This document shows, in pieces, positions 1 through 64,000 of a stretch of 64,000 bases of DNA (positions are counted from its first letter, which is position 1; each line of letters begins with the position of its first letter). The DNA comes from Deltaproteobacteria bacterium. Its GTDB lineage: Bacteria; Desulfobacterota; Binatia; Binatales; Binataceae. The notes beneath the pieces were generated by a model. That model saw only the letters and a program-made list of their open reading frames with translations. It ran no database searches and had not been told where the DNA came from. The position numbers and the translations under genes were made by a program. The stretch covers positions 1 to 64,000 of the forward strand of contig JAJXZF010000069.1 in NCBI GenBank assembly GCA_021780225.1. The letters are read 5' to 3'.

Positions 1-45
1 CTCCACATCCCCGCCGCGCTCGCCGCGGCGGGCGAACACCGCTGA
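1..45 (+). CDS. C-terminal tail of a gene entering from the left (partial, hypothetical)
   Basis: Reading from base 1, one frame is open and ends at TGA (43-45), giving a 14-residue Ala-rich tail that ends in GEHR. Its base composition fits a GC-rich coding end, and the gene would converge on the MBOAT gene, leaving a 76-bp gap. The fragment is too short to assign a family, and chance openness in GC-rich DNA cannot be excluded. Confidence 0.25.
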   Translation, partial: LHIPAALAAAGEHR

Positions 46-121
46 ACCCGGCAACTGAGCCGCCCATCATCACCACAGCGGCGATCAAACTGAGTATTCA
101 AACCCCTTCCTCAACAGCCTG

Positions 122-1534
122 CTAGAACTGGAAGTAAATGAACGGAGGCGGATTGGCCATCCCCATGATGCTCACGCCGGCCAGCACCGCGAACGCTCCC
201 GCCCAGAGCCAGTCGTTGTCCCATTTCCACGCCAAAATCGCCTGCCGGTTCGGCCCGAACAGCACGATCCCGAGGCCGGCGAGAATGCGCACGAATTCAT
301 GGGTGCCGAGCGCGTTCTGCATCGCGTCGAATTTGAAGCCGTGCAGTCCCGCCATCCCGGCGAAGAAATCCGCCGCGCGCGAGAAATTCGGCGCGCGGAA
401 AAACACCCACGCCGCGGTCGTCAGCAAAAACGTCAGCGCCCACGCCGCCGCGCCGGGCAGGCGATGGCCCCGCTCGCTCCAGACGTGGTTGATCCACAAA
501 TAGATGCCGTGCAGCGTCCCCCAGATTACAAAGGTCCAGTTGGCGCCGTGCCACAGTCCGCCCAGCACCATCGTGACGAACAGGTTGAAGTCGCGCCGCA
601 GTTTGCCGCGCCGGTTCCCGCCCAGCGGAATATAAAGGTAGTCGCGCAGGAAAAACGACAGCGTGATATGCCAGCGCCGCCAGAACTGGATTATGTCGCG
701 CGCCTGATAGGGCGACTCGAAATTCTCCGGAAAAACCACGCCGAACATCCGCGCCAGCCCGATCGCCATGTCGGAGTAGCCGGAAAAATCGAAATAAATC
801 TCGAGCGCGAAGGCGAGCGCTCCGCCCCACGCGTCGCAGAAGCCGAGCCGCATCGTGCGGTCGAACAGCGGATTCACCATCGGCCGGAACGCGTCCGCCA
901 GCATCACCTTCTTGAACAATCCGACCGCGAAGATCATCAGGCCGTCGGACAGATTTTCCGCCGTCAGGCGAAAGCGCGTGCCGCGGTTGAATTGCGGATA
1001 AATCTGCATGTAGCGCACGATCGGTCCGGCGATCAGATGCGGGAAAAAGGCGATGAAGAGCAGATAGCTCACGAAATCGCCCGCGCCCGGCTCGCCCCTG
1101 AATGCGCTGACCAGAAACGTGATCTGCTCGAACGAGAAAAACGAGATCGCGAGCGGCAGCACCAGCGCCGGCATCCGCCAATGGGTTCCGAGCAGCGCGC
1201 CGGCGCTGTCAACCAAAAAATCGCGATACTTGAAGTAGCCGAGCAGCGTCAGGTTGACCGCGACGCCGATTCCGAGCAGCACGCGGCGGCGGCGTTCCGC
1301 GCGCGCGTCCGCGTCCGGCGCGGGCGCGAGCAACAGCGACCAGCCGAAATTGAACGCGATCGAAAAGCCGAACAGGAACAGGTAATGCCAGTTCCACCAG
1401 CCGTAGAAAAACAGCGACGCCAGGATCAGAAACGCGGCGCATGAACGGCGCGCGTCGGCCGTCGTCAGCGCCCAGAACAGCAACAGCGCGATCGGCAGAA
1501 AGCCGAACGCGAACGGATATGAATTGAAGAGCAT
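122..1534 (-). CDS. MBOAT-family membrane O-acyltransferase (AlgI/DltB-like)
   Basis: A 470-residue polytopic membrane protein of the size usual for AlgI-type acyltransferases. It starts with a hydrophobic LFNSYPFAFGFLP segment, contains the typical LPLAISFFSFEQITF, DFSGYSDMAIGLA and FWRRWHITLSFFLRDYLYIP blocks, and has the conserved histidine in GGLWHGANWTFVIWG. Family members move acyl groups, often acetyl, onto extracytoplasmic polysaccharides or teichoic acids; the acceptor cannot be told here. AlgI-type genes usually sit beside an SGNH/AlgJ-like partner, and none is visible within the window. Expected location is the inner membrane. Confidence 0.9.
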   Translation of the reverse strand: MLFNSYPFAFGFLPIALLLFWALTTADARRSCAAFLILASLFFYGWWNWHYLFLFGFSIAFNFGWSLLLAPAPDADARAERRRRVLLGIGVAVNLTLLGYFKYRDFLVDSAGALLGTHWRMPALVLPLAISFFSFEQITFLVSAFRGEPGAGDFVSYLLFIAFFPHLIAGPIVRYMQIYPQFNRGTRFRLTAENLSDGLMIFAVGLFKKVMLADAFRPMVNPLFDRTMRLGFCDAWGGALAFALEIYFDFSGYSDMAIGLARMFGVVFPENFESPYQARDIIQFWRRWHITLSFFLRDYLYIPLGGNRRGKLRRDFNLFVTMVLGGLWHGANWTFVIWGTLHGIYLWINHVWSERGHRLPGAAAWALTFLLTTAAWVFFRAPNFSRAADFFAGMAGLHGFKFDAMQNALGTHEFVRILAGLGIVLFGPNRQAILAWKWDNDWLWAGAFAVLAGVSIMGMANPPPFIYFQF

Positions 1535-1608
1535 CCTGCCCGAACCTCGCGAAATGGCCGCGTCGGGAGTGGGACGCGGCGGCAGGCTCCAGTTTGTGCG
1601 CCCCGCCC

Positions 1609-1663
1609 AAAACGATCAACGCCGCCCTTGCCGTGCGCGGCGGTCTCCGGGCGTGATCGTTTT
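1609..1663. repeat. Long-spaced inverted repeat in the MBOAT / R-M intergenic gap
   Basis: AAAACGATCA at 1609-1618 is exactly inverted as TGATCGTTTT at 1654-1663. The pairing continues inward through CGCC/GGCG with one bulged A. The repeat lies 75 bp upstream of the MBOAT start. It could be a cruciform, a regulatory hairpin or a remnant of a small mobile element. The rest of the gap 1535-1901 holds no credible gene; a TATAAT-like hexamer at 1840-1845 could serve the downstream methyltransferase. Confidence 0.35.
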
Positions 1664-1901
1664 GAAGGGAGCATTGCGCTCACGAGCCCGGCCCGATCGC
1701 CATCCCCGCCGGCTGATCGAGTTCGGTCGCGGGTCCCCTGATAATCGCATTGCGGATTAGCCTGCCGTGGAACCGCATCGCCGGCGCAATGCCGCCGTAT
1801 TTGACTTCCGCTGGAACGCGCGAAACATTAATGATGGCGTATAATTGGTGCTCGTAGTTCGTCAAGCTTCCCGAAGGGCCGGTTCAAGGTACGCTGTTTT
1901 A

Positions 1902-2981
1902 ATGGGTTCGGTAAGAGAAGTGATCATCACGACCTCGTATCGTTGCGCGTTCGAGAACTACATCCGTGGGAAATCTCTTTCACCGCTGTTTCTTCAGGGC
2001 AATGCTCTCACGGTCCTAAAGGAACTCCCGGAGGATTCTATTGATTGCGCGATGACATCTCCGCCTTATTGGGGGCACCGTGAATACGAGAATGGCGGAA
2101 TCGGTCTCGAACACGACTATCGGGATTTCGTTACAGACCTTGCCGCGATTTTTCTCGAACTGAAACGAGCGATCAAACCCGAAGGTTCATTTTGGCTCAA
2201 CATAGGCGACACTTACGAGAACAAGGGGCTTGTAGGCATACCGTGGCGCGTGGCATTCGAGCTGATCGACTGCCAGGGATGGGTTCTTCGAAACAGTGTC
2301 ATTTGGAACAAAGTCAAAAGCGGTATGGACAACAGCAAGGACCGCCTGGGGAACGTTTACGAGCATGTCTTCCACTTCGTCAAGCGCGCGAAAGGCTATT
2401 ACTACAACGCTGACGCGATCCGTTCGAGGCCGCGCGAGGCAAAGATAATTAACGGCTCGGTAATTTCCGCAACTGGCGTTTCAGGTATCCGCTATAAACG
2501 TCAGATCGAGTTATCTACTGCCCTCAGCCCCGAGGAGAAGGCCGACGCTTTCAAAGAACTTAACGATTTACTTGCCGAAATGGCCACTGGTAAGGTTTCT
2601 GATTTCAGAATGATTATTCGCTCCCAACAGCGAGCAACTCATTCAGATAGCGAAATAGTGTCGGGTCGCGCCAGAGAACTCCGAAACAAAGGATTTTATT
2701 TTCTGCGCTACCACCCGAACGGGAGCAAGCCAGCTGATGTTTGGGACATCATCCCAGAGGACACGCAGAACAGAGAGGCGCACTTCGCGCCTTATCCCGC
2801 GGACCTATGCCGGCTCCCAATCCTTGCCACATGCCCGGAGGGAGGGCTTGTGCTTGACCCGTTCTGCGGAACGGGCACAACCCTTCTCGTCGCTCGCAAT
2901 CTTGGCCGCAAGTCTGTTGGCATTGACATCTCGCCCCAGTATCTCAGGCGCGCCGAGGAAAGGTGTGCGAGCCTTCTATGA
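1902..2981 (+). CDS. DNA methyltransferase of a two-gene type II R-M system (beta-class amino-methyltransferase)
   Basis: A 359-residue AdoMet-dependent DNA methylase. The catalytic motif TSPPYWGHREY comes first and the AdoMet-binding DPFCGTGTTLLVA lies near the C-terminus, the beta-class order used by N4-cytosine and N6-adenine enzymes. SPPY is most common in N4-cytosine methylases, so m4C is the more likely product. The start chosen is ATG 1902; an upstream in-frame start at 1845 adds 19 unconvincing residues. Its TGA overlaps the ATG of the NotI-like nuclease gene, so the pair is translationally coupled. The region is richer in A+T than neighbouring genes, suggesting acquisition by transfer. 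Confidence 0.85.
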   Translation: MGSVREVIITTSYRCAFENYIRGKSLSPLFLQGNALTVLKELPEDSIDCAMTSPPYWGHREYENGGIGLEHDYRDFVTDLAAIFLELKRAIKPEGSFWLNIGDTYENKGLVGIPWRVAFELIDCQGWVLRNSVIWNKVKSGMDNSKDRLGNVYEHVFHFVKRAKGYYYNADAIRSRPREAKIINGSVISATGVSGIRYKRQIELSTALSPEEKADAFKELNDLLAEMATGKVSDFRMIIRSQQRATHSDSEIVSGRARELRNKGFYFLRYHPNGSKPADVWDIIPEDTQNREAHFAPYPADLCRLPILATCPEGGLVLDPFCGTGTTLLVARNLGRKSVGIDISPQYLRRAEERCASLL

Positions 2982-3829
2982 AGGGCGTTGTCGAGTTATT
3001 TACACACTCTGTGGGTGAGCCGGACCAGGACTGGAAAACAATCGTCGAGCAGCAGCAATGCCCATTACTCGGCAGGCGCTGTTATAAGGTTCGCAAGAGC
3101 GAATCCGGCATTTCCATCGGCACATGCACCGTTCTCCATGGCCGCAAGCCTGAACCAATCATCATTTGTCCGACCCGGCTCATCGAGCGCCGTCAAATCT
3201 TTGTTGACTGCCTACACCTGCTTACGACCCATGAACCCGGCAATCAACTGCACATAGTTTCGGAAATTTCCATCCCCGGCGGCAGTGTCGATTATTTTCT
3301 TGTATCCGCACGGAATGGACGCGTTAGAGATTTCGTGGGTATCGAGCTTCAAACCCTTGATACCACTGGCGCCGTATGGCCCGAACGTCAACGCCTCCTG
3401 AGAACGCTTGGCGTTCCGTGTGGCGACGACGCCGAGAGATCGGCCAAATCGTGTGGCATGAACTGGAAGATGACAGCAAAGACAATTCTCATTCAGATGC
3501 ATCACAAAACCCGGACCTTCGAGCATGTGAACAAGAAGTTGGTTCTCGTTACGCAAGACAAACTGTTAGCGTACATGAGCAAGAAGTTTAACTTCGGTCA
3601 CCTGGCCAACCCGCCCACTGTCGGCGATTCCGTGCACTTCCATTCTTACCGCATGGCGGAGCAACCGGACCGCTCCTATCGGCTCGCGCTAGAGTCCAGA
3701 CTCAGCACCGACGCCGAGGGTGTCGCGGCGTGCCTGGGATTGCAGGCGGAGGCCCGTGTCGAACTCGAAGAAATCATAAGTGCTCTACAGGCCAAAATTT
3801 CACCGGTTACTGTATTCACACCGGTCTGA
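2978..3829 (+). CDS. NotI-like type II restriction endonuclease
   Basis: A 283-residue protein resembling the NotI family. Four cysteines (C28, C35, C50, C64) frame CPLLGRRCYKVRKS and GTCTV blocks, as in the NotI metal-binding fold. A nuclease core follows with D105 (GGSVDYFLV), then E123 and Q125 in GIELQTLDTTG, matching the D...E-x-Q active site of NotI. The ATG at 2978 overlaps the methylase stop as ATGA; an in-frame ATG at 2963 is less likely. NotI cuts an 8-bp GC-only site, but specificity cannot be read from sequence alone. Confidence 0.72.
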   Translation: MKGVVELFTHSVGEPDQDWKTIVEQQQCPLLGRRCYKVRKSESGISIGTCTVLHGRKPEPIIICPTRLIERRQIFVDCLHLLTTHEPGNQLHIVSEISIPGGSVDYFLVSARNGRVRDFVGIELQTLDTTGAVWPERQRLLRTLGVPCGDDAERSAKSCGMNWKMTAKTILIQMHHKTRTFEHVNKKLVLVTQDKLLAYMSKKFNFGHLANPPTVGDSVHFHSYRMAEQPDRSYRLALESRLSTDAEGVAACLGLQAEARVELEEIISALQAKISPVTVFTPV

Positions 3830-3843
3830 CCAAGCGGGAGCGT

Positions 3844-3967
3844 ATGAAAGCGAAACAGAAAATAATCCAGAAAACCTCCCGATCCAGCACCAGAAATCCT
3901 CAAGACCGAGGGTGACTGGCCTAAACCGGCGAAACAGAAGCGCGGCGTAGCGCGCTTCGCGGGATAA
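3844..3967 (+). other. Short coding relic in a 310-bp gap
   Basis: Just after the NotI-like gene an ATG (3844) opens a short Lys-rich reading frame. A neighbouring frame, open from a TAA near 3862 to a TAA at 3965-3967, encodes EILKTEGDWPKPAKQ, which reads like the tail of a small antitoxin-like protein. Joining the two would need a frameshift. I see nothing else in 3830-4139 apart from the terminator-like hairpin reaching into glsB. Confidence 0.15.
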
Positions 3968-4121
3968 CTCATAACAATCAATATACCGCAGGGGCGCACA
4001 GACGCGCTGCCGGACGCGGACGGCTTGGAGCCGGCCGGTCTTGCTTTTAATGCAAATCCGCGGCGCGACGATTTGTCCGCGGATTGGACTTCAGCGCGCC
4101 GCAATCTTCAATAATACCAAG

Positions 4122-4159
4122 AAAAGCGCCTGTCCGGGCTCAGGCCGCCGCGCGCTTTT
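4122..4159 (-). terminator. Candidate Rho-independent terminator over the glsB stop codon
   Basis: AAAAGCGC (4122-4129) pairs with GCGCTTTT (4152-4159), and an inner GCCTG/CAGGC pair extends the stem. Read on the minus strand, the hairpin ends in TTTTCTT. It straddles the stop codon of the YeaQ/GlsB-like gene, so it would end that transcript. Confidence 0.4.
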
Positions 4160-4403
4160 GTCCGATAACGGCGTGATAAACGACGAGCACCAGAATCGCG
4201 CCGATTACCGCGATCGCGATGCTCGACAAATTGATTCCGGTGACGCTGCCGATTCCCAGCCGCGAAAAAATCGCTCCACCCACGATCGCGCCGAGAATCC
4301 CCAGCAGGACATCGCGCACCAGTCCTTCCCCCGCGCGATTCACAATTTTACTGCCGATAAAGCCTGCGATCAGTCCGACGAGCAACCATGACAGTACGCC
4401 CAT
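4140..4403 (-). CDS. GlsB/YeaQ/YmgE family small membrane protein
   Basis: An 87-residue hydrophobic protein with three membrane segments. It opens with GVLSWLLVGLIAGFIGSKIV and has the glycine-rich GEGLVRDVLLGILGAIVGG centre typical of the transglycosylase-associated (YeaQ) family. The family is often linked to general or envelope stress; its biochemical role is unknown. The start is ATG 4403, set by a strong AGGAGG seven bases upstream; a longer frame from 4442 has no such site. It stands alone between two intergenic regions. Confidence 0.88.
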   Translation of the reverse strand: MGVLSWLLVGLIAGFIGSKIVNRAGEGLVRDVLLGILGAIVGGAIFSRLGIGSVTGINLSSIAIAVIGAILVLVVYHAVIGQKRAAA

Positions 4404-4686
4404 GACGATCCTCCTCTGAAGCCAAATCGACGTTTGGCGCATTCTACAATCGACCGGCGCTACCGTATAGCTCTACAAGCAATTGTGGAAAGCGTCGAAC
4501 GACAGATTTTTGCACAGCTTATAAGCATCGGATCTTGCCGGAATTCCGTTGGATCGATTATCGGCTGGTGAATTCCGGCGCGGCTTCGCCGTGGATGGCG
4601 GCGTCAAGCTCACGATGCGTCGGCGTGCGTCGCTCATGGCGCTCCAATTCGCCCGTTCATGAATCATAAACTAAAAGTTGTAAATC

Positions 4687-4701
4687 TCTACAAAATGTAG
4701 A
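4687..4701. promoter_or_regulatory. Small inverted repeat upstream of mnmG
   Basis: TCTACA-AAA-TGTAGA forms a short palindrome in an A+T-rich island of the 469-bp gap 4404-4872. CTCTACAA recurs once nearer glsB (about 4470). It could be an operator for either neighbour. The rest of the gap contains parS and otherwise nothing I can assign; I searched for DnaA boxes and found only matches with two or more mismatches. Confidence 0.25.
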
Positions 4702-4821
4702 TTCAAGATCGGCGCTCGCGACCGGCTTGGCGGAAAGGGATCGATCGCCGCGCGCGCACCCTTTGCGCCGCCGCTCCGGCGCGCCATAATGATTCGTTCA
4801 TCCGCCGCGCGCGCTCGGCGA

Positions 4822-4837
4822 TGTTTCACGTGAAACA
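4822..4837. promoter_or_regulatory. parS: parS centromere site 1
   Basis: TGTTTCACGTGAAACA is an exact 16-bp match to the canonical ParB-binding parS palindrome. The symmetry extends to 22 bp (4819-4840). It sits 35 bp upstream of mnmG. ParB from the same locus would nucleate here and spread, and ParA would then move the complex. Confidence 0.95.
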
Positions 4838-4872
4838 TCGCAGGCCCCGCGCAGACCAGGACGGTTGTTCCG

Positions 4873-6759
4873 ATGCTTCATGAGGTAATCGTCGTCGGCG
4901 CCGGCCACGCCGGTATCGAGGCCGCGCTCGCCGCGGCCCGGATGGGCGCGCGCACCCTGATGCTCACGCTCAATCTCGACCATATCGGACAGATGTCCTG
5001 CAATCCGGCGATTGGCGGCATCGGCAAGGGCCATCTGGTGCGCGAAATCGACGCGCTGGGCGGCGAGATGGGCGTCGCGATCGACGAGACCGGAATCCAG
5101 TTCCGGTTTCTCAATACGCGCAAAGGCCCCGCTGTCCGCGCGCGCCGCGCGCAGGCCGACAAGGCGGCGTATCGCGCGCGAATGAAGCGTGTGCTCGAAG
5201 TCACGCCGAATCTGACGATCCGGCAGGCCAGCGTGGAGCGATTGGTCGTCGCGGACGGCCGCGTGCGCGGCGTCGAATCGCAAATCGGCGAACTCTTCGA
5301 AGGGCGGACCGTGATTCTTACGACCGGCACCTTCCTGAAGGGGCTCGTGCATATCGGGATGCGCAATTATCACGCGGGCCGCGCCGGCGATTTCGCCGCG
5401 ATGGGCCTGTCGGAGAGTCTCGCCGCGCTCGGTTTTCGGATCGGACGGTTGAAAACCGGCACCTGTCCTCGGCTCGATGCGCGCACGATCGATTTTTCCG
5501 AACTGGAAATTCAACCCGGCGACGATCCGCCGCCGCCATTTTCGTTCCGCACCGAACGGATCGTTCAGCCGCAGCTTCCCTGCTATCTGACGTGGACCAA
5601 CGCCGGCGCGCATGACATTATCCGCGGCGGCTTGGATCGCTCGCCGATGTACTCCGGCGTGATTCAGTCGCGCGGTCCGCGCTACTGCCCGTCGGTCGAG
5701 GACAAGGTGATGCGCTTTCCCGACAAGGCGCGGCATCAGATTTTCCTCGAACCCGAGGGCCGCGACACGGTCGAGGTCTATCCGAACGGCCTCTCAACCA
5801 GCCTGCCGCTCGACGTGCAGGTCGCGATGGTCCAGTCGATTCGCGGCCTTGAGCGCGCCGAAATCATGCGGCCTGGCTATGCGATCGAATATGATTTTTC
5901 CGACCCGACCCAGTTGCGTCTGACGCTCGAGACCCGGTTGGTCGGCGGTCTTTACTTCGCCGGGCAGATCAATGGCACGACCGGTTATGAAGAAGCCAGC
6001 GCGCAGGGCCTGATGGCGGGCGTTAACGCGGCGCTCGAAGTGCGCGGCGAACCGCAAATCGTGCTTGGCCGCGACGAGGCTTATATCGGCGTGATGATCG
6101 ACGATCTCGTGACGCGCGGGATCGGCGGCGAGCCGTATCGGATGTTCACGTCGCGCGCCGAGTATCGGTTGACGCTGCGCGAGGACAATGCCGACCGCCG
6201 GCTGTCGCCGCTGGGCGAGCGAATCGGCCTGCTGGGCGCGGATGCGGCGGAGCGCATTCGCGAGCGCTCGAAGCGGGTGGCGACGGAGGTCGCCCGGCTT
6301 GGCGCTGTGACGGTCGATCCCGATAACGCGACCAACGCAATCCTCGCGGCGGCCGGCTCTTCGCCGATTCGGGAGGCGGCGCGCGCGCTCGATTTGCTGC
6401 GCCGGCCCGAGGTCGGCTATCGCGACGCCATAAGGATGGCGCGAATTGCGCCGGCGCTCGATTTCGATCAGGCGGCCGAACTCGAAATCGAGATCAAATA
6501 TGAAGGATACGTTCGCCGGCAACGCGAGACGGTCGCCCGGTTCAAACGCCTGGAAGACGCCGTAATTCCCGAATGGGTCGATTTTCAGCATATTTCCGGC
6601 TTATCGACCGAAGTTCGGGAGCGGCTCACGCGGTCGCGACCGAGATCGTTGGGACAGGCGTCGCGTATCCCGGGGGTGACGCCGGCCGCCGTATCGATTC
6701 TCGCTGTGCATCTACGCGCGGCCCGCAAGACAAACGAAGAGCGGCGGGTTCGCGATTAG
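4873..6759 (+). CDS. mnmG: tRNA uridine-5-carboxymethylaminomethyl modification enzyme MnmG (GidA)
   Basis: A 628-residue, full-length MnmG. It has the N-terminal FAD-binding VVGAGHAGIEAALAAARMG, the signature block SCNPAIGGIGKGHLVREIDALGG, and the second signature GLYFAGQINGTTGYEEASAQG. With MnmE it installs the cmnm5 group on U34 of tRNAs using FAD, NADH, methylene-THF and glycine. No mnmE is present in the window. The order mnmG-rsmG-parA-parB is the classical origin-proximal cluster. The start ATG 4873 immediately precedes the FAD motif. Cytoplasmic. Confidence 0.97.
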   Translation: MLHEVIVVGAGHAGIEAALAAARMGARTLMLTLNLDHIGQMSCNPAIGGIGKGHLVREIDALGGEMGVAIDETGIQFRFLNTRKGPAVRARRAQADKAAYRARMKRVLEVTPNLTIRQASVERLVVADGRVRGVESQIGELFEGRTVILTTGTFLKGLVHIGMRNYHAGRAGDFAAMGLSESLAALGFRIGRLKTGTCPRLDARTIDFSELEIQPGDDPPPPFSFRTERIVQPQLPCYLTWTNAGAHDIIRGGLDRSPMYSGVIQSRGPRYCPSVEDKVMRFPDKARHQIFLEPEGRDTVEVYPNGLSTSLPLDVQVAMVQSIRGLERAEIMRPGYAIEYDFSDPTQLRLTLETRLVGGLYFAGQINGTTGYEEASAQGLMAGVNAALEVRGEPQIVLGRDEAYIGVMIDDLVTRGIGGEPYRMFTSRAEYRLTLREDNADRRLSPLGERIGLLGADAAERIRERSKRVATEVARLGAVTVDPDNATNAILAAAGSSPIREAARALDLLRRPEVGYRDAIRMARIAPALDFDQAAELEIEIKYEGYVRRQRETVARFKRLEDAVIPEWVDFQHISGLSTEVRERLTRSRPRSLGQASRIPGVTPAAVSILAVHLRAARKTNEERRVRD

Positions 6760-6800
6760 TTTCGCCAATCGGTATCCCATCCGAGCGAGGCTCTATAAGA

Positions 6801-6816
6801 TGTTTCACGTGAAACA
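6801..6816. promoter_or_regulatory. parS: parS centromere site 2
   Basis: A second exact TGTTTCACGTGAAACA lies in the mnmG-rsmG gap, 41 bp after the mnmG stop. Symmetry extends by one base on each side. Confidence 0.95.
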
Positions 6817-6885
6817 TTTTTCCCCGGCCAACGTCCCGTTGATTTGGTGATTTCCCCGTTCCCGCGTTCCCGAGACCGCATCACA

Positions 6886-7596
6886 ATGACCCAGCGACTT
6901 GAAACTGCTCAAATCGGTCCCGCCGTCCGTGAGGCCGTTGCGACCCGGCTTGCCGACTTTGGATTTACCGCCAATACCGACCTACTGGAGCGGCTCGGCA
7001 AATTCGCGATGCTGCTGGCGCTGTGGGGATCGAAGCTGAATCTTACGGCGTCGCCCAACGATCCTGACGCGACCGCGTTTCATATCGTGGACAGCCTGAT
7101 GCCGCTGATTCTCGCGACCCATCCGGAGAACCGTCCGCTCGCCGGTATTTTCGATCAGGGGGTCCGTGTGCTGGATCTCGGCAGCGGCGCCGGGTTTCCC
7201 GCGCTGATTCTCGCCGCGGCGACCCACGCCCATTTCACGATGCTTGAAGCGCGCCGCAAGCGCGCCAGTTTCCTTGCGGTCGCCGCGTCGGAGATGCGCC
7301 TTGATAATGCCCGGATCGATTCTAACTATCGCGCCGACTCCGACCTCGAACCTGCATACGACGTTGTGACGGCGCGGGCCTTCGCCGAACCCGCCGTGGC
7401 GATCCGGACGGCGGCCGCGGCGCTGAAACCGGATGGACGCGCGCTGCTCTATCTTGGCGCTTCGCAACAGGCTGAAGTCGTCGCCGCGTTCGCATCCGTG
7501 CCGGGTTTCGAGGCTCCGGAAACGATCGCTTACGAGCTCAAACGCCAGAATTGCGCGATCGCCCATCTGCTGGTCGTCGCGCGCCGCGCGCACTGA
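6886..7596 (+). CDS. rsmG: 16S rRNA (guanine-N7)-methyltransferase RsmG (GidB)
   Basis: A 236-residue class I AdoMet methyltransferase. The family N-terminal block LALWGSKLNLTA is followed by FHIVDSLMPL and the AdoMet loop VLDLGSGAGFPALILA, then a VTARAFAEP segment. RsmG methylates N7 of G527 of 16S rRNA (E. coli numbering). ATG 6886 (MTQRLE) is preferred; a TTG at 6844 would add 14 residues. It lies between parS sites 2 and 3, in the same direction as mnmG and parAB, and is probably co-transcribed with them. Confidence 0.95.
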   Translation: MTQRLETAQIGPAVREAVATRLADFGFTANTDLLERLGKFAMLLALWGSKLNLTASPNDPDATAFHIVDSLMPLILATHPENRPLAGIFDQGVRVLDLGSGAGFPALILAAATHAHFTMLEARRKRASFLAVAASEMRLDNARIDSNYRADSDLEPAYDVVTARAFAEPAVAIRTAAAALKPDGRALLYLGASQQAEVVAAFASVPGFEAPETIAYELKRQNCAIAHLLVVARRAH

Positions 7597-7736
7597 GCGA
7601 TTTCCGTCGCAATTTTCAGCTTGCCGGAGCGTTTATGCCTTGGAAATCCCGCGTCGGCGCGGCAATCCGCGCGCTTTGACCGTGCAGTTTTGCTTTTGGG
7701 CGATCGTAAGGTCTAGAATTGTTCCGCGACCGACAA

Positions 7737-7752
7737 TGTTTCACGTGAAACA
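7737..7752. promoter_or_regulatory. parS: parS centromere site 3
   Basis: A third exact TGTTTCACGTGAAACA, here in the centre of a perfect 28-bp palindrome (7731-7758). It ends two bases before the parA start codon, so ParB binding could also repress parAB. Confidence 0.95.
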
Positions 7753-7760
7753 TTGTCGCG

Positions 7761-8669
7761 GTGGAGGCGGGTGTGGGGCGGCTTATCGCAATTGCCAATC
7801 AGAAAGGCGGCGTCGGTAAAACCACCACCGCGGTCAATCTTGCGGTCGCGCTCGCCGCTGACCATCGCAAGGTTCTCCTCGTCGATCTCGATCCGCAGGG
7901 CAACGCCTCGTCGGGGGTAATCGCCGATACGCGGCTGGGCGAACTCAAAAGCTCCGGCAGGACTATCTATGAAGCGATGGTCGGCGACCTGCCGCTCGCC
8001 GAAGCGATTCGCGAGGCGCGCGGCGACCGGCTCCATCTGGCGCCTTCCGGTCCCGCTCTGGTCGGGGCTGAAATCGAACTCGCCACCCGCGAGGGACGCG
8101 AACGCGCGCTTAAACGAATCCTCGATCCGGTTCGCGATCGCTACGCATTCATTATCGTGGATACGCCGCCTTCGCTCGGCTTGCTCACGCTCAATTCGCT
8201 GGTCGCGGCGGATTCGGTGCTCGTGCCGATGCAATGCGAGTACTATGCGCTCGAAGGTTTGACCGCCCTGCTCGAAACGATTCGCCGCGTCCGCGCGTCG
8301 CTCAATCCGAAGCTCGAAATCGAGGGACTGGTGCTCACGATGTTCGACGCGCGCAATCGGCTCAGTCATGAAATTGGTCGTGAGGTTCAAAAATATTTTC
8401 CTGACAAGATATTCGAGAGCGTGATCCCGCGCAGCGTGCGGATGTCCGAGAGTCCCAGCCACGGTCTTTCGGTGCTTGAATACGACGCCAAGTCGGCGGG
8501 CGCCGAGGCCTACCGGAACCTTGCCGCCGAGCTGATCGCGCGGGTCGCCGGCGATACTGCGGGCGGATCGGCAAAGGCGGGCGACGGCGCGGCGTCGGCC
8601 GCAGGCGGCGCGCGCTCGTGGAGCCTGCGCGCGTTGTTCGCGCGCGATCGCGAAAGGAGCAGGCGATGA
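7761..8669 (+). CDS. parA: Chromosome partitioning ATPase ParA (Soj)
   Basis: A 302-residue ParA/MinD-type ATPase with the deviant Walker A KGGVGKTTTAVNLA near the N-terminus, DLDPQGNASS and the Walker B-like IIVDTPPSLGLLTLN. It drives segregation of ParB-parS complexes by ATP-dependent non-specific DNA binding. Start GTG 7761; GTG 7773 also fits, and both are close to parS site 3. The C-terminal 30 residues are Ala/Gly/Arg-rich and poorly conserved. The stop overlaps the parB ATG. Confidence 0.95.
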   Translation: MEAGVGRLIAIANQKGGVGKTTTAVNLAVALAADHRKVLLVDLDPQGNASSGVIADTRLGELKSSGRTIYEAMVGDLPLAEAIREARGDRLHLAPSGPALVGAEIELATREGRERALKRILDPVRDRYAFIIVDTPPSLGLLTLNSLVAADSVLVPMQCEYYALEGLTALLETIRRVRASLNPKLEIEGLVLTMFDARNRLSHEIGREVQKYFPDKIFESVIPRSVRMSESPSHGLSVLEYDAKSAGAEAYRNLAAELIARVAGDTAGGSAKAGDGAASAAGGARSWSLRALFARDRERSRR

Positions 8670-9613
8670 TCCGAAAACCGTTGGGCCGCGGACTCGACGC
8701 CCTGATTGGAACCGCCGCGCCGGAAGCCACGCCGCCCGCCGCATCGCCCGCGCCGGAGGATGGCGCGGCGCTGCTCACGGTCGCGCCCGATCGCGTGGTT
8801 CCAAGCCCGTTGCAGCCGCGCCGCCATTTCGATTCCGACAAACTGGCCGAACTGGCCGAGGCAATCAAAAGCCAGGGGATTATCGAGCCGCTGGTGGCGC
8901 GACCGATCGCCGGCGAGGACGGAGAGCGACGTTATGAACTGATCGCGGGCGAACGGCGGCTGCGCGCGGCGAAAATTGCGGGACTGGAACGCGTTCCGAT
9001 CGTGGTGCGCGAGGTCGATGACCGTGGCGCGCTGGAGATGTCGCTGGTCGAGAATCTGGCGCGCGAGGAGCTTAATCCGATCGAAGAGGCGCGCGCCTTC
9101 GTGCGGCTGAACCGCGAATTCGATCTCAGCCACGAACGGATCGCCGCGCGAATCGGCAAAAGCCGGCCCTATGTGACCAACACGATGCGTCTGTTGGAGC
9201 TGCCGATTCCGGTGGTCGAGATGGTCGCCGCCGGCGCGATCAGCGCCGGACAAGCGCGGCCGCTGCTGGCGCTGGGCTCGGCGGACGAGCAGATTGCGGC
9301 GGCGCGGCGAATCGCGGAACAGAAAATATCCGCGCGCGGCGCCGAGCGGATCGCGAGCGGGGCGCGGCCCGCCGCCCGTAGCAACCGGCCGTCATCGGCG
9401 GAAACCGGCGCGGGCGCGGATGAACCGATCGATCCCAATCTCGGGGCGTTGGCCGAACGGATTCAGCGCGCGATGCGCCGCAAGGTCAGAATCGCGCCGC
9501 AACATGGACGGGCGCCGGGGCGAGTCGAGATCGAGTATTACAACGACGCCGACCTGACCACGCTGGCGCAAATTTTGACGCTGGCGGGGCGCGCCGTCCA
9601 CGGCGAGAAGTGA
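8666..9613 (+). CDS. parB: Chromosome partitioning protein ParB (Spo0J)
   Basis: A 315-residue ParB. It begins KPLGRGLDALIG, has the CTP-binding GERRYELIAGERRLRAAK segment, the NLAREELNPIEEA block, and a helix-turn-helix around LSHERIAARIGKSRPYVTN. A C-terminal dimerisation domain follows a variable linker. ATG 8666 overlaps the parA stop (ATGA). A longer frame from 8618 is unlikely. It should bind the three parS copies found in this cluster. Confidence 0.96.
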   Translation: MIRKPLGRGLDALIGTAAPEATPPAASPAPEDGAALLTVAPDRVVPSPLQPRRHFDSDKLAELAEAIKSQGIIEPLVARPIAGEDGERRYELIAGERRLRAAKIAGLERVPIVVREVDDRGALEMSLVENLAREELNPIEEARAFVRLNREFDLSHERIAARIGKSRPYVTNTMRLLELPIPVVEMVAAGAISAGQARPLLALGSADEQIAAARRIAEQKISARGAERIASGARPAARSNRPSSAETGAGADEPIDPNLGALAERIQRAMRRKVRIAPQHGRAPGRVEIEYYNDADLTTLAQILTLAGRAVHGEK

Positions 9614-9633
9614 CGCCGGCGCGTGTTGGTTAT

Positions 9634-10491
9634 TTAAGACCTGCGAATTGCTGTAAATTCCGATTCGTGGGCAATTTGTCCGTCGCGCCTAATTCGCGTC
9701 TTGCGCACTGTATCGACGCCACGGTGTTCGACCTCAAAATCGACGAAGTTGATTTCATCGCCGCGCCCACTGAAACATTCATGAAAAGCTTTGAGAAGCG
9801 AGACCTCATCAAGCAATTGTGCTGTCGGTTTAGGATTATTTCGGGGACTCGGAATGGTCGCGGGAAAGACATAAATACAAGGAGGAGGAAGTGGATAACG
9901 TGCGACTACAATTTGCCGACCGATATCACCCGCCAATTTAGGACACGGACGACCAATTGTGCCGCAAACCATATCCCAAACAATCAAACCATCGACACGT
10001 TGCTCTCGCGAAATAATTTCAGCGCTCAAGCGGGTGTGAATGCCTGACCAAGCATTACGGCGAGGATCAGCGCCGGGATTCGTACATACGCTCCAAATTA
10101 CGAATTCATTGGCATTAGGGGGTCGCTCAAAGATGTTAGTATTATTTCCGTCGAGACACCCCTTCAATTCGATTGCCGCGACTCGGCCAGACTGCAAGTG
10201 TACTGTGTAGTCATATCGATTCGCGGAGCCGGAAGGCTCCCATTCTGAGATGAACCCGCGATCCTGTAAAAAGTTCAAAATATCGCGGGCAAATTCTCTC
10301 TTTTCTCCCATAGTAGCGGAAAATTGGCCGCGTATGCGTTCGATCGTGCCACGGAATAGTCCGCTGTTATAGAACTCTTCTTCAGTTAGGCCATGCGACC
10401 CGAGCTGGTGAGCTTCGGTTTTCAGAATTTCCGTGTAATCCTCGATGAGTTTCCGAAGATTCGGATTTTTAGAGCAGGGAATGACGCTCAT
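9634..10491 (-). CDS. Type II restriction endonuclease (PD-(D/E)XK-like) paired with a C5 methyltransferase
   Basis: A 285-residue protein. I see a nuclease-like core: RYDYTVHLQSGRVAAIELKG supplies an Asp and an E-x-K, and a downstream RLSAEIISREQRVDGLIVWD block is typical of restriction enzymes of C5-methyltransferase operons. It overlaps the end of the methyltransferase gene by four bases (ATGA), so the two are coupled. It is more A+T-rich than parB, with which it converges after only 20 bp. Family assignment rests on context and the active-site pattern; specificity is unknown. Confidence 0.72.
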   Translation of the reverse strand: MSVIPCSKNPNLRKLIEDYTEILKTEAHQLGSHGLTEEEFYNSGLFRGTIERIRGQFSATMGEKREFARDILNFLQDRGFISEWEPSGSANRYDYTVHLQSGRVAAIELKGCLDGNNTNIFERPPNANEFVIWSVCTNPGADPRRNAWSGIHTRLSAEIISREQRVDGLIVWDMVCGTIGRPCPKLAGDIGRQIVVARYPLPPPCIYVFPATIPSPRNNPKPTAQLLDEVSLLKAFHECFSGRGDEINFVDFEVEHRGVDTVRKTRIRRDGQIAHESEFTAIRRS

Positions 10492-11633
10492 GCCGCCAAC
10501 GTCGGTCGCGCTTCCAAGCGGTCAATGATTGGTTCAAGGATGTATTTTGTGAGATGACGGACGACTGGTACAACAACGCCATCGCCTACCAAGTGATAAG
10601 CTTCATTATAATTTCGAGGCAGTTGGTAATGGTCAGGTAATCCCATGAGCCGCGCAGCCTCGCGGCTTGAAATCAGTCTAATTTTAATCGAATTGTTCTC
10701 GACCACAATGATCGACTGTCTACTGGATCCTCCGGCAGGAGTGCGGAGACATCCAGCGAGGTCATCGAAACGAACCTCGGCTCGTTGAAGCGGGCGGCCG
10801 TATTCGTCGCGACGAGTTCGTTTATACAAGGTTCCTATCACTTGCTGATTTTCTCTCGCAGCGCGATCGAGCTTTTCACGATTTATATCGCTCATCATCG
10901 AGAGTAGGCGATCTACTTCCTCGATCGAAAGCCACTGCGCGTCGGTAGGAGTACTTTCGATAATGTCAGCGAGCTTAACCTTCCGTCGCGCCGGTGGCGG
11001 GAGCCGCCACCAAATCCAATTTTGAATTACGTCTTTGGGGAGCTTGAGGCAGGCAGCAACTAAAGCGCGGCCATGCCATAGCTTAGTCGGATCATCGGAA
11101 ATTAACTGCTCTGGAATTTCGACGTCGGATTTAACCGCGACGATAAAAAGTCGCGGTCGAGACTGCGGCACGAAGGGTTTGGCGTCAATTACCAAAGCGC
11201 CGAATCTATAGCCTGCTTCGGTCAAGGCCCGGCTGATTGCCGCGAAATCACGACCAGAATGTGAGGTAAGCGTTCCGCAAACGTTTTCCAGAACCAAGAG
11301 TTCCCCCGCACGGTTTTCACCAATTAGCGCCTTGACCAATTTCCAGAACGGCCAGAACGTTCCTGAGCGGTCTCCTTTGAGCCCCGCACCTGCGCCAGCG
11401 AGCGAGAGGTCTTGGCAAGGAAAGGAAGCCCAAATGAGGTTCGGCTTACCCGGGATATCTCGCGAAGTTAGTGAAGCTACGTCAGCAATTTTCAGCGCTT
11501 GGTGGCCCCAATTCGACTTGTAGGCCTCGCCCTTCTTTAAATCGAAGTCATTGGCGAAAAGACATCGCCAACTCGAACCCAGCCCAGCGCGAGCCATGCC
11601 GCCGCCCGCGAAGAACTCATAGAATTCTCGCAT
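10488..11633 (-). CDS. DNA (cytosine-5-)-methyltransferase
   Basis: A complete 381-residue C5 methylase. Motif I FFAGGGMARAGLG; motif IV ASFPCQDLSLAG with catalytic C73; motif VI LENVCG (E116); motif VIII QSRPRLFIV; motif IX RLISSREAARLMGLP; motif X HLVGDGVVVPVV. It makes 5-methylcytosine at a site protected from the neighbouring nuclease. A divergent Vsr gene begins 160 bp upstream, fitting repair of T:G mismatches that arise when 5-methylcytosine deaminates. Confidence 0.93.
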   Translation of the reverse strand: MREFYEFFAGGGMARAGLGSSWRCLFANDFDLKKGEAYKSNWGHQALKIADVASLTSRDIPGKPNLIWASFPCQDLSLAGAGAGLKGDRSGTFWPFWKLVKALIGENRAGELLVLENVCGTLTSHSGRDFAAISRALTEAGYRFGALVIDAKPFVPQSRPRLFIVAVKSDVEIPEQLISDDPTKLWHGRALVAACLKLPKDVIQNWIWWRLPPPARRKVKLADIIESTPTDAQWLSIEEVDRLLSMMSDINREKLDRAARENQQVIGTLYKRTRRDEYGRPLQRAEVRFDDLAGCLRTPAGGSSRQSIIVVENNSIKIRLISSREAARLMGLPDHYQLPRNYNEAYHLVGDGVVVPVVRHLTKYILEPIIDRLEARPTLAA

Positions 11634-11793
11634 GTCGGCCGCCCTCCTCCCCGTCGTTCTCCAACCGAAATCGTTCTGTTCTGAAGCTAATGGACCCGAA
11701 TTTCGCGTGCAACCGCTTTCGCCGGATTTTTAGAGTTTGCGATACTCCTCAAAGTTTGCCGAATATCCCGGCAATGAGGAATCTCGAAATGTG

Positions 11794-12228
11794 ATGGCAA
11801 AAAAGCGGAAGGAGGAGCCGGAGGAGCGGTCGCGGATTATGCGCGCGGTCAAATCGCGCGACACCGCGCCGGAGTTGCGCGTGCGGCGGATCGTGCATCG
11901 GATGGGCTTTCGCTTCAGCCTGAAGCGCGCCGATTTGCCTGGCAAACCCGATTTGGCTTTGCCGAAATATCGAGCGGCGATTTTCGTCCACGGATGTTTC
12001 TGGCACGGCCATCGATGCCGCCGCGGCGCGCGCGTGCCGAAGACCAACGCCGAGTACTGGCGCGCGAAGGTGGCGCGCAATCGGGCGCGGGATCGGCGGG
12101 TGGCGGCGGAGTTGCGAGCGCAAGGATGGCGGGTGCTGGCGATATACGAATGCGCGCTCAAGCGCGAAGCGGCGGTTGAAAAGCGGATTGAAAAGTTCCT
12201 GCGCCAGAGCCAGGGTGGCGTCCTCTAA
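11794..12228 (+). CDS. vsr: Very short patch repair endonuclease (Vsr)
   Basis: A 144-residue Vsr-like enzyme with the family blocks SRIMRAVKSRDTAPELRVRR, MGFRF, DLPGKPDLALPKYRAAIFVHGCFWHGHRC and a terminal RVLAIYECAL. Vsr nicks next to T:G mismatches left by deaminated 5-methylcytosine. ATG 11794 is used; GTG 11791 is an alternative. The last codons and the TAA lie inside the left end of a dispersed repeat starting at 12217, so the C-terminal four residues are repeat-derived. Confidence 0.92.
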   Translation: MAKKRKEEPEERSRIMRAVKSRDTAPELRVRRIVHRMGFRFSLKRADLPGKPDLALPKYRAAIFVHGCFWHGHRCRRGARVPKTNAEYWRAKVARNRARDRRVAAELRAQGWRVLAIYECALKREAAVEKRIEKFLRQSQGGVL

Positions 12229-12486
12229 ATAAGTTTGCACTCCGCGTCGATCTTGCGATCCGCCTGGATGCCCGGATCAAGTCCGGGCATGACCAACGCT
12301 GTGCGTCATCGCCGGGCCCAGACCCGGCAATCCATCTTGAGGCGCCCACGGTGTCACAATGGGTTGCATGCCAACCGTGCGTCATTGCCGGGCCCAGACC
12401 CGGCAATCCATCCCTGGTCGCCTCGCGTGGGCGATTTGCGCGCCGAGCCGACAAGGCATCAGGTGGAAGTTATTTGCGGGACACCA
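12217..12486. repeat. Dispersed ~270-bp repeat with imperfect inverted ends, copy 1 (MITE/REP-like)
   Basis: The left end reads GGCGTCCTCTAAATAAGTT. The right end, inverted, contains AAATAACTTCCACCTGA. Between them are a GCCCGGATCAAGTCCGGGC hairpin and two direct copies (about 12301 and 12378) of a GTGCGTCAT...CGGCAATCCATC unit that folds on CCGGG arms. The same structure recurs at 20429. There is no coding capacity. The gap 12229-12782 is otherwise this element plus the hairpin at 12604. Confidence 0.8.
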
Positions 12487-12603
12487 CACCAGGGACGCTC
12501 CGCGCGAGTTCGCATGGCTAATATGGGCACGCGAAGATTTTTCCTGAGAGCAGCGGTTCCAGAATCCCGCCCAATTCAAAATCATCAATCGCCATCGACG
12601 TTT

Positions 12604-12726
12604 TTGTCATTCTGAGCGCAGCGAAGAATCCCGGGATTCTTCACTCCGCTCCGCTTCGCTCAGAATGACAAACCGGCTTGTGCAGAGCTTCCCTGGCTGC
12701 GCTGAGGACAGGCTCAGCATGACAAA
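12604..12726. repeat. TTGTCATTCTGAGCG palindromic repeat with a degenerate half copy
   Basis: TTGTCATTCTGAGCG at 12604 is inverted as CGCTCAGAATGACAAA ending at 12672, with AGAATCCCGGGATTCT at the tip, so the unit forms a long hairpin. A second GCTGAGGACAGGCTCAGC palindrome followed by ATGACAAAA lies at about 12699-12726. Repeats of this look are widespread between bacterial genes. Here it may end the arnT-like and vsr transcripts. Confidence 0.7.
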
Positions 12727-12782
12727 AATAGGCTTGGAGCTTGGAGTATTTTGACCGGCGGAGGTTCGCTGAGGCGGCGCAT

Positions 12783-14510
12783 TTATCGACAGGTTTCTTC
12801 AGAATATAAATAATCGATTATCGATAATCGAAAGTGGGGAAAGAAATTTAACTGCTCCGGCCAACTCGGGACGGCCGCGGCGTAGGCTGGCCCGCGCCGC
12901 AGCAGCACGAGCCGCGGCCGTCCCGAGCTGGTGGTCAGCACCGGCCGCAAATCAAGCGCCTGATCTTTGATCCGCTCCCAGAGGCCGAGCGGAACCAGCA
13001 CGTAGCCGGGGGGCGCGTCGCCGAGCTTGCCGGAGATGCGCGGCGCGGTGCGATGGAGATAGAAGAGCAGCGGCGCCGGTTCGTCCTCGAATCGATACAG
13101 ATAGAGCGGCTCGGCGGGGCCGACCACGCGGTTGATTTCGGCGGCCGCCGCACGGAACGAATCGTTGGCGCAATCGCGCACTTCTTTGGCCGGCAGATAG
13201 AAAAAGTTGACCGTGATCATGATGACGGCCGCGGCGACCGTTCCCATCCGCAAAAATCGTCCCGCGCGCCGGCGCGCGAGGCGTTCGATCCACCAGGCGA
13301 TCACGACGGCCAGAATCGGCCAGCTCGGCAGCAGATAGGCGCGCCGTTTGTACGCGGCGATCGAAAAGAAAATTACGGTCGTCAGATAGAAAATCGCTCC
13401 AAGGCGAACGGCGGCGCGCGCTCTGGGCGCGGCCAGCGGATCGTCGCCGATCGCGGAGTCGAGCGCGGGCAGGAACATCATCCGCAGGCTGGTCAAAAAC
13501 GAGAGCGGGTTCTGGCGCGGCCGGCTCGGTGGATCGGGCGGCGGCTGATCGGCGGCCACGGTCCGCCAGCGCAGCGCCGCATAGACGGCGACGGGGGCGA
13601 TCAGGCTGAACGGAAACGAGTTGAACAGGAGCGGCTTCAGGTAATACCACGGCGGCATCGCGCCCAGCGCGCCGAAAAATCGCCCGAAGTTTTCGCTGCC
13701 GATCTGGCGGTCGAGGAAGCCGTAGCGCCGTCCGAACAGGCAGGCCGCGTACCAGCTTGCGCCGAGCAGCACGGTCGTGGCGGCGGGACCCGGCGTGGCG
13801 AGCCGCAGAATCTCCAGCGGGCGGCGTTCGGCGACGAGAAAAATAGCGATCGCGAGCGCGGGGAGCATCGCACCCACCGGTCCTTTGGCGAGGACGCCGA
13901 GGCCGAGCGCGGCGGCGAGCAGATAACGCAGGGCATCGCGGCCGCGCCGGCCGGGAGCGGGGGCGGCGCCGGGCGCGCCGCGCGGCGCATACCACCACAT
14001 GAAGGCGAACAGCGCGAGCGTCTCGCATACGGCGAGCGTCATATCGACGCGGCCGATGCGCGCGTTTTCCACATATTGATAGGAGCCGGCGAGAATCAGG
14101 CCGGCGAGCGCGGCGGCGTCCGGGCCGAGAAAATCGAGCGCGAAGGCGAGCGTCAGGATGATGCCGGCGATCGCATAGAGGGCGGTCGGCAGGCGCAGGT
14201 TCCACGCCGTGACGCGATGGATTCCGGCGATGCGGTCGATGGCGGTCGCGGTCCAATGGAAGAGCGGCGGCTTGTACATCGGGGCGCCGCCGTTTTCGAG
14301 CGGGAAGAGCAGGTGGCCGTTTTCGACCATCTGTTGCAGAAAAACGGCTTCCACAGCTTCGTTCGCGCCGCATACGTCGGCGGCGCCGAGCCGATGGAGG
14401 CTGACGGCGGCGAGCGCGGCGACGGCGGCGGCGAGCGCAAGCCGCTGGGACCATCGCAGCGGCGGCCGGCGGGAACGCGCGGCGCTATCGGTAACGGCGG
14501 AAGGTTCCAT
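12783..14510 (-). CDS. ArnT/PMT-like membrane glycosyltransferase
   Basis: A 575-residue multi-span membrane protein of the GT-C lipid-linked sugar transferase superfamily. After an N-terminal membrane helix comes an acidic loop region (GANEAVEAVFLQQMVENG) and the family-typical GAPMYKPPLFHWTATAID; many hydrophobic helices and a periplasmic C-terminal domain follow. Relatives transfer sugars from undecaprenyl or dolichyl phosphate to lipid A or proteins; donor and acceptor are unknown. The start is set at ATG 14510. Frame openness further upstream is only GC bias. It lies downstream of the NAGS-like gene and may share its transcript. Confidence 0.85.
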   Translation of the reverse strand: MEPSAVTDSAARSRRPPLRWSQRLALAAAVAALAAVSLHRLGAADVCGANEAVEAVFLQQMVENGHLLFPLENGGAPMYKPPLFHWTATAIDRIAGIHRVTAWNLRLPTALYAIAGIILTLAFALDFLGPDAAALAGLILAGSYQYVENARIGRVDMTLAVCETLALFAFMWWYAPRGAPGAAPAPGRRGRDALRYLLAAALGLGVLAKGPVGAMLPALAIAIFLVAERRPLEILRLATPGPAATTVLLGASWYAACLFGRRYGFLDRQIGSENFGRFFGALGAMPPWYYLKPLLFNSFPFSLIAPVAVYAALRWRTVAADQPPPDPPSRPRQNPLSFLTSLRMMFLPALDSAIGDDPLAAPRARAAVRLGAIFYLTTVIFFSIAAYKRRAYLLPSWPILAVVIAWWIERLARRRAGRFLRMGTVAAAVIMITVNFFYLPAKEVRDCANDSFRAAAAEINRVVGPAEPLYLYRFEDEPAPLLFYLHRTAPRISGKLGDAPPGYVLVPLGLWERIKDQALDLRPVLTTSSGRPRLVLLRRGPAYAAAVPSWPEQLNFFPHFRLSIIDYLYSEETCR

Positions 14511-14590
14511 CAGAACGGCCAAATCGTAGCGGATGCGGCGTGCGAGGGCGAAGCGCGTGGAAAGATTGGTCCGCGCGGCGAGCGCGGCGG

Positions 14591-15772
14591 TCAGACCAGA
14601 TCGCAGCGGAAGATCGCGAGGCGGGCGATGCGGGCCTTTTCGTACCCGCGCCATTTGGCGGCCGCGATTTTGCCGGGCGCGACGCGGCGAAAGCGGATGC
14701 GTCCGAAACGCAGGCGGGCGAAGAAGCGGGCGGCGCGCTCTTCGGAGGTGCAGGCGAAGACGTAATGCAGGCGGCGCGTGCGGGCCTCGGCGACGACTTC
14801 GCGCAGCAGTTCGGTGGCCACGCCCTCGCCGAGAAAACGGGTGAGGGTGTAGAGCGCGGTGATTTCGCCGGCGCGCTCGCGGCGATAGGGTTCGGTGAGC
14901 AGGGCGCAGATGCCGGCGAGGTGCTCGTCGCCGACGCGGTAGCCGAAGCACGAGGGCAGCAGCGAGGCGATTTCGGAAGCGCTGCGATGGAGCAGGAAGC
15001 CTTCGTTCTGGCCGCGGCGAATCAGCGCTTCGACTTCCTCGAAATCATCGATCGAAATCTGACGTACGTTCGCGTAGCGCTGTTCGGTCAGGAGCGTGCC
15101 GCTGCCGAGGAAGCTGAAGAGTTCTTCATAGACGCCGCGGGGCGTGGTCAGATTGACGGAGGCGACGCCGTCGAGCAGGGCGCGGCGGGCGGCGCGGATG
15201 GTGGTGCGGCGCAGCTTGTCGGTTTCGAGGCCGAGCGCGCGGCGGATGCGGCGCAGATCGACGAAGGAGTCGATTTCGCCCTCCTTGTCGCGCAGGCCGC
15301 CGCCCCGCCCGAGCATCAGGAGCTTGAAGACGCGCAGGCGGCTGGCGAGTTCCTGGGCGAAGACGACGAGGTCGTCGGGATCGCCGGTCTCGGCCGCGGC
15401 GACGACGATCGAGCCGGCGCGCAGGCCCTGCCAGATTTGCGCGACAGCGGAATCGGGCGGATAGGGCCGGGTGCGCAAGCCGGTGGCGGGATTGAAGCTC
15501 GCCGGCTCCGCCGTGAGCATCCGCCCGAGCCGTTTCACCAGATGCGGGAGCGCGCCGGCCGACGCGATCACGATGCAGCGGGTCTGGTTGCGGCGCAGCT
15601 CGCGCAGCGTTTTGACCAGCGAATCGAGCTCGCTGAGCCGTTCGCCGCTCGGCGGAATCAGGGCGAAGAGCAGGCTTTTGCCGTAAAATTCTTCCAGATA
15701 GAAAGTTTTTTCGGTGAATTGCGGCGGGCGCGCCGAGCGCGCCGCGGGATCGATAATTTCGATTTCGTTCAA
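14591..15772 (-). CDS. Amino-acid N-acetyltransferase (N-acetylglutamate synthase-like; kinase-fold plus GNAT)
   Basis: A two-domain protein of about 393 residues. The N-terminal half has an amino-acid-kinase-like fold (EKTFYLEEFYGKSLLFAL, then GLRTRPYPPDSAVAQIW). The C-terminal third is a GNAT acetyltransferase (VRQISIDDFEEVEALIRRG, then AGEITALYTLTRFLGEGVAT). This architecture is that of ArgA-type N-acetylglutamate synthases, first step of arginine synthesis. No ATG or GTG is available; TTG 15772 is chosen, and the frame stays open to a TTG at 15922 that would overlap the Rrf2 gene. No other arg genes are nearby, so the substrate is inferred. Confidence 0.75.
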   Translation of the reverse strand: MNEIEIIDPAARSARPPQFTEKTFYLEEFYGKSLLFALIPPSGERLSELDSLVKTLRELRRNQTRCIVIASAGALPHLVKRLGRMLTAEPASFNPATGLRTRPYPPDSAVAQIWQGLRAGSIVVAAAETGDPDDLVVFAQELASRLRVFKLLMLGRGGGLRDKEGEIDSFVDLRRIRRALGLETDKLRRTTIRAARRALLDGVASVNLTTPRGVYEELFSFLGSGTLLTEQRYANVRQISIDDFEEVEALIRRGQNEGFLLHRSASEIASLLPSCFGYRVGDEHLAGICALLTEPYRRERAGEITALYTLTRFLGEGVATELLREVVAEARTRRLHYVFACTSEERAARFFARLRFGRIRFRRVAPGKIAAAKWRGYEKARIARLAIFRCDLV

Positions 15773-15887
15773 TTCAGCGATCCGATTCCGGGCGAGCGGT
15801 ATGGAAGGCGAAGCCAAGCGCGGGAATGCCGATCGAATGCGAGCGTGCGAGCCGGAGCCTGGTTCAATGGCGGCGCGCCGGGCGGAT

Positions 15888-16382
15888 TCAATGCTTGGCC
15901 GACGCGGCGAACGCGGCGGCAAACGGGCGGACGGCCGCCGGCGCGGCGGACGCGCCCAGCGGAGGACTGCTGGGCCGCGACAGCGCGATTTCGCTGATCG
16001 TGGTGTGCGAGAAGATATCGAGCAGCATCCGCTGACCCTCCTCCCATACCCGGAACATCCGGCAGGTCGGCTGCAGACTGCATTGAGGGGCGCCCTCGAC
16101 GCAGAGGTTGAGAGCGATCGGACCTTCGACCGCCTCGATCACGTCGCGGAACGAGATCGACTCGGGCGGACGGGCGAGTTGATAACCGCCGCCGGGACCG
16201 CGCCGCGCGCGCACCAATCCGCCGCGCATCAGGTCGCGGATGACCTTTTCGAGATAGTATTTGGGAATATGTTCGGTGCGGGCGATTTCCGAGCCGCGGG
16301 CGACGCCGTCGGGATTGTCGGCCAGATGAATCATGGCGCGCAGGGCGTATTCGATCTTTCGCGGAATCTGCATCAGGCTCAT
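15888..16382 (-). CDS. Rrf2-family transcriptional regulator with three Fe-S-type cysteines
   Basis: A 164-residue Rrf2 protein. The winged helix-turn-helix spans about residues 8-80 (RKIEYALRAMIHLADN, then EIARTEHIPKYYLEKVIRDL and GGLVRARRGPGGGYQLAR). Three cysteines in CVEGAPQCSLQPTC match the cluster-binding spacing of IscR/NsrR-type sensors. The C-terminal 30 residues are Ala/Pro-rich. It starts within the last codons of riboflavin synthase (4-bp overlap). It probably senses Fe-S supply, NO or redox state; its targets are unknown. Confidence 0.9.
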   Translation of the reverse strand: MSLMQIPRKIEYALRAMIHLADNPDGVARGSEIARTEHIPKYYLEKVIRDLMRGGLVRARRGPGGGYQLARPPESISFRDVIEAVEGPIALNLCVEGAPQCSLQPTCRMFRVWEEGQRMLLDIFSHTTISEIALSRPSSPPLGASAAPAAVRPFAAAFAASAKH

Positions 16383-17032
16383 AGCGCGTCTCCCGGCGCC
16401 GCGGCGATGGTCCGCGCGGCGGCGCGCTTGCGGCCGTTGGACGAAGCCGGTCCGAGAATACGCTCGACGTATTTGACCAGCATGTCGCTTTCGACGTTGA
16501 CCCGACCGCCCGGGCCTTTATGGCCGAGCGTGGTCATTTTAAGCGTATGGGGAATCAAGGCGACCGAGAAACGCCGGCCCTTGATTTTGAAAACGGTCAG
16601 GCTCACGCCGTCGAGCGTGACGGAGCCTTTTTCGACCAGGTAGCGCGCCTGCGCCGCCGGAACCTCGAAGGTGTAGAGGCGCGAGCCGCCTTCGGGCTTG
16701 ATCGAGACGATTTGGCCGACGCCGTCGACGTGGCCGGAGACCAGATGGCCGCCGATCAGCTTGCCCAGCGTGAGGCATCGTTCGAGATTCACCCGATCGC
16801 CGGGTTTGAGTTCTCCGAGCACGGTGCGGCGCAGCGATTCGGCGGAAACGTCGGCGGTGAAAGCGTTCTTGCGCTTCCCGGTGACGGTCATGCAGGCGCC
16901 GTTGATCGCGATCGATTCGCCGAGCTTGATACGCGCGATCGGAAGCGCGGTGCGGATCGTCAGGACGACGCCGTCGGCGGCGCCTGCGATCGCTGCGACG
17001 GTGGCCAAATCCTCAACAATTCCAGTAAACAT
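16379..17032 (-). CDS. ribE: Riboflavin synthase, alpha subunit
   Basis: A 217-residue two-barrel riboflavin synthase. It starts with the diagnostic MFTGIVEDLATV and shows the internal duplication: GESIAINGACMTVT in the first barrel and KGSVTLDGVSLTVF in the second, plus IGGHLVSGHVDGVG. It dismutates two 6,7-dimethyl-8-ribityllumazine molecules into riboflavin. Other rib genes are absent from the window. No FMN riboswitch is recognisable in the 146-bp upstream gap. It leads a likely operon with the Rrf2 regulator. Confidence 0.97.
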   Translation of the reverse strand: MFTGIVEDLATVAAIAGAADGVVLTIRTALPIARIKLGESIAINGACMTVTGKRKNAFTADVSAESLRRTVLGELKPGDRVNLERCLTLGKLIGGHLVSGHVDGVGQIVSIKPEGGSRLYTFEVPAAQARYLVEKGSVTLDGVSLTVFKIKGRRFSVALIPHTLKMTTLGHKGPGGRVNVESDMLVKYVERILGPASSNGRKRAAARTIAAAPGDAL

Positions 17033-17178
17033 GACGCGATAAGAGCGGTGAATACTCCAGAAAAATCATACTTATTTCATAGAGCGACCGCAACCTCGCC
17101 GCGGCCGCCGGACCGAATTCAGCGGGCCGGTTTGCACCCGCGCGCGGGCGCGCCGGATAATCGCGGACGGAAAAGATC

Positions 17179-18462
17179 ATGGGAGCAATCAGGGAGCAGG
17201 CCGAAAGATTCTGGAATGGCGAGATCGTCGTCCTCCAGCAGCATCCGCTGACCCCGACCGGCGAGAGCGAGGAAGTCGCGCCGGGCGTGATGTTCCACCG
17301 CTGGTTCGCGAACTTCACGGCGGTGCGCACGGACGAGGGGCTGGTGCTGATCGATACGGGCGCGTGGTTCAACCAGGAAGAGACCGTGCGGATGGTGCGG
17401 CGGTTCGCGCCGGACCGGATCAATACGGCGATTTATACGCACGGCCACGTGGATCACGCGCTCGGGATGGCGGCGTTCGCGGCGGAGGGGCAGAAAAACC
17501 GGGTGGCCCGCGCGCGCGTGGTTGGTCATCGCGCGGTCGCGGCGCGCTTCGACCGGTACAAGCGCACCGCAGGCTACAACGGCCTGATCAATGCGCGGCA
17601 ATTCGGACTGCCGGCGGGATGGCCGGCGGATTACGTCTATCCCGACACCTATTTCGAGGACCGGCTGACGGTCGCCGCCGGCGGCGTGAAGTTCGAGTGT
17701 CATCATGGACGGGGGGAAACCGACGACGCCTGCTGGGTCTATATCGCGCAGCATAAGGTGCTGTGCACGGGCGATTTCATCATCTGGGCGGCGCCGAACG
17801 CCGGCAATCCGCAGAAAGCGCAGCGCTATGCGCGCGAATGGGCGGAGGCGCTGCGCGCGATGGCGAAAACCGGCGCGGAGGTGCTGCTGCCGGGCCACGG
17901 CGTTCCGGTTTTCGGAGCGGTGCGGATTCGGCAAATCCTGAATGAGACGGCGGAATATCTGCAAAGCCTGTACGATCAGACGATCGCGATGATGAACGCG
18001 GGCGCGCCGCTCGGCGAAATCCTCGCGCAGGCCGCGCCTCCCGCCAAACTGGCCGACCGGCCGTTTTTGCAGGCGGTTTACGACGAGCCCCAATTTATCG
18101 TGCGAAATATCTGGCGGCTGGAAGGCGGATGGTACGACGGCCATCCGGCTGACCTGAAACCGGCGGCGCGGGCCGCGCAGGCGCGCGAGATCGCGGAGTT
18201 GGCGGGCGGCGCGGACAGGCTGGTGGCGCGGGCGGCGGAGCGGATGGACGCGGGCGAGTTGGCGCTCGCGGCGCATCTAATCGACTGGGCCGTCGCCGCC
18301 GCGCCCGACGATCCGGCGGCGCATGCGGCGCGGGCGAAAATCTACGCGGCGCGGGCGCGCGAATCGGCGGCGACGATGACGCACGGGATTTTCTGGGCGG
18401 CGGCGGAAGAGTCCGCGGCAAAAGCCGGAATCGAGTTGCCCGCCGAGCCGCGCAAGATTTGA
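17179..18462 (+). CDS. MBL-fold metallohydrolase with alkylsulfatase-type dimerisation domain
   Basis: A 427-residue protein. The metallo-beta-lactamase domain carries the metal ligands in YTHGHVDHALG (H88, H90, D92, H93), then ECHHGRGETDDACWVY and LCTGDFIIWAAPNAGNP, a pattern shared with SdsA1-like linear alkylsulfatases. The C-terminal part (from about residue 270: FLQAVYDEPQFIVRNIWRLEGGWYDG) matches the alkylsulfatase dimerisation region. It is shorter than secreted SDS hydrolases, lacks a signal peptide and lacks the sterol-carrier-like tail, so it is probably cytoplasmic. Substrate unproven. Confidence 0.85.
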   Translation: MGAIREQAERFWNGEIVVLQQHPLTPTGESEEVAPGVMFHRWFANFTAVRTDEGLVLIDTGAWFNQEETVRMVRRFAPDRINTAIYTHGHVDHALGMAAFAAEGQKNRVARARVVGHRAVAARFDRYKRTAGYNGLINARQFGLPAGWPADYVYPDTYFEDRLTVAAGGVKFECHHGRGETDDACWVYIAQHKVLCTGDFIIWAAPNAGNPQKAQRYAREWAEALRAMAKTGAEVLLPGHGVPVFGAVRIRQILNETAEYLQSLYDQTIAMMNAGAPLGEILAQAAPPAKLADRPFLQAVYDEPQFIVRNIWRLEGGWYDGHPADLKPAARAAQAREIAELAGGADRLVARAAERMDAGELALAAHLIDWAVAAAPDDPAAHAARAKIYAARARESAATMTHGIFWAAAEESAAKAGIELPAEPRKI

Positions 18463-18534
18463 GCGGCGCCGCGGCGAACGCCGATTCCGGCGCTGGCTTG
18501 CTCTTGTCTTTCCGGACTGAGAACCTTTTCGACG

Positions 18535-20373
18535 ATGGATCACTCTGACGCCGATCGCGCGGCGCATTCCGCGCCGGCGGCGCGATCTTCCGAGCCGAAA
18601 GATTCAAATGGCGCGATGGCCGATGCGGATTTTCAAACGCCCGCCGACAGCGACGCCCGCTGGCGGCGCGCGGCGATCGCCGTTCTGGGTTTGGCGGCGA
18701 TTCTTTTCTTTGCGCGATTGGGCGCGCGCGCGTTATGGGCGTCGGAATTCCGCTGGGGCGAAATCGCCCGCGAGATGCATCTGCGGGGCAACTACTTCTG
18801 GCCGACGATCAACGGGCGTTCCTATTTCGACAAACCGCTCGGCTCGTATTGGCTGATTCTTGGAGTCGGCTGGATTATCGGCGCGGTGAATGAAACGGCG
18901 GCGCGGGCGCCGTCGGCGTTCGCGGGCCTGCTCGCCGCCGCGCTGCTGATCGTGATAGTGCGCCGGCTGTACGACCTGCGCACCGCCGTGATTTCCGCCC
19001 TGATACTCTCGACCAGTTTCAGTTTCGTCTTTTTCTCGCGCAACGCCTCCGCCGACGTTGAGACGATCGCGGGCGAACTGGCGGCGCTGGCGCTGTTTCT
19101 GGCGCACGAGAACGACGCCGGCGGCGGATGGTGGGTGATCGGGCTGTGGCTGATCATGGCCGTCGCCTCGCAGATGAAGGGGCTGCTCGGTTTTGTCCTG
19201 CCGCTGGCGATGATTGGCTCGTACCGGTTGCTGGCGGAGGGATGGGCCGAGGCGATCCGCGGACTCGGCTCCGGATCGCTCGCCGCGCGCTGGCGATGGA
19301 TCGTCGAACGGCAGCGATGGTTTTTCAACTGGAGCACGCCGATCGCGATCGCGCTCGCCGCCGCGGTCTATTACGCGCCGTTCGCCATTTCGCAGCACCG
19401 AACCGGCTCCGAGCACGGCATCTACATGGTCTATCGCGAGAACGTGGAGCGCTATTTCGCCCCGTTCGACCATCGCGGCCCGATCTACCTTTACGTGTAC
19501 GTGATCTTCGCGCTGATGGCGCCATGGTCGGCGATGATTCCGGCGGCGCTCGCGCATACGCATCAGCGGCGGAAAATCGGCGCGGGTCAGGCCGTGCAGG
19601 ATCGTTTCGCGCTCACCTTTTTCTGGGCGACATTTATATTTTTCACGCTCTCAGGATCGCGGCGCAGCTACTATATTCTGCCGATTCTGCCGCCGGCCGC
19701 GATTCTGGTCGCGCGCGTGCTGCTGGAGGAGCCGGAGCGGATGACGCCGCTGGCGCGCCGGCTGGTGAGGTTCGGTTTCGGACTGGTGGTCGCGATGGTC
19801 GCGGTCGCGGCGCTCGCGTTCATTCCGCCGCATCGGTTCATGCCCTATCCCTATTCGGCGTTGCCGCCGGCGCCGGATCGCGGCGTGTACGCGATTTTCT
19901 GGATCGGTTCGGTCGCCGCGATTTTATGGGCGATGCGCGATTCGCGGCCGCCGCGAACGGCGTTGGCGATCGGCGCGATCGCGTGGCTGTTCATGTTCTA
20001 CTTTTACGTGTTCGCGATGCCGGCGGGCGACGCCTATCGCACCGAAAAACCATTCGCCTATCGCATTCGCGCGCTGATCGGCGCCGATACGCAAGGATTG
20101 GCCTTTTATCTGAATCAAGGCCCCGTCTATTACCTGGGCTTGCCCCGGCCGACGCCGGAGTACGACCGGCTGGCCGATCTGGATCGGGCGGTCGCCGACG
20201 GCAAGGTCCGCTGGCTGGTGGTGCGGCGGCGCGAATTGCCGAAACTGAATTTTCCCTATCGGCAAATTACGGCGGAGACCGCATATCCATGGGATCGCAA
20301 GCAGCACGCGCTCAACGCGATGATGTTGCTCAAAGTGGCGCCGCCGGCCGCGGCCGCGAGGCCTTCAAAATAG
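18535..20373 (+). CDS. ArnT-like glycosyltransferase (GT39/GT83 superfamily), second copy
   Basis: A 612-residue integral membrane transferase with a soluble N-terminal leader. Typical blocks: an acidic first loop SEFRWGEIAREMH, RSYFDKPLGSYW, and RNASADVETIAGELAALALF, followed by many helices and a C-terminal soluble domain. ArnT-type enzymes add aminoarabinose or other sugars to lipid A. It differs clearly from the minus-strand relative at 12783-14510. The start at ATG 18535 is uncertain; ATG 18616 would remove a polar 27-residue leader. Confidence 0.85.
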   Translation: MDHSDADRAAHSAPAARSSEPKDSNGAMADADFQTPADSDARWRRAAIAVLGLAAILFFARLGARALWASEFRWGEIAREMHLRGNYFWPTINGRSYFDKPLGSYWLILGVGWIIGAVNETAARAPSAFAGLLAAALLIVIVRRLYDLRTAVISALILSTSFSFVFFSRNASADVETIAGELAALALFLAHENDAGGGWWVIGLWLIMAVASQMKGLLGFVLPLAMIGSYRLLAEGWAEAIRGLGSGSLAARWRWIVERQRWFFNWSTPIAIALAAAVYYAPFAISQHRTGSEHGIYMVYRENVERYFAPFDHRGPIYLYVYVIFALMAPWSAMIPAALAHTHQRRKIGAGQAVQDRFALTFFWATFIFFTLSGSRRSYYILPILPPAAILVARVLLEEPERMTPLARRLVRFGFGLVVAMVAVAALAFIPPHRFMPYPYSALPPAPDRGVYAIFWIGSVAAILWAMRDSRPPRTALAIGAIAWLFMFYFYVFAMPAGDAYRTEKPFAYRIRALIGADTQGLAFYLNQGPVYYLGLPRPTPEYDRLADLDRAVADGKVRWLVVRRRELPKLNFPYRQITAETAYPWDRKQHALNAMMLLKVAPPAAAARPSK

Positions 20374-20428
20374 CGCGCCGAGCTCGTCGCGGCGGCGGAT
20401 CGGGCCGATCGGTCTGCCGATCTAGTGG

Positions 20429-20696
20429 GGCGTCCCCTGAATAAGTTTGCACTCCGCGTCCACCTTGCGCTCGGCGTGGATGCCCGGATCAAGTCCGGGC
20501 ATGACCACCTCGGTTCGTCATGGCCGGGCCAGCCCCGTCAATCTCCAGAACGCCTGGATACGACCGCCGAAATAGCAGGAACGCTGTGCGTCATTGCCGG
20601 GCCCAGACCGGGCAATCCATCCCTGGTCGGCCCGCGGTGGGCGGCCTGCGCGCCGAGCTGATCAGGCGTCAGGTGGAAGTTATTGGCGGGGCGCCG
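20429..20696. repeat. Dispersed ~270-bp repeat with imperfect inverted ends, copy 2
   Basis: The same element as at 12217. The left end GGCGTCCCCTGAATAAGTT and the inverted right end GGCGCCCCGCCAATAACTT agree at most positions. It holds the GCCCGGATCAAGTCCGGGC hairpin, the GTGCGTCATTGCCGGGC unit at about 20585, and a conserved CAGGTGGAAGTTATT near the right end. Its right end stops three bases before the stop codon of the minus-strand acyl-CoA dehydrogenase. Gap 20374-20698 contains nothing else. Confidence 0.8.
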
Positions 20697-20698
20697 GG

Positions 20699-21880
20699 CT
20701 AGCCTTTTGGCAATCCGAGCACGCGCTCGCCGATAATATTGTGCTGAATCTGATTGGCGCCGGCGTAGATCGTCGGCCCGCGCGCCGCCAGCATCCGCAG
20801 CGACCATTTGCCGCTGTCGAGCGCGAACGGCGCCTCGAAATCCATCTGGCTATACGGCCCCAGCAATTCCATCGCGTACAGCGCGATCGCCAGGTTTAAT
20901 TCGGTGCCGCACAGCTTCATGATCGAGCCTTCTGGTCCGGGCGGCACGCCCTTGAGCTGGCGGGTCAACTGGCGATAGCTGGTGTACTTGAGCGCCTCCG
21001 CTTCCGATGCGAAGCGCGCGACCCGCTGGCGCACGCCAGCGTCATCCCAGGCGACGCCGCCGTTGCGCGGGACGCGCCGAGCGAGATCGATCAATTCGCG
21101 CACCTGCTGAGCGGCGGCTTCGCCGTAGTTGCCCGAGCGCTCGAACATCAGGGTGGTGATCGCCACCTGCCATCCGTTGTTTTTCTGGCCGAGGATATTC
21201 GCTTTCGGCACGCGAACGTCTTCGAAGAAGACTTCGTTGAAGCCGCGCCCGCCCGTCATCTGCACCAGCGGCCGCACCGTGATGCCGGGGCTGCGCATAT
21301 CGACCAGCAGGTAGCTGATGCCCTTGTGCTTGGGGGCGTCGGGGTCGGTGCGGACGAGCAGGAAAATCCAGTCCGCGAACTGCGCCATCGAGGTCCAGAC
21401 CTTTTGGCCGTTGACCAGAAAGTAATCGCCCTGATCGTCGGCGCGCGTTTTGAGCGAGGCGAGATCGGAGCCCGAGCCGGGTTCCGAATAGCCTTGGCAC
21501 CATACTTCGTCGCCGCGCAAAATCGCGGGCAGATGGCGGCGCTTCTGCTCGTCCGTGCCCCAGTGCATCAGGGTGGGACCGAGCAGGCTGATGCCCATCC
21601 CCATGAAGGGTTCGGTCAAATCGAGGCGGGTTAGCTCTTCGCGGAAGATCAGCCGCTGCATCACCGTGGCGCCGCGTCCGCCGTATTCCTTCGGCCAGTG
21701 CACGGCGACCCATCCGCCTTCATTGAGCTTCTTGTGCCAGCGCACGCGCGCCTTCCAATCCTCCGGGCTGCCGTCGTCGAGCGGGCTGCGCGCGGGCGGC
21801 GCATACTGCCGATTCTCCTCCAGCCAGGCGCGAACTTCGGCGCGAAATGCTTCATCCTCGGGGCTGTAGTTGAAATCCAT
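20699..21880 (-). CDS. Acyl-CoA dehydrogenase
   Basis: A 393-residue flavoprotein of the usual length. Hallmarks: GAEWGCQGYSEPGSGSDLAS-like FAD loop (seen as EVWCQGYSEPGSGSDLAS), VNGQKVWTSMAQ, and a C-terminal GANQIQHNIIGERVLGLPKG. It oxidises an acyl-CoA at C2-C3 and passes electrons to ETF. It is last in a minus-strand run after the CoA-transferase and lyase genes. Chain-length specificity is unknown. A dispersed repeat abuts its stop codon. Confidence 0.93.
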   Translation of the reverse strand: MDFNYSPEDEAFRAEVRAWLEENRQYAPPARSPLDDGSPEDWKARVRWHKKLNEGGWVAVHWPKEYGGRGATVMQRLIFREELTRLDLTEPFMGMGISLLGPTLMHWGTDEQKRRHLPAILRGDEVWCQGYSEPGSGSDLASLKTRADDQGDYFLVNGQKVWTSMAQFADWIFLLVRTDPDAPKHKGISYLLVDMRSPGITVRPLVQMTGGRGFNEVFFEDVRVPKANILGQKNNGWQVAITTLMFERSGNYGEAAAQQVRELIDLARRVPRNGGVAWDDAGVRQRVARFASEAEALKYTSYRQLTRQLKGVPPGPEGSIMKLCGTELNLAIALYAMELLGPYSQMDFEAPFALDSGKWSLRMLAARGPTIYAGANQIQHNIIGERVLGLPKG

Positions 21881-21952
21881 ATGATTAGCTTTCCGCCCGC
21901 TCGGTCCGGACGGCCTTCACTTTATTCAATCGCTTTCCGGCGCCGGCGATGC

Positions 21953-22864
21953 TCAGGCGCGGCCGGTGAGTTTCGCCCGCTCCAGCACCGCCTCGTAGAT
22001 GCGCGCGGTGGCCGCGTCGATCAGGATGCCGCCGGCGCCGGCCGCGCCGGCGCCGCCCTTTTCGGCGGCGTAGTACGCCTCGCACATCCGGCGCGCCACT
22101 TCGATTTCGTTCGGCGTGGGCGCGAAAACGTCGTTGGCGAGTTCGATCTGGCTCGGATGGATCGCCCATTTGCCGACCGCGCCCAGGGTCGCGGCCCAGA
22201 CCGCGTCGCGCCGGTAGCCGCCGGGGTCGCGGAAATTGGCGAAGGGGCCGTCGATCGCGTCGATGCCGGCGGCGCGCGCCGCAACAATCATCCGGCCGCG
22301 CGCGAAATGCCACATGTCGCCGGGATAACGATTCGGCTCGGATGCTTCAGTCAGTCCTGATCGCACGCCCTGACTGGCGGAAAGATCGCCGAAGCCGAGA
22401 ATGATCGCTTCCAGCCGCGGGCAGCATCCTGCGATCTCTTCGACCCGCGCCAGCGCCGCGGTCTCTTCGATCAGCGCTTCAAGTCCGATACGCTGTTTGA
22501 GGCCGAGTTTCGCTTCGAGCTGGCTCAACAGCGTGTCGAAGAACCATACGTCGCGGGGAGCTTTGACCTTGGGCAGGATGATGATGTCGAGCTTGGCGCC
22601 GGCGCCTTCCACCACTTCGATAACGTCGTTGTGGGCCCATTTGGTTTCGGCGGCGTTGACGCGGACGGCGCGGAGCTTGCGGCCCCAATCGAGACCGTTC
22701 AAGGCCGCGATGACGTTGGCGCGCGACGATTCCTTCAGCGCCGGCGCGACCGCGTCTTCGAGATCGAGGAAAACCAGATCGGCGGCGCTGGCGACCGCCT
22801 TTTGGACCATCGCCGGGTTGGAAGCCGGCACGGAAAGTTCGGAACGTCTCAGCCGCACAGCCAT
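21953..22864 (-). CDS. HpcH/HpaI aldolase - CitE family CoA lyase (malyl-CoA lyase-like)
   Basis: A 303-residue TIM-barrel lyase. It shows RRSELSVPASNP, the metal-binding VFLDLEDAVAP, AVRVNAAETKWAHND and a later IILGFGDLSAS, and ends with GKWAIHPSQIELAN; all are typical of CitE/Mcl proteins. Members cleave or form malyl-CoA or methylmalyl-CoA with Mg2+. The neighbours on both sides also handle CoA thioesters, supporting a small organic-acid or fatty-acid breakdown module. Confidence 0.88.
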   Translation of the reverse strand: MAVRLRRSELSVPASNPAMVQKAVASAADLVFLDLEDAVAPALKESSRANVIAALNGLDWGRKLRAVRVNAAETKWAHNDVIEVVEGAGAKLDIIILPKVKAPRDVWFFDTLLSQLEAKLGLKQRIGLEALIEETAALARVEEIAGCCPRLEAIILGFGDLSASQGVRSGLTEASEPNRYPGDMWHFARGRMIVAARAAGIDAIDGPFANFRDPGGYRRDAVWAATLGAVGKWAIHPSQIELANDVFAPTPNEIEVARRMCEAYYAAEKGGAGAAGAGGILIDAATARIYEAVLERAKLTGRA

Positions 22865-22883
22865 TGCATTTCTCCACTAGCCT

Positions 22884-24077
22884 TCAAGAATTTTCCGGCG
22901 CGATTCCCAGTTCGGCGAGAATTTCCGCGCCATGCTCGCCGAGGCGCGGCGCGCGCGAATGAACCGCCGCGGGCGTGCCCGCGAGCTTGATCGCCGGTCC
23001 GGCGATCGTCAGCGGCGGATTGTCTCCCGGCGGCTGCACCTCGACCAGCATCCCGCGGGCGCGCGGATGGGGATCGGCGAAGATTTCGCGCGCGGTGTTG
23101 ACGGGACCGACGGGAACTTTGCCGCCGAGCGCCGCGACGATTTCAGCGGTCGGCCGCGCCGCGGTCCATTCGCGGATCAGGTTGCGCACGAATTCGCCGT
23201 TGGCGACCCGGCGCGGATTGCTGCGCGTGCGATCGTCGGCGATCAGCTCCGTGCGGCCCATCGCGCGGCACAACGCCGCCCACTGATTGTCGGTCGGCGC
23301 CGCGATCGCAAGCGCGCCGTCGGCGGCCGGGAAAATGTCGAACGGCACGATGATGCGGCTCGAGTTGCCGGTGGGCGCGATCGTTTTTCCGCTGAGCGAG
23401 TACGTGTAAACGATCACCTCGCACAGCGCGAGCACCGCGTCGTACATCGCGACGTCGAGAAACTGGCCAATGCCGGAGACGCGCGCCGCATGGATCGCGG
23501 AAACCACGCCGAGCGCCGCGAGCGTGCCCGGATAGATATCGCCGACGCCGGGACCGCAGCGAACGCCCTCGCCGCCCGCCGGGCCGCTCATTCCGACCAA
23601 TCCGCCCATGCATTGCGCGACGATGTCGAAGGCCGGCCATTCCGCGTAGGGACTGCGGCCGGTGCGGGGATCGCCGAAGCCGCGCACCGCGGCGTAAACC
23701 AGCCGGGGATTGCGCGCGCTCAACGCCTCGTAGCCGGCGCCGAGCGCGTCCATCACGCCCGAGCGCGCGTTTTCGACCACCGCGTCGGCCTGTTCGATCA
23801 GCTTGAACAAAGTCGCGCGGCCGCCGCCGGATTTCAGATCGAGCACGATGCTCCGTTTGTTGCGGTTGATGCTGGCGAAGTACGGCGAATAGTCGCAGCC
23901 CTGGCGATCGGGAAAGGGCGGGCCGAGCGTGCGCGCCATGTCGCCGTGCGGCGGCTCGACCTTGATGATGTCGGCGCCAAGATCGCCGAGCAGCATCGTG
24001 CAGTACGGGCCGGCGAGCGCCTGAGTGAGATCGACTATCCTGATATCCGCGAGCGGACCGGTGCGTTTCGGATTCAT
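22884..24077 (-). CDS. CaiB/BaiF family CoA-transferase (type III)
   Basis: A 397-residue class III CoA-transferase. It has the N-terminal IRIVDLTQALAGPYCTMLLGDLGADIIK-like opening (VDLTQALAGPYCTMLLGDLG), the NKRSIVLDLKS block and the catalytic aspartate in GVGDIYPGTLAAL. It exchanges CoA between carboxylic acids. It leads a run with the CitE-like lyase (19-bp gap) and the acyl-CoA dehydrogenase. Mesaconyl-, succinyl- or bile-acid-type substrates are all possible. Confidence 0.93.
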   Translation of the reverse strand: MNPKRTGPLADIRIVDLTQALAGPYCTMLLGDLGADIIKVEPPHGDMARTLGPPFPDRQGCDYSPYFASINRNKRSIVLDLKSGGGRATLFKLIEQADAVVENARSGVMDALGAGYEALSARNPRLVYAAVRGFGDPRTGRSPYAEWPAFDIVAQCMGGLVGMSGPAGGEGVRCGPGVGDIYPGTLAALGVVSAIHAARVSGIGQFLDVAMYDAVLALCEVIVYTYSLSGKTIAPTGNSSRIIVPFDIFPAADGALAIAAPTDNQWAALCRAMGRTELIADDRTRSNPRRVANGEFVRNLIREWTAARPTAEIVAALGGKVPVGPVNTAREIFADPHPRARGMLVEVQPPGDNPPLTIAGPAIKLAGTPAAVHSRAPRLGEHGAEILAELGIAPENS

Positions 24078-24207
24078 CGACGATGGGTCGCGTTTCGTGA
24101 AATCATAAAAGAATCTGCGAGCTTCGATCTTGAACCCGCGGCGCTCGCGGCCGGCTTCGGGTCACGTACCAGACCGGCGCGGTTTCTTCAACTGCGCCCG
24201 GCGGCGT

Positions 24208-26613
24208 TCAATATCCGGCGCCGTAAAAATAGATCTGCTGCGGCGCATTGCGCGCGTTATCGATAATCGCGAGCGCGCCGCTGCGCAGGCCCGGCGTCGC
24301 GGGCGCGAAGCTGATTGCGATCGTGCAGCTCCCGCCCGCCGGCAGAACCGTTCCCGCGCCGCATCCCGACGCCGACGGAACGACCGCGAAATCGGCGCCG
24401 CCTTGCTGAATCACGCGCGCAATCGCGAGCGGCGCGGCGTCATCGGCGGGATTCGTTACCGTTACGATCCGTGCGGCGCTGGAGGTTCCCGCTTGCTGGG
24501 GGCCAAAGTGGATCTCGCGCGGCGTGACGATGGCGGGGTCGGCCGATTGCAGCGGCGTTGGGGTCGCGGTGGGCGTGGGCGACGATGACGGCGTGGGTGT
24601 GGGCGTCGGCGACGGACTTACCGTCGGACTCGGCGTCGGCGTGACGCTGGGCGTGGGGGTCGCAGTCGCGCTTGGAGTCGGCGTGGGCGAGGAGGTCGGC
24701 GAAGACGACGGCGTGGGTGTGGGCGATGGCGTCGGCGATGGCGTGGGGGTTGGACTCGGCGTCGGACTTGGCGATGGCGTCGGGCTGGCCGGCGCGTATG
24801 CGGCGACGAACGTCGCCATGTCGATACTGCCCCATCCGCTCGCCTGATCGTAACCCGGCTCGGCGACAAAGCCCGAGACGCCGTTGAAGCCGTTGTCGCC
24901 GGAGGCGATATCGCGCAGGCCGGATCGCGCCGTGTCGTGCAGCGCGCCCAGTTGATAAACCCGCGGATTGGGATTGCCGATTCGTCCGCTTTCGCTTTGC
25001 GCGGCCACGCTCATCACTCCCGCGAGAATCGGCGCGGCGATGCTCGTGCCGCCGATGCAACAGTTCATCTGCGCCACGCCCGCCTGATTGGGATCGTCGC
25101 CCCAGTAGAAACCGGGCGCGAGCGGGCTTGCGCCCAACGCGACATCCGGCAGATCGCGCATCGAGTCCGGCGGCGTGAGTCCGGATTGATACGCGGGCTT
25201 GGCGAAGATCGAGCTGGCGCCGCCGCCGCCCGCGCCGGTCGGGTCGTCCCACACGCTTTCCGCGACATAGCCGGCGTCGTCGCCCGAAGCGTTGTAAACC
25301 GGAGTGAACTGGCTGCCGCCAACCGCGATCACGTTCGGGTCGGCGGCGAATTCGCTGACGTTGAGGCTGCTTCCGACCACGCAGGCGGCGCCGGCGCTAT
25401 TGAGCGTGAGGCCCGCGGAGCCTTCGTCGCCGGCGGCCACGGCGACGGTTTGCCCTTGCGCGGCCGCCTGGGTCAGGAGCGGATCGAGCGTGCCGGTGTA
25501 AAAGCTCGCCGGCCCGCCGCAGAACGAATAGCTCACGCTGATCGCGCCGCACTGATTGTCGGACACGGCCCGGCTGAGGGCGTCGACCAGGCCGTTGGCG
25601 CCGTCGCCGATATAAACCACAAGTCCCGCGCCGGTCGCGGCCGCATGCGCCCATTCGACGTCGAGCAGCGCCTCGGTTTCGTCCACGGTGCGGCCCGGAT
25701 TCGCGCCGTCCGCCAGCACCCGCGTCAGGCTCGGGTCGGCCAGCGCGAAGGTCGAATCGAACAAGGTCACGGCGCTGGTGAGGAAATCCGAATCCTCGAC
25801 GATCGCCAGGCATTGCCCCGCGCCGTCGAGACCCTCCTGAAGGAGCGGCGTTTCGTCGTAAAATGTCCACAGGTCCGCCGGTCCGAACGCTTCGCCTTCG
25901 GCGCCGGCGTAAGCGGGCGCGGCGGCCATCGCGAGCGATCTGCCCGGCGTGCGCAGCGGGCGGACCGTGCGCGCGGCGGGATCCATCGGGACGGCGTGCA
26001 GAGTGTTATCGAGACCGCCGACCGACGAAACTATCGCGGCGAGGCGCGCGGGCATTTTCGGGTCCGCAAGGTTCGCATAGACGCCACCGTCCGCGCTCGC
26101 CGCGATCCGCGTCGCGAAGGCGCGTTCGACAACCGCCGCGGCGCCGGTCGCGGTAACGCCGGTCGGCGACCGCGCCGAAATCCGCAACCCCGCGCGCGCA
26201 AGCCACGCGGCGACCGCCGCGACTTCCGCCGGTGTCCGTCCGAAGCGCCGGACGTACTGCTTCGCGGTGAGCCAGCGATGGTAATTCGGCGAGGCGGGAT
26301 CCTGTATCGTTTCCAGATAGCGCGTCAGGCGCGCCCGATCGCGCGGCGCGAACGAAAGCCGGATTTCGAGCGGTTCGCCCGGATTGAGCGGCTGGACGAC
26401 GCCCGCCTCGGCCGACAAAATCGGATGGTTGCCGCGCAGCGCGACCGCCACCGCGTTGCGCCCGGCGCTGGCGAATCTCGGGAGAACCGGCGTAACGATC
26501 GCGGCGACGACGACGGTGAGGGCGAAGGATTGCGCAATCCGTTTGCGCGCACGGGTTTTGATTATCTTTCGGTATGGATCGGGATAGCGCGAACCCAGAC
26601 GAATGAATGGCAT
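24208..26613 (-). CDS. Secreted sedolisin (S53 pro-kumamolisin) peptidase with Pro/Thr/Ser linker and choice-of-anchor-like domain
   Basis: 801 residues. A basic N-terminus and hydrophobic helix (about 27-50) form a long signal peptide. An S53 pro-domain follows (about 60-200). The catalytic domain has the Glu/Asp pair in [14 protein letters not shown] and the serine in [15 protein letters not shown]. After about residue 595 comes a roughly 80-residue Pro/Thr/Ser repeat, then a C-terminal beta-sandwich ([16 protein letters not shown], then [16 protein letters not shown]) of the choice-of-anchor D / ASPM-SPD-2-Hydin type. Likely an acid-active extracellular or surface-bound protease. Confidence 0.9.
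24552..24792. repeat. Low-complexity Pro/Thr/Ser-coding repeat
   Basis: A stretch of GTGGGCGTGGGCGAC-like hexamers on the plus strand encodes the minus-strand SPTPSPTP linker of the sedolisin. Such repeats slip during replication, so linker length probably varies between strains. Confidence 0.85.
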
Positions 26614-26882
26614 GATATTGTCGGCTCAATATCGGCGGCTACCGAGTTATATTTCGATTGGCGGGCAGACCCGCGTTCAAATTGCGACTGTGCGGATAGA
26701 ACGGCCATAGATAGTCAATTCGAGCGCATGATTTTATCCATTGGTTCCTCATTATCTATTTCGCGCCGTCGTATTCACTTCCGCGGCCGCGCCGACGCAC
26801 GTTGAATACATTAAGCAATCGCGATGCCGTAACGGGCGGGCAGGCGGCCGGCGCGTCGCGGCTCAAAGAGGTTTTTGCCAAG

Positions 26883-28004
26883 ATGACCGGCGGCGCCAAA
26901 AAAACCGCATCGTCATGCTGTGACGCCGAGCTTGCGCAACGCGCACGCGCGCTGGTGATGGCCTACGGATGGAACGCGACGGCCTACCAGATACTCAACC
27001 CCGGAATCGATCTATGGTTCGAACCGTCGGCGCCCGCCGTGACCGGCTATATCCGGCGGGGCCATGTGATGCTGGCGGCGGGCGCTCCGATATGCGCTGA
27101 AAAGTCCCTGCCGGCGGCGACGCGCGCGTTTGAAGATTTCGCCGCGGCGAATCGATGCCGCGTCTGCTACGTGTGTGCGGCCGATCGCTTGCGCGGCCTG
27201 CTGGCGAATTCCGGCCGCCATGCGGCGATCGTGATCGGCGCGCAACCGGTCTGGAATCCCGCCCGATGGCCGTCCGTGTTGGAAGCGCATCGCTCGCTCC
27301 GCGCGCAGCTTAATCGCGCGCGCAATAAGGGCGTGCGAATCGAGCCGCTTGCGCCGGCGCGCGGATGCGAAGATCCGGAACTCGCGGCGGTGCTCGCGCG
27401 CTGGCTCGATTCGCGCGTGCTGCCGCCGCTGCATTTTCTCGTCGAGCCGCATACGCTCGCGGGCGAAGTCGCCGATCGGGTGGTGCTGGTCGCGCGCTGC
27501 GACGGCCGCGCGGTCGCGTTTCTGGTCGCTTCGCCCGCGCCCGCCCGCAACGGTTATCTGATCGAACAGGTCGCGCGCGATCCGCGCGCGCCGAATGGAA
27601 CCAGCGAACTGCTGATCGACGCGGCGATGCGCCGATTCGCCGCCGAAGGCCGCACCTACGTCACGCTGGGATTGGTCGCGCTCTCGACCCAGGCCGCGTT
27701 GGACATGAATCCGGCCTGGCTCCGGCTGATGATGCGGTTCGCGCGGGCGCACGCGAATCGTTTCTACAACTTTCGCGGCCTCGAGCGGTTTCGCGCCAAG
27801 ATGGCGCCGGACCTTTGGGAACCGATCTACTCCATCTCCAACGAAACGCGTTTTTCGATGCGCACGCTCTACGCGATTGGCGAGGCTTTCTCAGGCATTT
27901 CGCCCTGGCTCGCAATCTCGATGGCGCTGGCGCGGGCGGTCGAAATGGAGGCGCGGCGCGTTCGCCGGTTCGTCGCGATCCGGTTTGGCGGTCGCGCGGC
28001 CTGA
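26883..28004 (+). CDS. DUF2156 protein (phosphatidylglycerol lysyltransferase C-terminal-like)
   Basis: A 373-residue GNAT-fold protein resembling the soluble part of MprF/LPG synthase: ARALVMAYGWNATAYQIL, a central AQLNRARNKGVRIEP and a late FYNFRGLERFRAKMAPDLWEPIY block. Unlike MprF it has no membrane flippase part. The acceptor may be a lipid or another molecule. ATG 26883 follows an AGAGG and is preferred; the frame is open back to TTG 26802. It lies directly upstream of pqqA on the same strand with about 120 bp between, so a functional link is possible but unproven. Confidence 0.75.
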   Translation: MTGGAKKTASSCCDAELAQRARALVMAYGWNATAYQILNPGIDLWFEPSAPAVTGYIRRGHVMLAAGAPICAEKSLPAATRAFEDFAAANRCRVCYVCAADRLRGLLANSGRHAAIVIGAQPVWNPARWPSVLEAHRSLRAQLNRARNKGVRIEPLAPARGCEDPELAAVLARWLDSRVLPPLHFLVEPHTLAGEVADRVVLVARCDGRAVAFLVASPAPARNGYLIEQVARDPRAPNGTSELLIDAAMRRFAAEGRTYVTLGLVALSTQAALDMNPAWLRLMMRFARAHANRFYNFRGLERFRAKMAPDLWEPIYSISNETRFSMRTLYAIGEAFSGISPWLAISMALARAVEMEARRVRRFVAIRFGGRAA

Positions 28005-28126
28005 GCCGTCGCGCGGGCGAGCCGGATCGTCATCCGGGTGGCTTCATCAAGGCGCCCGATGTTAAAATTTCGTCACGCCGCGGTTTCGCCCCGAAGACGC
28101 CGGCGGCGAGAGCGGAGGGTCGTTTC

Positions 28127-28291
28127 ATGAGCGAGTGGCGCAAGCCTGACTTCGTTGAATTGCGTATGGACGCCGAGATTAGCTGCTACAGTTTTTTGCT
28201 CGACGACATGCGCGCTTACGGCAGCTTGCGCAAGGCGGAAGCGGCGGAGCCCGACCCGCCGCCGGCGGCGGATTCGCGGCCCTTGCGCTAA
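28127..28291 (+). CDS. pqqA: PQQ precursor peptide PqqA (with long C-terminal tail)
   Basis: A 54-residue peptide. The N-terminal half, WRKPDFVELRMDAEISCY, matches PqqA and holds the E-x3-Y pair (E17, Y21) from which PQQ is built. After Y21 comes an unusual 33-residue tail rich in Pro and acidic residues; most PqqA peptides are 22-40 residues. It is first in the pqq operon, preceded by GGAGGGT. PqqE with PqqD would crosslink Glu and Tyr; a peptidase, not encoded here, must release them. Confidence 0.85.
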   Translation: MSEWRKPDFVELRMDAEISCYSFLLDDMRAYGSLRKAEAAEPDPPPAADSRPLR

Positions 28292-28300
28292 GCGCACGTG

Positions 28301-29239
28301 ATGCGCGTCCGGATACTCGGCTCGGCCGCGGGCGGCGGATTTCCGCAATGGAATTGCCAATGCGAAAACTGCGTGCGGATGCGCCGAGGCGAAATTCGGG
28401 CGGCTCCGCGCACGCAATGTTCGATCGGTGTCAGCTCCGATGGCCGCCGCTGGCGCCTTATCAACGCAAGTCCCGATCTTCCTGCTCATCTCCGCACGCT
28501 CGCCTCGACCGCTTCGGCGCCGGCCAGTTCACGCACCGGACCGCTTGACGCGATAATCCTGACCGATGGCGAATTGGATCATTGCGCCGGACTGCTCGCG
28601 ATTCGCGAGACCGGACCGCTTGCGCTCTACTCGACGGTTGCCGTTCGCGACTGGATCTTCGGCGCGAATGCGGCCTTTTCCGCAATCTGCCGGTCCGGAC
28701 GGCTCGAATGGCGGGAATTGCCGCTGGGCGGCGGCGATGCTGATGCCGAAATCGAGGTGCGCACGGCCGGCGGCGCGGATACCGGTCTGCGCATCAGCGC
28801 GACCGCCGTCGCGGCTAAAATTCCGCGCTATGCCGGGGCCGAAGGACAGGAGCCGGAGGGCGCCGCGATCGCGTTGCGAATCCGCTCGGCCGACAGCGCC
28901 GCGGCGCTGCTCTACGCGCCCTGCTTTCGCCGGATCGATGACGCGCTGCTCGCCGCCGCGCGCCGGTCGTCATGTATCCTGCTCGACGGAAGTTTCTGGT
29001 GGGACGACGAGATGGCGCGCCGCGGAGTCGGAATGGCCACAGCGGCCGCGATGGGCCATCTGGCGATCGGCGGTTCTCACGGCAGCCTTGCGGCGTTGCG
29101 GGAATTGGACGGGATTAGAAAGATTTACACGCATATAAACAACACCAACCCGATTCTCGACGAGGCTTCGGCGGAACGCCGCCTGCTTGCCGAAGCCGGG
29201 TTCGAAATCGCCGCCGACGGAATGACGCTGGAACTGTAG
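28301..29239 (+). CDS. pqqB: PQQ biosynthesis protein PqqB
   Basis: A 312-residue MBL-fold protein with the PqqB opening VRILGSAAGGGFPQWNCQC, where CQCENC may bind zinc, then INASPDL, and ILTDGELDHCAGLL in place of the usual HxHxDH loop. PqqB is a non-heme iron hydroxylase acting on the Glu-Tyr intermediate. ATG 28301 directly follows a GTG (28298) that could also start it. The gap to pqqA is about ten bases. Confidence 0.95.
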   Translation: MRVRILGSAAGGGFPQWNCQCENCVRMRRGEIRAAPRTQCSIGVSSDGRRWRLINASPDLPAHLRTLASTASAPASSRTGPLDAIILTDGELDHCAGLLAIRETGPLALYSTVAVRDWIFGANAAFSAICRSGRLEWRELPLGGGDADAEIEVRTAGGADTGLRISATAVAAKIPRYAGAEGQEPEGAAIALRIRSADSAAALLYAPCFRRIDDALLAAARRSSCILLDGSFWWDDEMARRGVGMATAAAMGHLAIGGSHGSLAALRELDGIRKIYTHINNTNPILDEASAERRLLAEAGFEIAADGMTLEL

Positions 29240-29243
29240 TCTG

Positions 29244-29990
29244 ATGAGCGACCCGGCCACGCATCTGCCGCCCGATCCGCCCGAGCAATTTATCGCGCGG
29301 ATGCGCGCGGTCGGCGCGGTTGCGTACCACGACCGCCATCCGTTCCACCTGCTGATGCATCAGGGGAAGCTCACCCGCCGCCAGCTTCAAGCGTGGATCG
29401 AAAACCGCTTCTATTATCAATGGCGAATTCCCCGGAAGGACGCGATTATCCTGGCCAAGGCGGACGATCCCGAGTTTCGCCGCGCCTGGATCGGCCGAAT
29501 TTCCGATCATGACGGCGACGAGTCGCGCGAAGGCGGAATGCGCAAATGGCTGCGCCTCGCGCAGGCCGCCGGCCTCGATCCCGACGCGGTGCGGAGCCTC
29601 AAGCGCGTGCTGCCCGCCGCGCGCTACGCCGTCGATGCTTACGTCGAGCTGGTCGCGAGCCGTCCGCTGGTCGAAGCGGTCGCGTCGTCGCTGACCGAGC
29701 TGTTCGCGCCGGAACTGATGGCGAGCCGGGTCGTGGCGCTGGAACAGCTTTATCCGTGGCTCGATCGCGCGGGACTCGACTATTTCCGCGGACGCCTTTC
29801 CGAAGCGCCGCGCGACGCCGCCTTCGGACTGGATTTCGTCGTCCGCCATTGCACGACGCGCGCGATGCAGGATCGCGCGGTCGAAGCGCTGATCGCGAAA
29901 TGCCATATTCTCTGGAGCCTGCTCGACGCGATTCATTTCGCCTACGTCGAGCCGGGATGGACGCCGCCGCTATGGAACGCCGCGGAATGA
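29244..29990 (+). CDS. pqqC: Pyrroloquinoline-quinone synthase PqqC
   Basis: A 248-residue helical cofactorless oxidase. The blocks YHDRHPFHLLMHQGKLTRRQLQAWIENR (seen in pieces, residues about 29-56), FYYQWRIPRKDAIILAK and a C-terminal CHILWSLLDAIHFAYV are typical. It performs ring closure and the final eight-electron oxidation to PQQ. It starts four bases after pqqB and its TGA overlaps the pqqD ATG. Confidence 0.97.
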   Translation: MSDPATHLPPDPPEQFIARMRAVGAVAYHDRHPFHLLMHQGKLTRRQLQAWIENRFYYQWRIPRKDAIILAKADDPEFRRAWIGRISDHDGDESREGGMRKWLRLAQAAGLDPDAVRSLKRVLPAARYAVDAYVELVASRPLVEAVASSLTELFAPELMASRVVALEQLYPWLDRAGLDYFRGRLSEAPRDAAFGLDFVVRHCTTRAMQDRAVEALIAKCHILWSLLDAIHFAYVEPGWTPPLWNAAE

Positions 29991-30262
29991 ACTCGGATGC
30001 CGGCGGCGCATGGCGTCCGCGGCTGGCGGCCGGCGTGCGGATTCGCGTCGATCCGGCGGACGGCCGCGAACGGCTGCTTTTTCCTGAAGCCGCGCTGGAG
30101 TTGAACGAAACCGCGGCCGCGATCATCCGGCTTTGCGACGGGCGCCGCGCGCTCGCGGAGATCGTGCGCGAACTCGCCGGACAATTTGGCGACGCGACCG
30201 CGCTCGCGCGGGAAACCGAAGAATTTCTCGCCGCGATGCGCGAACGGCGGCTCGTCGAGTGA
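29987..30262 (+). CDS. pqqD: PQQ biosynthesis peptide chaperone PqqD
   Basis: A 91-residue RRE-domain protein. RPRLAAGVRIRVDPADGRERLLFPE, read in pieces, and LNETAAAIIRLCDGRRALAEIV match PqqD. It presents PqqA to the radical SAM enzyme PqqE. The start overlaps the pqqC stop (ATGA) and the stop overlaps the pqqE GTG (GTGA), so C-D-E are translationally coupled. Confidence 0.95.
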   Translation: MNSDAGGAWRPRLAAGVRIRVDPADGRERLLFPEAALELNETAAAIIRLCDGRRALAEIVRELAGQFGDATALARETEEFLAAMRERRLVE

Positions 30263-31362
30263 ATCCGCCGCCTCCGCCGCGTTCGCTGGTCGCCGAGCTG
30301 ACCTATCGATGCCCGCTCGGTTGCCTGTACTGTTCCAATCCAGTCGAGTTGGCGAAAAGCCGCGCGGAATTATCCACGGCGGATTGGTCGCGCGCGTTCG
30401 CGCAGGCCGCCGCGCTCGGCGTTATGCAGCTCCATCTGACGGGCGGCGAGCCGCTGCTCCGCGATGATCTGACCGAACTTGCCGCGGCGGCCCGCGCTTG
30501 CGACCTGTATATCAACCTCATCACCAGCGGCGCCGGGCTGAACGAAGCGCGGCTTGATGCGCTCCGCGCCGCGGGGCTCGATCATGTGCAATTAAGCCTG
30601 CAGGACGCCGGCGAAGCCGGAGCGGATTACGTCGCCGGAGTCCGGACGCATCGGCGGAAGATCGCGACGGCGCGCATGATCGCGCGCCTGAAAATCCCGC
30701 TGACGCTGAATTTCGTCGTCCATCGGCTGAATCTCGATCGGGTCGGCGCGATGATCGATCTGGCCGCGGAACTGGGCGCGCGGCGCGTCGAGCTGGCGAG
30801 CGCGCAATTCCACGGATGGGCGCTGCTCAACCGGGCGCATCTGATGCCCGCGCGGGAGCAGAATGATCGCGCCGAGGAAATCGTGCGTGCGGCCGCCGAA
30901 CGCTTGCGCGGCGTGATCGAAGTCGTTTTCGTCCGCAACGACTATCTGGCCGGACGGCCCAAGCCATGCATGGGCGGATGGGGCCGCGGCACGATCGTGA
31001 TCGATCCGGCAGGTCGCGCGATGCCGTGTCAGGCGGCGGCGTCGATTCGAGGACTGGAATTTCCAGACGTGCGATCGGCCACGCTGGAGGAGATCTGGCG
31101 CGATTCGCCGGTCTTCAACGCCTTCCGCGGCTATGACTGGATGAAAGAGCCGTGTCGGAGCTGTCCCGAACGCGAGCGGGACTTCGGCGGATGCCGCTGT
31201 CAGGCGTTCGCGCTGGCCGGCGACGCCACGGCGACCGATCCCGCCTGCGCGCTCTCGCCGCATCATCGGACGGTCCTTGCCGCCCGCACTGAAAGCCCGG
31301 CGTCGAGCGAACCGATTTACCGCGCGGCCGAAGGCGGCCGCGCCGCTTTCTCCCGGCAATAA
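30259..31362 (+). CDS. pqqE: PqqA peptide cyclase PqqE (radical SAM/SPASM)
   Basis: A 367-residue radical SAM enzyme. The N-terminal ELTYRCPLGCLYCSNP holds the CxxxCxxC cluster ligands, LTGGEPLL follows, and the SPASM tail carries the extra Cys set (MPCQAAASI, CRSCPERERDFGGCRCQAFALAGD). It forms the C-C bond between Glu and Tyr of PqqA. The GTG at 30259 is chosen because of the overlap with pqqD; the frame is open further upstream without coding character. Last gene of the pqq operon; no pqqF or PQQ-dependent dehydrogenase is in the window. Confidence 0.96.
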   Translation: MNPPPPPRSLVAELTYRCPLGCLYCSNPVELAKSRAELSTADWSRAFAQAAALGVMQLHLTGGEPLLRDDLTELAAAARACDLYINLITSGAGLNEARLDALRAAGLDHVQLSLQDAGEAGADYVAGVRTHRRKIATARMIARLKIPLTLNFVVHRLNLDRVGAMIDLAAELGARRVELASAQFHGWALLNRAHLMPAREQNDRAEEIVRAAAERLRGVIEVVFVRNDYLAGRPKPCMGGWGRGTIVIDPAGRAMPCQAAASIRGLEFPDVRSATLEEIWRDSPVFNAFRGYDWMKEPCRSCPERERDFGGCRCQAFALAGDATATDPACALSPHHRTVLAARTESPASSEPIYRAAEGGRAAFSRQ

Positions 31363-31437
31363 TTCAGCAAACGGTTGAGCGCCCGCGGCGCCGGCTTTAG
31401 CGCCTCGTTCGGCGTGCGAATGCGCCGTACCGATCGA

Positions 31438-32157
31438 TCATCCGCGGTGTGCGGCAAGGAACGCGCGGGTGCGGGCGACGGCGGCGCCGGCCACGTCGGG
31501 CGTTTTCCATTTTTCGATCATTTCCACGCGCGGCGCGAGCGCGCCGATTTCGCGTGAAACCGGCGCCGGATGATAAAGATCGTCGCCCGCCAGCACCAAC
31601 AGCGGCGTTGCGCAGTCGCGGACGAAATCGCGATCGACGGAAAAGACGAAATCTCCGCCGTACATCCGCTCGCGGAAGCTGGCGCAGGCCGGCTCGGCGA
31701 GATTCGGCCGCTCGCGCCGCAACTCTTTCGCCCAGCCGTCGAACATCTCGTGGAACGCGGCGCGATTTTCGTGCAAGCCGATCGGATTTTGCAGCACGGC
31801 CGCGCTCACCCGTTTGGGCGCCGCCTTGATTACGCCGAGGCAATAGGACGATCCGATGCATCCGCCCATCAAATGGCAGCGGTCGATTTTCAGATGATCG
31901 AGCAGGGCCAGATGGTCGGTGGCGTAGGTCTCCCATCCGTCGCTCGCGCCGACCGGCGCATGCGAGCGGCCGGCGTTGCGCTGGTCCATCGCGATGACGC
32001 GGAAGTCGTTGGCGAATTCTTTGGTCGGATCGAACGGACTTCTGTGCCAGAACTCGATGCTCGAGCGCATCCCGCCCGGCGCGAACAGCAGGATTGGATA
32101 GCCCGATCCGAATTCTTCGTAATAGAGCGAAATTCCGCCGCGTTCGTATACCGGCAT
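31438..32157 (-). CDS. Alpha/beta-hydrolase with Cys at the nucleophile elbow
   Basis: A 239-residue alpha/beta-hydrolase: YEEFGSGYPILLFAPGGMRS (oxyanion region), VIAMDQRNAGRS, and the elbow HLMGGCIGSSY where the usual G-x-S-x-G reads G-G-C-I-G. LLVLAGDDLYHP supplies the acid. The catalytic histidine is not obvious; HRG at the very end is a candidate. Dienelactone hydrolases also use Cys, but this is not in that family by its other motifs. Substrate unknown. It converges with pqqE. Confidence 0.8.
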   Translation of the reverse strand: MPVYERGGISLYYEEFGSGYPILLFAPGGMRSSIEFWHRSPFDPTKEFANDFRVIAMDQRNAGRSHAPVGASDGWETYATDHLALLDHLKIDRCHLMGGCIGSSYCLGVIKAAPKRVSAAVLQNPIGLHENRAAFHEMFDGWAKELRRERPNLAEPACASFRERMYGGDFVFSVDRDFVRDCATPLLVLAGDDLYHPAPVSREIGALAPRVEMIEKWKTPDVAGAAVARTRAFLAAHRG

Positions 32158-32213
32158 CGTAGATACTCCGTGGTTCCTCCGCGCGCCGCTCAGCGGGTAG
32201 TTTTAACGCCGAA

Positions 32214-32432
32214 TCACGATTCGGGACGAAGGACGGTTTCGACAGTAAAGCCCGCGGCGCTGTCGCCAGGACGATAGTTCAGCAGTTCAAAGCCAATCAC
32301 TTTTCCGTCGGCGTCTTTCATCAGAACGACTTCGTCGGCGGTTTCCTCGCAAACGCTTTCCTTGGCGGGATCGTCGAACCATACGGTGAGCGTGCGGCCG
32401 GCGAGATCGCGAATCACTTTGATTTTTTCCAT
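32214..32432 (-). CDS. DUF2283 protein, probable antitoxin-like partner
   Basis: A 72-residue protein with the DUF2283 pattern: RTLTVWFDDP, ETADEVVLMKDADGKVIGFELLNY. It starts at ATG 32432 behind a GGGAGAAG site and overlaps the end of an upstream reading frame by about 19 bases, as in toxin-antitoxin pairs. DUF2283 proteins are often found with a small nuclease-fold protein. Here that partner is interrupted. Function unproven. Confidence 0.8.
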   Translation of the reverse strand: MEKIKVIRDLAGRTLTVWFDDPAKESVCEETADEVVLMKDADGKVIGFELLNYRPGDSAAGFTVETVLRPES

Positions 32433-32755
32433 ATTTCTTCTCCCGCCTTGATCGCGTCTGTCGGATAAGCGGTGACGAGAAAGCCTTCATCATTTTGACG
32501 CCGGGCCACCGCGCAAATCCAGCGCGCCGGACCACCTCGATAAAAGAGGAAAACGTCGCCGGCCTTGCGGCTGCGCCTTATTTCGTCGGGATCGCGAAGA
32601 GCGTTTTTGGCGTCATCGGCCCGCTACGCCATCGCCGGATGTTTTTCGGACGCGATAAACTTCCAGTATGCGGCGGTGCATCTGACCGAAAAACCGATCG
32701 GCGTTGCGACCTCGAAAAGCACAGCGCCGCCGTTCCGCTTTGCTTCTTTGGCCAC
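32414..32755 (-). pseudogene. Partner of DUF2283 interrupted by a TAG codon (nuclease-fold-like)
   Basis: From GTG 32755 a frame encodes VAKEAKRNGGAVLFEV, IGFSVRCTAAYWKFIASEKH and PAMA, then TAG (32624-32626). It continues in the same frame with DDAKNALRDPDEIRRS, VFLFYRGGPARWICAV and GFLVTAYPTDAIKAGEEIW before TGA at 32414-32416. The two halves join into one recognisable domain of about 113 residues, of the kind seen upstream of DUF2283 genes. No frameshift is needed, so one nonsense codon is the only lesion. The start is uncertain. Confidence 0.7.
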
Positions 32756-32830
32756 GTTGTTTCCGAGCCGCTATTCTTCCGGCCTCCAGAGTGCGGCCCA
32801 AACAGGCCCGCGACCGGCGCGCCAGGATGA

Positions 32831-34021
32831 TTAGCGCGACTTGGGCAGGCCGAGCACGCGCTCGGCTATGATGTTGCGCTGGATCTCGGACGTGCCGCCT
32901 TCGATCGTATTCGCCCGCGAGCGCAGAAAATGATGCTGCCAGCGGCCGTTCTGGATCGCGTGCGCCGATCCGCGCATCAACTGGCCTGCCGGCCCTTCCA
33001 GCGCCATCGCGAATTCCTGCATCCGCTGGTTCAGTTCGGACCATGCGAGCTTCGAAATCGATCCGACCGGCCCGGGATCGCCGCCTTTCAGAATTTTCGA
33101 GAAGGTGCGGTAGGCGGTGAACCGCATCATCTCCAGTTCGACGAAGAATTGCGCAAGCTGCTGGCGGATCAGCGGATCTTTCGTGGCGGGCGCGCCATTG
33201 CGAAGCGTCGCGCGCGCCAGATCCACGATTTCGTCGAAAATAATTCGATAGCGCATCACGCCCGCCAGCGCTGCGGTGCCGCGCTCGTTCATCAACGTGG
33301 TGGTCGCCACGCGCCATCCGTCGTTGATCCCGCCCAGCAGATTGGCGCGCGGCACGCGCACGTCCTCGAAGAACATCTCATTGAATTCGGACTCGCCGGT
33401 CATTTGGCGCAGTGGCTTGACCGTGATGCCGGGGCTTTTCATATCGACGAGCAGGTAGCTCAGTCCGCGATGCTTCGGCGCGTCGGGATCGGTGCGCACC
33501 AGCAGCATGCACCAGTCGGCGACATGGCCGAGCGTGGTCCAGACTTTCTGGCCGTTGACGATAAACTCGTCGCCGCTGAGTTCGGCGCGGGTGCGCAGGG
33601 AGGCGACGTCGGAGCCGGAATTCGGCTCGGAAAATCCCTGGCACCAGATCTCCTCGCAGCTCAGAATTTTCGGCAGATAGCGTTTTTTCTGTTCCTCGCT
33701 GCCGTAGGTGATGATGGTCGGACCAGCCATCGCGAGTCCCAGCACGTTGAGCGGCGCCGGCGCGCGCATCCGCGCGATCTCTTCGTTGAAAATCGCCATC
33801 TCGACTTGCGAGGCGCCTTGGCCGCCGTATTCCTTCGGCCACGCCATCCCGAGCAAGCCGCCGTCATAGAGCCGGCGCTGCCAATCCTTCAGAAATTCAA
33901 GCGTGCCCACGCCATGCGGCCGAAAGCCCGGCTCGCCCCATCCGGGGGGCAGGTTGTCGCGCAGGAATTTTTTGACGCGAGCGCGAAACTCTTCCTGTTC
34001 GGGGGTGAATCCCAAGTCCAT
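32831..34021 (-). CDS. Acyl-CoA dehydrogenase, second copy
   Basis: A 396-residue flavoprotein closely related to the one at 20699: EIWCQGFSEPNSGSDVAS, VNGQKVWTTLGHVADWCMLL, ITVKPLRQMTGESEFNEMFF and a C-terminal GTSEIQRNIIAERVLGLPKS. It dehydrogenates an unknown acyl-CoA with ETF as acceptor. ATG 34021 (MDLGFTPEQEEF) is the natural start; an ATG at 34069 adds 16 unlikely residues. The ferritin-like gene lies upstream on the same strand. Confidence 0.93.
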   Translation of the reverse strand: MDLGFTPEQEEFRARVKKFLRDNLPPGWGEPGFRPHGVGTLEFLKDWQRRLYDGGLLGMAWPKEYGGQGASQVEMAIFNEEIARMRAPAPLNVLGLAMAGPTIITYGSEEQKKRYLPKILSCEEIWCQGFSEPNSGSDVASLRTRAELSGDEFIVNGQKVWTTLGHVADWCMLLVRTDPDAPKHRGLSYLLVDMKSPGITVKPLRQMTGESEFNEMFFEDVRVPRANLLGGINDGWRVATTTLMNERGTAALAGVMRYRIIFDEIVDLARATLRNGAPATKDPLIRQQLAQFFVELEMMRFTAYRTFSKILKGGDPGPVGSISKLAWSELNQRMQEFAMALEGPAGQLMRGSAHAIQNGRWQHHFLRSRANTIEGGTSEIQRNIIAERVLGLPKSR

Positions 34022-34076
34022 CGCGAAGCCCTCTCTCGCATCGCCGCCGCGCCGTACAGCCGGCCGCACGGCGCCA

Positions 34077-34502
34077 TTACAGCTTGTTCATGATCCGAAT
34101 CAGCTCGGCGCGGCCCCATTCGACTTCGAACCGATGCCGCTTCGCCATCCGCCGCAACTGATCGGCGATCGGGCCGTCCTGCGGCGCGATCGCCAGCGCT
34201 TCTTCGACTTTGCGCGCGCCCCATTCTTCGCCGCGGATCAGCAGTTTCAACCGGTCCGCCAAAACTCCGGCGGCGGCGACTTTCGCGGCGAACGGCCCGA
34301 TTTGGCCTGACGGTTGGCCGCCGTTAGCGCGGATAAGTTGTTCCAGCGCGAATGCGGTCGCGGCTTCGTCTTCACGCGAAGTGGCGAGCAGGCGGCGCAG
34401 CTCGTCGTTTTCGACTTCGCCGAGCAATTGGTCGAGCGCGGCGACGCCCGCGCGCTCGCTTTCGAGCAGCAGATTCAAAATTTGCTCGAGCGCCGGGCCC
34501 AC
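34077..34502 (-). CDS. Ferritin-like four-helix protein (DUF6306-like)
   Basis: A 141-residue all-helical protein with Glu residues spaced as in ferritin-like bundles: ILNLLLESERAGVAALDQLL, EDEAATAFALEQLI, EEWGARKVEEAL and a C-terminal RHRFEVEWGRAELI. This resembles small ferritin-like proteins of unknown function. A metal site is possible but cannot be proven from sequence. It sits between the acyl-CoA dehydrogenase and the DHH phosphoesterase. Confidence 0.6.
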   Translation of the reverse strand: MGPALEQILNLLLESERAGVAALDQLLGEVENDELRRLLATSREDEAATAFALEQLIRANGGQPSGQIGPFAAKVAAAGVLADRLKLLIRGEEWGARKVEEALAIAPQDGPIADQLRRMAKRHRFEVEWGRAELIRIMNKL

Positions 34503-34566
34503 GGCGCGAATCTACAAGCCGGTCGGCGGCTTAGCAAGGGAAGTTCGCGGCGCCGCCGGATGGCGA

Positions 34567-35544
34567 TCAGGCGTCGCTTTCGAGCCGCGCGCCAAGCAAA
34601 TCGGCGAGCAGTTCCGCCGGCGCCCGCTTCGCCTCATCGACCGCGAAGCCGGCCGCGGCCGCATGGCCGCCGCCGCCGAAGGTGCGCGCGAGCCGGGAAA
34701 GATCGACCTCGCAATCGGCGCTGCGCCGCAGGCTGACGCCCAGGCTGCGCAGATCAAACAGCGCGATTATCGTGCGCGTCTGCCCTTCGTAGAGTTTCGC
34801 CGCAACCTCGCTGCTGTAGCCCATGCAACAGGCGGAACGGATGCGCAGGCCGTTGCCGAGCGGCCGTTGGACCATCGTGGCCCGCGCGATCTCGAAGCTT
34901 TTATCCATCGCCTTGCGTCCGGCGTCGAGCGCGAGCCTGAGCTTGCGGCTCATCACCGGTTCTTCGAGCCGGACGATCTCGCGGTACGATTCGATTCCGC
35001 CGAGCGTTTGCACGGCGAGCGCCCAGTCGGCGGAGTCAGGGATTTGATGGATCCAGCGGTCGTGATCGTCGGCGATCGCGGCGAACGGGAAGAATCGTTC
35101 GAATTCGGCCAGCTTTTCGGTTTCGCCCCGCTCTTCGGCCAGTTGTTTCAGGAAATTGAAGGTCAGGCGCGCCGCCGAGAATTCTTCCGAGAGCAACCGG
35201 CCGGTGAATGGAACGTCGAATTCGGGCGCGTCGGCCCGGGCCACGGCGGTGCGATGATGATCGACCCAATAAGCGCGCGCTCCGGCGCGGATCAGGTTGG
35301 TCAGATGAGCGGCGGTCGCGGTCGTGGTCCAGGACAGGTCGGTAATCCAGTATTCGTCCAGGTCGCCGCGCTCGCGCGGCCGCAGCGCCTGGAGCACGCG
35401 GTCGCTGTCGCCGTTGGCCGCGAGGAAGGCGACCACCCGTTGATCTTTGTAATAACGTTCGATCGCCGCCGCCGCGACCACGCCGTCGAGGCATGACGGG
35501 CCGTGGCTGACGATCTGGATCGTGCGGCGCGGTATCTTTGGCAT
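34567..35544 (-). CDS. DHH/DHHA1-family phosphoesterase
   Basis: A 325-residue protein. The N-terminal DHH domain has SHGPSCLDGVVAA, ITDLSWTT and YWVDHHRTA (D95-H96-H97). The C-terminal DHHA1 domain ends with the glycine-rich RTFGGGGHAAAAGFAV. Relatives include NrnA-type nanoRNA/pAp phosphatases and c-di-AMP hydrolases. The exact nucleotide substrate is not determinable here. It is transcribed away from pcnB. Confidence 0.85.
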   Translation of the reverse strand: MPKIPRRTIQIVSHGPSCLDGVVAAAAIERYYKDQRVVAFLAANGDSDRVLQALRPRERGDLDEYWITDLSWTTTATAAHLTNLIRAGARAYWVDHHRTAVARADAPEFDVPFTGRLLSEEFSAARLTFNFLKQLAEERGETEKLAEFERFFPFAAIADDHDRWIHQIPDSADWALAVQTLGGIESYREIVRLEEPVMSRKLRLALDAGRKAMDKSFEIARATMVQRPLGNGLRIRSACCMGYSSEVAAKLYEGQTRTIIALFDLRSLGVSLRRSADCEVDLSRLARTFGGGGHAAAAGFAVDEAKRAPAELLADLLGARLESDA

Positions 35545-35666
35545 AGCCCGTTAGTGTACGAGATTCGGGCGCGGCGCGCGATGCGGGTTGAGCTTAAGGC
35601 GATAAACGAAGGTTCATGGCGCGCGATGCGGTGAAGATTTCACTATAACGTGCTAAGTTCCCTCAA

Positions 35667-37241
35667 TTGTTGACGACTCGCGCCTCGGCGGAAAACAATT
35701 CCGCTGCGGCGCGGGCGCGCGCGGATCAAAACTCAGTGGACCCCGTCATCCTCGAACGCTCAGCGCATCCCATTTCGCGCCGCGATATCGACCCGAACGT
35801 CCTCAGGGTGCTCTATCGGCTGATCAGCGCCGATTTTACCGCCTATCTGGTCGGCGGCGGCGTGCGCGACCTGATGATGCATCGGCGGCCGAAGGACTTT
35901 GACGTCGCCACCTCGGCCCATCCCAATCAGGTGCGCGAATTGTTCCGCAATTCGCGGCTGATCGGCCGGCGGTTCCGCCTCGTGCACGTCTTTTTCGGCC
36001 CGCAGAATATCGAAGTTGCGACCTTCCGCCAGCGCAGCGAAGAAGTCCCGGAAAGCGGCGACCTGATGATCCGGCAGGACAATACTTTCGGCACGCCGGA
36101 AGAGGACGCTTTTCGCCGCGATTTCACGGTCAATGCGCTGTTTTACGATCCGCGGACGTTCCAGGTTATCGATTACGTCGGCGGAGCGCCCGATCTTGAA
36201 GCGCGGTTGATTCGCACCGTCGGCGATCCCGACTTGCGGATGCGCGAGGATCCGGTGCGGATGATTCGCGCGGTGCGCTTCGCGGTCAAGTTGGGCTTCG
36301 AAATCGAACCGGCGACTCGCGCGGCGATCGAACGCCATTGCGGAGATTTGGCGAAAGCCTCCGTGCCGCGTCTGGTCGAAGAAATCTTCCGGACGCTGAT
36401 GCTGGCCGACGCCGCCCGGGCCTTGCTGCTGATGGATCGCCTGGGCTTGCTCGCGGTCCTCCTTCCGGCCATTTCCGGCCATCTCCGCGATCGGCCGGCC
36501 GCCGCCGCGATCGAACCGTCCGCGCCGCCGCTCGCGATGGAGGGTGCGCCGGTTGGCGAGCTTGCGCCGCCCGTATCCGAAGACGCCATGGATGCGATCC
36601 CTACCGCGAGAAATCTGGCCGCGATGGGCCGGGCGATCGCGGAAGGACTGGCGCCTGCGCGCGCGATGGCGCTCGCGGCGTTGTTTGCGGACCTGTTTCG
36701 CGCGCGCGGCGGCGCCGAGGCGCGGATGGAACTGATCACGGATTTGCGCCTGCGCGGCTTTTCGCGTGCGGACACCGACCAGATGCGGCTGCTGCTTGAA
36801 GCGGCCGGCCACATGATGGCGATGACGCGGATATCGCGGCGGCTGCCGCGCCGGCCGTACTATCCGGAAGCGCGCCAACTGCTCGAATGGATTGCGCCGA
36901 CGTATCGATTCGACGTCGTCACCTACGACCGATTTTTAGCCGCGCCGCCGGAGCGCATGCAGCGCCGGCGGCGCGGCGTCGCGGGCATGGCTGGCGCCGC
37001 CGCCGAAGATGGCGGCCCAGCGCCGGCCCCATCCGGCAGACGGCGCCGACGGCGCCGCGGCGGCCGACGCCATCGACGCAAACCCGCCGCCACGAACGGC
37101 GTGTCGGCCACGTCGAACGAGGCGGGCACGCCCGCGCTGTCGCGGCCCGACGCCGCGGCAGGCGCACCGGGACAAAATTCCGGAGCGGTTGCCGAATCAA
37201 CGGCATACGTTCGCAATTTCGGCGGCGAAAGCGACGAATAG
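35667..37241 (+). CDS. Poly(A) polymerase / CCA-adding nucleotidyltransferase family (PcnB-like)
   Basis: A 524-residue class II nucleotidyltransferase. YLVGGGVRDLMMHRRPKDFDVATSA is the catalytic core (the two Asp of DFD bind Mg2+), RRDFTVNALFYDP and EDPVRMIRAVRFAVKLGF follow. The C-terminal 80 residues start RRRRGVAG and hold a basic cluster (RRRRRRRGGRRHRRKP), as in PcnB RNA-binding tails. PcnB adds poly(A) to RNA 3' ends; CCA addition to tRNA is the alternative. The start at TTG 35667 is doubtful; GTG 35736 is also possible. Confidence 0.85.
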   Translation: MLTTRASAENNSAAARARADQNSVDPVILERSAHPISRRDIDPNVLRVLYRLISADFTAYLVGGGVRDLMMHRRPKDFDVATSAHPNQVRELFRNSRLIGRRFRLVHVFFGPQNIEVATFRQRSEEVPESGDLMIRQDNTFGTPEEDAFRRDFTVNALFYDPRTFQVIDYVGGAPDLEARLIRTVGDPDLRMREDPVRMIRAVRFAVKLGFEIEPATRAAIERHCGDLAKASVPRLVEEIFRTLMLADAARALLLMDRLGLLAVLLPAISGHLRDRPAAAAIEPSAPPLAMEGAPVGELAPPVSEDAMDAIPTARNLAAMGRAIAEGLAPARAMALAALFADLFRARGGAEARMELITDLRLRGFSRADTDQMRLLLEAAGHMMAMTRISRRLPRRPYYPEARQLLEWIAPTYRFDVVTYDRFLAAPPERMQRRRRGVAGMAGAAAEDGGPAPAPSGRRRRRRRGGRRHRRKPAATNGVSATSNEAGTPALSRPDAAAGAPGQNSGAVAESTAYVRNFGGESDE

Positions 37242-37338
37242 CCCGCATCGAGCCTGGGAGCCGGCCGCGGACGCCTCGCGTCAGCTTGTCCGTTCGGATT
37301 CCATCGACTAATTTCATCGGGGTGCATAAGCGGCGGTA

Positions 37339-38304
37339 ATGCGCGCCGCGCCCTATTCTTCGCGGGAGATTTCAGTTTTGGCTGCTAACAGCGTGCGCTC
37401 GGATAAGATCTGGATGGACGGCGCGATGGTCCCATACGACCAGGCCAACGTCCACGTCCTGACCCATAGCCTCCACTACGGCTTGGCCGTGTTCGAGGGG
37501 CTGCGATGCTACAAGGGCGATAACGGCGGTTCCGCGATCTTCCGCGCCAAAGAGCATATCCGCCGTTTGCTGGATTCCGCCCATATTCTGGAGATGACGA
37601 TCCCGTTCGGTCAGGAGGAGCTGGTCAAAGCCTGCGCCGACGTCGTCCGGGTCAACAAGTTCGACGAATGCTACCTGCGGCCGATCGCGTTTTACGGCGA
37701 TGGCGAGATGGGCGTCGTCGCGCGCAACAACAAGGTGCGCGTCGCGATCGCGGCGTGGCCCTGGGGCGCCTATTTGGGCGCGGACGGGCAGAGTCAGGGC
37801 GTGCGGCTCAAAACCGCGTCGTTCGTGCGGTTTCATCACAATTCGATGATGCCGATGGCCAAAACCTCGGCCAATTACGTCAATTCCGCCCTCGCCGGCT
37901 ACGAGGCGCGCAAAAACGGCTACGACGAGGCGCTGCTGCTCGATGTCAACGGTTACGTCGCCGAGGGCAGCGGCGAAAATTTCTTTATCGCGCGCGACGG
38001 CGTGGTCTATACGCCGCCCCTGATGTCGTGTCTGGCGGGAATCACGCGCGATTCGGTAATCCGGATTCTTCACGATCAGGGCGTCACGGTGAAGGAGCAG
38101 CCCTTTCCGCGCGACCTCGTCTATATCGCGGACGAGGCCTTCATGACCGGCACGGCGGCCGAGGTCACTCCGGTGCGCGAGCTTGACGATCGGCGGATCG
38201 GCGCAGGCAAGCCCGGCCCGATCACGCGCAAGGTGATCGAGGTCTTCAACGCCGCGCTTCGCGGCCGCGACCCCCGCTACCGGCAGTGGCTGTATTCGCT
38301 ATAG
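37339..38304 (+). CDS. ilvE: Branched-chain amino acid aminotransferase IlvE
   Basis: A 321-residue fold-IV PLP enzyme. DKIWMDGAMVPYDQANVHVL opens the core, GLAVFEGLRCYKG follows; the PLP lysine lies in SMMPMAKTSANYVNSALA, and EALLLDVNGYVAEGSGENFF and FMTGTAAEVTPV complete the signature. It interconverts Leu, Ile and Val with their 2-oxoacids using glutamate. ATG 37339 may be 5' of the true start, since the first 15 residues are not family-like. Confidence 0.95.
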   Translation: MRAAPYSSREISVLAANSVRSDKIWMDGAMVPYDQANVHVLTHSLHYGLAVFEGLRCYKGDNGGSAIFRAKEHIRRLLDSAHILEMTIPFGQEELVKACADVVRVNKFDECYLRPIAFYGDGEMGVVARNNKVRVAIAAWPWGAYLGADGQSQGVRLKTASFVRFHHNSMMPMAKTSANYVNSALAGYEARKNGYDEALLLDVNGYVAEGSGENFFIARDGVVYTPPLMSCLAGITRDSVIRILHDQGVTVKEQPFPRDLVYIADEAFMTGTAAEVTPVRELDDRRIGAGKPGPITRKVIEVFNAALRGRDPRYRQWLYSL

Positions 38305-38337
38305 CGCCGCGCGCCGGCGGAGCCGTATAATTTCGCG

Positions 38338-38979
38338 ATGAAACCGCGCCGCGTAGCGGCTTGCGCAATCACGATGGGACTGCTCTGGACATTGTTCGGT
38401 TTCGGTTCGGCGCGCGCCGAACTGCTCAAGGCCGGCGACGTCGCGCCGCCGTTCTCGACCCAGGCGATCGAAAACGGCCAGACCGTTCCGATTCGCCTGA
38501 GCGATTTTCTCGGCCGCAAAGTCGTCCTTTACTTCTATCCGAAGGACAACACTCCCGGATGCACCAAAGAGGCGTGCGCCTTTCGCGACGGCTACGCCAA
38601 GCTCGCCCGATGGGGTATCGCGGTGCTCGGATGCAGCGTCGATTCGGAAAGCTCGCATCGCGCCTTCCAGCAAAAGTACAAGCTGCCGTTCCCGCTGCTG
38701 CTCGATCCCGGCAAAAGTATCGCGAAAGCCTACGGCGCCGACAACGGAATCCCGATTCTCGGCCTCGACAAGCGCGTGACCTATGTTATCGGCGCCGACG
38801 GACGAATCTTGAAGGTCTATCCCAACGTCGATCCCGCGCTGCACGCCGACCAGATCATTCAGTATCTTGGCGCCAATCAGGAGCCGCCGCCTTCGCCGAC
38901 TCCGACGCTTTCGCCGGCCAACCCCGCCACTCCCGAGGCCGGCCCGCCCCGCGACAACGGCGCCGATTCGATCGAGTAG
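38338..38979 (+). CDS. Exported peroxiredoxin (BCP/PrxQ type)
   Basis: A 213-residue thioredoxin-fold peroxidase with an N-terminal signal peptide (about residues 1-27, ending SARAE). The active site YPKDNTPGCTKEACAF holds the peroxidatic Cys and a resolving Cys five residues later, as in BCP/PrxQ. The C-terminus is a Pro/Ser/Thr-rich tail of about 30 residues. It reduces peroxides with thiol donors, here probably in the periplasm, which is unusual for BCP. Confidence 0.9.
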   Translation: MKPRRVAACAITMGLLWTLFGFGSARAELLKAGDVAPPFSTQAIENGQTVPIRLSDFLGRKVVLYFYPKDNTPGCTKEACAFRDGYAKLARWGIAVLGCSVDSESSHRAFQQKYKLPFPLLLDPGKSIAKAYGADNGIPILGLDKRVTYVIGADGRILKVYPNVDPALHADQIIQYLGANQEPPPSPTPTLSPANPATPEAGPPRDNGADSIE

Positions 38980-39128
38980 TCCCGCCGGCGCTCGCCTTCA
39001 CGGCGCGCCGTCCTGATCCATTTTCGTGCATGTATGAGGCGGCATTGGTAGCCTTTGCAACACTTGGTATCGATTGGTGCGTCATAGGCGACGCGAATCG
39101 ATCGCCCGATGCAAAGGAGAACGATCGT

Positions 39129-39881
39129 ATGGATTCGTTGCGAATTGCCCGCGCCAAAGCCGGCGCAATAATGCTTCCAGCCGCGATCCTGGCGATGGCG
39201 GCGTATATCGGCGGATGCGCTCGGACCGTCGCGAATCAGTCCGCGGTCGTCGAGCAGGTCCAGACGGGCCAGGCCCCCGCCGTCACCGGATTTTTCGGCC
39301 AGTCGGCTTCGCTGCTGCAGCCGGGCGGCGAGGGCAAAGCGGCGCTGGTTTACATCAATCCCAACGTCGATTGGAAGCAGTACACGAAAATCATGATCGA
39401 TCCGGTGCAGTTCTGGGACAGCGACAACAGCGGCGTTTCGCTCTCCGACCAGCAGACCCTGACCACCTACGCCTACAACAAGCTCACCGAGGACCTGTCG
39501 AAGAATTTCACTTTGGTGAACCAGCCCGGTCCGGGCGTGATGCGCCTGCAGGTCGCGCTGGTCAACGCCGCCGCGGCTACTCCCGGCCTGCGTTCGGTAT
39601 CGGTGGTTATTCCGCAGTTGCGGGTGCTCAACGCCGCCCAATCGCTCGCGACCGGCAGCTACGCCTTTGTCGGATCGGCGCAGGCGGAGATGAAGGCGAC
39701 CGACTCGGCCACCGGCCAACTGCTGGCGGGTGCGGTCGATCAGCGCGCCGGCGGCGTCTCGCTCAGTTCCGCGGCGACCTGGAAATGGGGCGACGCCGAG
39801 GCCGCGATCGACTACTGGGCGCAGCGGATTTCGGACCGCCTGCTCGAATTGCAGGGGCGCGCTCCCGCCGCCTCTTCCTGA
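39129..39881 (+). CDS. DUF3313 family lipoprotein
   Basis: A 250-residue protein with a type II signal: basic start, hydrophobic helix, then AAYIGGC as lipobox. The mature part (YINPNVDWKQYTKIMIDPV, LTTYAYNKLTEDLSKNF, QRISDRLLEL) matches DUF3313. Such lipoproteins sit at the envelope; their role is unknown. ATG 39129 follows GGAGAACG. Confidence 0.85.
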   Translation: MDSLRIARAKAGAIMLPAAILAMAAYIGGCARTVANQSAVVEQVQTGQAPAVTGFFGQSASLLQPGGEGKAALVYINPNVDWKQYTKIMIDPVQFWDSDNSGVSLSDQQTLTTYAYNKLTEDLSKNFTLVNQPGPGVMRLQVALVNAAAATPGLRSVSVVIPQLRVLNAAQSLATGSYAFVGSAQAEMKATDSATGQLLAGAVDQRAGGVSLSSAATWKWGDAEAAIDYWAQRISDRLLELQGRAPAASS

Positions 39882-40063
39882 GCGGCGCGCCCGCGCTTAC
39901 GACGCTTTGCGCCGCCGCGCGCGGCCCGCCTCCGTGCGGAACATCACAACGGGTTGTTGGGGAAAATCCGGCCGAGCGGGAAGCGTCCGACTTCGGACCC
40001 GAGCGCGGCGACATACCAGCAATTTTTCAGAAACATCAGGTGGCTCCCAAACCGCCAATCAGC

Positions 40064-40537
40064 TTAGGAGCCGGCCCAATCGCTCGCAAGGCGCCGTTCT
40101 GCCGTTTCCTTGCGTCCCTTCAAGATACCGTGAAGGCGCGGCGCTAGATTACCCAGTGCGGTGCGGCGGATCTCGCACTCCCAAATTGTATGCACGCGCC
40201 AGCCGAGCCGCCGCAAAGCGCGTTCGTTCCGCTTGTCGCGTTTTTGATTCCCCTCGATTTTGGCGGACCAATAAGTTCGATTATCGTGCGGCAAACGGCC
40301 CTTAAGGCATCGATGACCATGCCAGAAACAACCCTTCACTTGGATGATCGTGCGGTGCTTCGGAAGCACGATATCGGGGCGGCCCGGAAGCGCGCTGACG
40401 TGCAGCCGAAACCGGTAGCCCATCGCGTGGAGGGCGCGCCGCGCCGCTAATTCTGGCTTGGTATTCTTAGCTCGGATTAATGACATGACCTCCGAGCGTT
40501 TTTGCTTCGTGAAGACGTCGCGGCCTCGGCCTCTCAA
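40064..40537 (-). CDS. vsr: Very short patch repair endonuclease (Vsr), second copy
   Basis: A 157-residue Vsr enzyme: RSEVMSLIRAKNTKPELAARR, MGYRFRL, LPGRPDIVLPKHRTIIQVKG, CFWHGHRC, and IWECEIRR near the end. It is only moderately similar to the Vsr at 11794, so it is not a recent duplicate. It overlaps the upstream HNH gene by four bases (ATGA). No cytosine methyltransferase is adjacent, which is odd since Vsr repairs deaminated 5-methylcytosine. Confidence 0.92.
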   Translation of the reverse strand: MRGRGRDVFTKQKRSEVMSLIRAKNTKPELAARRALHAMGYRFRLHVSALPGRPDIVLPKHRTIIQVKGCFWHGHRCLKGRLPHDNRTYWSAKIEGNQKRDKRNERALRRLGWRVHTIWECEIRRTALGNLAPRLHGILKGRKETAERRLASDWAGS

Positions 40538-40908
40538 ACTTCGTCCGGAAATTTTTGCCGAAGCTGGTTAAAAATTGACCATTGATCCTCAAATGCAGCA
40601 TTATCGACCATCGAAATCAGGGTAGCTAGATTGACGAATCTCGGCAAAGGAACGGAACGAAAGCCTTCAAAACAGTCGGTGCATTCTGTTCTTAGGTTGT
40701 CGAGAATATTCATCGCCGATCGCGGCCGTCGCGCGATATATCCTATATTCAACACTACTCGTCTTGCTGTATGGAAAACGCTCGGATCTCCTTCATTCGC
40801 ACCGCAAACGCGACAGGTGAATCCGTCGCGCGCGAAAACGAGTCCGGATAATTGATTGAATTTCCGCTTTCCGATAGAAGGCCTGACGGGACGAGGTAAT
40901 TTTCGCAT
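40534..40908 (-). CDS. HNH-like endonuclease with degenerate active site
   Basis: A 124-residue protein: FARDGFTCRVCGANEGD gives one CxxC, NLRTECTDCFEGF the second. This is the zinc-finger HNH layout common in restriction loci. The expected His residues between them are replaced (VVLNIGYIARR), so catalysis is doubtful. The C-terminal helix (FEDQWSIFNQLRQKF) also fits the restriction-associated HNH group. It overlaps vsr and follows a small gene by 43 bp. Confidence 0.65.
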   Translation of the reverse strand: MRKLPRPVRPSIGKRKFNQLSGLVFARDGFTCRVCGANEGDPSVFHTARRVVLNIGYIARRPRSAMNILDNLRTECTDCFEGFRSVPLPRFVNLATLISMVDNAAFEDQWSIFNQLRQKFPDEV

Positions 40909-40951
40909 AGGGTGCCGAAATTATCAAAACGCTGGCTAATTAGAGCGATTG

Positions 40952-41173
40952 TCAATCTTGAAAATATTTCTCTAAGATTTGTTTTAATTGTGTCAATCCT
41001 CGTGGTGAAAATCGAATCGATTGACTGACCTTTCCAGGTATTTTGCGAGATTTAGATCCGTAAGTATCAAGTTGAAGGAATTTGATACCATCCGCCATCT
41101 GAATAATCGAATAGGTACACTCCGCATCGGTATGGTGCGTATCCTTCTCGAGAACTTTTAATTTTATCTCATT
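40952..41173 (-). CDS. Small beta-rich protein of a restriction locus, start unclear
   Basis: A reading frame ending at TGA 40952-40954 encodes about 73 residues: EIKLKVLEKDTHH, CTYSIIQMADGIKFLQLDTY, GSKSRKIPGKVSQSIRFSP and LKQILEKYF. The QLDTYGS...GKVSQSI pattern recalls a small protein found next to HNH and Vsr genes in restriction loci; this is from memory, not a search. No ATG, GTG or TTG lies in frame before the core; the upstream codons read ATT-ATA-AAT. Either a rare start is used or the gene is damaged. A+T-rich. Confidence 0.5.
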   Translation of the reverse strand, partial: NEIKLKVLEKDTHHTDAECTYSIIQMADGIKFLQLDTYGSKSRKIPGKVSQSIRFSPRGLTQLKQILEKYFQD

Positions 41174-41437
41174 TATAATTGCCGCCTGCGTCTCGCTCGC
41201 TGCCTGATGTTCGATCGGATTTTGTCAGATTAATCTTAATTAACCTGTCGCATTGATCGGGAGTCGGCAGTTATTCCCTATGAATTTTCATAATGTAAGT
41301 AGCCGACCAAAGCAGATTAATTGGATTGTAACAAAAAGTAAACGCTTTATCTTTTGCGAAGCAGATTCGGCAAAATCGATGATATGTAAGCCAAACTTGC
41401 CGCCGAAGCAGTACTTTTATAGTAAGGCGGAAATAAT
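41174..41437. other. A+T-rich gap left of the attachment site
   Basis: Much more A+T-rich than the chromosome on either side. I see no gene in it. It probably belonged to the restriction locus or an older insertion at the same tRNA. Together with the att fragment and 41483-41738, this makes 565 bp without a confident gene. Confidence 0.5.
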
Positions 41438-41482
41438 TGGAGCGGGCGACCGGGGTCGAACCGGCGACGTCCAGCTTGGGAA
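41438..41482 (-). other. Attachment site: 45-nt 3' fragment of tRNA-Gly(CCC)
   Basis: Read on the minus strand this is the 3' part of a tRNA-Gly: anticodon loop TTCCCAA (anticodon CCC), 3' anticodon strand GCTGG, variable loop, T arm with TTCGACC loop, acceptor strand CGCCCGC, discriminator T and encoded CCA (41438-41440). The match to a tRNA stops exactly after the anticodon loop; the partner strand and D arm are missing. Such fragments are the duplicated core left by tyrosine integrases. The missing 5' part lies to the right, so the element extends rightward. Confidence 0.88.
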
Positions 41483-41780
41483 CTCCTCTGATGCCGGGAA
41501 CGCGGAGGAACCCAAGTGATGAAAACCCTTGCGGCACAAGGCGTTCCCGCATTTTCGGCTTCCCGGCTAGGAACCGCATTTCCCGCCTTTTCCCGCCGAG
41601 TTTGCCAGAATTTTGCCAGAAAATTTGATCGCCCCGACCTCCACGTTCCCGAGTTCATAGATCAGGACACGGCGCGAGGTTGGATTCGGCGCGCGCTTCG
41701 CCTTTCCCTTCCCATCACCAACTTGCTTTCGAGTCGTCGTGCGCGATTCGGAGAAGCCCAGCGTCCTGATGGAGACGGCT

Positions 41781-42446
41781 ATGGACGGTAGCGTTTACGC
41801 CAAAGCGCGTCGGGAATGGGATGACCGCTACGCCGATCTGGTTCTCGGCAAGCGCAACTGGCAGGTCGCGGCGACCGGGCTGCTGGTGCTCTCGCTGGTG
41901 CTGGCCTTCGGACTGGTTCGGATCAGCACGCGCAGCAGATTCGTTCCTTACATCGTACGGGTCGATGGCCTGGGTTACGCGCTGGCCGCTCCCACGGCGC
42001 TCGGCGAGAGCGGCGCGCAGTTAACCACCGAAAGGATGATGCGTTACGAACTCGCGGGCTTCATCCGCGACACGCGCGAGGTGATCGCCGACCCGCAGGC
42101 GGAGCACCAGGTGATTGGCGAGGTCTACAGCCGGGTACGCGGTGCCGCCTACAAGTTCCTCGAGAACTACTACCACGACCAAGATCTTGCCCACGATCCG
42201 TTCAAGGTCGCGCAACATCGCACCGTCACCGTCCAGATCGATTCGATCCTGAAGCTGTCCGACACAACATGGCAGGTCCGCTGGACGGAGCTGGCGCTCG
42301 GCCTGGATGGAGCGCCGGTCGCGACCACGCATTGGGAGACCGTGCTCGACACGGAGATGGCGCCGCAGACGTCCGACGCCTCGATTCTCGACAACCCGCT
42401 CGGCTTTTACGTGACCCGGATCAGTTGGACGGAGCAACGAAGCTGA
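41781..42446 (+). CDS. trbF: Conjugal transfer protein TrbF (VirB8-like)
   Basis: A 221-residue inner-membrane protein with a single N-terminal helix (GLLVLSLVLAFGLV). The opening YAKARREWDDRYADLV and the periplasmic domain (TTERMMRYELAGFIRDTREV, YVTRISWTEQ) match TrbF. VirB8 proteins scaffold the inner-membrane complex. ATG 41781 has GGAG at good spacing; ATG 41769 and GTG 41739 are alternatives. First gene of the trb/tra block. Confidence 0.9.
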   Translation: MDGSVYAKARREWDDRYADLVLGKRNWQVAATGLLVLSLVLAFGLVRISTRSRFVPYIVRVDGLGYALAAPTALGESGAQLTTERMMRYELAGFIRDTREVIADPQAEHQVIGEVYSRVRGAAYKFLENYYHDQDLAHDPFKVAQHRTVTVQIDSILKLSDTTWQVRWTELALGLDGAPVATTHWETVLDTEMAPQTSDASILDNPLGFYVTRISWTEQRS

Positions 42447-42458
42447 CGGAGGACTGCG

Positions 42459-43397
42459 ATGCGAGAGAAGATTACGACCTTCGGTATCGCGCTCGCGCTC
42501 GGGTTGGGCGGATGCGCTTCGCAACAGCCGCCTCCGCCGCCTCTAACCCTCGTAACCCACGCCGCGCCGAAGGCGGAGACGGCGCCCGCGCCGGTAACCG
42601 GCGCGAAGCTTCTCGACGAGCAGCCGCCCGAAGTCAGACAAGCGGTCGCGGAGCACGACAAGACCGGAGCGTGGCCGTCGTACACCACGCCGGCATACGT
42701 GCTCTATCCCTACGGCGAAGTTGCCGAGCCGCTCATCAACTGCGCGCCGCTGCGCACCACCGATATCCAGCTTGAGCCGGGCGAGACCATCACCGACGTG
42801 GCGCTGGGCGACAGCGAGCGCTGGATGGTGACGCCGGCCTCCTCGGGCGATCCGCGCAACCCGACGCCGCACCTTGCGGTCAAGCCCAAGGCGGCAGGCA
42901 TCGCGAGCAACCTGACGATCTACACGACCCGCCACATCTATCACCTGAATCTGCGCTCGCGGCCCGGCCACGAGATGCAGGAGGTCGAGTTCTACTATCC
43001 CGACGATCTGCTTGCCGCGATGGCGCAGGCGGACCAACAGGCCAAGCAAGCGAGCGAGGATGCAAAGGCCGACGATCCGGCGGTGACGCCGCTCGCCTCG
43101 CTCGATCCGGGAGACCTGAACTTCTCGTACAAGGTCGCCGGGCCGAACGTGCCGTGGAAGCCGGTGCGCGCGTTCGACGACGGCAGCCACGTCTACATCC
43201 AGATGCCGGTTGGCATGAAGTCGAGCGAAGCGCCCGCCCTCCTGATCGCGGCGGGCGACGGCAACGAAATGGTCAACTACCGCGTGCGCGGCGACTACTA
43301 CGTGGTCGACCGTCTGTTCGACCAGGCGGTGCTGGTCTCCGGCGTGGGACGCGCGCAGGACCGCGTGCAGATCGCGTACACAGGCGCTGCGAGGTGA
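42459..43397 (+). CDS. trbG: Conjugal transfer protein TrbG (VirB9-like)
   Basis: A 312-residue protein with a lipoprotein signal (LALGLGGC). The core YPYGEVAEPLINCAPLRTTDIQLEPGE, read in pieces, the HLAVKPKAAGIASNLTIYTT block and the C-terminal VYIQMPVG region define TrbG/VirB9. It builds the outer-membrane core with TrbI and TrbF. GGAGGA precedes ATG 42459. Confidence 0.93.
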   Translation: MREKITTFGIALALGLGGCASQQPPPPPLTLVTHAAPKAETAPAPVTGAKLLDEQPPEVRQAVAEHDKTGAWPSYTTPAYVLYPYGEVAEPLINCAPLRTTDIQLEPGETITDVALGDSERWMVTPASSGDPRNPTPHLAVKPKAAGIASNLTIYTTRHIYHLNLRSRPGHEMQEVEFYYPDDLLAAMAQADQQAKQASEDAKADDPAVTPLASLDPGDLNFSYKVAGPNVPWKPVRAFDDGSHVYIQMPVGMKSSEAPALLIAAGDGNEMVNYRVRGDYYVVDRLFDQAVLVSGVGRAQDRVQIAYTGAAR

Positions 43398-43400
43398 GCG

Positions 43401-44532
43401 ATGGCGGCGACTCTGAAAGCGGTTCAGCAGACGCAGCGTCACGGCGGCGGCCGGCTTACGCGGACACTGGTTATCACGGTTGGAGCGGTACTAGGCGGGT
43501 CGTTGCTGGCGATGATGTTGGCGCTCCATTCCGCGTCGCAGCCGGTCGCGAGCGGAACGCTCAAGGATCAAGCGGTCGCGATTCCCGACATGGCGCGTCG
43601 GCATGCAGTGGCGGAGCTCGAAGCCGACGCAAAGCCGGTCACGATGCCGACGGCGGCTCCAGTGCCAGCGCTTCCCGCGCCTCCAGTAGTCGCGCGCCAG
43701 AACAATCCCGTCGCCAGACCGCCGAGCCGGCTCGCCGAGCTTGAGCAAGACGAATTCATCAAGGCGCTCGGCGCGCCACAGATGGTCGAGTCGTTCCACA
43801 ACCGCGCGCTCGACATCCCGAGTGTGCAGGCCGCGGCGGCCGGACTTTCAGGCATCCAGCAGGCGAGCAGCGATGTTGCTCCGGCAAGCCTGAAGCCGGC
43901 GCCATCGCCTTACACGGTAACCGCAGGCAGCGTGTCCGGCCGTGTTGGTCAGCGGCATCGATTCCGATCTTCCCGGCCCGGTCCTCGGGCAAGTGCGCGA
44001 GAACGTCTTCGACAGCGCGAGCGGCAGGTTCCTGCTCATCCCGCAGGGCACGCGGCTCATCGGCGCGTACCAAGCCGCACCGGCGTCCGGGCAAAGCCGC
44101 GTGCAGATCGCATGGCAGCGGCTGGTCTTTCCCGACGCGTCGAGTATGGATTTGCCGCGGATGCCGGGCGCCGACAGCGCCGGCTACTCGGGCTTCACCG
44201 ACGAAGTTGATCATCACTATCTGCGCACCTTCGGCACGGCGACGCTACTCAGCCTCATCAGCGCGGGGCAGATGGTGGGACAGATGGGCGCGTTCGGCGG
44301 CGGCTACGGCTTCGCGGGACCGATGGGCTACGGCTATGCGGCACCGAGCCAATGGGCGCTGATGGGCGAGATGGGCGGTTCGGCGGCATCCTCGCAGATG
44401 GGAGCGGTCGGGCAGCAGGCGCTCCAGCAAGGCATGAACAGTTCGCCGACGATCGATATTCGGCCGGGCTACCAGTTCAACGTGATGGTGACGCAGGATC
44501 TGGTGCTGCCCGGAGCGTACCGAGGCGATTAA
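43401..44532 (+). pseudogene. trbI: TrbI (VirB10-like), frameshifted
   Basis: The first frame gives a membrane helix (LVITVGAVLGGSLLAMMLAL), a Pro-rich periplasmic stretch and PYTVTAGSV. TrbI proteins continue with IPAVLVSGIDSDLPGPV, but LVSGIDSDLPGPVLGQVREN and the whole C-terminal barrel are in the +1 frame from about 43942 to TAA 44532. Seven bases (43935-43941) stand where nine are expected, so two bases appear deleted. Read in frame 1 the product would end in junk at 44210. If real, the outer-membrane pore is lost; assembly error is possible. Confidence 0.85.
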
Positions 44533-44567
44533 CCGAATCTCTGGAGTTCAGGAAAGGAGCGAGTCGC

Positions 44568-44855
44568 ATGAAGCTCAAACTGAAAGACAAAGAACCGCCT
44601 CCGGCGCAGCTCAGGCTGACGCTGCCCGGCAACTTCAAGGCGTTAATGGACGAGTATCTGCTCTACTTGCGCGACACGTCGCAGCGCGAGGCGGAGTTGA
44701 AGGAGGTCGCGCTTGAGATGTTGCGCCAGTTCGTCGAGACGGATCGGGATTTCAGGACGTGGCGGAAAGGACGGGCGGAGTCGGAGGTTCGCGGAGTGGA
44801 GAGCGGCGTGGTGGTGGAGCGGCAGAACGGGGCGGTTGGGGCGAAAGTGTCGTAG
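44568..44855 (+). CDS. DUF2274 protein, T4SS-associated
   Basis: A 95-residue soluble helical protein (LRLTLPGNFKALMDEYLLYL, ELKEVALEMLRQFVETDRDF). This small gene regularly follows trbI in integrative elements. Role unknown. AGGAG precedes ATG 44568. Confidence 0.75.
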   Translation: MKLKLKDKEPPPAQLRLTLPGNFKALMDEYLLYLRDTSQREAELKEVALEMLRQFVETDRDFRTWRKGRAESEVRGVESGVVVERQNGAVGAKVS

Positions 44856-44892
44856 GGCAAGATAAAGGCTTCCTCGTACCGTGGTGGTCAAA

Positions 44893-45492
44893 ATGGCTGT
44901 TTTGCCGCAAAAACACTTAACTTTTTCGCCCCGTACCGCGCAAAGCGCGCCCCGTACTTTTCTGCCCGTTCTGCCGCTTGTGCTGGAAGTGCTGCTGGCT
45001 GCGCCGATTCTGGCCTTCCGGCTGCTCAATCTACGCATCGCGTTCACCGGCAGCGCGTGCCCACCGGGCATCTACCGCGCGACCGCACTGCCGCCGGGAG
45101 ACACACTGGCGCGCGGGGAATTGGTTCTGGTCTGCCTGCCGGAAAGGCTGGCGCGCTTCGCGCTCGAACGCGGCTACCTCGCGCGCGGCGCGGGTTGTGG
45201 CGACGGCATCGAGCCGGTAGGCAAACGGATCGGCGCGATCCCAGACGACGTCGTCGCCGTCGCGCCGGGTCACGTCGCAGTCGATGGCCAGCGACTTCCC
45301 AACAGCACAAGCCGCATGCGCGACAGCCAAGGCCGAACTGTTCCGCACGTCGCGTTCGGAACGCATGCGGTCAAGCCGGGCGAGGTCTGGCTGTTCGGCG
45401 AAGCGGACGCGCGAAGCTGGGACTCGCGCTATTTCGGCGCGGTGCCGACAAGCGCGGTGCAGGCGAAACTCAAACCGGTGATCACCTGGTGA
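44893..45492 (+). CDS. traF: TraF-type signal peptidase of the conjugation system (S26)
   Basis: A 199-residue S26 peptidase. One N-terminal membrane helix (VLPLVLEVLLAAPILAF), then FTGSACPPGIYRA with the catalytic Ser, and GKRIGAIPDDVVAV with the catalytic Lys. TraF cyclises the TrbC pilin in RP4-like systems, removing C-terminal residues. ATG 44893 is used; GTG 44881 is possible. The four bases to the next gene suggest an operon. Confidence 0.88.
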   Translation: MAVLPQKHLTFSPRTAQSAPRTFLPVLPLVLEVLLAAPILAFRLLNLRIAFTGSACPPGIYRATALPPGDTLARGELVLVCLPERLARFALERGYLARGAGCGDGIEPVGKRIGAIPDDVVAVAPGHVAVDGQRLPNSTSRMRDSQGRTVPHVAFGTHAVKPGEVWLFGEADARSWDSRYFGAVPTSAVQAKLKPVITW

Positions 45493-45495
45493 GTC

Positions 45496-45888
45496 ATGGC
45501 TGACGGATTACATACTCGCGAGCAGGGGCTCAGGCTCCATCACCTCGCCAACCTTGGCGGCCTCGTCGCGCTCGCCGGACTCGATCGCGAGCCGCCCGAT
45601 TTGCTGCTTGGAGCGTTGCTCCGGATGGCCGCGAGCCTGACCGAACTTCCGGAACGCAGGCGCGCCGAGATCGCATCGCTCGGCCATCAGAAGTTCGACG
45701 AGCGCGCGAGCGCCAAGCGCGCGTGGAAGTCATGGGCGCGGGCCAATCAGCTTCACAATCTCACCCTGTCCGACGCGCAGATTCAGCGCATCGTCGTGGC
45801 GCTCGGCGGAGCGAAAAAGGCGGGCGGCGGTGAACGGCTCTACCGGCAGATGCTGGCGCTGCTCGACGGGAGGGCGGCCAATGAATGA
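45496..45888 (+). CDS. TraD-like relaxosome accessory protein
   Basis: A 130-residue protein with the small-TraD motif LGGLVALAGLDREPPDLLLG, common directly before relaxase genes in these elements. It is probably a relaxosome DNA-binding factor. It ends in the first codons of the relaxase gene (8-base overlap). Confidence 0.75.
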   Translation: MADGLHTREQGLRLHHLANLGGLVALAGLDREPPDLLLGALLRMAASLTELPERRRAEIASLGHQKFDERASAKRAWKSWARANQLHNLTLSDAQIQRIVVALGGAKKAGGGERLYRQMLALLDGRAANE

Positions 45889-47440
45889 TCTGCTGCGCAG
45901 CGATCTGTGGATGCGCCCGCATCCGGCGGGCGTGCGCAGCGAGCGCCATCCGCACGGACCGAGGTTTTGGTGGACCGGGCTGGGCAAGCGCGGCGCGCGA
46001 TCATTCCGCCAGGCCGGCCGGCTCAACACGCAACTCGACCGGCGCGGCGCAATTACGGCCGGCCAACCGCGCGCCTATATGCAGCGCAGCGTGGTGAAGG
46101 TTTCATACTCGCGCAACACCAAGTCGGCGTCGTGGGCGGCACACGGGCGATATTTGGCCCGCGACGGCGCACAGCGCCAGGGCGAGAAGGGACTCGGCTT
46201 CAACGGCGACCGCGACGATCTCAACCTCGCCAAACTGCTCGGCGAGTGGCAGAAGGCCGGAGACGAACGGCTCTTCCGCGTCATCGTCTCGCCGGAGAAC
46301 GGCGCCCGGCTCGATTTGCGCGAGCACGCGCGCGAACTGGCCGCGCAGATGGAGCGCGACCTGAACACAAAGCTTGAGTGGGCGGCGATCGACCATCACA
46401 ACACCGACAATCCGCATCTCCACCTCCTCATCCGCGGACGCGACGAGCAGGGCCGGCCGCTGTCGATCGATCGCGGCTACATCCAGTCGGGCATCCGCAC
46501 TCGAAGCGCCGAGATCGCCAGCCGCGAGCTTGGACTGCGCTGCGAGCGCGACTTGCTCAAGGCGCGCGGAGCCGCAGTTCGCCGCGAGCAGTTCACCGAG
46601 ATCGACCGCGACCTTCTGCGCCGCGCGGGCGCGAAGCATGTCGTCAGCTTCGACGGCAGGCAGCCGCGCGGTGACGCGGCGCGCGAGCGGCGGGCGCAAG
46701 AAATCGCGCGGCTCAAGTTCCTGGGTCGTATGGGCCTTGCCCGCAAGATCGACTCGGCAAGCTGGAAGCTCGCGCCGAATCTGGAGCGCACGCTTCGTGA
46801 GCGCCAGCTCGCCATCGACATCATCAAGAGCCGCGCGCGCCATCGCGACCAGATGCTCGATAAGCGCGCGCCGCTGGCCGTCACGAAACTCGCGCCCGGC
46901 CAGGAGCTAACCGGGCGCGTGGTCGGAACGGGCCTCGAGAACGAGACGCGCGACCGCCGCTACCTGATGCTCGAAGCGACCGACGGCAAGCTCCACTACC
47001 TGCAGCAGACGCCGGCAATCATCCGCGCGCGCGGCGAGGGAAAGATCGCCGCCGGCGAGGTCGTCACACTCGAAGGGCGCGAGTTCGACAAGGACGCGCG
47101 CAAAGTCCGTTACATCCGCGTCGAGCAGCACGGCGCGCTGCGCTCGATGCAGACGGACAAGCAGATCGGCAACCGGCTCGACCTTGAGACGCTCAAGACC
47201 ATCGAGCGCGACGGCAGGATCGATTCGCATGGCTGGAAAGGGTTTGCCGGCAAGTGGCGGCAGGCGATGAACGACCGCGTGCCGGTGCTGGAGCAGGCCG
47301 GGCTAATCGTCCGCAATCACTCCGCCAGCCGCGATTACTTCGTGCCGCCCGGAGCGGAGCAGAAACTTCGCGCCGAGATCGCGGCGCGCGAGCAGCGCGA
47401 ACACAAGCGACAACAACACGGAAAGGAGCGTACACGCTGA
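45881..47440 (+). CDS. Relaxase (VirD2/TraI-like, DUF3363)
   Basis: A 519-residue relaxase. The N-terminal part carries VSYSRNTKSASWAAHGRYLARD, a histidine cluster DHHNTDNPHLHLLIRG (the metal-binding HxH) and GRPLSIDRGYI. The C-terminal half is the DUF3363 region (LKFLGRMGLARKIDSASWKL, WKGFAGKWRQAM). It nicks oriT and pilots the strand into the recipient. No oriT was recognised by eye. The stop overlaps the traG start (TGATG). Confidence 0.92.
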   Translation: MNDLLRSDLWMRPHPAGVRSERHPHGPRFWWTGLGKRGARSFRQAGRLNTQLDRRGAITAGQPRAYMQRSVVKVSYSRNTKSASWAAHGRYLARDGAQRQGEKGLGFNGDRDDLNLAKLLGEWQKAGDERLFRVIVSPENGARLDLREHARELAAQMERDLNTKLEWAAIDHHNTDNPHLHLLIRGRDEQGRPLSIDRGYIQSGIRTRSAEIASRELGLRCERDLLKARGAAVRREQFTEIDRDLLRRAGAKHVVSFDGRQPRGDAARERRAQEIARLKFLGRMGLARKIDSASWKLAPNLERTLRERQLAIDIIKSRARHRDQMLDKRAPLAVTKLAPGQELTGRVVGTGLENETRDRRYLMLEATDGKLHYLQQTPAIIRARGEGKIAAGEVVTLEGREFDKDARKVRYIRVEQHGALRSMQTDKQIGNRLDLETLKTIERDGRIDSHGWKGFAGKWRQAMNDRVPVLEQAGLIVRNHSASRDYFVPPGAEQKLRAEIAAREQREHKRQQHGKERTR

Positions 47441-49350
47441 TGGCTGCAACATCTCTACCGTACCGGCCGCCGGGTAATCCGGCGCAAAATAAGATAACGG
47501 CGGTCGTCGCCGTCACGGCCGGGCTGATCGCCTTTCTGGCGCTGTGGACGGCCACCCAGAGAGCCGCCGCGATGCTCGGCTACGCGACCCCTCTCGGCCA
47601 ACCGGTCGCGACGCTCCCTCTATTCGGACCGCTTTACGCCCCATGGGCGATCCTGCTGTGGGCTTGGAAGTGGCGCGACGCCGGCGAGGCAAGTGCGGTA
47701 TTCGCCAGCGCCATGCGGCTCTTCGAGTACCCGTCGATCGCGGCGGCGCTGCTGGCGATGGGCGCGGCGCGGCTGGTCCGTGGAATTTCGCCGCGCATCC
47801 ACGACCTGCACGGTTCCGCCCATTGGATCACCAACCGGGAGGTTAAGGCCACCGCCCTTCTGAACAACGATGGCGTCTACCTCGGCACGTGGAACGGCAA
47901 GTTTCTTCGCCACGGGGGCTCCGAGCACGTACTCGCGTTCGCTCCGAGTCGCAGCGGCAAAGGCGTCGGTCTTGTGATTCCTACGCTTTTGACCTGGCCG
48001 GACAACGTCATGGTCCACGACATCAAGTGCGAGAACTGGGAGAAAACCGCCGGCTGGCGCCAGCACCAACTCGGAAGCCTGTGTCTCAGATTCGACCCGA
48101 CCTGCACTGACGGAACCGCGGCCCGTTTCAATCCTCTTGCCGAAGTCCGCACCGGTCCGCTGGAAGTGAAGGACGCTCAGAACATCGCCGACATTCTGAT
48201 CGATCCCGCAGGAAATACGCCGCGCGACCACTGGGACCTGACCGGCCACGACCTGCTGGTGGGAGTGATCCTCCACGTCATCTACGCCGAATCGAACAAG
48301 ACGCTGGCCGGATGTCTCAACTTCCTCAACCCGCCGGACCGCGACCAGGAGACCGTTCTCCGCTCGATGATCGATACGCGCCTGAGCCACCAGCTCACCC
48401 ACGAGGTCGTCGCGGGAGCCGCGCAGGCGGTCCTGAGCAAAGCCCCCAACGAGCGCGCGTCGGTGCTGAGCACGGCGACGCGATGTCTCTCGCTCTACCG
48501 GGATCCAATCGTGGTCGCGAACACCGCAGAATCCGACTTCGCGGTGAAGGATCTGATCTCGCACGAGCGGCTCATAAGCCTCTATCTGACCGTTCCGCCT
48601 TCCGATCTGGCGCGCACTCGACCGCTGATGCGGCTGATTCTCGCGCAGACCGTCCAGCGGCTGATGGAGCGTCCGCCCGGGCGAGACGACGGCCGCGCTA
48701 CGCGCCGCCTCCTGCTCATGCTCGACGAGTTTCCGGCGCTGGGACGATTGGACTTCCTGCAGACGGCCCTGTCCTACGCCGCCGGCTACGGCATTAAGGC
48801 GTATCTGATCGCGCAGGACCTGAGCCAGCTCTACGCCGCGTACGGACACGATGAGTCGATCATCAGCAATTGCAAGGTGCGCGTGGCGTACACGCCCAAC
48901 AAGATCGAGACGGCGCGCCTCGTCTCCGAGATGGCCGGCGTCACCACCGTGCATCACGAACACCGCACGCGCTCTTCAAACGGGACGACGGTCTCCGAGC
49001 CGGCGATGCGCCGTCCCCTGCTGACGCCCGACGAGGTGATGCGCCTGCCAGAAGACGCGGCCCTCGTCTTCGTCGCAGGGCATGCGCCGATCTATGCGAA
49101 CAAGCTTCGCTATTACGAGAATGCCGAACTGAGCGCGCGATCCGGCATTGCGGCCCCCGTCCACTCGGACCGAATCGAGCACGGGCATCAAGCCCAAGAA
49201 CCGCCAAAGTCCCTCATCACGAACGGCAACGGCACAGATGCAAACGGCACGAACGGAAATGGAGCAGTGTCTCACGCCGACCAGGGCGGAGGCGGCGCCC
49301 GCGAGCGGGATAAGGGCAACGAGCTTACCAAGGAGTGGCCGTTCAAGTGA
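47440..49350 (+). CDS. traG: Coupling ATPase TraG (VirD4-like)
   Basis: A 636-residue T4CP. Two N-terminal membrane helices, Walker A FAPSRSGKGVGLVIPT, Walker B RRLLLMLDEFPALGRLDFLQ, and SLYLTVPPSDLARTRPLMRL and YLIAQDLSQLY between and after. It links the relaxosome to the secretion channel. A low-complexity Asn/Gly/Thr tail (NGNGTDANGTNGNG) ends it. Start ATG 47440. Confidence 0.95.
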   Translation: MAATSLPYRPPGNPAQNKITAVVAVTAGLIAFLALWTATQRAAAMLGYATPLGQPVATLPLFGPLYAPWAILLWAWKWRDAGEASAVFASAMRLFEYPSIAAALLAMGAARLVRGISPRIHDLHGSAHWITNREVKATALLNNDGVYLGTWNGKFLRHGGSEHVLAFAPSRSGKGVGLVIPTLLTWPDNVMVHDIKCENWEKTAGWRQHQLGSLCLRFDPTCTDGTAARFNPLAEVRTGPLEVKDAQNIADILIDPAGNTPRDHWDLTGHDLLVGVILHVIYAESNKTLAGCLNFLNPPDRDQETVLRSMIDTRLSHQLTHEVVAGAAQAVLSKAPNERASVLSTATRCLSLYRDPIVVANTAESDFAVKDLISHERLISLYLTVPPSDLARTRPLMRLILAQTVQRLMERPPGRDDGRATRRLLLMLDEFPALGRLDFLQTALSYAAGYGIKAYLIAQDLSQLYAAYGHDESIISNCKVRVAYTPNKIETARLVSEMAGVTTVHHEHRTRSSNGTTVSEPAMRRPLLTPDEVMRLPEDAALVFVAGHAPIYANKLRYYENAELSARSGIAAPVHSDRIEHGHQAQEPPKSLITNGNGTDANGTNGNGAVSHADQGGGGARERDKGNELTKEWPFK

Positions 49351-49859
49351 GAAAGCCCGCACACGAAGTCTCCTGCTACTTGACGCAGGCCGAGGCCAGA
49401 GAGCTGCGGGAAGAGGCCGCCGCGCGCCATCTCTCGCTGTCGCGCCACCTGCGCCAATGCCTGCTCCACTACCGCGCGCTCAGCGCCGGGGCGGACGGCG
49501 GGATGCGGCAGCTTTCGATCGCGCTCTCCGACATTGAGGCCCGCCTCGCGCGCAGCGTCGAGACGCAGAGCAAACGGATAAGCGCGCTCTATCGCGAGCA
49601 ACAAGTGCTGTTCGCCATGATTGACCGGCTCGCCTTCATTCTCTCCGTACATACGCCGGAAGTTCCCGACGAGCTGCGCAACGCCGCGCTGGCTGCCGGC
49701 ACGCGGCTCTACAATCACTGGCGCAGCGCCGTGATGGAGATGACGGAAGGCGGCGCGTCGCTCGACTCTCTCAACCGGGTCAATGGATCCGCCGCGGAAC
49801 CGGCGGAACAGGAGGAAGCGGATGAGCCTGCAGGCGATTCAATCGACGCGGCTCGATGA
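49335..49859 (+). CDS. Ribbon-helix-helix-like conjugation accessory protein
   Basis: A 174-residue protein. The N-terminus (VSCYLTQAEARELREEAAAR, then HLSLSRHLRQCL) fits a ribbon-helix-helix DNA-binding fold; a helical region and an acidic tail follow. A gene of this kind often lies between traG and trbB. It may be a local repressor or relaxosome factor. The start overlaps traG, and its 3' end overlaps trbB by 38 bases. Confidence 0.6.
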   Translation: MAVQVRKPAHEVSCYLTQAEARELREEAAARHLSLSRHLRQCLLHYRALSAGADGGMRQLSIALSDIEARLARSVETQSKRISALYREQQVLFAMIDRLAFILSVHTPEVPDELRNAALAAGTRLYNHWRSAVMEMTEGGASLDSLNRVNGSAAEPAEQEEADEPAGDSIDAAR

Positions 49860-50781
49860 ACGGCTCCGCCGCGAGCTGGGCCCGGCGGTGCTCGCCGCGC
49901 TCGACGATCCCGACGTGATCGAGATCATCCTTAACCCCGACGGCCGCCTCTGGGTGGAGTCGCATAGTCATGGAATGCACGCGACCCAAATAACCATGCC
50001 AGCCGTTCAGGCCGAACGGCTCATCGGCACGGTCGCTTTTGCGCTTCACACCGTCGCCAACGACGCGCATCCGGTCATCGAATGCGAGCTGCCGCTCGAT
50101 GGGAGCCGCTTCACCGGTTGGCTCCCGCCGGTAGCCAGCGCCCCGGCTTTCGTGATCCGCAAGCACGCCCGCCTCATCCATACGCTGGGGAATTATGTGC
50201 GCGATCGAATCATAACAGCCGCGCAGGCCGATGCGTTCCGCGACGCGATCGCGGCCCGCGAGAACATCGTGCTGGCTGGCGGCACCGGCTCGGGCAAGAC
50301 CACGCTCGCCAACGCACTCATTCACGAGATGGTCGACGCCAGCGGCGAGAGCGAGCGCTTCATCATTATCGAAGACACTCGCGAGCTTCAGTGCGATGCG
50401 TCCAACGTGATGCAGCTTCACACCTCGGCCGCAGCCGATCTCACCTTTCTCACCCGCACCACGATGCGCGCGCGGCCCGACCGGATCATTATCGGCGAGG
50501 TCCGCGGGGCCGAAGCTCTTGGACTGCTCAAGGCCTGGAATACAGGTCACCCCGGCGGCGTCACCACCGTGCACTCCAACGGAGCCGCGGCGGCGCTGGT
50601 CAGGCTTTCGAGCCTCGTCCAGGAAGCCAACGTCCCACCGCAGCCGGAACTGATCGCCGAGACCGTCCATCTGCTCGCCTTTATAGCCCGCACGCCCAAT
50701 GGCCGGCGCGTCACCCAAATGGCCCGCGTCGTCGGCTACGATTCGTCTCACGGCTTCAAACTCACCCCGCTGGAGGGCTAA
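49822..50781 (+). CDS. trbB: Conjugal transfer ATPase TrbB (VirB11-like)
   Basis: A 319-residue secretion ATPase. Walker A LAGGTGSGKTTLANAL, the Asp box IIEDTRELQC, Walker B RPDRIIIGEVRGAEAL and the His box HPGGVTTVHSN are all intact. It energises pilus assembly from the cytoplasm. ATG 49822, after GAGGAAGC, is preferred. Confidence 0.95.
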   Translation: MSLQAIQSTRLDERLRRELGPAVLAALDDPDVIEIILNPDGRLWVESHSHGMHATQITMPAVQAERLIGTVAFALHTVANDAHPVIECELPLDGSRFTGWLPPVASAPAFVIRKHARLIHTLGNYVRDRIITAAQADAFRDAIAARENIVLAGGTGSGKTTLANALIHEMVDASGESERFIIIEDTRELQCDASNVMQLHTSAAADLTFLTRTTMRARPDRIIIGEVRGAEALGLLKAWNTGHPGGVTTVHSNGAAAALVRLSSLVQEANVPPQPELIAETVHLLAFIARTPNGRRVTQMARVVGYDSSHGFKLTPLEG

Positions 50782-50783
50782 CC

Positions 50784-50960
50784 ATGAATCTCCAATTCCT
50801 GTTGCTCAGTCTGCTCAGTGACCTCGCTTTCTCTGCCACGCTGTTCGGAATCAAGGAACGGCGCCAGGCGATTTTTTTTGACTTGATCGCATTGGGAAGT
50901 CTCTTCCCACTCATGCCCTGGACACTCTCGTTGGCCCTCAATTTCAAAATGTGGATTTGA
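50784..50960 (+). CDS. Small hydrophobic protein between trbB and trbC
   Basis: 58 residues with two hydrophobic segments (LQFLLLSLLSDLAFSATLF and DLIALGSLFPLMPWTLSLA) separated by KERRQ. It starts two bases after the trbB stop and ends 29 bases before trbC. No equivalent is known to me in RP4-like trb clusters. Possible inner-membrane accessory; function unknown. Confidence 0.55.
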   Translation: MNLQFLLLSLLSDLAFSATLFGIKERRQAIFFDLIALGSLFPLMPWTLSLALNFKMWI

Positions 50961-50989
50961 CCGAGAATTTCAAAAAGGAGGCGTGCAAA

Positions 50990-51334
50990 ATGCCGCACCC
51001 GAGAATCTTTTCGAAATTCGCGAAGTGGATCAGATGGATCGCGTACGCATACGGGGTCGTCACGATAGCGTGGCCGGCGCAGGCGCTGGCCACCACCGGC
51101 ATCGGCGTCCTGCCGTGGGACCAGGCGCTCAACACCATCCAGATGGATATGCAGGGCACCGTCGCCCACGCCGCGACCACCATCGCGGTCATCGCGGCCG
51201 GCCTCACCTGGACTTTCACCGAGCATGGCACCGGCGCGCGCAAGATGTCGGCGGTCGCGCTGGGCGGCGCCGGCGCGCTCGGCGCAACCCAGCTCATGCT
51301 GGCGCTCTTCCCCTTCGCGCCGGCGATCCTCTGA
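50990..51334 (+). CDS. trbC: Pilin TrbC (VirB2-like)
   Basis: A 114-residue pilin precursor with a long signal (WIAYAYGVVTIAWPAQALA) and two hydrophobic helices (AATTIAVIAAGLTWTF and AVALGGAGALGATQLMLALF). AAAGGAGG precedes ATG 50990. The neighbouring traF peptidase may cyclise it. Its stop overlaps the trbD ATG by one base (TGATG). Confidence 0.9.
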   Translation: MPHPRIFSKFAKWIRWIAYAYGVVTIAWPAQALATTGIGVLPWDQALNTIQMDMQGTVAHAATTIAVIAAGLTWTFTEHGTGARKMSAVALGGAGALGATQLMLALFPFAPAIL

Positions 51335-51660
51335 TGGACCTGCAACGCACGCCGATCCATCAGTCGCTGGTCCGGCCAATCCTGCTGGCCGGCGCCGAGC
51401 GGCGGCTCGCGATCCTCAACTGGCTCTTCATGGCCGCCCTCATCTTCGGCGTCGGGCTTCATCTCTACACGCTCGCGCTGGCGACGCTGCTCGGCACGGT
51501 CGGCCACTGGGGACTCAGGCAGGCGGCCAAGTTCGACCCGCAACTCAGCGAAGTCTATGTCCGCCATCTCCACTACCAGCGTTTCTACCCGCCGCGCGCA
51601 GAGGTGACGGCGCGAGCCGCGCCGATCCATCCGGCGGTTCCGCAAATCCGAAGGTACTGA
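51334..51660 (+). CDS. trbD: TrbD (VirB3-like)
   Basis: A 108-residue inner-membrane protein: TPIHQSLVRPILLAGAERRL opening and paired hydrophobic helices (FMAALIFGVGLHLYTLALA). VirB3 proteins partner the VirB4 ATPase, whose gene follows after three bases. Confidence 0.9.
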   Translation: MDLQRTPIHQSLVRPILLAGAERRLAILNWLFMAALIFGVGLHLYTLALATLLGTVGHWGLRQAAKFDPQLSEVYVRHLHYQRFYPPRAEVTARAAPIHPAVPQIRRY

Positions 51661-51663
51661 ACC

Positions 51664-54222
51664 ATGCTGTTACGGGAATTCAGAAACTTGCGGCGCAAGC
51701 GCGACCCGGCGCTGGGCTTCTCCGACCTGCTCAACTACGCGGCCCTGGTCGATTCGGGCGTCATCCTGCTCAAGGACGGCTCCCTGCTCGCCGGCTGGCG
51801 CTATACCGGTCCCGACCTCAACTCGGCCGGCGCCGAGGAGCTGACCGCGCTCTCGCACCAGGTCAATTCGGCGCTGGCCGGGCTGGGCGACGGCTGGGCG
51901 ATGAACGTCAATCTGATTCGCCACGCGAGCGCCGGATATCCGGAGCGCGGCGCCTTGCCCGATCCGGTCACCGCGCTCATCGACGAAGAGCGGCGGCGTC
52001 ATTACACGGCCGAAGGGCGGCATTTCGAGAGCGCGCTCGCCCTTACGCTCACGTGGACGCCGCCGACCGAGATGCAATCGCGCGCGGCCGGGTTCCTCTT
52101 CGAGAGCGCCGCGCGAAGCACGAACTGGGAGCGCACGCTCGAGTTTTTCAAGACCAGCCTTGCCGAGTACGAGGACGCGCTGAGCGCCCGGCTCGCTCTT
52201 TCGCGCATGGACGATGCGGCCCTGCTCGCCCATCTGAACGCCTGCATCACCGGACGGCACGATCCGATCAGGCCACCCGAGGACGGCAGCTATCTTGACG
52301 TGCTGCTCGGCTGTCACGAGTTTCACGCCGGCTTCCGTCCCATGCTCGACGATCTTCATATTCGACCTATCTCAATCGCCGGCTTTCCGCTCGCCTCCTG
52401 GCCGGAGGTGACCGCGTTCCTCGATGAGTTGGCGCTGCCCTATCGCTGGTCCACACGCTTCATCTTTCTCGATCCGGCCGAGGCGGAGCGCGCGCTCAAA
52501 ATCCAGCGTCGCAACTGGTTCCAGAAGCGCCATGGCCTTGGCGGCATGATCAAGCAGGTCTTCAGCAACGGCGCCGCGCAGAGCTTCGAGAACCGCGACG
52601 CGGTCGCGATGGCGCACGACGCCGACGAGGCGCTGGCCGAGGCCAGCTCGTGCCGGGTCCGGTTTGGTTACTATACGAGCGCCATCATTGTTACCGGCGA
52701 AGACGCCGTTGTCGCCGACGCCAACGCGCGCGAGATCGCCAAGCAGCTTCAGCATCACGGCTTCTCCGCGCTGATCGAGCACGTCAACGCCAACGAAGCA
52801 TGGCTCGGCTCGCTGCCCAGCCACGGCTACCGCAATGTCAGACGCCCGCTCATCCACACCCGCAACCTCGCCGACTTGATCCCGACCACCAGCGCATGGG
52901 CCGGCGAAGAATTCAATCCGTGCCCGTTCTACCCGGAGAACAGCCCCCCGCTGATTTATGCGGCGACCACCGGCAGCACGCCGTTTCGCCTCAATCTCCA
53001 CGTCGGCGATGTCGGCCACACCCTGATCTTCGGTCCGACCGGCTCGGGTAAATCGACCCTGCTCGGACTTCTGGTCGCGCAGTTCTTCCGTTACCCCGAC
53101 GCCCAGGTCTTCTGCTTCGACAAGGGGCTGTCCGCGCTCGTGCTCGCCGCCGCCTCCGGCGGCCGGCATTACGATTTGGGCGAGAGCGAAATCGCCTTCT
53201 GTCCGCTCGCCCGCGTCAATGACGAATCGGAACGGACCTGGGCGGTCGAATGGCTTGAGATGCTGCTCGCACTCCAAGGCGTCGCGATCCTGCCGCAGCA
53301 TCGCAAGGCCCTCTGGCGCGCGCTTGAGTTGCTCGGTGAAAGCGAGCCTGATGCACGCACGATCACCGATCTGATCCGCCTCCTTCAGGACCAGACGCTG
53401 CGCGACGGCCTCAACTTCTATTCGGTGCACGGTCCGATGGGCCGCTTTCTCGATGCCGACCGCGATGGAATCGAGGAATCCCGTTTCATCACCTTCGAGA
53501 TCGAAGCGCTGATGGCGATGGGCGAGAAAATTCTGCTTCCGGTCCTTACTTATCTGTTTCATCGCATCGACGGCCGGCTTGACGGGCGCCCGACCCTGCT
53601 GGTGCTGGACGAGGCGTGGGTGATGCTCGCCAACGGAACCTTCGGCGCCAAGGTCGAGGAATGGCTGCGTACTCTCCGCAAGAAGAACGCCGCAGTCGTA
53701 CTCGCCACGCAGAGCCTGACCGAGGTCGCAAACTCGCCGATCCGCGATGTGATCCTCGAATCGTGCCCGACCAAGATACTCCTGCCCAACCCTGAAGCGC
53801 AGAATCCGGCGACCAGCGAGCTCTACCGCAAATTTGGCCTCACCGACCGGCAGATCGAAATCGTCGCGACTGCAGTCCCCAAGCGGCAGTACTACTATCT
53901 CTCGCCCGCCGGGCGGCGGCTCTTCGACCTCGGACTCGGACCGGCGACGCTCGCCTTCATCGGCGCCGGCTCGAAGGCTGACATTATCGAAGCCCGCAGA
54001 TTGATCGCCTCGCACGGCCGCTCATGGCCGATCGAGTGGCTGCGTGCGCGCAGCCTTATCGAATGGGGGGAACAGCTCGCAAAATCCTACGGACCGACGG
54101 AACTCCAGCTTCGCGAACTTGCGATCCGCAACGGTCACCTGAACGGTGGCCATTTCAATCAGGCAAATGGCGCCGGCATTCCACCCCATCAAGGAGCAAA
54201 CACGCATGGAACGATCACGTGA
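51664..54222 (+). CDS. trbE: TrbE (VirB4-like ATPase)
   Basis: An 852-residue AAA+ ATPase. Walker A HTLIFGPTGSGKSTLLGLL, Walker B PTLLVLDEAWVML, and VLATQSLTEVANS between them and the end; the N-terminal half is the VirB4 scaffolding region. It powers channel assembly and substrate transfer. Length is normal for the family. The trbJ ATG lies within its last codons. Confidence 0.95.
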   Translation: MLLREFRNLRRKRDPALGFSDLLNYAALVDSGVILLKDGSLLAGWRYTGPDLNSAGAEELTALSHQVNSALAGLGDGWAMNVNLIRHASAGYPERGALPDPVTALIDEERRRHYTAEGRHFESALALTLTWTPPTEMQSRAAGFLFESAARSTNWERTLEFFKTSLAEYEDALSARLALSRMDDAALLAHLNACITGRHDPIRPPEDGSYLDVLLGCHEFHAGFRPMLDDLHIRPISIAGFPLASWPEVTAFLDELALPYRWSTRFIFLDPAEAERALKIQRRNWFQKRHGLGGMIKQVFSNGAAQSFENRDAVAMAHDADEALAEASSCRVRFGYYTSAIIVTGEDAVVADANAREIAKQLQHHGFSALIEHVNANEAWLGSLPSHGYRNVRRPLIHTRNLADLIPTTSAWAGEEFNPCPFYPENSPPLIYAATTGSTPFRLNLHVGDVGHTLIFGPTGSGKSTLLGLLVAQFFRYPDAQVFCFDKGLSALVLAAASGGRHYDLGESEIAFCPLARVNDESERTWAVEWLEMLLALQGVAILPQHRKALWRALELLGESEPDARTITDLIRLLQDQTLRDGLNFYSVHGPMGRFLDADRDGIEESRFITFEIEALMAMGEKILLPVLTYLFHRIDGRLDGRPTLLVLDEAWVMLANGTFGAKVEEWLRTLRKKNAAVVLATQSLTEVANSPIRDVILESCPTKILLPNPEAQNPATSELYRKFGLTDRQIEIVATAVPKRQYYYLSPAGRRLFDLGLGPATLAFIGAGSKADIIEARRLIASHGRSWPIEWLRARSLIEWGEQLAKSYGPTELQLRELAIRNGHLNGGHFNQANGAGIPPHQGANTHGTIT

Positions 54223-54979
54223 ATTTGTGTTGCGGGTAGGCTGCGCGCTGCTCGTGTTGTTGTGTCTGCTATTCGTCACACCGCGCGCCGCTCACGCGCA
54301 GTTCGGCGGCACGCAGACCGTGTTCGATCCGGCGATGTTCGCGCGCCAGTTTCAGCAGCTCCAGCAGGAGACCCAGGCGGTCGCCGCCGAAGCGCAGCAA
54401 CTCCAGTACATGATCAAGAACACCACCGGCGGGTCCGCCGGCGTATGGCAATCGGACCAATCGATGCTCGACGAACTCGGCGGCCTCATTCAGCAGCAGG
54501 GCGGCCTGTCTTACTCGCTCGGTAATCTGCAGGCGCAATTCCAACAGCATTTTCCCGGCTACGCCGTCCCGCAGAACCCGGACCAGCAGGAAGCGCAGAA
54601 CATCGCGACGACGCTGAATACCCTTAACGGTACGCTGGCAGACGCCCAGGGGCAGGCGCAGAATTTTGCCAATGAGCAGGCCCAATTCGCCGAACTGGAG
54701 GGCATGAACCGAACCGCAACTGGACGCTTGCAGGCGATCCAGGTCGGCAACGAAATCGCCTTGCAGCAAGCGCAGCAGATTCAGATGCTCCGGCAGTTGG
54801 TTGTCGCGATGATCAACGCCCAGAACGTCGCCGCCGCCAATCGCATCAACGGCCAGGCGGCCGAGGACGCCTCGGTCCAGCGCTGGCTCAGCGCCGGGCC
54901 AACCGTTCCGTTTTCCTCCACCATGCCCGACAATGGGCTGACCAGTTTCGGCTCGCCGCCAGGTGGAGGACCGCAATGA
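54206..54979 (+). CDS. trbJ: TrbJ (VirB5-like)
   Basis: A 257-residue secreted protein with signal peptide (LLVLLCLLFVTPRAAHA) and Gln-rich helices (FARQFQQLQQETQAVAAEAQ, LQQAQQIQMLRQLVVAMINA). The C-terminus carries PFSSTMPDNGLTSFG (54908-54952), shared with the next gene. ATG 54206 follows AAGGAGC. VirB5 proteins sit at the pilus tip. Confidence 0.88.
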   Translation: MERSREFVLRVGCALLVLLCLLFVTPRAAHAQFGGTQTVFDPAMFARQFQQLQQETQAVAAEAQQLQYMIKNTTGGSAGVWQSDQSMLDELGGLIQQQGGLSYSLGNLQAQFQQHFPGYAVPQNPDQQEAQNIATTLNTLNGTLADAQGQAQNFANEQAQFAELEGMNRTATGRLQAIQVGNEIALQQAQQIQMLRQLVVAMINAQNVAAANRINGQAAEDASVQRWLSAGPTVPFSSTMPDNGLTSFGSPPGGGPQ

Positions 54980-55323
54980 AGAAGCTCATCGTTTTCGTCG
55001 CGATCGGCGTCGTCGTCGGAGGAATGGGATGCAATCGTCATTCGGAAACGAACGGAAGCGATCCGATCGCGTTGCTCGCCTCGCCTCAAGCCGCGACCAA
55101 TTACGACTATCCCTTCTGGAACGACCAGTTTCAGCGCAAGACCGACGCGTGGCAAAAGGCGCTCACCTTCTGCGACCAGCCCGATCACAAATTTCTCATC
55201 AATTGCCAGCCCGTACTCGCCGTTGCCGCGCCGCGAATCCCTTTCTCAACGACAATGCCGAAGAATGGCCTGACCAACTTCGGCGGGATGCGACCGGAGG
55301 CTAATCCCCAGCCCACGAAATAG
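54976..55323 (+). CDS. TrbK-like lipoprotein
   Basis: A 115-residue lipoprotein (lipobox GGMGC, Cys 19) in the trbK position, where RP4 encodes the entry exclusion factor. It shares no obvious motif with RP4 TrbK except signal and size, so exclusion is inferred from place. The C-terminal PFSTTMPKNGLTNFG (55240-55284) nearly repeats the tail of TrbJ. The start overlaps the trbJ stop (ATGA). Confidence 0.6.
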   Translation: MKKLIVFVAIGVVVGGMGCNRHSETNGSDPIALLASPQAATNYDYPFWNDQFQRKTDAWQKALTFCDQPDHKFLINCQPVLAVAAPRIPFSTTMPKNGLTNFGGMRPEANPQPTK

Positions 55324-55341
55324 GCATTCTTGGAGTCGTTC

Positions 55342-56424
55342 ATGAACAACCTCGACAATATCGCCCAAACGTTTCAATGGGCGGGCCAGCGTTACATGAA
55401 CATCATGCAGCCGTTGGCCGAGAAAATCTTTTTCGGTTTGGTTCTGATCGAAATCATCGTCACCTGCGTTCACTATGTTGCGGACCAAGATCAACCCGCC
55501 AGGCTGTTCGCCGAATTTCTTAAGAAATCTCTCGCCTTGGGGTTTCTTTACGCGATGATCGCCAACGCCCCAGTTTGGTTTAATGCATTGCTAAGCAGCT
55601 TCGCGGCACTCGGCGGTCAGACGGCGGGAATGACCGACTTGAGTCCGAGCACGGTGTTCAACAACGGCCTTACGATGTTCCAGACCATCTACCGGGGTTT
55701 CGCGAGTCTCGGATGGTTCCATCTTACGATGGCCTCGCTCATCGCGCTCATCGCCGGCTTACTCATGTTTTTGTCCTTCGTCCTGATTGCCGGTCAAATG
55801 CTCCTGGTCCTCTCCGAGGCCTACGTTGGGCTGGGCGGCGGTGTCATCCTGCTCGGCTTCAGCGGCTCGCGCTGGACCGTCAAGTTCGCTGAAAATTTCA
55901 TCGGCTGGATCGTCGGCATCGGCGTCAAGCTGTTCTTCCTCTACCTGCTGGTAGGCGTCGGGATGACCATCACAGCCGGCTGGAACTCCGCGCTAACCGG
56001 CTGGACCGTCGCTGATCCAACTTTGCCGCTGACGATCGCCGGCGGCGCGCTTATCTTCATGCTGCTCAGCTGGGAGATTCCCAACGTCGCCGCCCGGATC
56101 GCCGGATCATCCGTGAGCCTAAATCTCGCCCACGCCTTTGAGGCGGGAATGGCTGGCTACAGCCTTGGCCGAATCCTCAAAAGCCGTGATTCGTCGGATG
56201 CGCAACCGGCAGCCACACCCCTCGCCCAGAACCTCGAAGCTGGCGAAAAAGCAACGACCAACAGCCAAGCGCCGACCACCAAACTTCCATCAGCCTCGCC
56301 ATCCTCGAGCGGAAGCCGCACTAGCGCTGCTCCCTCAAACCCAAAGACCACCGCGCTCGCCACCCAGGCCTCGCCGACAACTCAAGTCGGGCAGAACAGC
56401 AGCCGCCTCACGCGGCAGTATTGA
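55342..56424 (+). CDS. trbL: TrbL (VirB6-like)
   Basis: A 360-residue polytopic membrane protein: [71 protein letters not shown]. The C-terminal 80 residues are a polar Ser/Thr/Pro-rich tail. VirB6 proteins line the inner-membrane channel. ATG 55342 is used; TTG 55330 is possible. Last trb gene. Confidence 0.93.
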
Positions 56425-56446
56425 CCAGAAGGAGCCGGACCAATCT

Positions 56447-57001
56447 ATGGCAGAGAAAATGGCAACCAAAGCCACCATTCTCGCGGATCGGATCGAGCAA
56501 CGTATCTTCCTTCTGAGGGGCCAGAAGGTGATGCTCAGCCCGGATTTGGCGCACCTTTATAAGGTTGAGCCGCGCGCGCTTGTTCAGGCCGTCAAGCGAA
56601 ACCTCGACCGCTTTCCGGCCGACTTCATGTTCCAGCTCAACGACGAAGAATTTCGCAGCTTGAAATCACAGATTGTGACTTCAAGCTGGGGGGGCCTCCG
56701 GCGCGCCGCGCCCTATGCGTTTACCGAGCAAGGCGTTGCGATGCTCTCAAGCGTTCTCCGCAGCAAGCGCGCTATCCAGGTCAACGTCGAAATCATGCGC
56801 GCCTTCGTCCGGCTGCGCCAAATGCTCGCGTCCCACGCCGATCTCGCCCGAAAGCTCGACGCGCTTGAGAAGAAATACGACACGCAGTTCAAGGTCGTCT
56901 TCGACGCCATCCGCGAACTCATGACACCACCACAACCCAACCGGCGCCGAATTGGTTTCAGCAGCCCCAGTGACTCAACGTCCTCGACGGAACGGTACTG
57001 A
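56447..57001 (+). CDS. ORF6N-domain protein
   Basis: A 184-residue protein. The ORF6N domain ([58 protein letters not shown]) occupies residues about 20-120; a coiled-coil ([20 protein letters not shown]) follows. The family is common in phages and mobile elements and probably binds DNA. It marks the border between transfer genes and cargo. Confidence 0.88.
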
Positions 57002-57073
57002 TTCATACTATTGGGCCGGCCCGCATCCCAGGTATTGCGCGTCCTTATACATCAGCTACACTGAAATAAACGA

Positions 57074-57958
57074 ATGAACGGCCAGACGGCAATAGCGGGC
57101 GGCGAGCCTCTTCGCGTCACGAAACTCGACTCTATAACGTTTGATTTTCTGCTCGCTTCTGTCGACGGCCGAACCGCAGTTTTTGATCTTGCCGGAATCG
57201 AACTGATCACGCCATCCGCGATGGTGCAGTTGGCCGCAGCATGCCACGCGCTCGCTCGTAGCGGAGACAGGCCCAGGATCTTGGTCCCTGACCGCGGTGT
57301 CCGAGGGTACCTCGCACGCGCTGGGTTCGACGCCGTGGTACAAAATGTAGCTTGGATCGCGCCCTTGCTGCCGTGGAACCCTTACGAATACCTTCACGGC
57401 TCCAACCCGATGCTGATCGAGGTCACGAAGCTCACCGGCGGCCTTTCGCTTCCGGAGCTGCTCGATCACATTATCGACGTTCTTCGGACCAGCCTCAGCT
57501 ATGAGAAGTACGACGCGTTCGACGTCGCTACCTCCGTTTCTGAGGTTTCGCAGAACACGTTTGATCACAATCGGGATTCGGACACCTGCGGTTTCCTTGC
57601 CATGCAGGTCTATGGTACGGGCCGCAAGCGCTTTCTCGAAATCGGCGTCGCTGACTACGGCGATGGCTTGGCCACAACCTTGCGCCGAAACCCCAAGAAC
57701 CTATCTGTCCGCTCAGATGCTGACGCGATCCTGAAGGCAGTGCAACTCGGAGCATCAGAACATGACGACCCTACGCGGGGAAGTGGTCTCTATCATCTCC
57801 TGCAAACCGGATACAAACACCAAGGAACGATCCAGATCCGTTCGGGCAGAGCGAAAGTGCGGTATCGCGGCGACAAACGGCAGGGATGGCGCTTCGACGT
57901 CCCGCATTTGGACGGCGTTCAGATAGCACTTATTCTCCGCACCAAGACGCAATCGTAG
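57074..57958 (+). CDS. STAS-like plus HATPase (GHKL) protein, defence-associated candidate
   Basis: A 294-residue protein. Residues 1-95 look like a STAS domain (TAVFDLAGIELITPSAMVQL). The rest is a GHKL ATPase: N box VATSVSEVSQNTFDHN (E157, N161), G1 IGVADYGDGLA (D194, G196, G198), G2 TRGSGLYHLL. This is the anti-sigma kinase layout without sensor or DHp domain. It precedes a DUF4325 gene by 25 bp. A phosphorylation or ATP-dependent switch on the next protein is plausible; no direct proof. Confidence 0.75.
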   Translation: MNGQTAIAGGEPLRVTKLDSITFDFLLASVDGRTAVFDLAGIELITPSAMVQLAAACHALARSGDRPRILVPDRGVRGYLARAGFDAVVQNVAWIAPLLPWNPYEYLHGSNPMLIEVTKLTGGLSLPELLDHIIDVLRTSLSYEKYDAFDVATSVSEVSQNTFDHNRDSDTCGFLAMQVYGTGRKRFLEIGVADYGDGLATTLRRNPKNLSVRSDADAILKAVQLGASEHDDPTRGSGLYHLLQTGYKHQGTIQIRSGRAKVRYRGDKRQGWRFDVPHLDGVQIALILRTKTQS

Positions 57959-57983
57959 GAACTCACTAGGAGGCTGGGAAGAC

Positions 57984-58526
57984 GTGGAAGTCCGTTTCAA
58001 GTTGTCGAAATTCGGTAAGCATCTTTGGACCAGAGCCACCGCCAAAACTATACGCCCAGAACTGCTTGCGCGGCTAGAAAAGCTCCATCAAGGCGACACC
58101 TTAATCATAGATTTGTCTTCGGTCGAGGTTTTCGACTTTTCCTTCGCGAACGAGTTATTTGGCAAGACCCTCCTCAGCCTTCGCACCGAATATGTGGGGC
58201 GGTTCCTCGTCGTGGAAAATCTCACGGATTACACCCGCGAAAACCTCGACCAGGCGCTTCGCGCCCTCGGGCTGGCGATCATCGAACGCAAGGGAACGAA
58301 GCTGTCGTTGCTCGGCAAGGCCCACGCTGTAGACCACGCGACCTTCGCAGTAATTGCTCGGGCCGGAGCGCCCGTGACAGCAGCCACGCTACGGGACCAA
58401 CTGGGTGTTAACCTGACCGCGATGAATGAGCGGCTGTCGAAACTTGTAGCGCTCGGGGTCGCGCGCAGGGAGAAAACCGCCTCGGCCGCCGGGCGGGAGC
58501 AATACGAATACAGGGTCCTTGCCTGA
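57984..58526 (+). CDS. STAS-like DUF4325 protein with winged-helix tail
   Basis: A 180-residue protein. The N-terminal 100 residues are DUF4325-like: DTLIIDLSSVEVFDFSFANE and RFLVVENLTDYTRENLDQAL. The C-terminal 60 residues form a predicted winged helix (PVTAATLRDQLGVNLTAMNE, RLSKLVALGVARR). It may act as antagonist or DNA-binding partner of the HATPase protein, as in partner-switching pairs. Confidence 0.72.
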   Translation: MEVRFKLSKFGKHLWTRATAKTIRPELLARLEKLHQGDTLIIDLSSVEVFDFSFANELFGKTLLSLRTEYVGRFLVVENLTDYTRENLDQALRALGLAIIERKGTKLSLLGKAHAVDHATFAVIARAGAPVTAATLRDQLGVNLTAMNERLSKLVALGVARREKTASAAGREQYEYRVLA

Positions 58527-58578
58527 TTCTTCCTTTTTTGACAAGATATTCAGTATCTTCACTGAAGGAGCCGTATCA

Positions 58579-58731
58579 ATGGCCGAGCAGACAGAAGAAG
58601 GGCCGAAACATGTCGGCGAAGACCACGGGAATGGCGGCGAACATCGACCGCCCAACAGACCGCCGAAGCCCCCGCCCGGTCGGGTAATCAGGCCCCAGCC
58701 CGTACATGGCGTAACGCCGACACTGGACTGA
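58579..58731 (+). CDS. Small Pro/Gly-rich peptide, possible conjugation or effector substrate
   Basis: A 50-residue hydrophilic peptide, acidic and His/Gly-rich at the start, then RPPNRPPKPPPGRVIRPQP and VHGVTPTLD at the end. GAAGGAGC precedes ATG 58579 with good spacing; a TTG at 58519 would extend it by 20 residues into the previous gene. It ends six bases before the E2-like gene, so the two are probably translated together. No family recognised. Confidence 0.5.
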   Translation: MAEQTEEGPKHVGEDHGNGGEHRPPNRPPKPPPGRVIRPQPVHGVTPTLD

Positions 58732-58737
58732 GACCCT

Positions 58738-59418
58738 TTGGCGCCGCCTTTGGACAAAAGCGCCGACGCGATGCGTCGCAACTATCCGGACTTCGCATTC
58801 TTCCCGCCGTCTATCGGTCCGCTGGGCGAAACTAGCGTCGGAATCTGGCGAGGAACGATTTGCCCTGTCGGGCCAGAAGCGCTTTCCCTAGTCGAGCTTC
58901 TTGATGACCTCGATCATGACAGCCCAGTCGTCGTCGCCCTCGGGGGAGGACTGCTACACTTCGACGCCTGTAGCCGGCAGCACTGCGTCCACGACTGGAT
59001 GGACCGGCTGGTCAAACCCTTTCCTACGTTCGACCTTGAGGTGCACTATGCCGGGGGCCGAGAGCATCCTCGGTGCTTCATACGCAAGCCGACAATTCCT
59101 CTGACGAAACGATTGCATTTTTGGGCCGATGGTTCGGTCTGCCCTTTTCTAGCTTCTGGCGGCGCATGGTCTTGGGACCGTCACACCGTCTCCGAGTTTG
59201 TGGACCACATCGTTATCTGGCTTGCAAAATGGACAATATGGGACCAGACGCAGCACTGGCCCGGTCGGCAGCACACGGGTTCTCCCACGTACCACCTCGC
59301 CAACATCCGGCCTAGCGAACAGTGCTGGTGCCGTTCCGGTAGGAAATACCATAAATGCCACATGCAAGCCGACCGGCGAGTCGTTGCCGCCTCCGTACTG
59401 GGCAGACCCATCACGTAG
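58738..59418 (+). CDS. Predicted E2-like (UBC-fold) protein with C-terminal SEC-C motif
   Basis: A 226-residue protein. FDLEVHYAGGREHPRCFIRK, then LHFWADGSVCPFLASGGAWS and VIWLAKWTIWDQTQHWPG, follow the layout of bacterial E2-like proteins of CBASS and related systems: a beta-sheet, HxYxDGxLC with candidate catalytic C135, and a WL...W..TG.W helix. The end, EQCWCRSGRKYHKCH (C196, C198, C207, H208), is a SEC-C zinc motif. The start TTG 58738 is uncertain; ATG 58771 fits too. No E1 is nearby, so conjugation is unproven. Confidence 0.55.
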   Translation: MAPPLDKSADAMRRNYPDFAFFPPSIGPLGETSVGIWRGTICPVGPEALSLVELLDDLDHDSPVVVALGGGLLHFDACSRQHCVHDWMDRLVKPFPTFDLEVHYAGGREHPRCFIRKPTIPLTKRLHFWADGSVCPFLASGGAWSWDRHTVSEFVDHIVIWLAKWTIWDQTQHWPGRQHTGSPTYHLANIRPSEQCWCRSGRKYHKCHMQADRRVVAASVLGRPIT

Positions 59419-59517
59419 CATCGCTGCCGGGCTTACCGACAGCCCGCAGATTTCCAGTTATACGGGCGCAAGTTCTTCACCAGCCGTGTTAAGATTGTAA
59501 GAGGAGGAGGCTAGGAG

Positions 59518-61092
59518 GTGGCAAGCGGTCCAACCCTTGATTCATTCCGCGACATCTTTCTGTCGCATCGATCGACTAACAAGGATTTCGTCCGGCGTCT
59601 TGCCGCGGATATAGAGTCCGCATTGTTCAACGGACATCTCCTTCGCACTTGGGTGGATGAAGCCGAGATCGGGCCGGGCCAGAGCGTCACGGGTATGATC
59701 AATGACGGGCTCGAGAACAGCCGTTTCATCGGCTTCGTCCTCTCACCCTATTACTTCGAGAGCGCGAGCGGGTGGACCGATGCGGAGTGGCATGCAGCCG
59801 TGTATTCTGATCCCGATAACCGCCGGTCGAGACTTCTTCCTTTGCTGGCTGCCGACTGCCCCTACATCCCCGCATTGCTTCGACATCTGAAATGCATTGA
59901 TTTGCGCGCGCATCACTACACGCAGGGTCTCAAAGAGCTCCTGACCGTGCTGCGGAATGAACCAGTTCCACGACCCACGGTCTATCACGGCCAACTCATC
60001 ACCACCGACCAGAAGATCGCCCGTTCTACCCTCGTCGCCGAGCGCGCTGTCCCGCAGTCATTTCCGGATCTCGTATCAGAGCGTCTCTACTGTAACTTGC
60101 TTCCGATCGAGCACCTTCCGAGCTACGTGTACAGCGCGCCGATCGCTAACTCTCTGATCAAGACCAGGAAGGATCGCTCCACCGCCTTGCCCTCAAAGGA
60201 GGCGATCAAAGCCGCGATCCGGAGCGCCCAGGCCGACAACCCCGAACAAGCCCGATTCATGCCCGCTTTTCGCCTCTTCGAAGACAGACTTTTTACCTTT
60301 CACGACCTAGAGTCTCCGGACAACCCACTCGCTCCGGTCATCGAGGACGGAGAGGTCGAGCCGCTGAATAGCAAGGACTTTATCGCGGAAGAAGAAAACC
60401 GCAAGCTTCTCACGTCCCTGTTGAACATGGCGCTCACCCGACATGTTGGCCGGCTTGGACTAGTCATAGACGACACCAAGCATGACCGGTTCTTTTTTTC
60501 CGAAGACAACGGTGGTCCTCGCGTCATCAGGTGGGCCCCTCTCAAGAGGATGGTTTCCCGCACTGTGGCCAAGCCGATGATGAATGGGGAGCGCGTCTTG
60601 TTCTGGCGACATCTCGGCGCTTACCTGAAGATCACCTTCCTCGCGAATAAGTTCTACGTTCAAATCGCTCCGACTTGGGTCATCACGTCCGACGGCCAGC
60701 ACGCAAGCGGCGGGCCTGACATTGGTAGGAGAGTCATCAAATGGACCGGACCTGAACGAAATCTCCACTTGCTCTATCATGTCCGCTTTTGGACGAGCGT
60801 CTTGCGCAATCGCCCGGGAGGCCCCATCTTCGTGCGTGCCGGCGATCAGTCAATCGAGATATCGTCGTTTCCGGCCTTCATCCAACAGTCCTATGGGATA
60901 GGTGGTGACAGAAGGGATCTCTTACGCATCCTCGACCGAACCGCCTCATCTATCGAACAGGACGAGGAAGAAAAAGTTGATGAGGCCGTCACGGTAGGAC
61001 TTGCTGCCTTGGATCACGCTGCTGGACAAAACGACGAAGACGAAGATGACGGCATCGTTCTCGATGATGACGAGGAGGATAAGGCCGAGTGA
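59518..61092 (+). CDS. TIR-APAZ effector of a SPARTA-type short Argonaute system
   Basis: A 524-residue protein. Residues 8-150 form a TIR domain: DIFLSHRSTNKDFVRRLAAD, TWVDEAEIGPGQSVTGMI, SRFIGFVLSPYYF and WTDAEWHAAV with the candidate catalytic E90. The remainder fits the APAZ domain that binds short Argonaute. A long acidic tail ends it. SPARTA systems deplete NAD(P)+ upon guide-directed detection of invader DNA. GTG 59518 follows GAGGAGG. The stop overlaps the Argonaute GTG. Confidence 0.82.
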   Translation: MASGPTLDSFRDIFLSHRSTNKDFVRRLAADIESALFNGHLLRTWVDEAEIGPGQSVTGMINDGLENSRFIGFVLSPYYFESASGWTDAEWHAAVYSDPDNRRSRLLPLLAADCPYIPALLRHLKCIDLRAHHYTQGLKELLTVLRNEPVPRPTVYHGQLITTDQKIARSTLVAERAVPQSFPDLVSERLYCNLLPIEHLPSYVYSAPIANSLIKTRKDRSTALPSKEAIKAAIRSAQADNPEQARFMPAFRLFEDRLFTFHDLESPDNPLAPVIEDGEVEPLNSKDFIAEEENRKLLTSLLNMALTRHVGRLGLVIDDTKHDRFFFSEDNGGPRVIRWAPLKRMVSRTVAKPMMNGERVLFWRHLGAYLKITFLANKFYVQIAPTWVITSDGQHASGGPDIGRRVIKWTGPERNLHLLYHVRFWTSVLRNRPGGPIFVRAGDQSIEISSFPAFIQQSYGIGGDRRDLLRILDRTASSIEQDEEEKVDEAVTVGLAALDHAAGQNDEDEDDGIVLDDDEEDKAE

Positions 61093-62669
61093 ACCTTCCG
61101 CGACGTCATCGAAGACAGCCTGCGCGGTTGCCAAATTTCGAGTCTGGAATCCTCGCCGAGCCCTTGCTCGCCTTTGGGGGTCGTCACGAACATGTGGAAC
61201 CGAAGACAGGACTGAGTCTCTACGGCCCGTATAGCCTCATCGGGCAGGCCCGTCCCACACCCAGCGCAGTGATCGTCGGCACCGTGGGACCAGCCTCCAT
61301 GATCGCTGATGCAGAAGCTTGGCTAAGCGCGTGTCGCGGGCTACTCAAAAACGACGGCCGTCAACCTTTTCTTTACCCTCATTTTCCCGGCTTCAACTCT
61401 GAACCGCCCTTTCAATGCGAGCTGGTCTACGGAGACACTTGGCGCGAGGCGATTAAGGCTGAAGCCTTTAAGGACGTCCTTGGCCTAAGCAACTTTTACG
61501 ATCGAGTCAAACGAGTCGTCCAACTATATGTTCGAGCCATAGAAGTGCTAGCAGGACGAGAACCATCGCCGGACGTAGTCTTATGCTGCATCCCGCAGGA
61601 CGTGGTGGATACCTGCACCGTGCGTAGGTCCAAGACGGGCGAGGAACGACGAATTCGAATGACCAGATCGGAAAAACTCGCCCGTGAAGCCATCGGCAGA
61701 GGTCAAGGCTTCCTCTTTGCCGAAATGGACCCCTCACTGGGGATCGAAGACGAGGAGTCCGGACACCAGAACCTCCGCAGAGGCTTGAAGGCCGAGTCGA
61801 TGCAGTTCGGCATTCCAACTCAGCTCGTATGGCCAAAAACTCTGAGGCTCGTTCAATGCAATTCCGCTCCCGGCGAAAGAGAAGTGCAGGACATTGCCAC
61901 ACGAGCTTGGAACTTCACCACAGCACTCCATCACAAGGCCGGTGGATCACCATGGCGTCTAGCCGAAATCGAAGAAGGAACATGCTTTGTTGGTGTGTCG
62001 TTCTATCGAGAGATCCTTGCCGCCGATCCCCGGTTGCGAACCAGCATGGCACAGGCTTTTACCTCAGCCGGTGACGGCTACGTTCTTCGTGGCAGTTCGT
62101 TCGAGTGGGATCCTTCGAGACAAAAGTCGCCTCACCTCAATCACGGCCTCGCCGCAAGCCTAATGAGAGACGTTATCGATCTCTACAAGCGGCAGAATCG
62201 CGACAGCCTGCCGCGAAGGATCGTCGTGCATAAGAGTTCTCGATTTTGGGATGAAGAGCTTTCGGGATTTGAGGATGCCTGCAAGAGCATTCCGCGTAAG
62301 GATTTTGTTGCGCTCGGCTCCCGGGGGCTTCAGTTCTACCGAACGGGCGATTACCCCGCTCTGCGGGGAACTTACGTCAGGTTCAGCGATTCGGACTTCT
62401 TGCTATACACTTCCGGATATATCCCTTTCCTGAGAACCTATCCGGGCGCGCGTGTGCCGAGGCCGTTAGAAATCCTAGAACATGTCGGAGACAGCCCATG
62501 GAACGTCGTGCTCCAGGAAATTCTGGCCCTTACCAAAATGAACTGGAACACAGCTGATTTCGCCTGCCGCGATCCCATCACTGTCGCCTTTTCGCGCAGA
62601 GTTGGCGAAATCCTCGCCGAAGTCCCGGCAAATTCCAGCATACGCCACGAGTACAAGTTCTATATGTGA
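61089..62669 (+). CDS. Short prokaryotic Argonaute (MID-PIWI)
   Basis: A 526-residue protein of short-pAgo size without N or PAZ domains. PIWI-like blocks are visible: EEGTCFVGVSFYREIL, LPRRIVVHKSSRFWDEE, SDSDFLLYTSGYIPFLRTY and ALTKMNWNTADFACRDPITV near the end. I see no convincing DEDX nuclease tetrad, as expected for short pAgos. It would bind a guide and signal through TIR-APAZ. GTG 61089 overlaps the TIR-APAZ stop (GTGA). Confidence 0.85.
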   Translation: MNLPRRHRRQPARLPNFESGILAEPLLAFGGRHEHVEPKTGLSLYGPYSLIGQARPTPSAVIVGTVGPASMIADAEAWLSACRGLLKNDGRQPFLYPHFPGFNSEPPFQCELVYGDTWREAIKAEAFKDVLGLSNFYDRVKRVVQLYVRAIEVLAGREPSPDVVLCCIPQDVVDTCTVRRSKTGEERRIRMTRSEKLAREAIGRGQGFLFAEMDPSLGIEDEESGHQNLRRGLKAESMQFGIPTQLVWPKTLRLVQCNSAPGEREVQDIATRAWNFTTALHHKAGGSPWRLAEIEEGTCFVGVSFYREILAADPRLRTSMAQAFTSAGDGYVLRGSSFEWDPSRQKSPHLNHGLAASLMRDVIDLYKRQNRDSLPRRIVVHKSSRFWDEELSGFEDACKSIPRKDFVALGSRGLQFYRTGDYPALRGTYVRFSDSDFLLYTSGYIPFLRTYPGARVPRPLEILEHVGDSPWNVVLQEILALTKMNWNTADFACRDPITVAFSRRVGEILAEVPANSSIRHEYKFYM

Positions 62670-62754
62670 ATGAAACGCCAATTTGCTGCGTAGGAAACAG
62701 AAGCGCTCAGCCACACAAGGAAACTCTGAGAAAGCGAGCATAAGCAGATTTAAG

Positions 62755-64000
62755 ATGGCGCCACGCGTTTACCCATGGAAGCGATATTGGACCCCGCGAA
62801 CTGCCAGGCTCGACCTGTCTGATAATGGCTATTTGAGTGATCCGGAGACCGAATATGGGCGGTTACTAAACTCGGAATTAGCGCTCTTCCCGGAGATTGC
62901 CAGCAAACACTGCTTGGTACTCCTCGGAGAGCCCGGCATCGGCAAAACCGCGACGCTCCGCCTCGAGTCCGAGCGACACAAAGAGACTGCGGTTCGCGAT
63001 GGAGATCAACTCTGCGATTTTATTGACCTGCGCGCATATGGCGATGAACGCCGACTCATCGATCGCCTGTTTGAGAGTCCAACCGCCCGACAATGGAAAG
63101 CCGGGGCCCAGCGGCTGCACCTCTTCCTGGATAGCCTCGATGAATGCTTGCTCCGGATTGACACCATTGCCGCACTTTTGCCCGAGGAGCTGAGCAAACA
63201 ACCGGTGGATCGGCTCTCACTTCGCATCGCGTGTCGCACGGCTGTCTGGCCTCTCCTGCTGGAAGAAGAACTGAAGAAATTGTGGTCGGAAGAGCAAATC
63301 GGTGTCTACGAACTTGCTCCGCTCAGACGGCGCGACGTCGAGGTAGCTGTCCAGGACGGCGCGATCGATCCCCAAGCGTTTTTTCGCGAGGTTGACCGCG
63401 CGGAGGCGGTTCCCTTCGCCGTAAAGCCGGTCACACTCCTGATGCTCCTCACCGTCTATTCGCGTGACGGCGGTCTCCCCGGCGACAGATGGAGCCTATA
63501 TGAAAGAGGGTGCAGACTTCTCGCCGAAGAAGCAAACCTCAGCCGCCTCGCGGCGCACAAGAAAGGCCGGCTTACAGCCGAGCAGCGCCTTGCTATAGCT
63601 GGCCGAGTAGCAGCCGTTACAGTGATTGCCAACCGATACGCCGTCTGGACGAGCCCCGATCTTGGCGATGCGCCGCCAGAGGATGTCCAACTGGCTGATT
63701 TCGCCGGAGGCACAGAAAACGTGAGTGGAAACGCGCTCGCGATTGGTCACGAGGAAATCCAGGAGACGCTCGACACCGGTCTGTACACGAGCCGCGGACC
63801 GGGTCGTTTAGGATGGGCTCATCAGACTTATGCGGAGTTCTTGGCCGCGCGCTACTTGACCCAGCATGATCTCACGCTGGCACAAATCCTGGGCCTGATC
63901 CGCCATCCGAGCGGAAAACTTGTGCCCCAACTCCACGAACTGTCGGCTTGGCTCGCAACCAGCCGCGACGACGTCTTTGCCGAAGTTCTCTCCTCCGACC
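62755..64000 (+). CDS. STAND/NACHT-like NTPase, 3'-truncated by window edge
   Basis: 415 residues seen, no stop before the edge. Walker A LVLLGEPGIGKTATL (residues 55-69), Walker B LHLFLDSLDEC (121-131), and WAHQTYAEFLAARYL near residue 370 are typical of STAND NTPases with NACHT-like modules, many of which are anti-phage sensors. The ligand-sensing and effector parts would lie beyond 64 kb. ATG 62755 lies 85 bp after Argonaute on the same strand. Confidence 0.78.
   Translation, partial: MAPRVYPWKRYWTPRTARLDLSDNGYLSDPETEYGRLLNSELALFPEIASKHCLVLLGEPGIGKTATLRLESERHKETAVRDGDQLCDFIDLRAYGDERRLIDRLFESPTARQWKAGAQRLHLFLDSLDECLLRIDTIAALLPEELSKQPVDRLSLRIACRTAVWPLLLEEELKKLWSEEQIGVYELAPLRRRDVEVAVQDGAIDPQAFFREVDRAEAVPFAVKPVTLLMLLTVYSRDGGLPGDRWSLYERGCRLLAEEANLSRLAAHKKGRLTAEQRLAIAGRVAAVTVIANRYAVWTSPDLGDAPPEDVQLADFAGGTENVSGNALAIGHEEIQETLDTGLYTSRGPGRLGWAHQTYAEFLAARYLTQHDLTLAQILGLIRHPSGKLVPQLHELSAWLATSRDDVFAEVLSSD

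Follow-up and report, generated by a model that had tools for sequence, protein, structure and literature searches.

When the gene for a NotI-like nuclease lies beside a methyltransferase gene, do the two form a working restriction-modification pair, and does the likeness to NotI extend to the DNA word that is recognized? Two genes near the start of the 64,000-nucleotide stretch of DNA analyzed here (the window) raise this question. The first, at 1902 to 2981 on the plus strand (ATG at 1902, TGA at 2981, with an in-frame TTG at 1845 as an alternative start), encodes a DNA amino-methyltransferase (MTase) of 359 amino acids. The second, at 2978 to 3829 on the plus strand (ATG at 2978, TGA at 3829), encodes a NotI-fold restriction endonuclease (REase) of 283 amino acids. 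Both genes are full length in the window. The MTase stop and the REase start share the letters ATGA at 2978 to 2981 (plus strand), an overlap through which the two are probably translationally coupled, and they would move together as a module.

A putative cognate MTase gene adjoining the REase gene is a feature of Type II systems, and Pfam, fold, and key residues bear out the preliminary description of a compact NotI-like pair at these positions. The locus is a complete, ordinary Type II restriction-modification pair with a NotI-fold endonuclease. As the best explanation of the evidence as a whole, a Type II pair made up of a NotI-family REase and a probable N4-methylcytosine (m4C) MTase is held with high confidence. 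How would such a pair work? The MTase would methylate a short, probably palindromic site and so protect the host DNA. What is known of the respective families suggests that the modification is probably m4C and that the REase, a predicted member of the NotI family of PD-(D/E)xK nucleases, presumably acts as a dimer, uses its Cys4 knot to hold a structural metal, and would cut unmethylated incoming DNA at the site of the MTase.

The endonuclease and its kinship to NotI

The REase matches the Pfam NotI family (PF12183; E value of 2.7e-06, 27.3 bits against a curated cut-off of 22) and is classed by PADLOC as a Type II restriction enzyme (2e-09); NCBIfam returned no match to it. The fold is more telling. 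An AlphaFold2 model of the REase (mean pLDDT of 89.6 and pTM of 0.89, with residues 256 to 260 poorly modeled) retrieves NotI (3bvq) first in Foldseek, with an E value of 4.5e-08 against 0.029 for the first other match. Aligned with the NotI-DNA complex 3c25 in VIA-align, the model scores a Z of 18.9 (241 residues, rmsd of 3.4, 17% identity), and the best entry other than NotI reaches a Z of 7.8. The structural similarity to NotI on which the preliminary description depended is therefore present in the model.

The window REase, NotI (3bvq and 3c25), and PF12183 have in common the fold, the order of the four cysteines, and the D...ExQ residues, while NotI is the longer protein (383 amino acids versus 283). 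In the NotI sequence the motifs run CP, SC, VC, CP and then FDW and LEIQTMD, and the order is the same in the window REase; the NotI sequence was aligned to a Xanthomonas relative (E value of 1.1e-06), and the correspondence to the window REase was drawn by eye. The link to NotI is thus carried by Pfam, the fold, and the order of the motifs. It is remote in sequence, because searches of the PDB sequences with either the window REase or a profile of 76 REases miss NotI. A PF12183 search of the window's own genome and 14 control genomes likewise gave no match, but a protein query did find the gene, and this silence probably reflects a weakness of the search's first look.

Which residues are kept? 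The Cys4 site consists of C28 (3059 to 3061), C35 (3080 to 3082), C50 (3125 to 3127), and C64 (3167 to 3169), spanning 3059 to 3169 on the plus strand. The active-site residues D105 (3290 to 3292), E123 (3344 to 3346), and Q125 (3350 to 3352) follow at 3290 to 3352 on the same strand. NotI itself is described as having iron in its Cys4 site and a glutamine in its active site (PMC4081073). Conservation was read from an alignment of 76 REases, comprising that of the window, 74 of the 80 relatives kept from the genome_contigs collection, and one from a viral contig; six loci (L046, L073, L082, L102, L105, and L107) were set aside, some being cut or broken and others for simplicity only. None of the 76 departs from the four cysteines, E123, or Q125, and D105 is kept in 75 of them, so the preliminary reading of a four-Cys site with D...E-x-Q residues stands. 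The one exception (L101:95-931) has Val for the catalytic Asp, retains the Cys4 and ExQ residues, and is possibly inactive. Given such degenerate relatives (L101 without its Asp; an REase split and bearing internal stops in genome G377), the window REase could in principle be dead or silent, leaving the MTase to work as an orphan, but it is of full length and retains each of the seven key residues, and this is very improbable.

The methyltransferase and its product

The assignment of the MTase to its broad family is straightforward: it matches PF01555 (N6_N4_Mtase; 9.4e-45) in Pfam and the Type II MTase model MTase_II in PADLOC (4.5e-67). Two motifs could be read from the translation, namely motif IV, TSPPYW, at residues 52 to 57 (2055 to 2072, plus strand), and the AdoMet-binding motif I, DPFCGTGT, at residues 319 to 326 (2856 to 2879, plus strand). 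Motif IV, which belongs to the S/TSPPY class, therefore precedes motif I. TSPPYW is kept in 80 of 82 family MTases; of the two exceptions, L055 is truncated at a contig edge.

Does the enzyme modify cytosine or adenine? A TSPPY-type motif IV, as opposed to DPPY or NPPY, points to m4C, and by this rule the product is probably m4C. The alternative is a Type II pair whose MTase makes N6-methyladenine (m6A). The best NCBIfam models for the MTase are indeed adenine specific, though all score far below cut-off, and the m6A enzyme CcrM is among its PDB relatives (1.1e-15). In the PDB, however, CcrM is outscored by an annotated N4-cytosine MTase (4.3e-19), the top match there being a "putative modification methylase" (4.2e-23), and the near-universal TSPPYW of the family also speaks against m6A. 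Of the rival readings this one survives best, yet it is unlikely, and an m4C MTase is the reading carried forward.

The recognition site

NotI-type enzymes invite the assumption of an 8-bp site made up of G and C, and the preliminary description made it, giving GCGGCCGC at 13141 as an example. The pair would then be a NotI isoschizomer cutting GCGGCCGC, with its MTase guarding over a thousand sites in a GC-rich genome. The example itself is correct. The window has 20 copies of GCGGCCGC, where shuffled sequence averages 14.85 (20 or more in 9 of 100 shuffles), and the assembly has 1255, a frequency that, together with the NotI fold and active site of the REase, fits an isoschizomer. As an aside on their distribution, all 20 copies in the window lie within 7411 to 38268, and the last 25.7 kb (38269 to 64000), which include a set of conjugation genes, have none.

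Against this reading stand the mere 17% identity to NotI over the 241 aligned residues and the results of an avoidance test. The test compared the count of every 4-bp and 6-bp palindrome, and of a choice of 12 8-mers, with the expectation of a maximal-order Markov model. The samples came from the window's genome (384,055 bases, from 20 stretches plus window positions 4801 to 64000) and from two sister genomes, G121 (338,703) and G397 (370,672). GCGGCCGC is not more avoided in the window's genome (observed/expected of 0.82) than in G121 (0.76) or G397 (0.72), a comparison that is weak because a system acquired recently may have left little mark on word counts. CGGCCG behaves similarly, at 0.91, 0.93, and 0.89, respectively. 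The test also had a weak positive control in GTCGAC, the XamI site, which stands at 0.19 in G121, a carrier of a XamI-type endonuclease, versus 0.34 and 0.27, being low in all three. Nor does a NotI fold need to mean 8 bp, since EagI, a NotI relative with the same GGCC core, recognizes the 6-bp CGGCCG. The claim of an 8-bp GC-only site, which derives from the fold, is accordingly not upheld, and an isoschizomer of NotI, like an m6A enzyme, seems unlikely.

The Type II pair with a NotI-family REase probably reads some other word. Among words that scored low in the samples, three were recounted in seven whole genomes of the genus, and none proved peculiar to the window's genome. CCTAGG occurs 25 times (11 to 62 elsewhere in the genus), compared with 617 for its reversed counterpart GGATCC (406 to 752 elsewhere); CCCGGG occurs 452 times (360 to 867); and CGTACG occurs 403 times (234 to 766), the second lowest per base after G399. 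Further low words in the samples, TTATAA, TCTAGA, CATATG, CTTAAG, and others, have small counts. Among the papers listed by literature searches, none showed a specificity for this short NotI-type sub-family, its plasmid members included. In our judgment the odds are about even that the site is something other than GCGGCCGC or a GGCC-centered word; another GGCC-centered word comes a clear second, and GCGGCCGC itself is a distant third.

Another approach to the site comes from Acinetobacter sp. NEB 394, which we take to be the source strain of BspHI and whose plasmid pBspH9 carries a relative of the pair. BspHI recognizes TCATGA, and the pBspH9 pair might be BspHI. Plasmid pBspH1 of the same strain carries, at L214:1219-3820, a helix-turn-helix (HTH) gene, a 381-amino-acid gene without a Pfam match, and a convergent MTase gene, possibly a restriction-modification set and another BspHI candidate. 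Other systems on the NEB 394 plasmids (all of pBspH1, 2, and 4 to 9 was examined, and the first 69,999 of the 85,229 bases of pBspH3) are a PstI-family pair, a BREX system, and a Type I system. The pBspH9 relative offers a handle on the site because the methylome of NEB 394 has been read by PacBio sequencing (PMC9122589, PMC8259958); the methylation motif of the pBspH9 pair does not appear in the passages found in those two papers. Reads of Acinetobacter species H are public (SRX10618618, named in PMC8259958), and the motifs to be set aside there include GTAGAT (BREX), AGCACC, and CGCCC. Given the size and good conservation of the sub-family, the methylome of one carrier would probably label at least its closer relatives. 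Should the site prove new, the REase could be a usable restriction enzyme.

A mobile sub-family at an apparent exchange spot

How rare are such enzymes? The preliminary description thought NotI-type enzymes with 8-bp GC-only sites rare, and its rarity was an overstatement: one pass over genome_contigs brought up 140 encoding relatives, of which 80, at 55 to 83% identity, were kept. Elsewhere the harvest was thinner, with one relative in viral_contigs, one distant match in phages, and matches in 9 of 395 genomes in a phylum sample, the window's own included; the seven other members of the genus or family listed in that sample had no REase match, an uneven spread. The plasmid collection yields 27 matching records, six of them covering at least 80% of the query, and five of those six already bear the label "NotI family restriction endonuclease." Short NotI-fold restriction-modification pairs are therefore common and form a large mobile sub-family already known to automatic annotation. 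The fold alone is no proof of an 8-bp GC-only site.

The two genes keep company. In 76 of the 80 loci retained, the REase gene has an MTase gene upstream of it on its own strand, and in the remaining four (L046, L082, L101, and L107) the REase starts at a contig edge. MTase and REase distances correlate over 81 pairs (Pearson coefficient of 0.81, with 0 of 999 permutations as high), and the genes have therefore largely travelled together. Have they also crossed between phyla? A quick REase tree, in which 30 of 73 inner branches are weak and phylum labels come from record titles, shows 24 phylum changes over 73 labeled rows with 15 labels, against a minimum of 14 and a shuffled mean of 44.4. 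Pseudomonadota account for 12 changes, 6 of them forced by well-supported branches. Repeated transfer between phyla is likely on this showing, and the tree also suggests a degree of vertical inheritance, as in Bacteroidota.

Plasmids of Klebsiella, Enterobacter, Serratia, and Acinetobacter, as well as a 3.6-kb E. coli plasmid, carry pairs of an MTase and a NotI family REase in the same two-gene layout as the window (three records opened), with REases 53.5 to 61.1% and MTases 61.5 to 73.1% identical to those of the window over the matched parts. All these pairs are plasmid-borne, unlike that of the window. In E. coli, 3 of 5426 genomes match the Klebsiella pair, and the one match that covers most of it is on the 3625-bp plasmid NZ_AP042580.1, where a DNA-methyltransferase and a NotI-family REase are annotated beneath it. 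Two Xanthomonas and Pseudomonas plasmid pairs (L111 and L112) also have a PF12183 REase directly 3' of an MTase, but these MTases are m5C enzymes (PF00145), unlike that of the window, and their REases are 27 to 29% identical to the window REase over 56 to 64% of its length. Decay can be seen as well: in G377 (L003 and L010) an REase relative lies in two pieces, one with internal stops, and a stop-bearing MTase relative sits on another contig.

In the window itself, the pair differs from its surroundings. GC content is 50 to 57% across the pair versus 59 to 66% to the left and mostly 60 to 68% from 4501 on, and GC3 is 0.59 for the MTase and 0.62 for the REase versus 0.77 for mnmG and 0.85 for the MBOAT gene. 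The stretch from 1627 to 4127 is not colinear with G397, which has about 565 bp there, without the pair, between flanks that are colinear (91, 84, and 90% identical). In G121, shared sequence resumes near 3939, and about 2.7 kb of other DNA occupies the spot: an Eco57I-type MTase and a XamI-type endonuclease (PF09572; 1.2e-114) at L134:2033-4622, on the minus strand. The whole G121 genome gives no REase match, and in G397 the pair is absent from the MBOAT-mnmG spot, the place checked. Eight further relatives have neither the pair nor the MBOAT gene in the stretch beside mnmG; with that gene missing and some of the stretches short, they are not evidence on the spot. Because unrelated restriction-modification pairs fill one gap in two genomes of one genus, the MBOAT-mnmG gap looks like an exchange spot. 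A broader picture, less likely than not, is that a widespread, mobile, short NotI-fold sub-family (15 phylum labels), partnered by an m4C-type MTase, reads a word that lacks NotI's GGCC core, and that in this genus the MBOAT-mnmG gap swaps whole restriction-modification pairs.

Elsewhere in the window, a run of conjugation genes lies at 42459 to 56424 on the plus strand. Pfam finds among them a relaxase-like protein, a T4SS coupling protein, a VirB11-like ATPase, a VirB4/TrbE-like protein, and TrbL; VirB9/VirB10-like genes were recognized by eye. At 59518 to 62669 (plus strand), a gene for a TIR-domain protein (PF13676, 5.4e-22, with PADLOC matches to short-Argonaute-associated families) overlaps a short prokaryotic Argonaute gene (PADLOC pAgo_I, 2.3e-149), which together look like a SPARTA-like defense pair. 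The conjugation genes possibly belong to an integrative conjugative element that carries this Argonaute pair.

Follow-up and report, generated by a model that had tools for sequence, protein, structure and literature searches.

The 45 bases at positions 41,438 to 41,482 of the window, the 64,000-base stretch of DNA analysed here, are almost certainly the attR core of an integrative and conjugative element (ICE) inserted in tRNA-Gly(CCC) by a tyrosine integrase. Four observations carry this assignment: the tRNA fragment itself, an empty site in a relative (G003), a set of conjugation genes beside the fragment, and both ends of a related element in a second relative (G007).

The minus-strand reading of 41,438–41,482 is TTCCCAAGCTGGACGTCGCCGGTTCGACCCCGGTCGCCCGCTCCA. 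It spans the whole anticodon loop TTCCCAA (anticodon CCC) through to the 3' CCA and accounts for 45 of the gene's 75 bases. The first-pass annotation had described a minus-strand 3' part of tRNA-Gly(CCC) at this place, and the exact identity over 45 bases bears that out, since the intact tRNA-Gly(CCC) genes of relatives terminate in the same 45 bases. In intact genes these are preceded by CCAGC, the other arm of the anticodon stem, whereas in the window they are preceded by unrelated sequence; the identity therefore goes no further than the loop's 5' edge. The fragment has a single match within the window at up to three mismatches. At the same stringency, a search of 96 relatives found it in 57 genomes, the window's own genome being counted among the 57, and ARAGORN called an intact tRNA-Gly(CCC) at 21 of the 29 loci fetched from this search and no tRNA at the other eight. 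Over the window ARAGORN called no tRNA, and there is no intact copy of tRNA-Gly(CCC) in it. Rfam gave no match between 40,500 and 42,500 at E ≤ 1, as expected when only a fragment of the 71-position model is present. The features of the window are collected in Table 1.

Table 1. Features at and around the tRNA-Gly(CCC) fragment, in window coordinates
Feature	Coordinates	Strand	Basis
Chromosomal genes: poly(A) polymerase head, aminotransferase IV, AhpC/TSA, further ORF	35,667–39,881	+	Order same in G003 and G004
vsr-like endonuclease gene, chromosomal flank, downstream of 124-aa ORF	40,064–40,537	−	Pfam Vsr 3.2e-29
Chromosomal 124-aa ORF downstream of tRNA	40,534–40,908	−	G003 homologue at same place after intact tRNA; tblastn 57%/122 aa
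attR core (very probable): displaced 3' part of tRNA-Gly(CCC), anticodon loop to CCA	41,438–41,482	−	Exact 45-base identity to relatives' intact genes
Predicted: 12 codons and stop (N-S-S-D-A-G-N-A-E-E-P-K-stop), in relatives' integrase read-through frame	41,481–41,519	+	Inferred
trbF (VirB8-like), first gene of element, 256 bp from core	41,739–42,446	+	Pfam VirB8 6.8e-43
trbG (VirB9/CagX)	42,459–43,397	+	TIGR02775 over cut-off
trbI, split over two frames	43,401–44,532	+	Single frame in G007
DUF2274 gene	44,352–44,855	+	Domain match
TraF-like S26 signal peptidase	44,881–45,492	+	Domain match
TraD-like (PF06412)	45,496–45,888	+	Domain match
Relaxase, RlxS-like	45,830–47,440	+	Below RlxS cut-off
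TraG coupling protein	47,254–49,350	+	Pfam T4SS-DNA_transf 2.1e-102
trbB (VirB11-type ATPase)	49,783–50,781	+	TIGR02782 over cut-off
VirB3/TrbD-like	50,983–51,660	+	Domain match
trbE (VirB4)	51,664–54,222	+	Domain match
trbJ-like	54,146–54,979	+	TIGR02780 just below cut-off
trbL (VirB6)	55,330–56,424	+	Domain match
Cargo: TIR protein, then short prokaryotic Argonaute	59,518–62,669	+	Domain match

An uninterrupted site, which the first-pass annotation had proposed seeking in a relative, was found in G003, a genome of the same genus. Here an intact tRNA-Gly(CCC) (L087:3776-3850) is followed by homologues of the window's left flank. When the reverse complement of window 39,700–41,482 was aligned to G003 (blastn), the core matched the tRNA 3' half at 91% identity, followed in order by pieces of 71% over 894 bp, starting 140 bp past the tRNA, 87% over 142 bp, and 93% over 192 bp, the last falling at the next chromosomal gene of G003. 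Between the 87% and 93% pieces G003 has an extra ~4.1 kb with ORFs that were named, by eye, as Rieske-type and nitrile hydratase-like. No match in G003 was detectable for the 118 bp immediately beyond the core (flank 45 to 163), and of the vsr-like gene only ~31 of the first codons were found there by tblastn. The genes upstream of the G003 tRNA-Gly(CCC) are found in the window's genome (G000) on C95, a contig of 3,537 bases that ends before the predicted tRNA, 280 bp short on the G003 scale and 230 bp on the G004 scale. With these upstream genes on C95 and the left flank in the window, the element sits between the two. Together with the relaxase, coupling protein and T4SS genes to the right of the fragment, this arrangement upholds the proposed polarity, chromosome left and element right. 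An intact tRNA-Gly(CCC) directly left of 41,438 in relatives had been named as a finding that would speak against the boundary; the relatives' intact tRNA lies instead at the fragment's own place.

G000 (118 contigs, 96.9% complete) contains the 45 bases once. It has 39 detected tRNAs, with the Gly anticodons TCC and GCC present and CCC absent, so the intact CCC gene is most likely unassembled. The contig of the window, C53, is 81,932 bases long, of which the window is the first 64,000, and it stops inside the element. No tRNA was found in C53:60001-80000 and no tRNA match is listed anywhere on C53. No integrase domain was found on this contig, and at E ≤ 1e-70 nothing in G000 as a whole was homologous to the G007 integrase. 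The final 200 bp at the right end of C53 matched the rest of G000 only in short chance pieces. The missing full tRNA copy is thus attributed to an assembly gap, in which the intact tRNA-Gly(CCC) of G000 most likely sits. We infer that the window element has an integrase and a restored tRNA of its own, and, from its sequence, that it would be able to excise and transfer.

Both ends of an element of this kind are present in G007, a genome of the same family as G000. A 436-aa tyrosine integrase frame abuts an intact tRNA-Gly(CCC) at C25:154621-154695, and conjugation genes at the other end of C25 have the same order as in the window and are 69–95% identical. C25 stops within the core, and it overlaps by exactly 107 bases with C4, which carries the 45-bp fragment and chromosome. 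This overlap joins both ends of one G007 element, which measures ~43.7 kb from core to core. The expectation of an intact tRNA-Gly(CCC) and an integrase at the far end is therefore confirmed in this relative only, the window's own far end being unassembled.

Right of the fragment, a relaxase, a coupling protein and a T4SS gene set are all present, as in an ICE. The relaxase scores 253 bits against the RlxS NCBIfam cut-off of 850, below what defines a Tn4371-like relaxase, and a NikA-like ORF between TraG and trbB falls below the Pfam cut-off. The frameshift in trbI, near 43,940, may be a mutation or an assembly error, and this copy of the element may be defective. Gene order was compared with that of a yardstick plasmid, NZ_CP032314 (trbB-C-D-E-J-K-L-F-G-H-I). 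In the element, by comparison, trbFGI lead at the edge and trbL comes last, an order with which G007 agrees; it is as if the attachment site and cargo lay between trbL and trbF. Past the window end the cargo continues with helicases and a methylase resembling DruE, DrmMI and DpdE/DrmD, which are putatively defence-like, and with a HigB toxin gene.

Of the 148 genomes of the class, 22 have TrbF homologues (E ≤ 1e-40); G000 itself has three copies, on C53, C100 and C98. tRNA halves were sought up to 1.5 kb upstream of trbF at the 30 loci of this search, and at 10 of them one lies within ~350 bp. These are a Gly(CCC) half in the window and in G007 (where it is cut by the contig end), an Arg(CCT) half at L178, L184 and L196 (read from the sequence, not an ARAGORN call), an Ala half at L182 and L188, a Lys half at L186, and a Ser(GCT) 5' half at L173 and L194. 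L177 has an Arg(CCT) half ~1 kb from trbF, L199 a weak tRNA-like match, and four further loci have one or both halves of a Thr tRNA at ~1–1.2 kb. No tRNA half was found at the remaining 14 of the 30 loci, one of which offered just 321 bp of sequence. The window's element family uses several tRNAs. This variety of targets and the position of trbF at the edge are less ordinary features, as is an integrase frame that in relatives crosses the attachment site.

Several related copies were encountered in these genomes. In G015 (L095, L097), two cores with trbF pieces lie on one contig and another trbF piece with a core on a second, as if several elements had piled up at a single tRNA. G004 has a 31-codon trbF remnant 144 bp after an intact tRNA-Gly(CCC), at a contig end (L086:17414-17863), apparently the scar of a lost element. 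A second family element in G000, on C100 (L221), is bounded by an orphan 5' half of tRNA-Ser(GCT), and the intact tRNA-Ser(GCT) on C103 (L222) has broken integrase pieces directly upstream; insertion of this element would sever the tRNA from its original upstream DNA. When an uninterrupted tRNA-Ser(GCT) site was sought for it, the upstream sequence on C100 matched none of the five fetched loci. The third copy in G000, on C98 (L202, C98:120000-139900), is degraded. Its traG is mostly missing, matching of its trbE stops at residue 343, exactly at the start of an integrase-like frame, and a tRNA-Ser-like 5'-half piece lies at C98:137917.

The insertion that we propose would have begun with recombination by a tyrosine integrase within the anticodon loop of tRNA-Gly(CCC). 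The element would have brought a tRNA 3' half of its own, with which the gene would have been rebuilt at the far end, next to the integrase. The 3' half that originally belonged to the host would have been displaced to the trbF end, where it would now separate the element on the right from the chromosome on the left. It is improbable that the fragment is instead the scar of an older, unrelated insertion, with the conjugation genes belonging to another element that merely abuts it. The tandem remnants at the same tRNA in G015, with their several cores and trbF pieces, and the G004 remnant past an intact tRNA are what such a history might leave. However, the trbF-to-core spacing is the same 256 bp in the window and in G015, the same junction recurs in G007, and the sequence immediately inward of the core is conserved in the window, G015 and G007.

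Two further explanations have a negligible probability. The 45 bases could resemble a tRNA by chance, or be a degenerate tRNA unconnected with mobility, in keeping with the lack of a tRNA call by ARAGORN or Rfam. Yet the 45 bases are exact and end sharply at the anticodon loop, 100 dinucleotide shuffles yielded no match to them, and the empty site in G003 refutes this explanation. The polarity could also be the reverse, with the element left of the fragment and the chromosome right. An AT-rich left flank bearing a vsr gene that is not present in full in G003 would fit such an arrangement, but it is refuted by the alignment of that flank to the G003 chromosome after the tRNA. The trb genes lie to the right, and the orientation of a 3' fragment places the chromosome on its 3' side. 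Insertion of a conjugative element in tRNA-Gly(CCC), extending rightward from the core, is the reading that we retain.

In G007 the integrase frame continues across the core, in antisense to the tRNA, and reaches a stop after six further codons. Among 12 integrase loci found in the 148 genomes, six read through a core or tRNA: L208, L217 and L218 with tRNA-Gly, L209 with the core but without a tRNA, and L210 and L212 in sense with tRNA-Ser. At L216 and L219 the integrase stops and a sense-oriented 3' fragment follows, while at the other four it stops with no tRNA recognised. In the elements at tRNA-Gly(CCC) on G002:C6 and G035:C112, the integrase adjoins the displaced fragment. Placement of the integrase opposite the fragment, as had been predicted, is therefore seen in G007 with exceptions at two of the 12 loci, and is a family trait, not a rule.

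The frame in which the relatives' integrase crosses the core goes on for 12 codons at the window's attR, to a stop at 41,517–41,519; in the circular form these codons are predicted to close the integrase gene. Over the 41 codons that precede the core, integrase frames have a dN/dS of ~0.18–0.35 in six pairs among G007, G035 (two copies) and a G017 remnant; for G007 against G035:C223, dN is 0.06 and dS 0.27. The G015 pairs cover 24 codons, and one of them, G015 against G035:C164, has the values reversed (dN 0.14, dS 0.06). All of these comparisons involve small counts. At the second G017 core an integrase frame is absent, and the pairs that include it have dN and dS near or above 1 and look unrelated. 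We raise tentatively, as something possible but rather unlikely, that the integrase gene crosses its own attachment site, that its C-terminus would report the integrated or free state, and that the clade would insert in either orientation to the tRNA. In the circle, the integrase would end with ~12 codons, now stranded beside trbF. After insertion these would be swapped for six, read antisense from the restored tRNA-Gly(CCC). Sister elements would target tRNA-Ser(GCT) from the 5' side, and the tRNA would thereby be separated from the DNA upstream of it.

Two features of the putative tail were considered and rejected. A terminator after the stop is unsupported: nine attR tails were folded, with z-scores of −0.87 to +0.83, and the three terminator-like sites in 40,900–41,800, against 1.1 expected, include no plus-strand hairpin just after the stop. 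Conservation of the tail at the protein level is likewise unsupported, as the tails of close relatives are similar, yet so is the DNA beyond the stop. Changes between the window and C100 tails are spread across all codon positions (by eye). The core with a non-tRNA base after it occurs in 47 stretches of genome_contigs (48 matches); their tails differ widely, and most lack a long open frame into the core. In viral_contigs there is one such stretch.

The kind of system described here is already known, a textbook tRNA-targeting conjugative element. In an uncultured lineage, the analysis fixes one end of a conjugative element of more than 40 kb whose cargo includes an Argonaute/TIR pair and further defence-like genes, and it assigns the missing far end to one specific assembly gap. 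Sister elements can be delimited by means of the trbF-at-edge signature and the half-tRNA cores. If true, the integrase tail swap would add a tRNA-based example to the state-dependent integrase already described for Mx8. Elements of the ICEclc family are conjugative and target tRNA-Gly, with a shorter repeat and another T4SS class; the target is shared, but the P-type Trb genes found here speak against membership. Tn4371-like ICEs have an RlxS relaxase, TraG and Trb genes, typically with a non-tRNA target and an unbroken trb block. An RlxS-like relaxase, TraG and Trb genes are shared with them, whereas the element here begins with trbFGI-DUF2274 at its edge and its relaxase scores under the RlxS cut-off.

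Islander describes a restored tRNA and a displaced 3' fragment as the marks of an island's two ends (PMC4383910). Its Table 1 gives a 3' fragment in 3,760 of 3,919 islands and an anticodon-centred site in 2,083; both 3' and 5' fragments are listed, and some integrases extend across attP (PMC4383910). The window element would have the same signature, except that its two ends would lie on different contigs and its host lineage is uncultured. A tRNA end fragment lies at one boundary in the window; an intact cognate tRNA at the other boundary, in the same orientation, and an integrase gene within the island are found in G007, the window's own copies being unassembled. The uninterrupted site in G003 adds to what Islander asks for. 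Mycobacteriophage attB/attP sites, as described, share a 30–45 bp common core with the tRNA 3' half, and the tRNA is rebuilt at one junction (PMC10865867). The core in the window is like these, theirs belonging to phages and this one to a conjugative element. For the integrase of phage Mx8 and for rumA-integrated streptococcal ICEs, an attachment site in the integrase gene is reported, and insertion alters the C-terminus (PMC6070905, PMC4701971). In Mx8, 112 residues are exchanged for 13 (PMC4701971), whereas here ~12 would be exchanged for six, with a new end read antisense from the tRNA and known from relatives only. In the window's family the integrase end would be altered, not necessarily disrupted.
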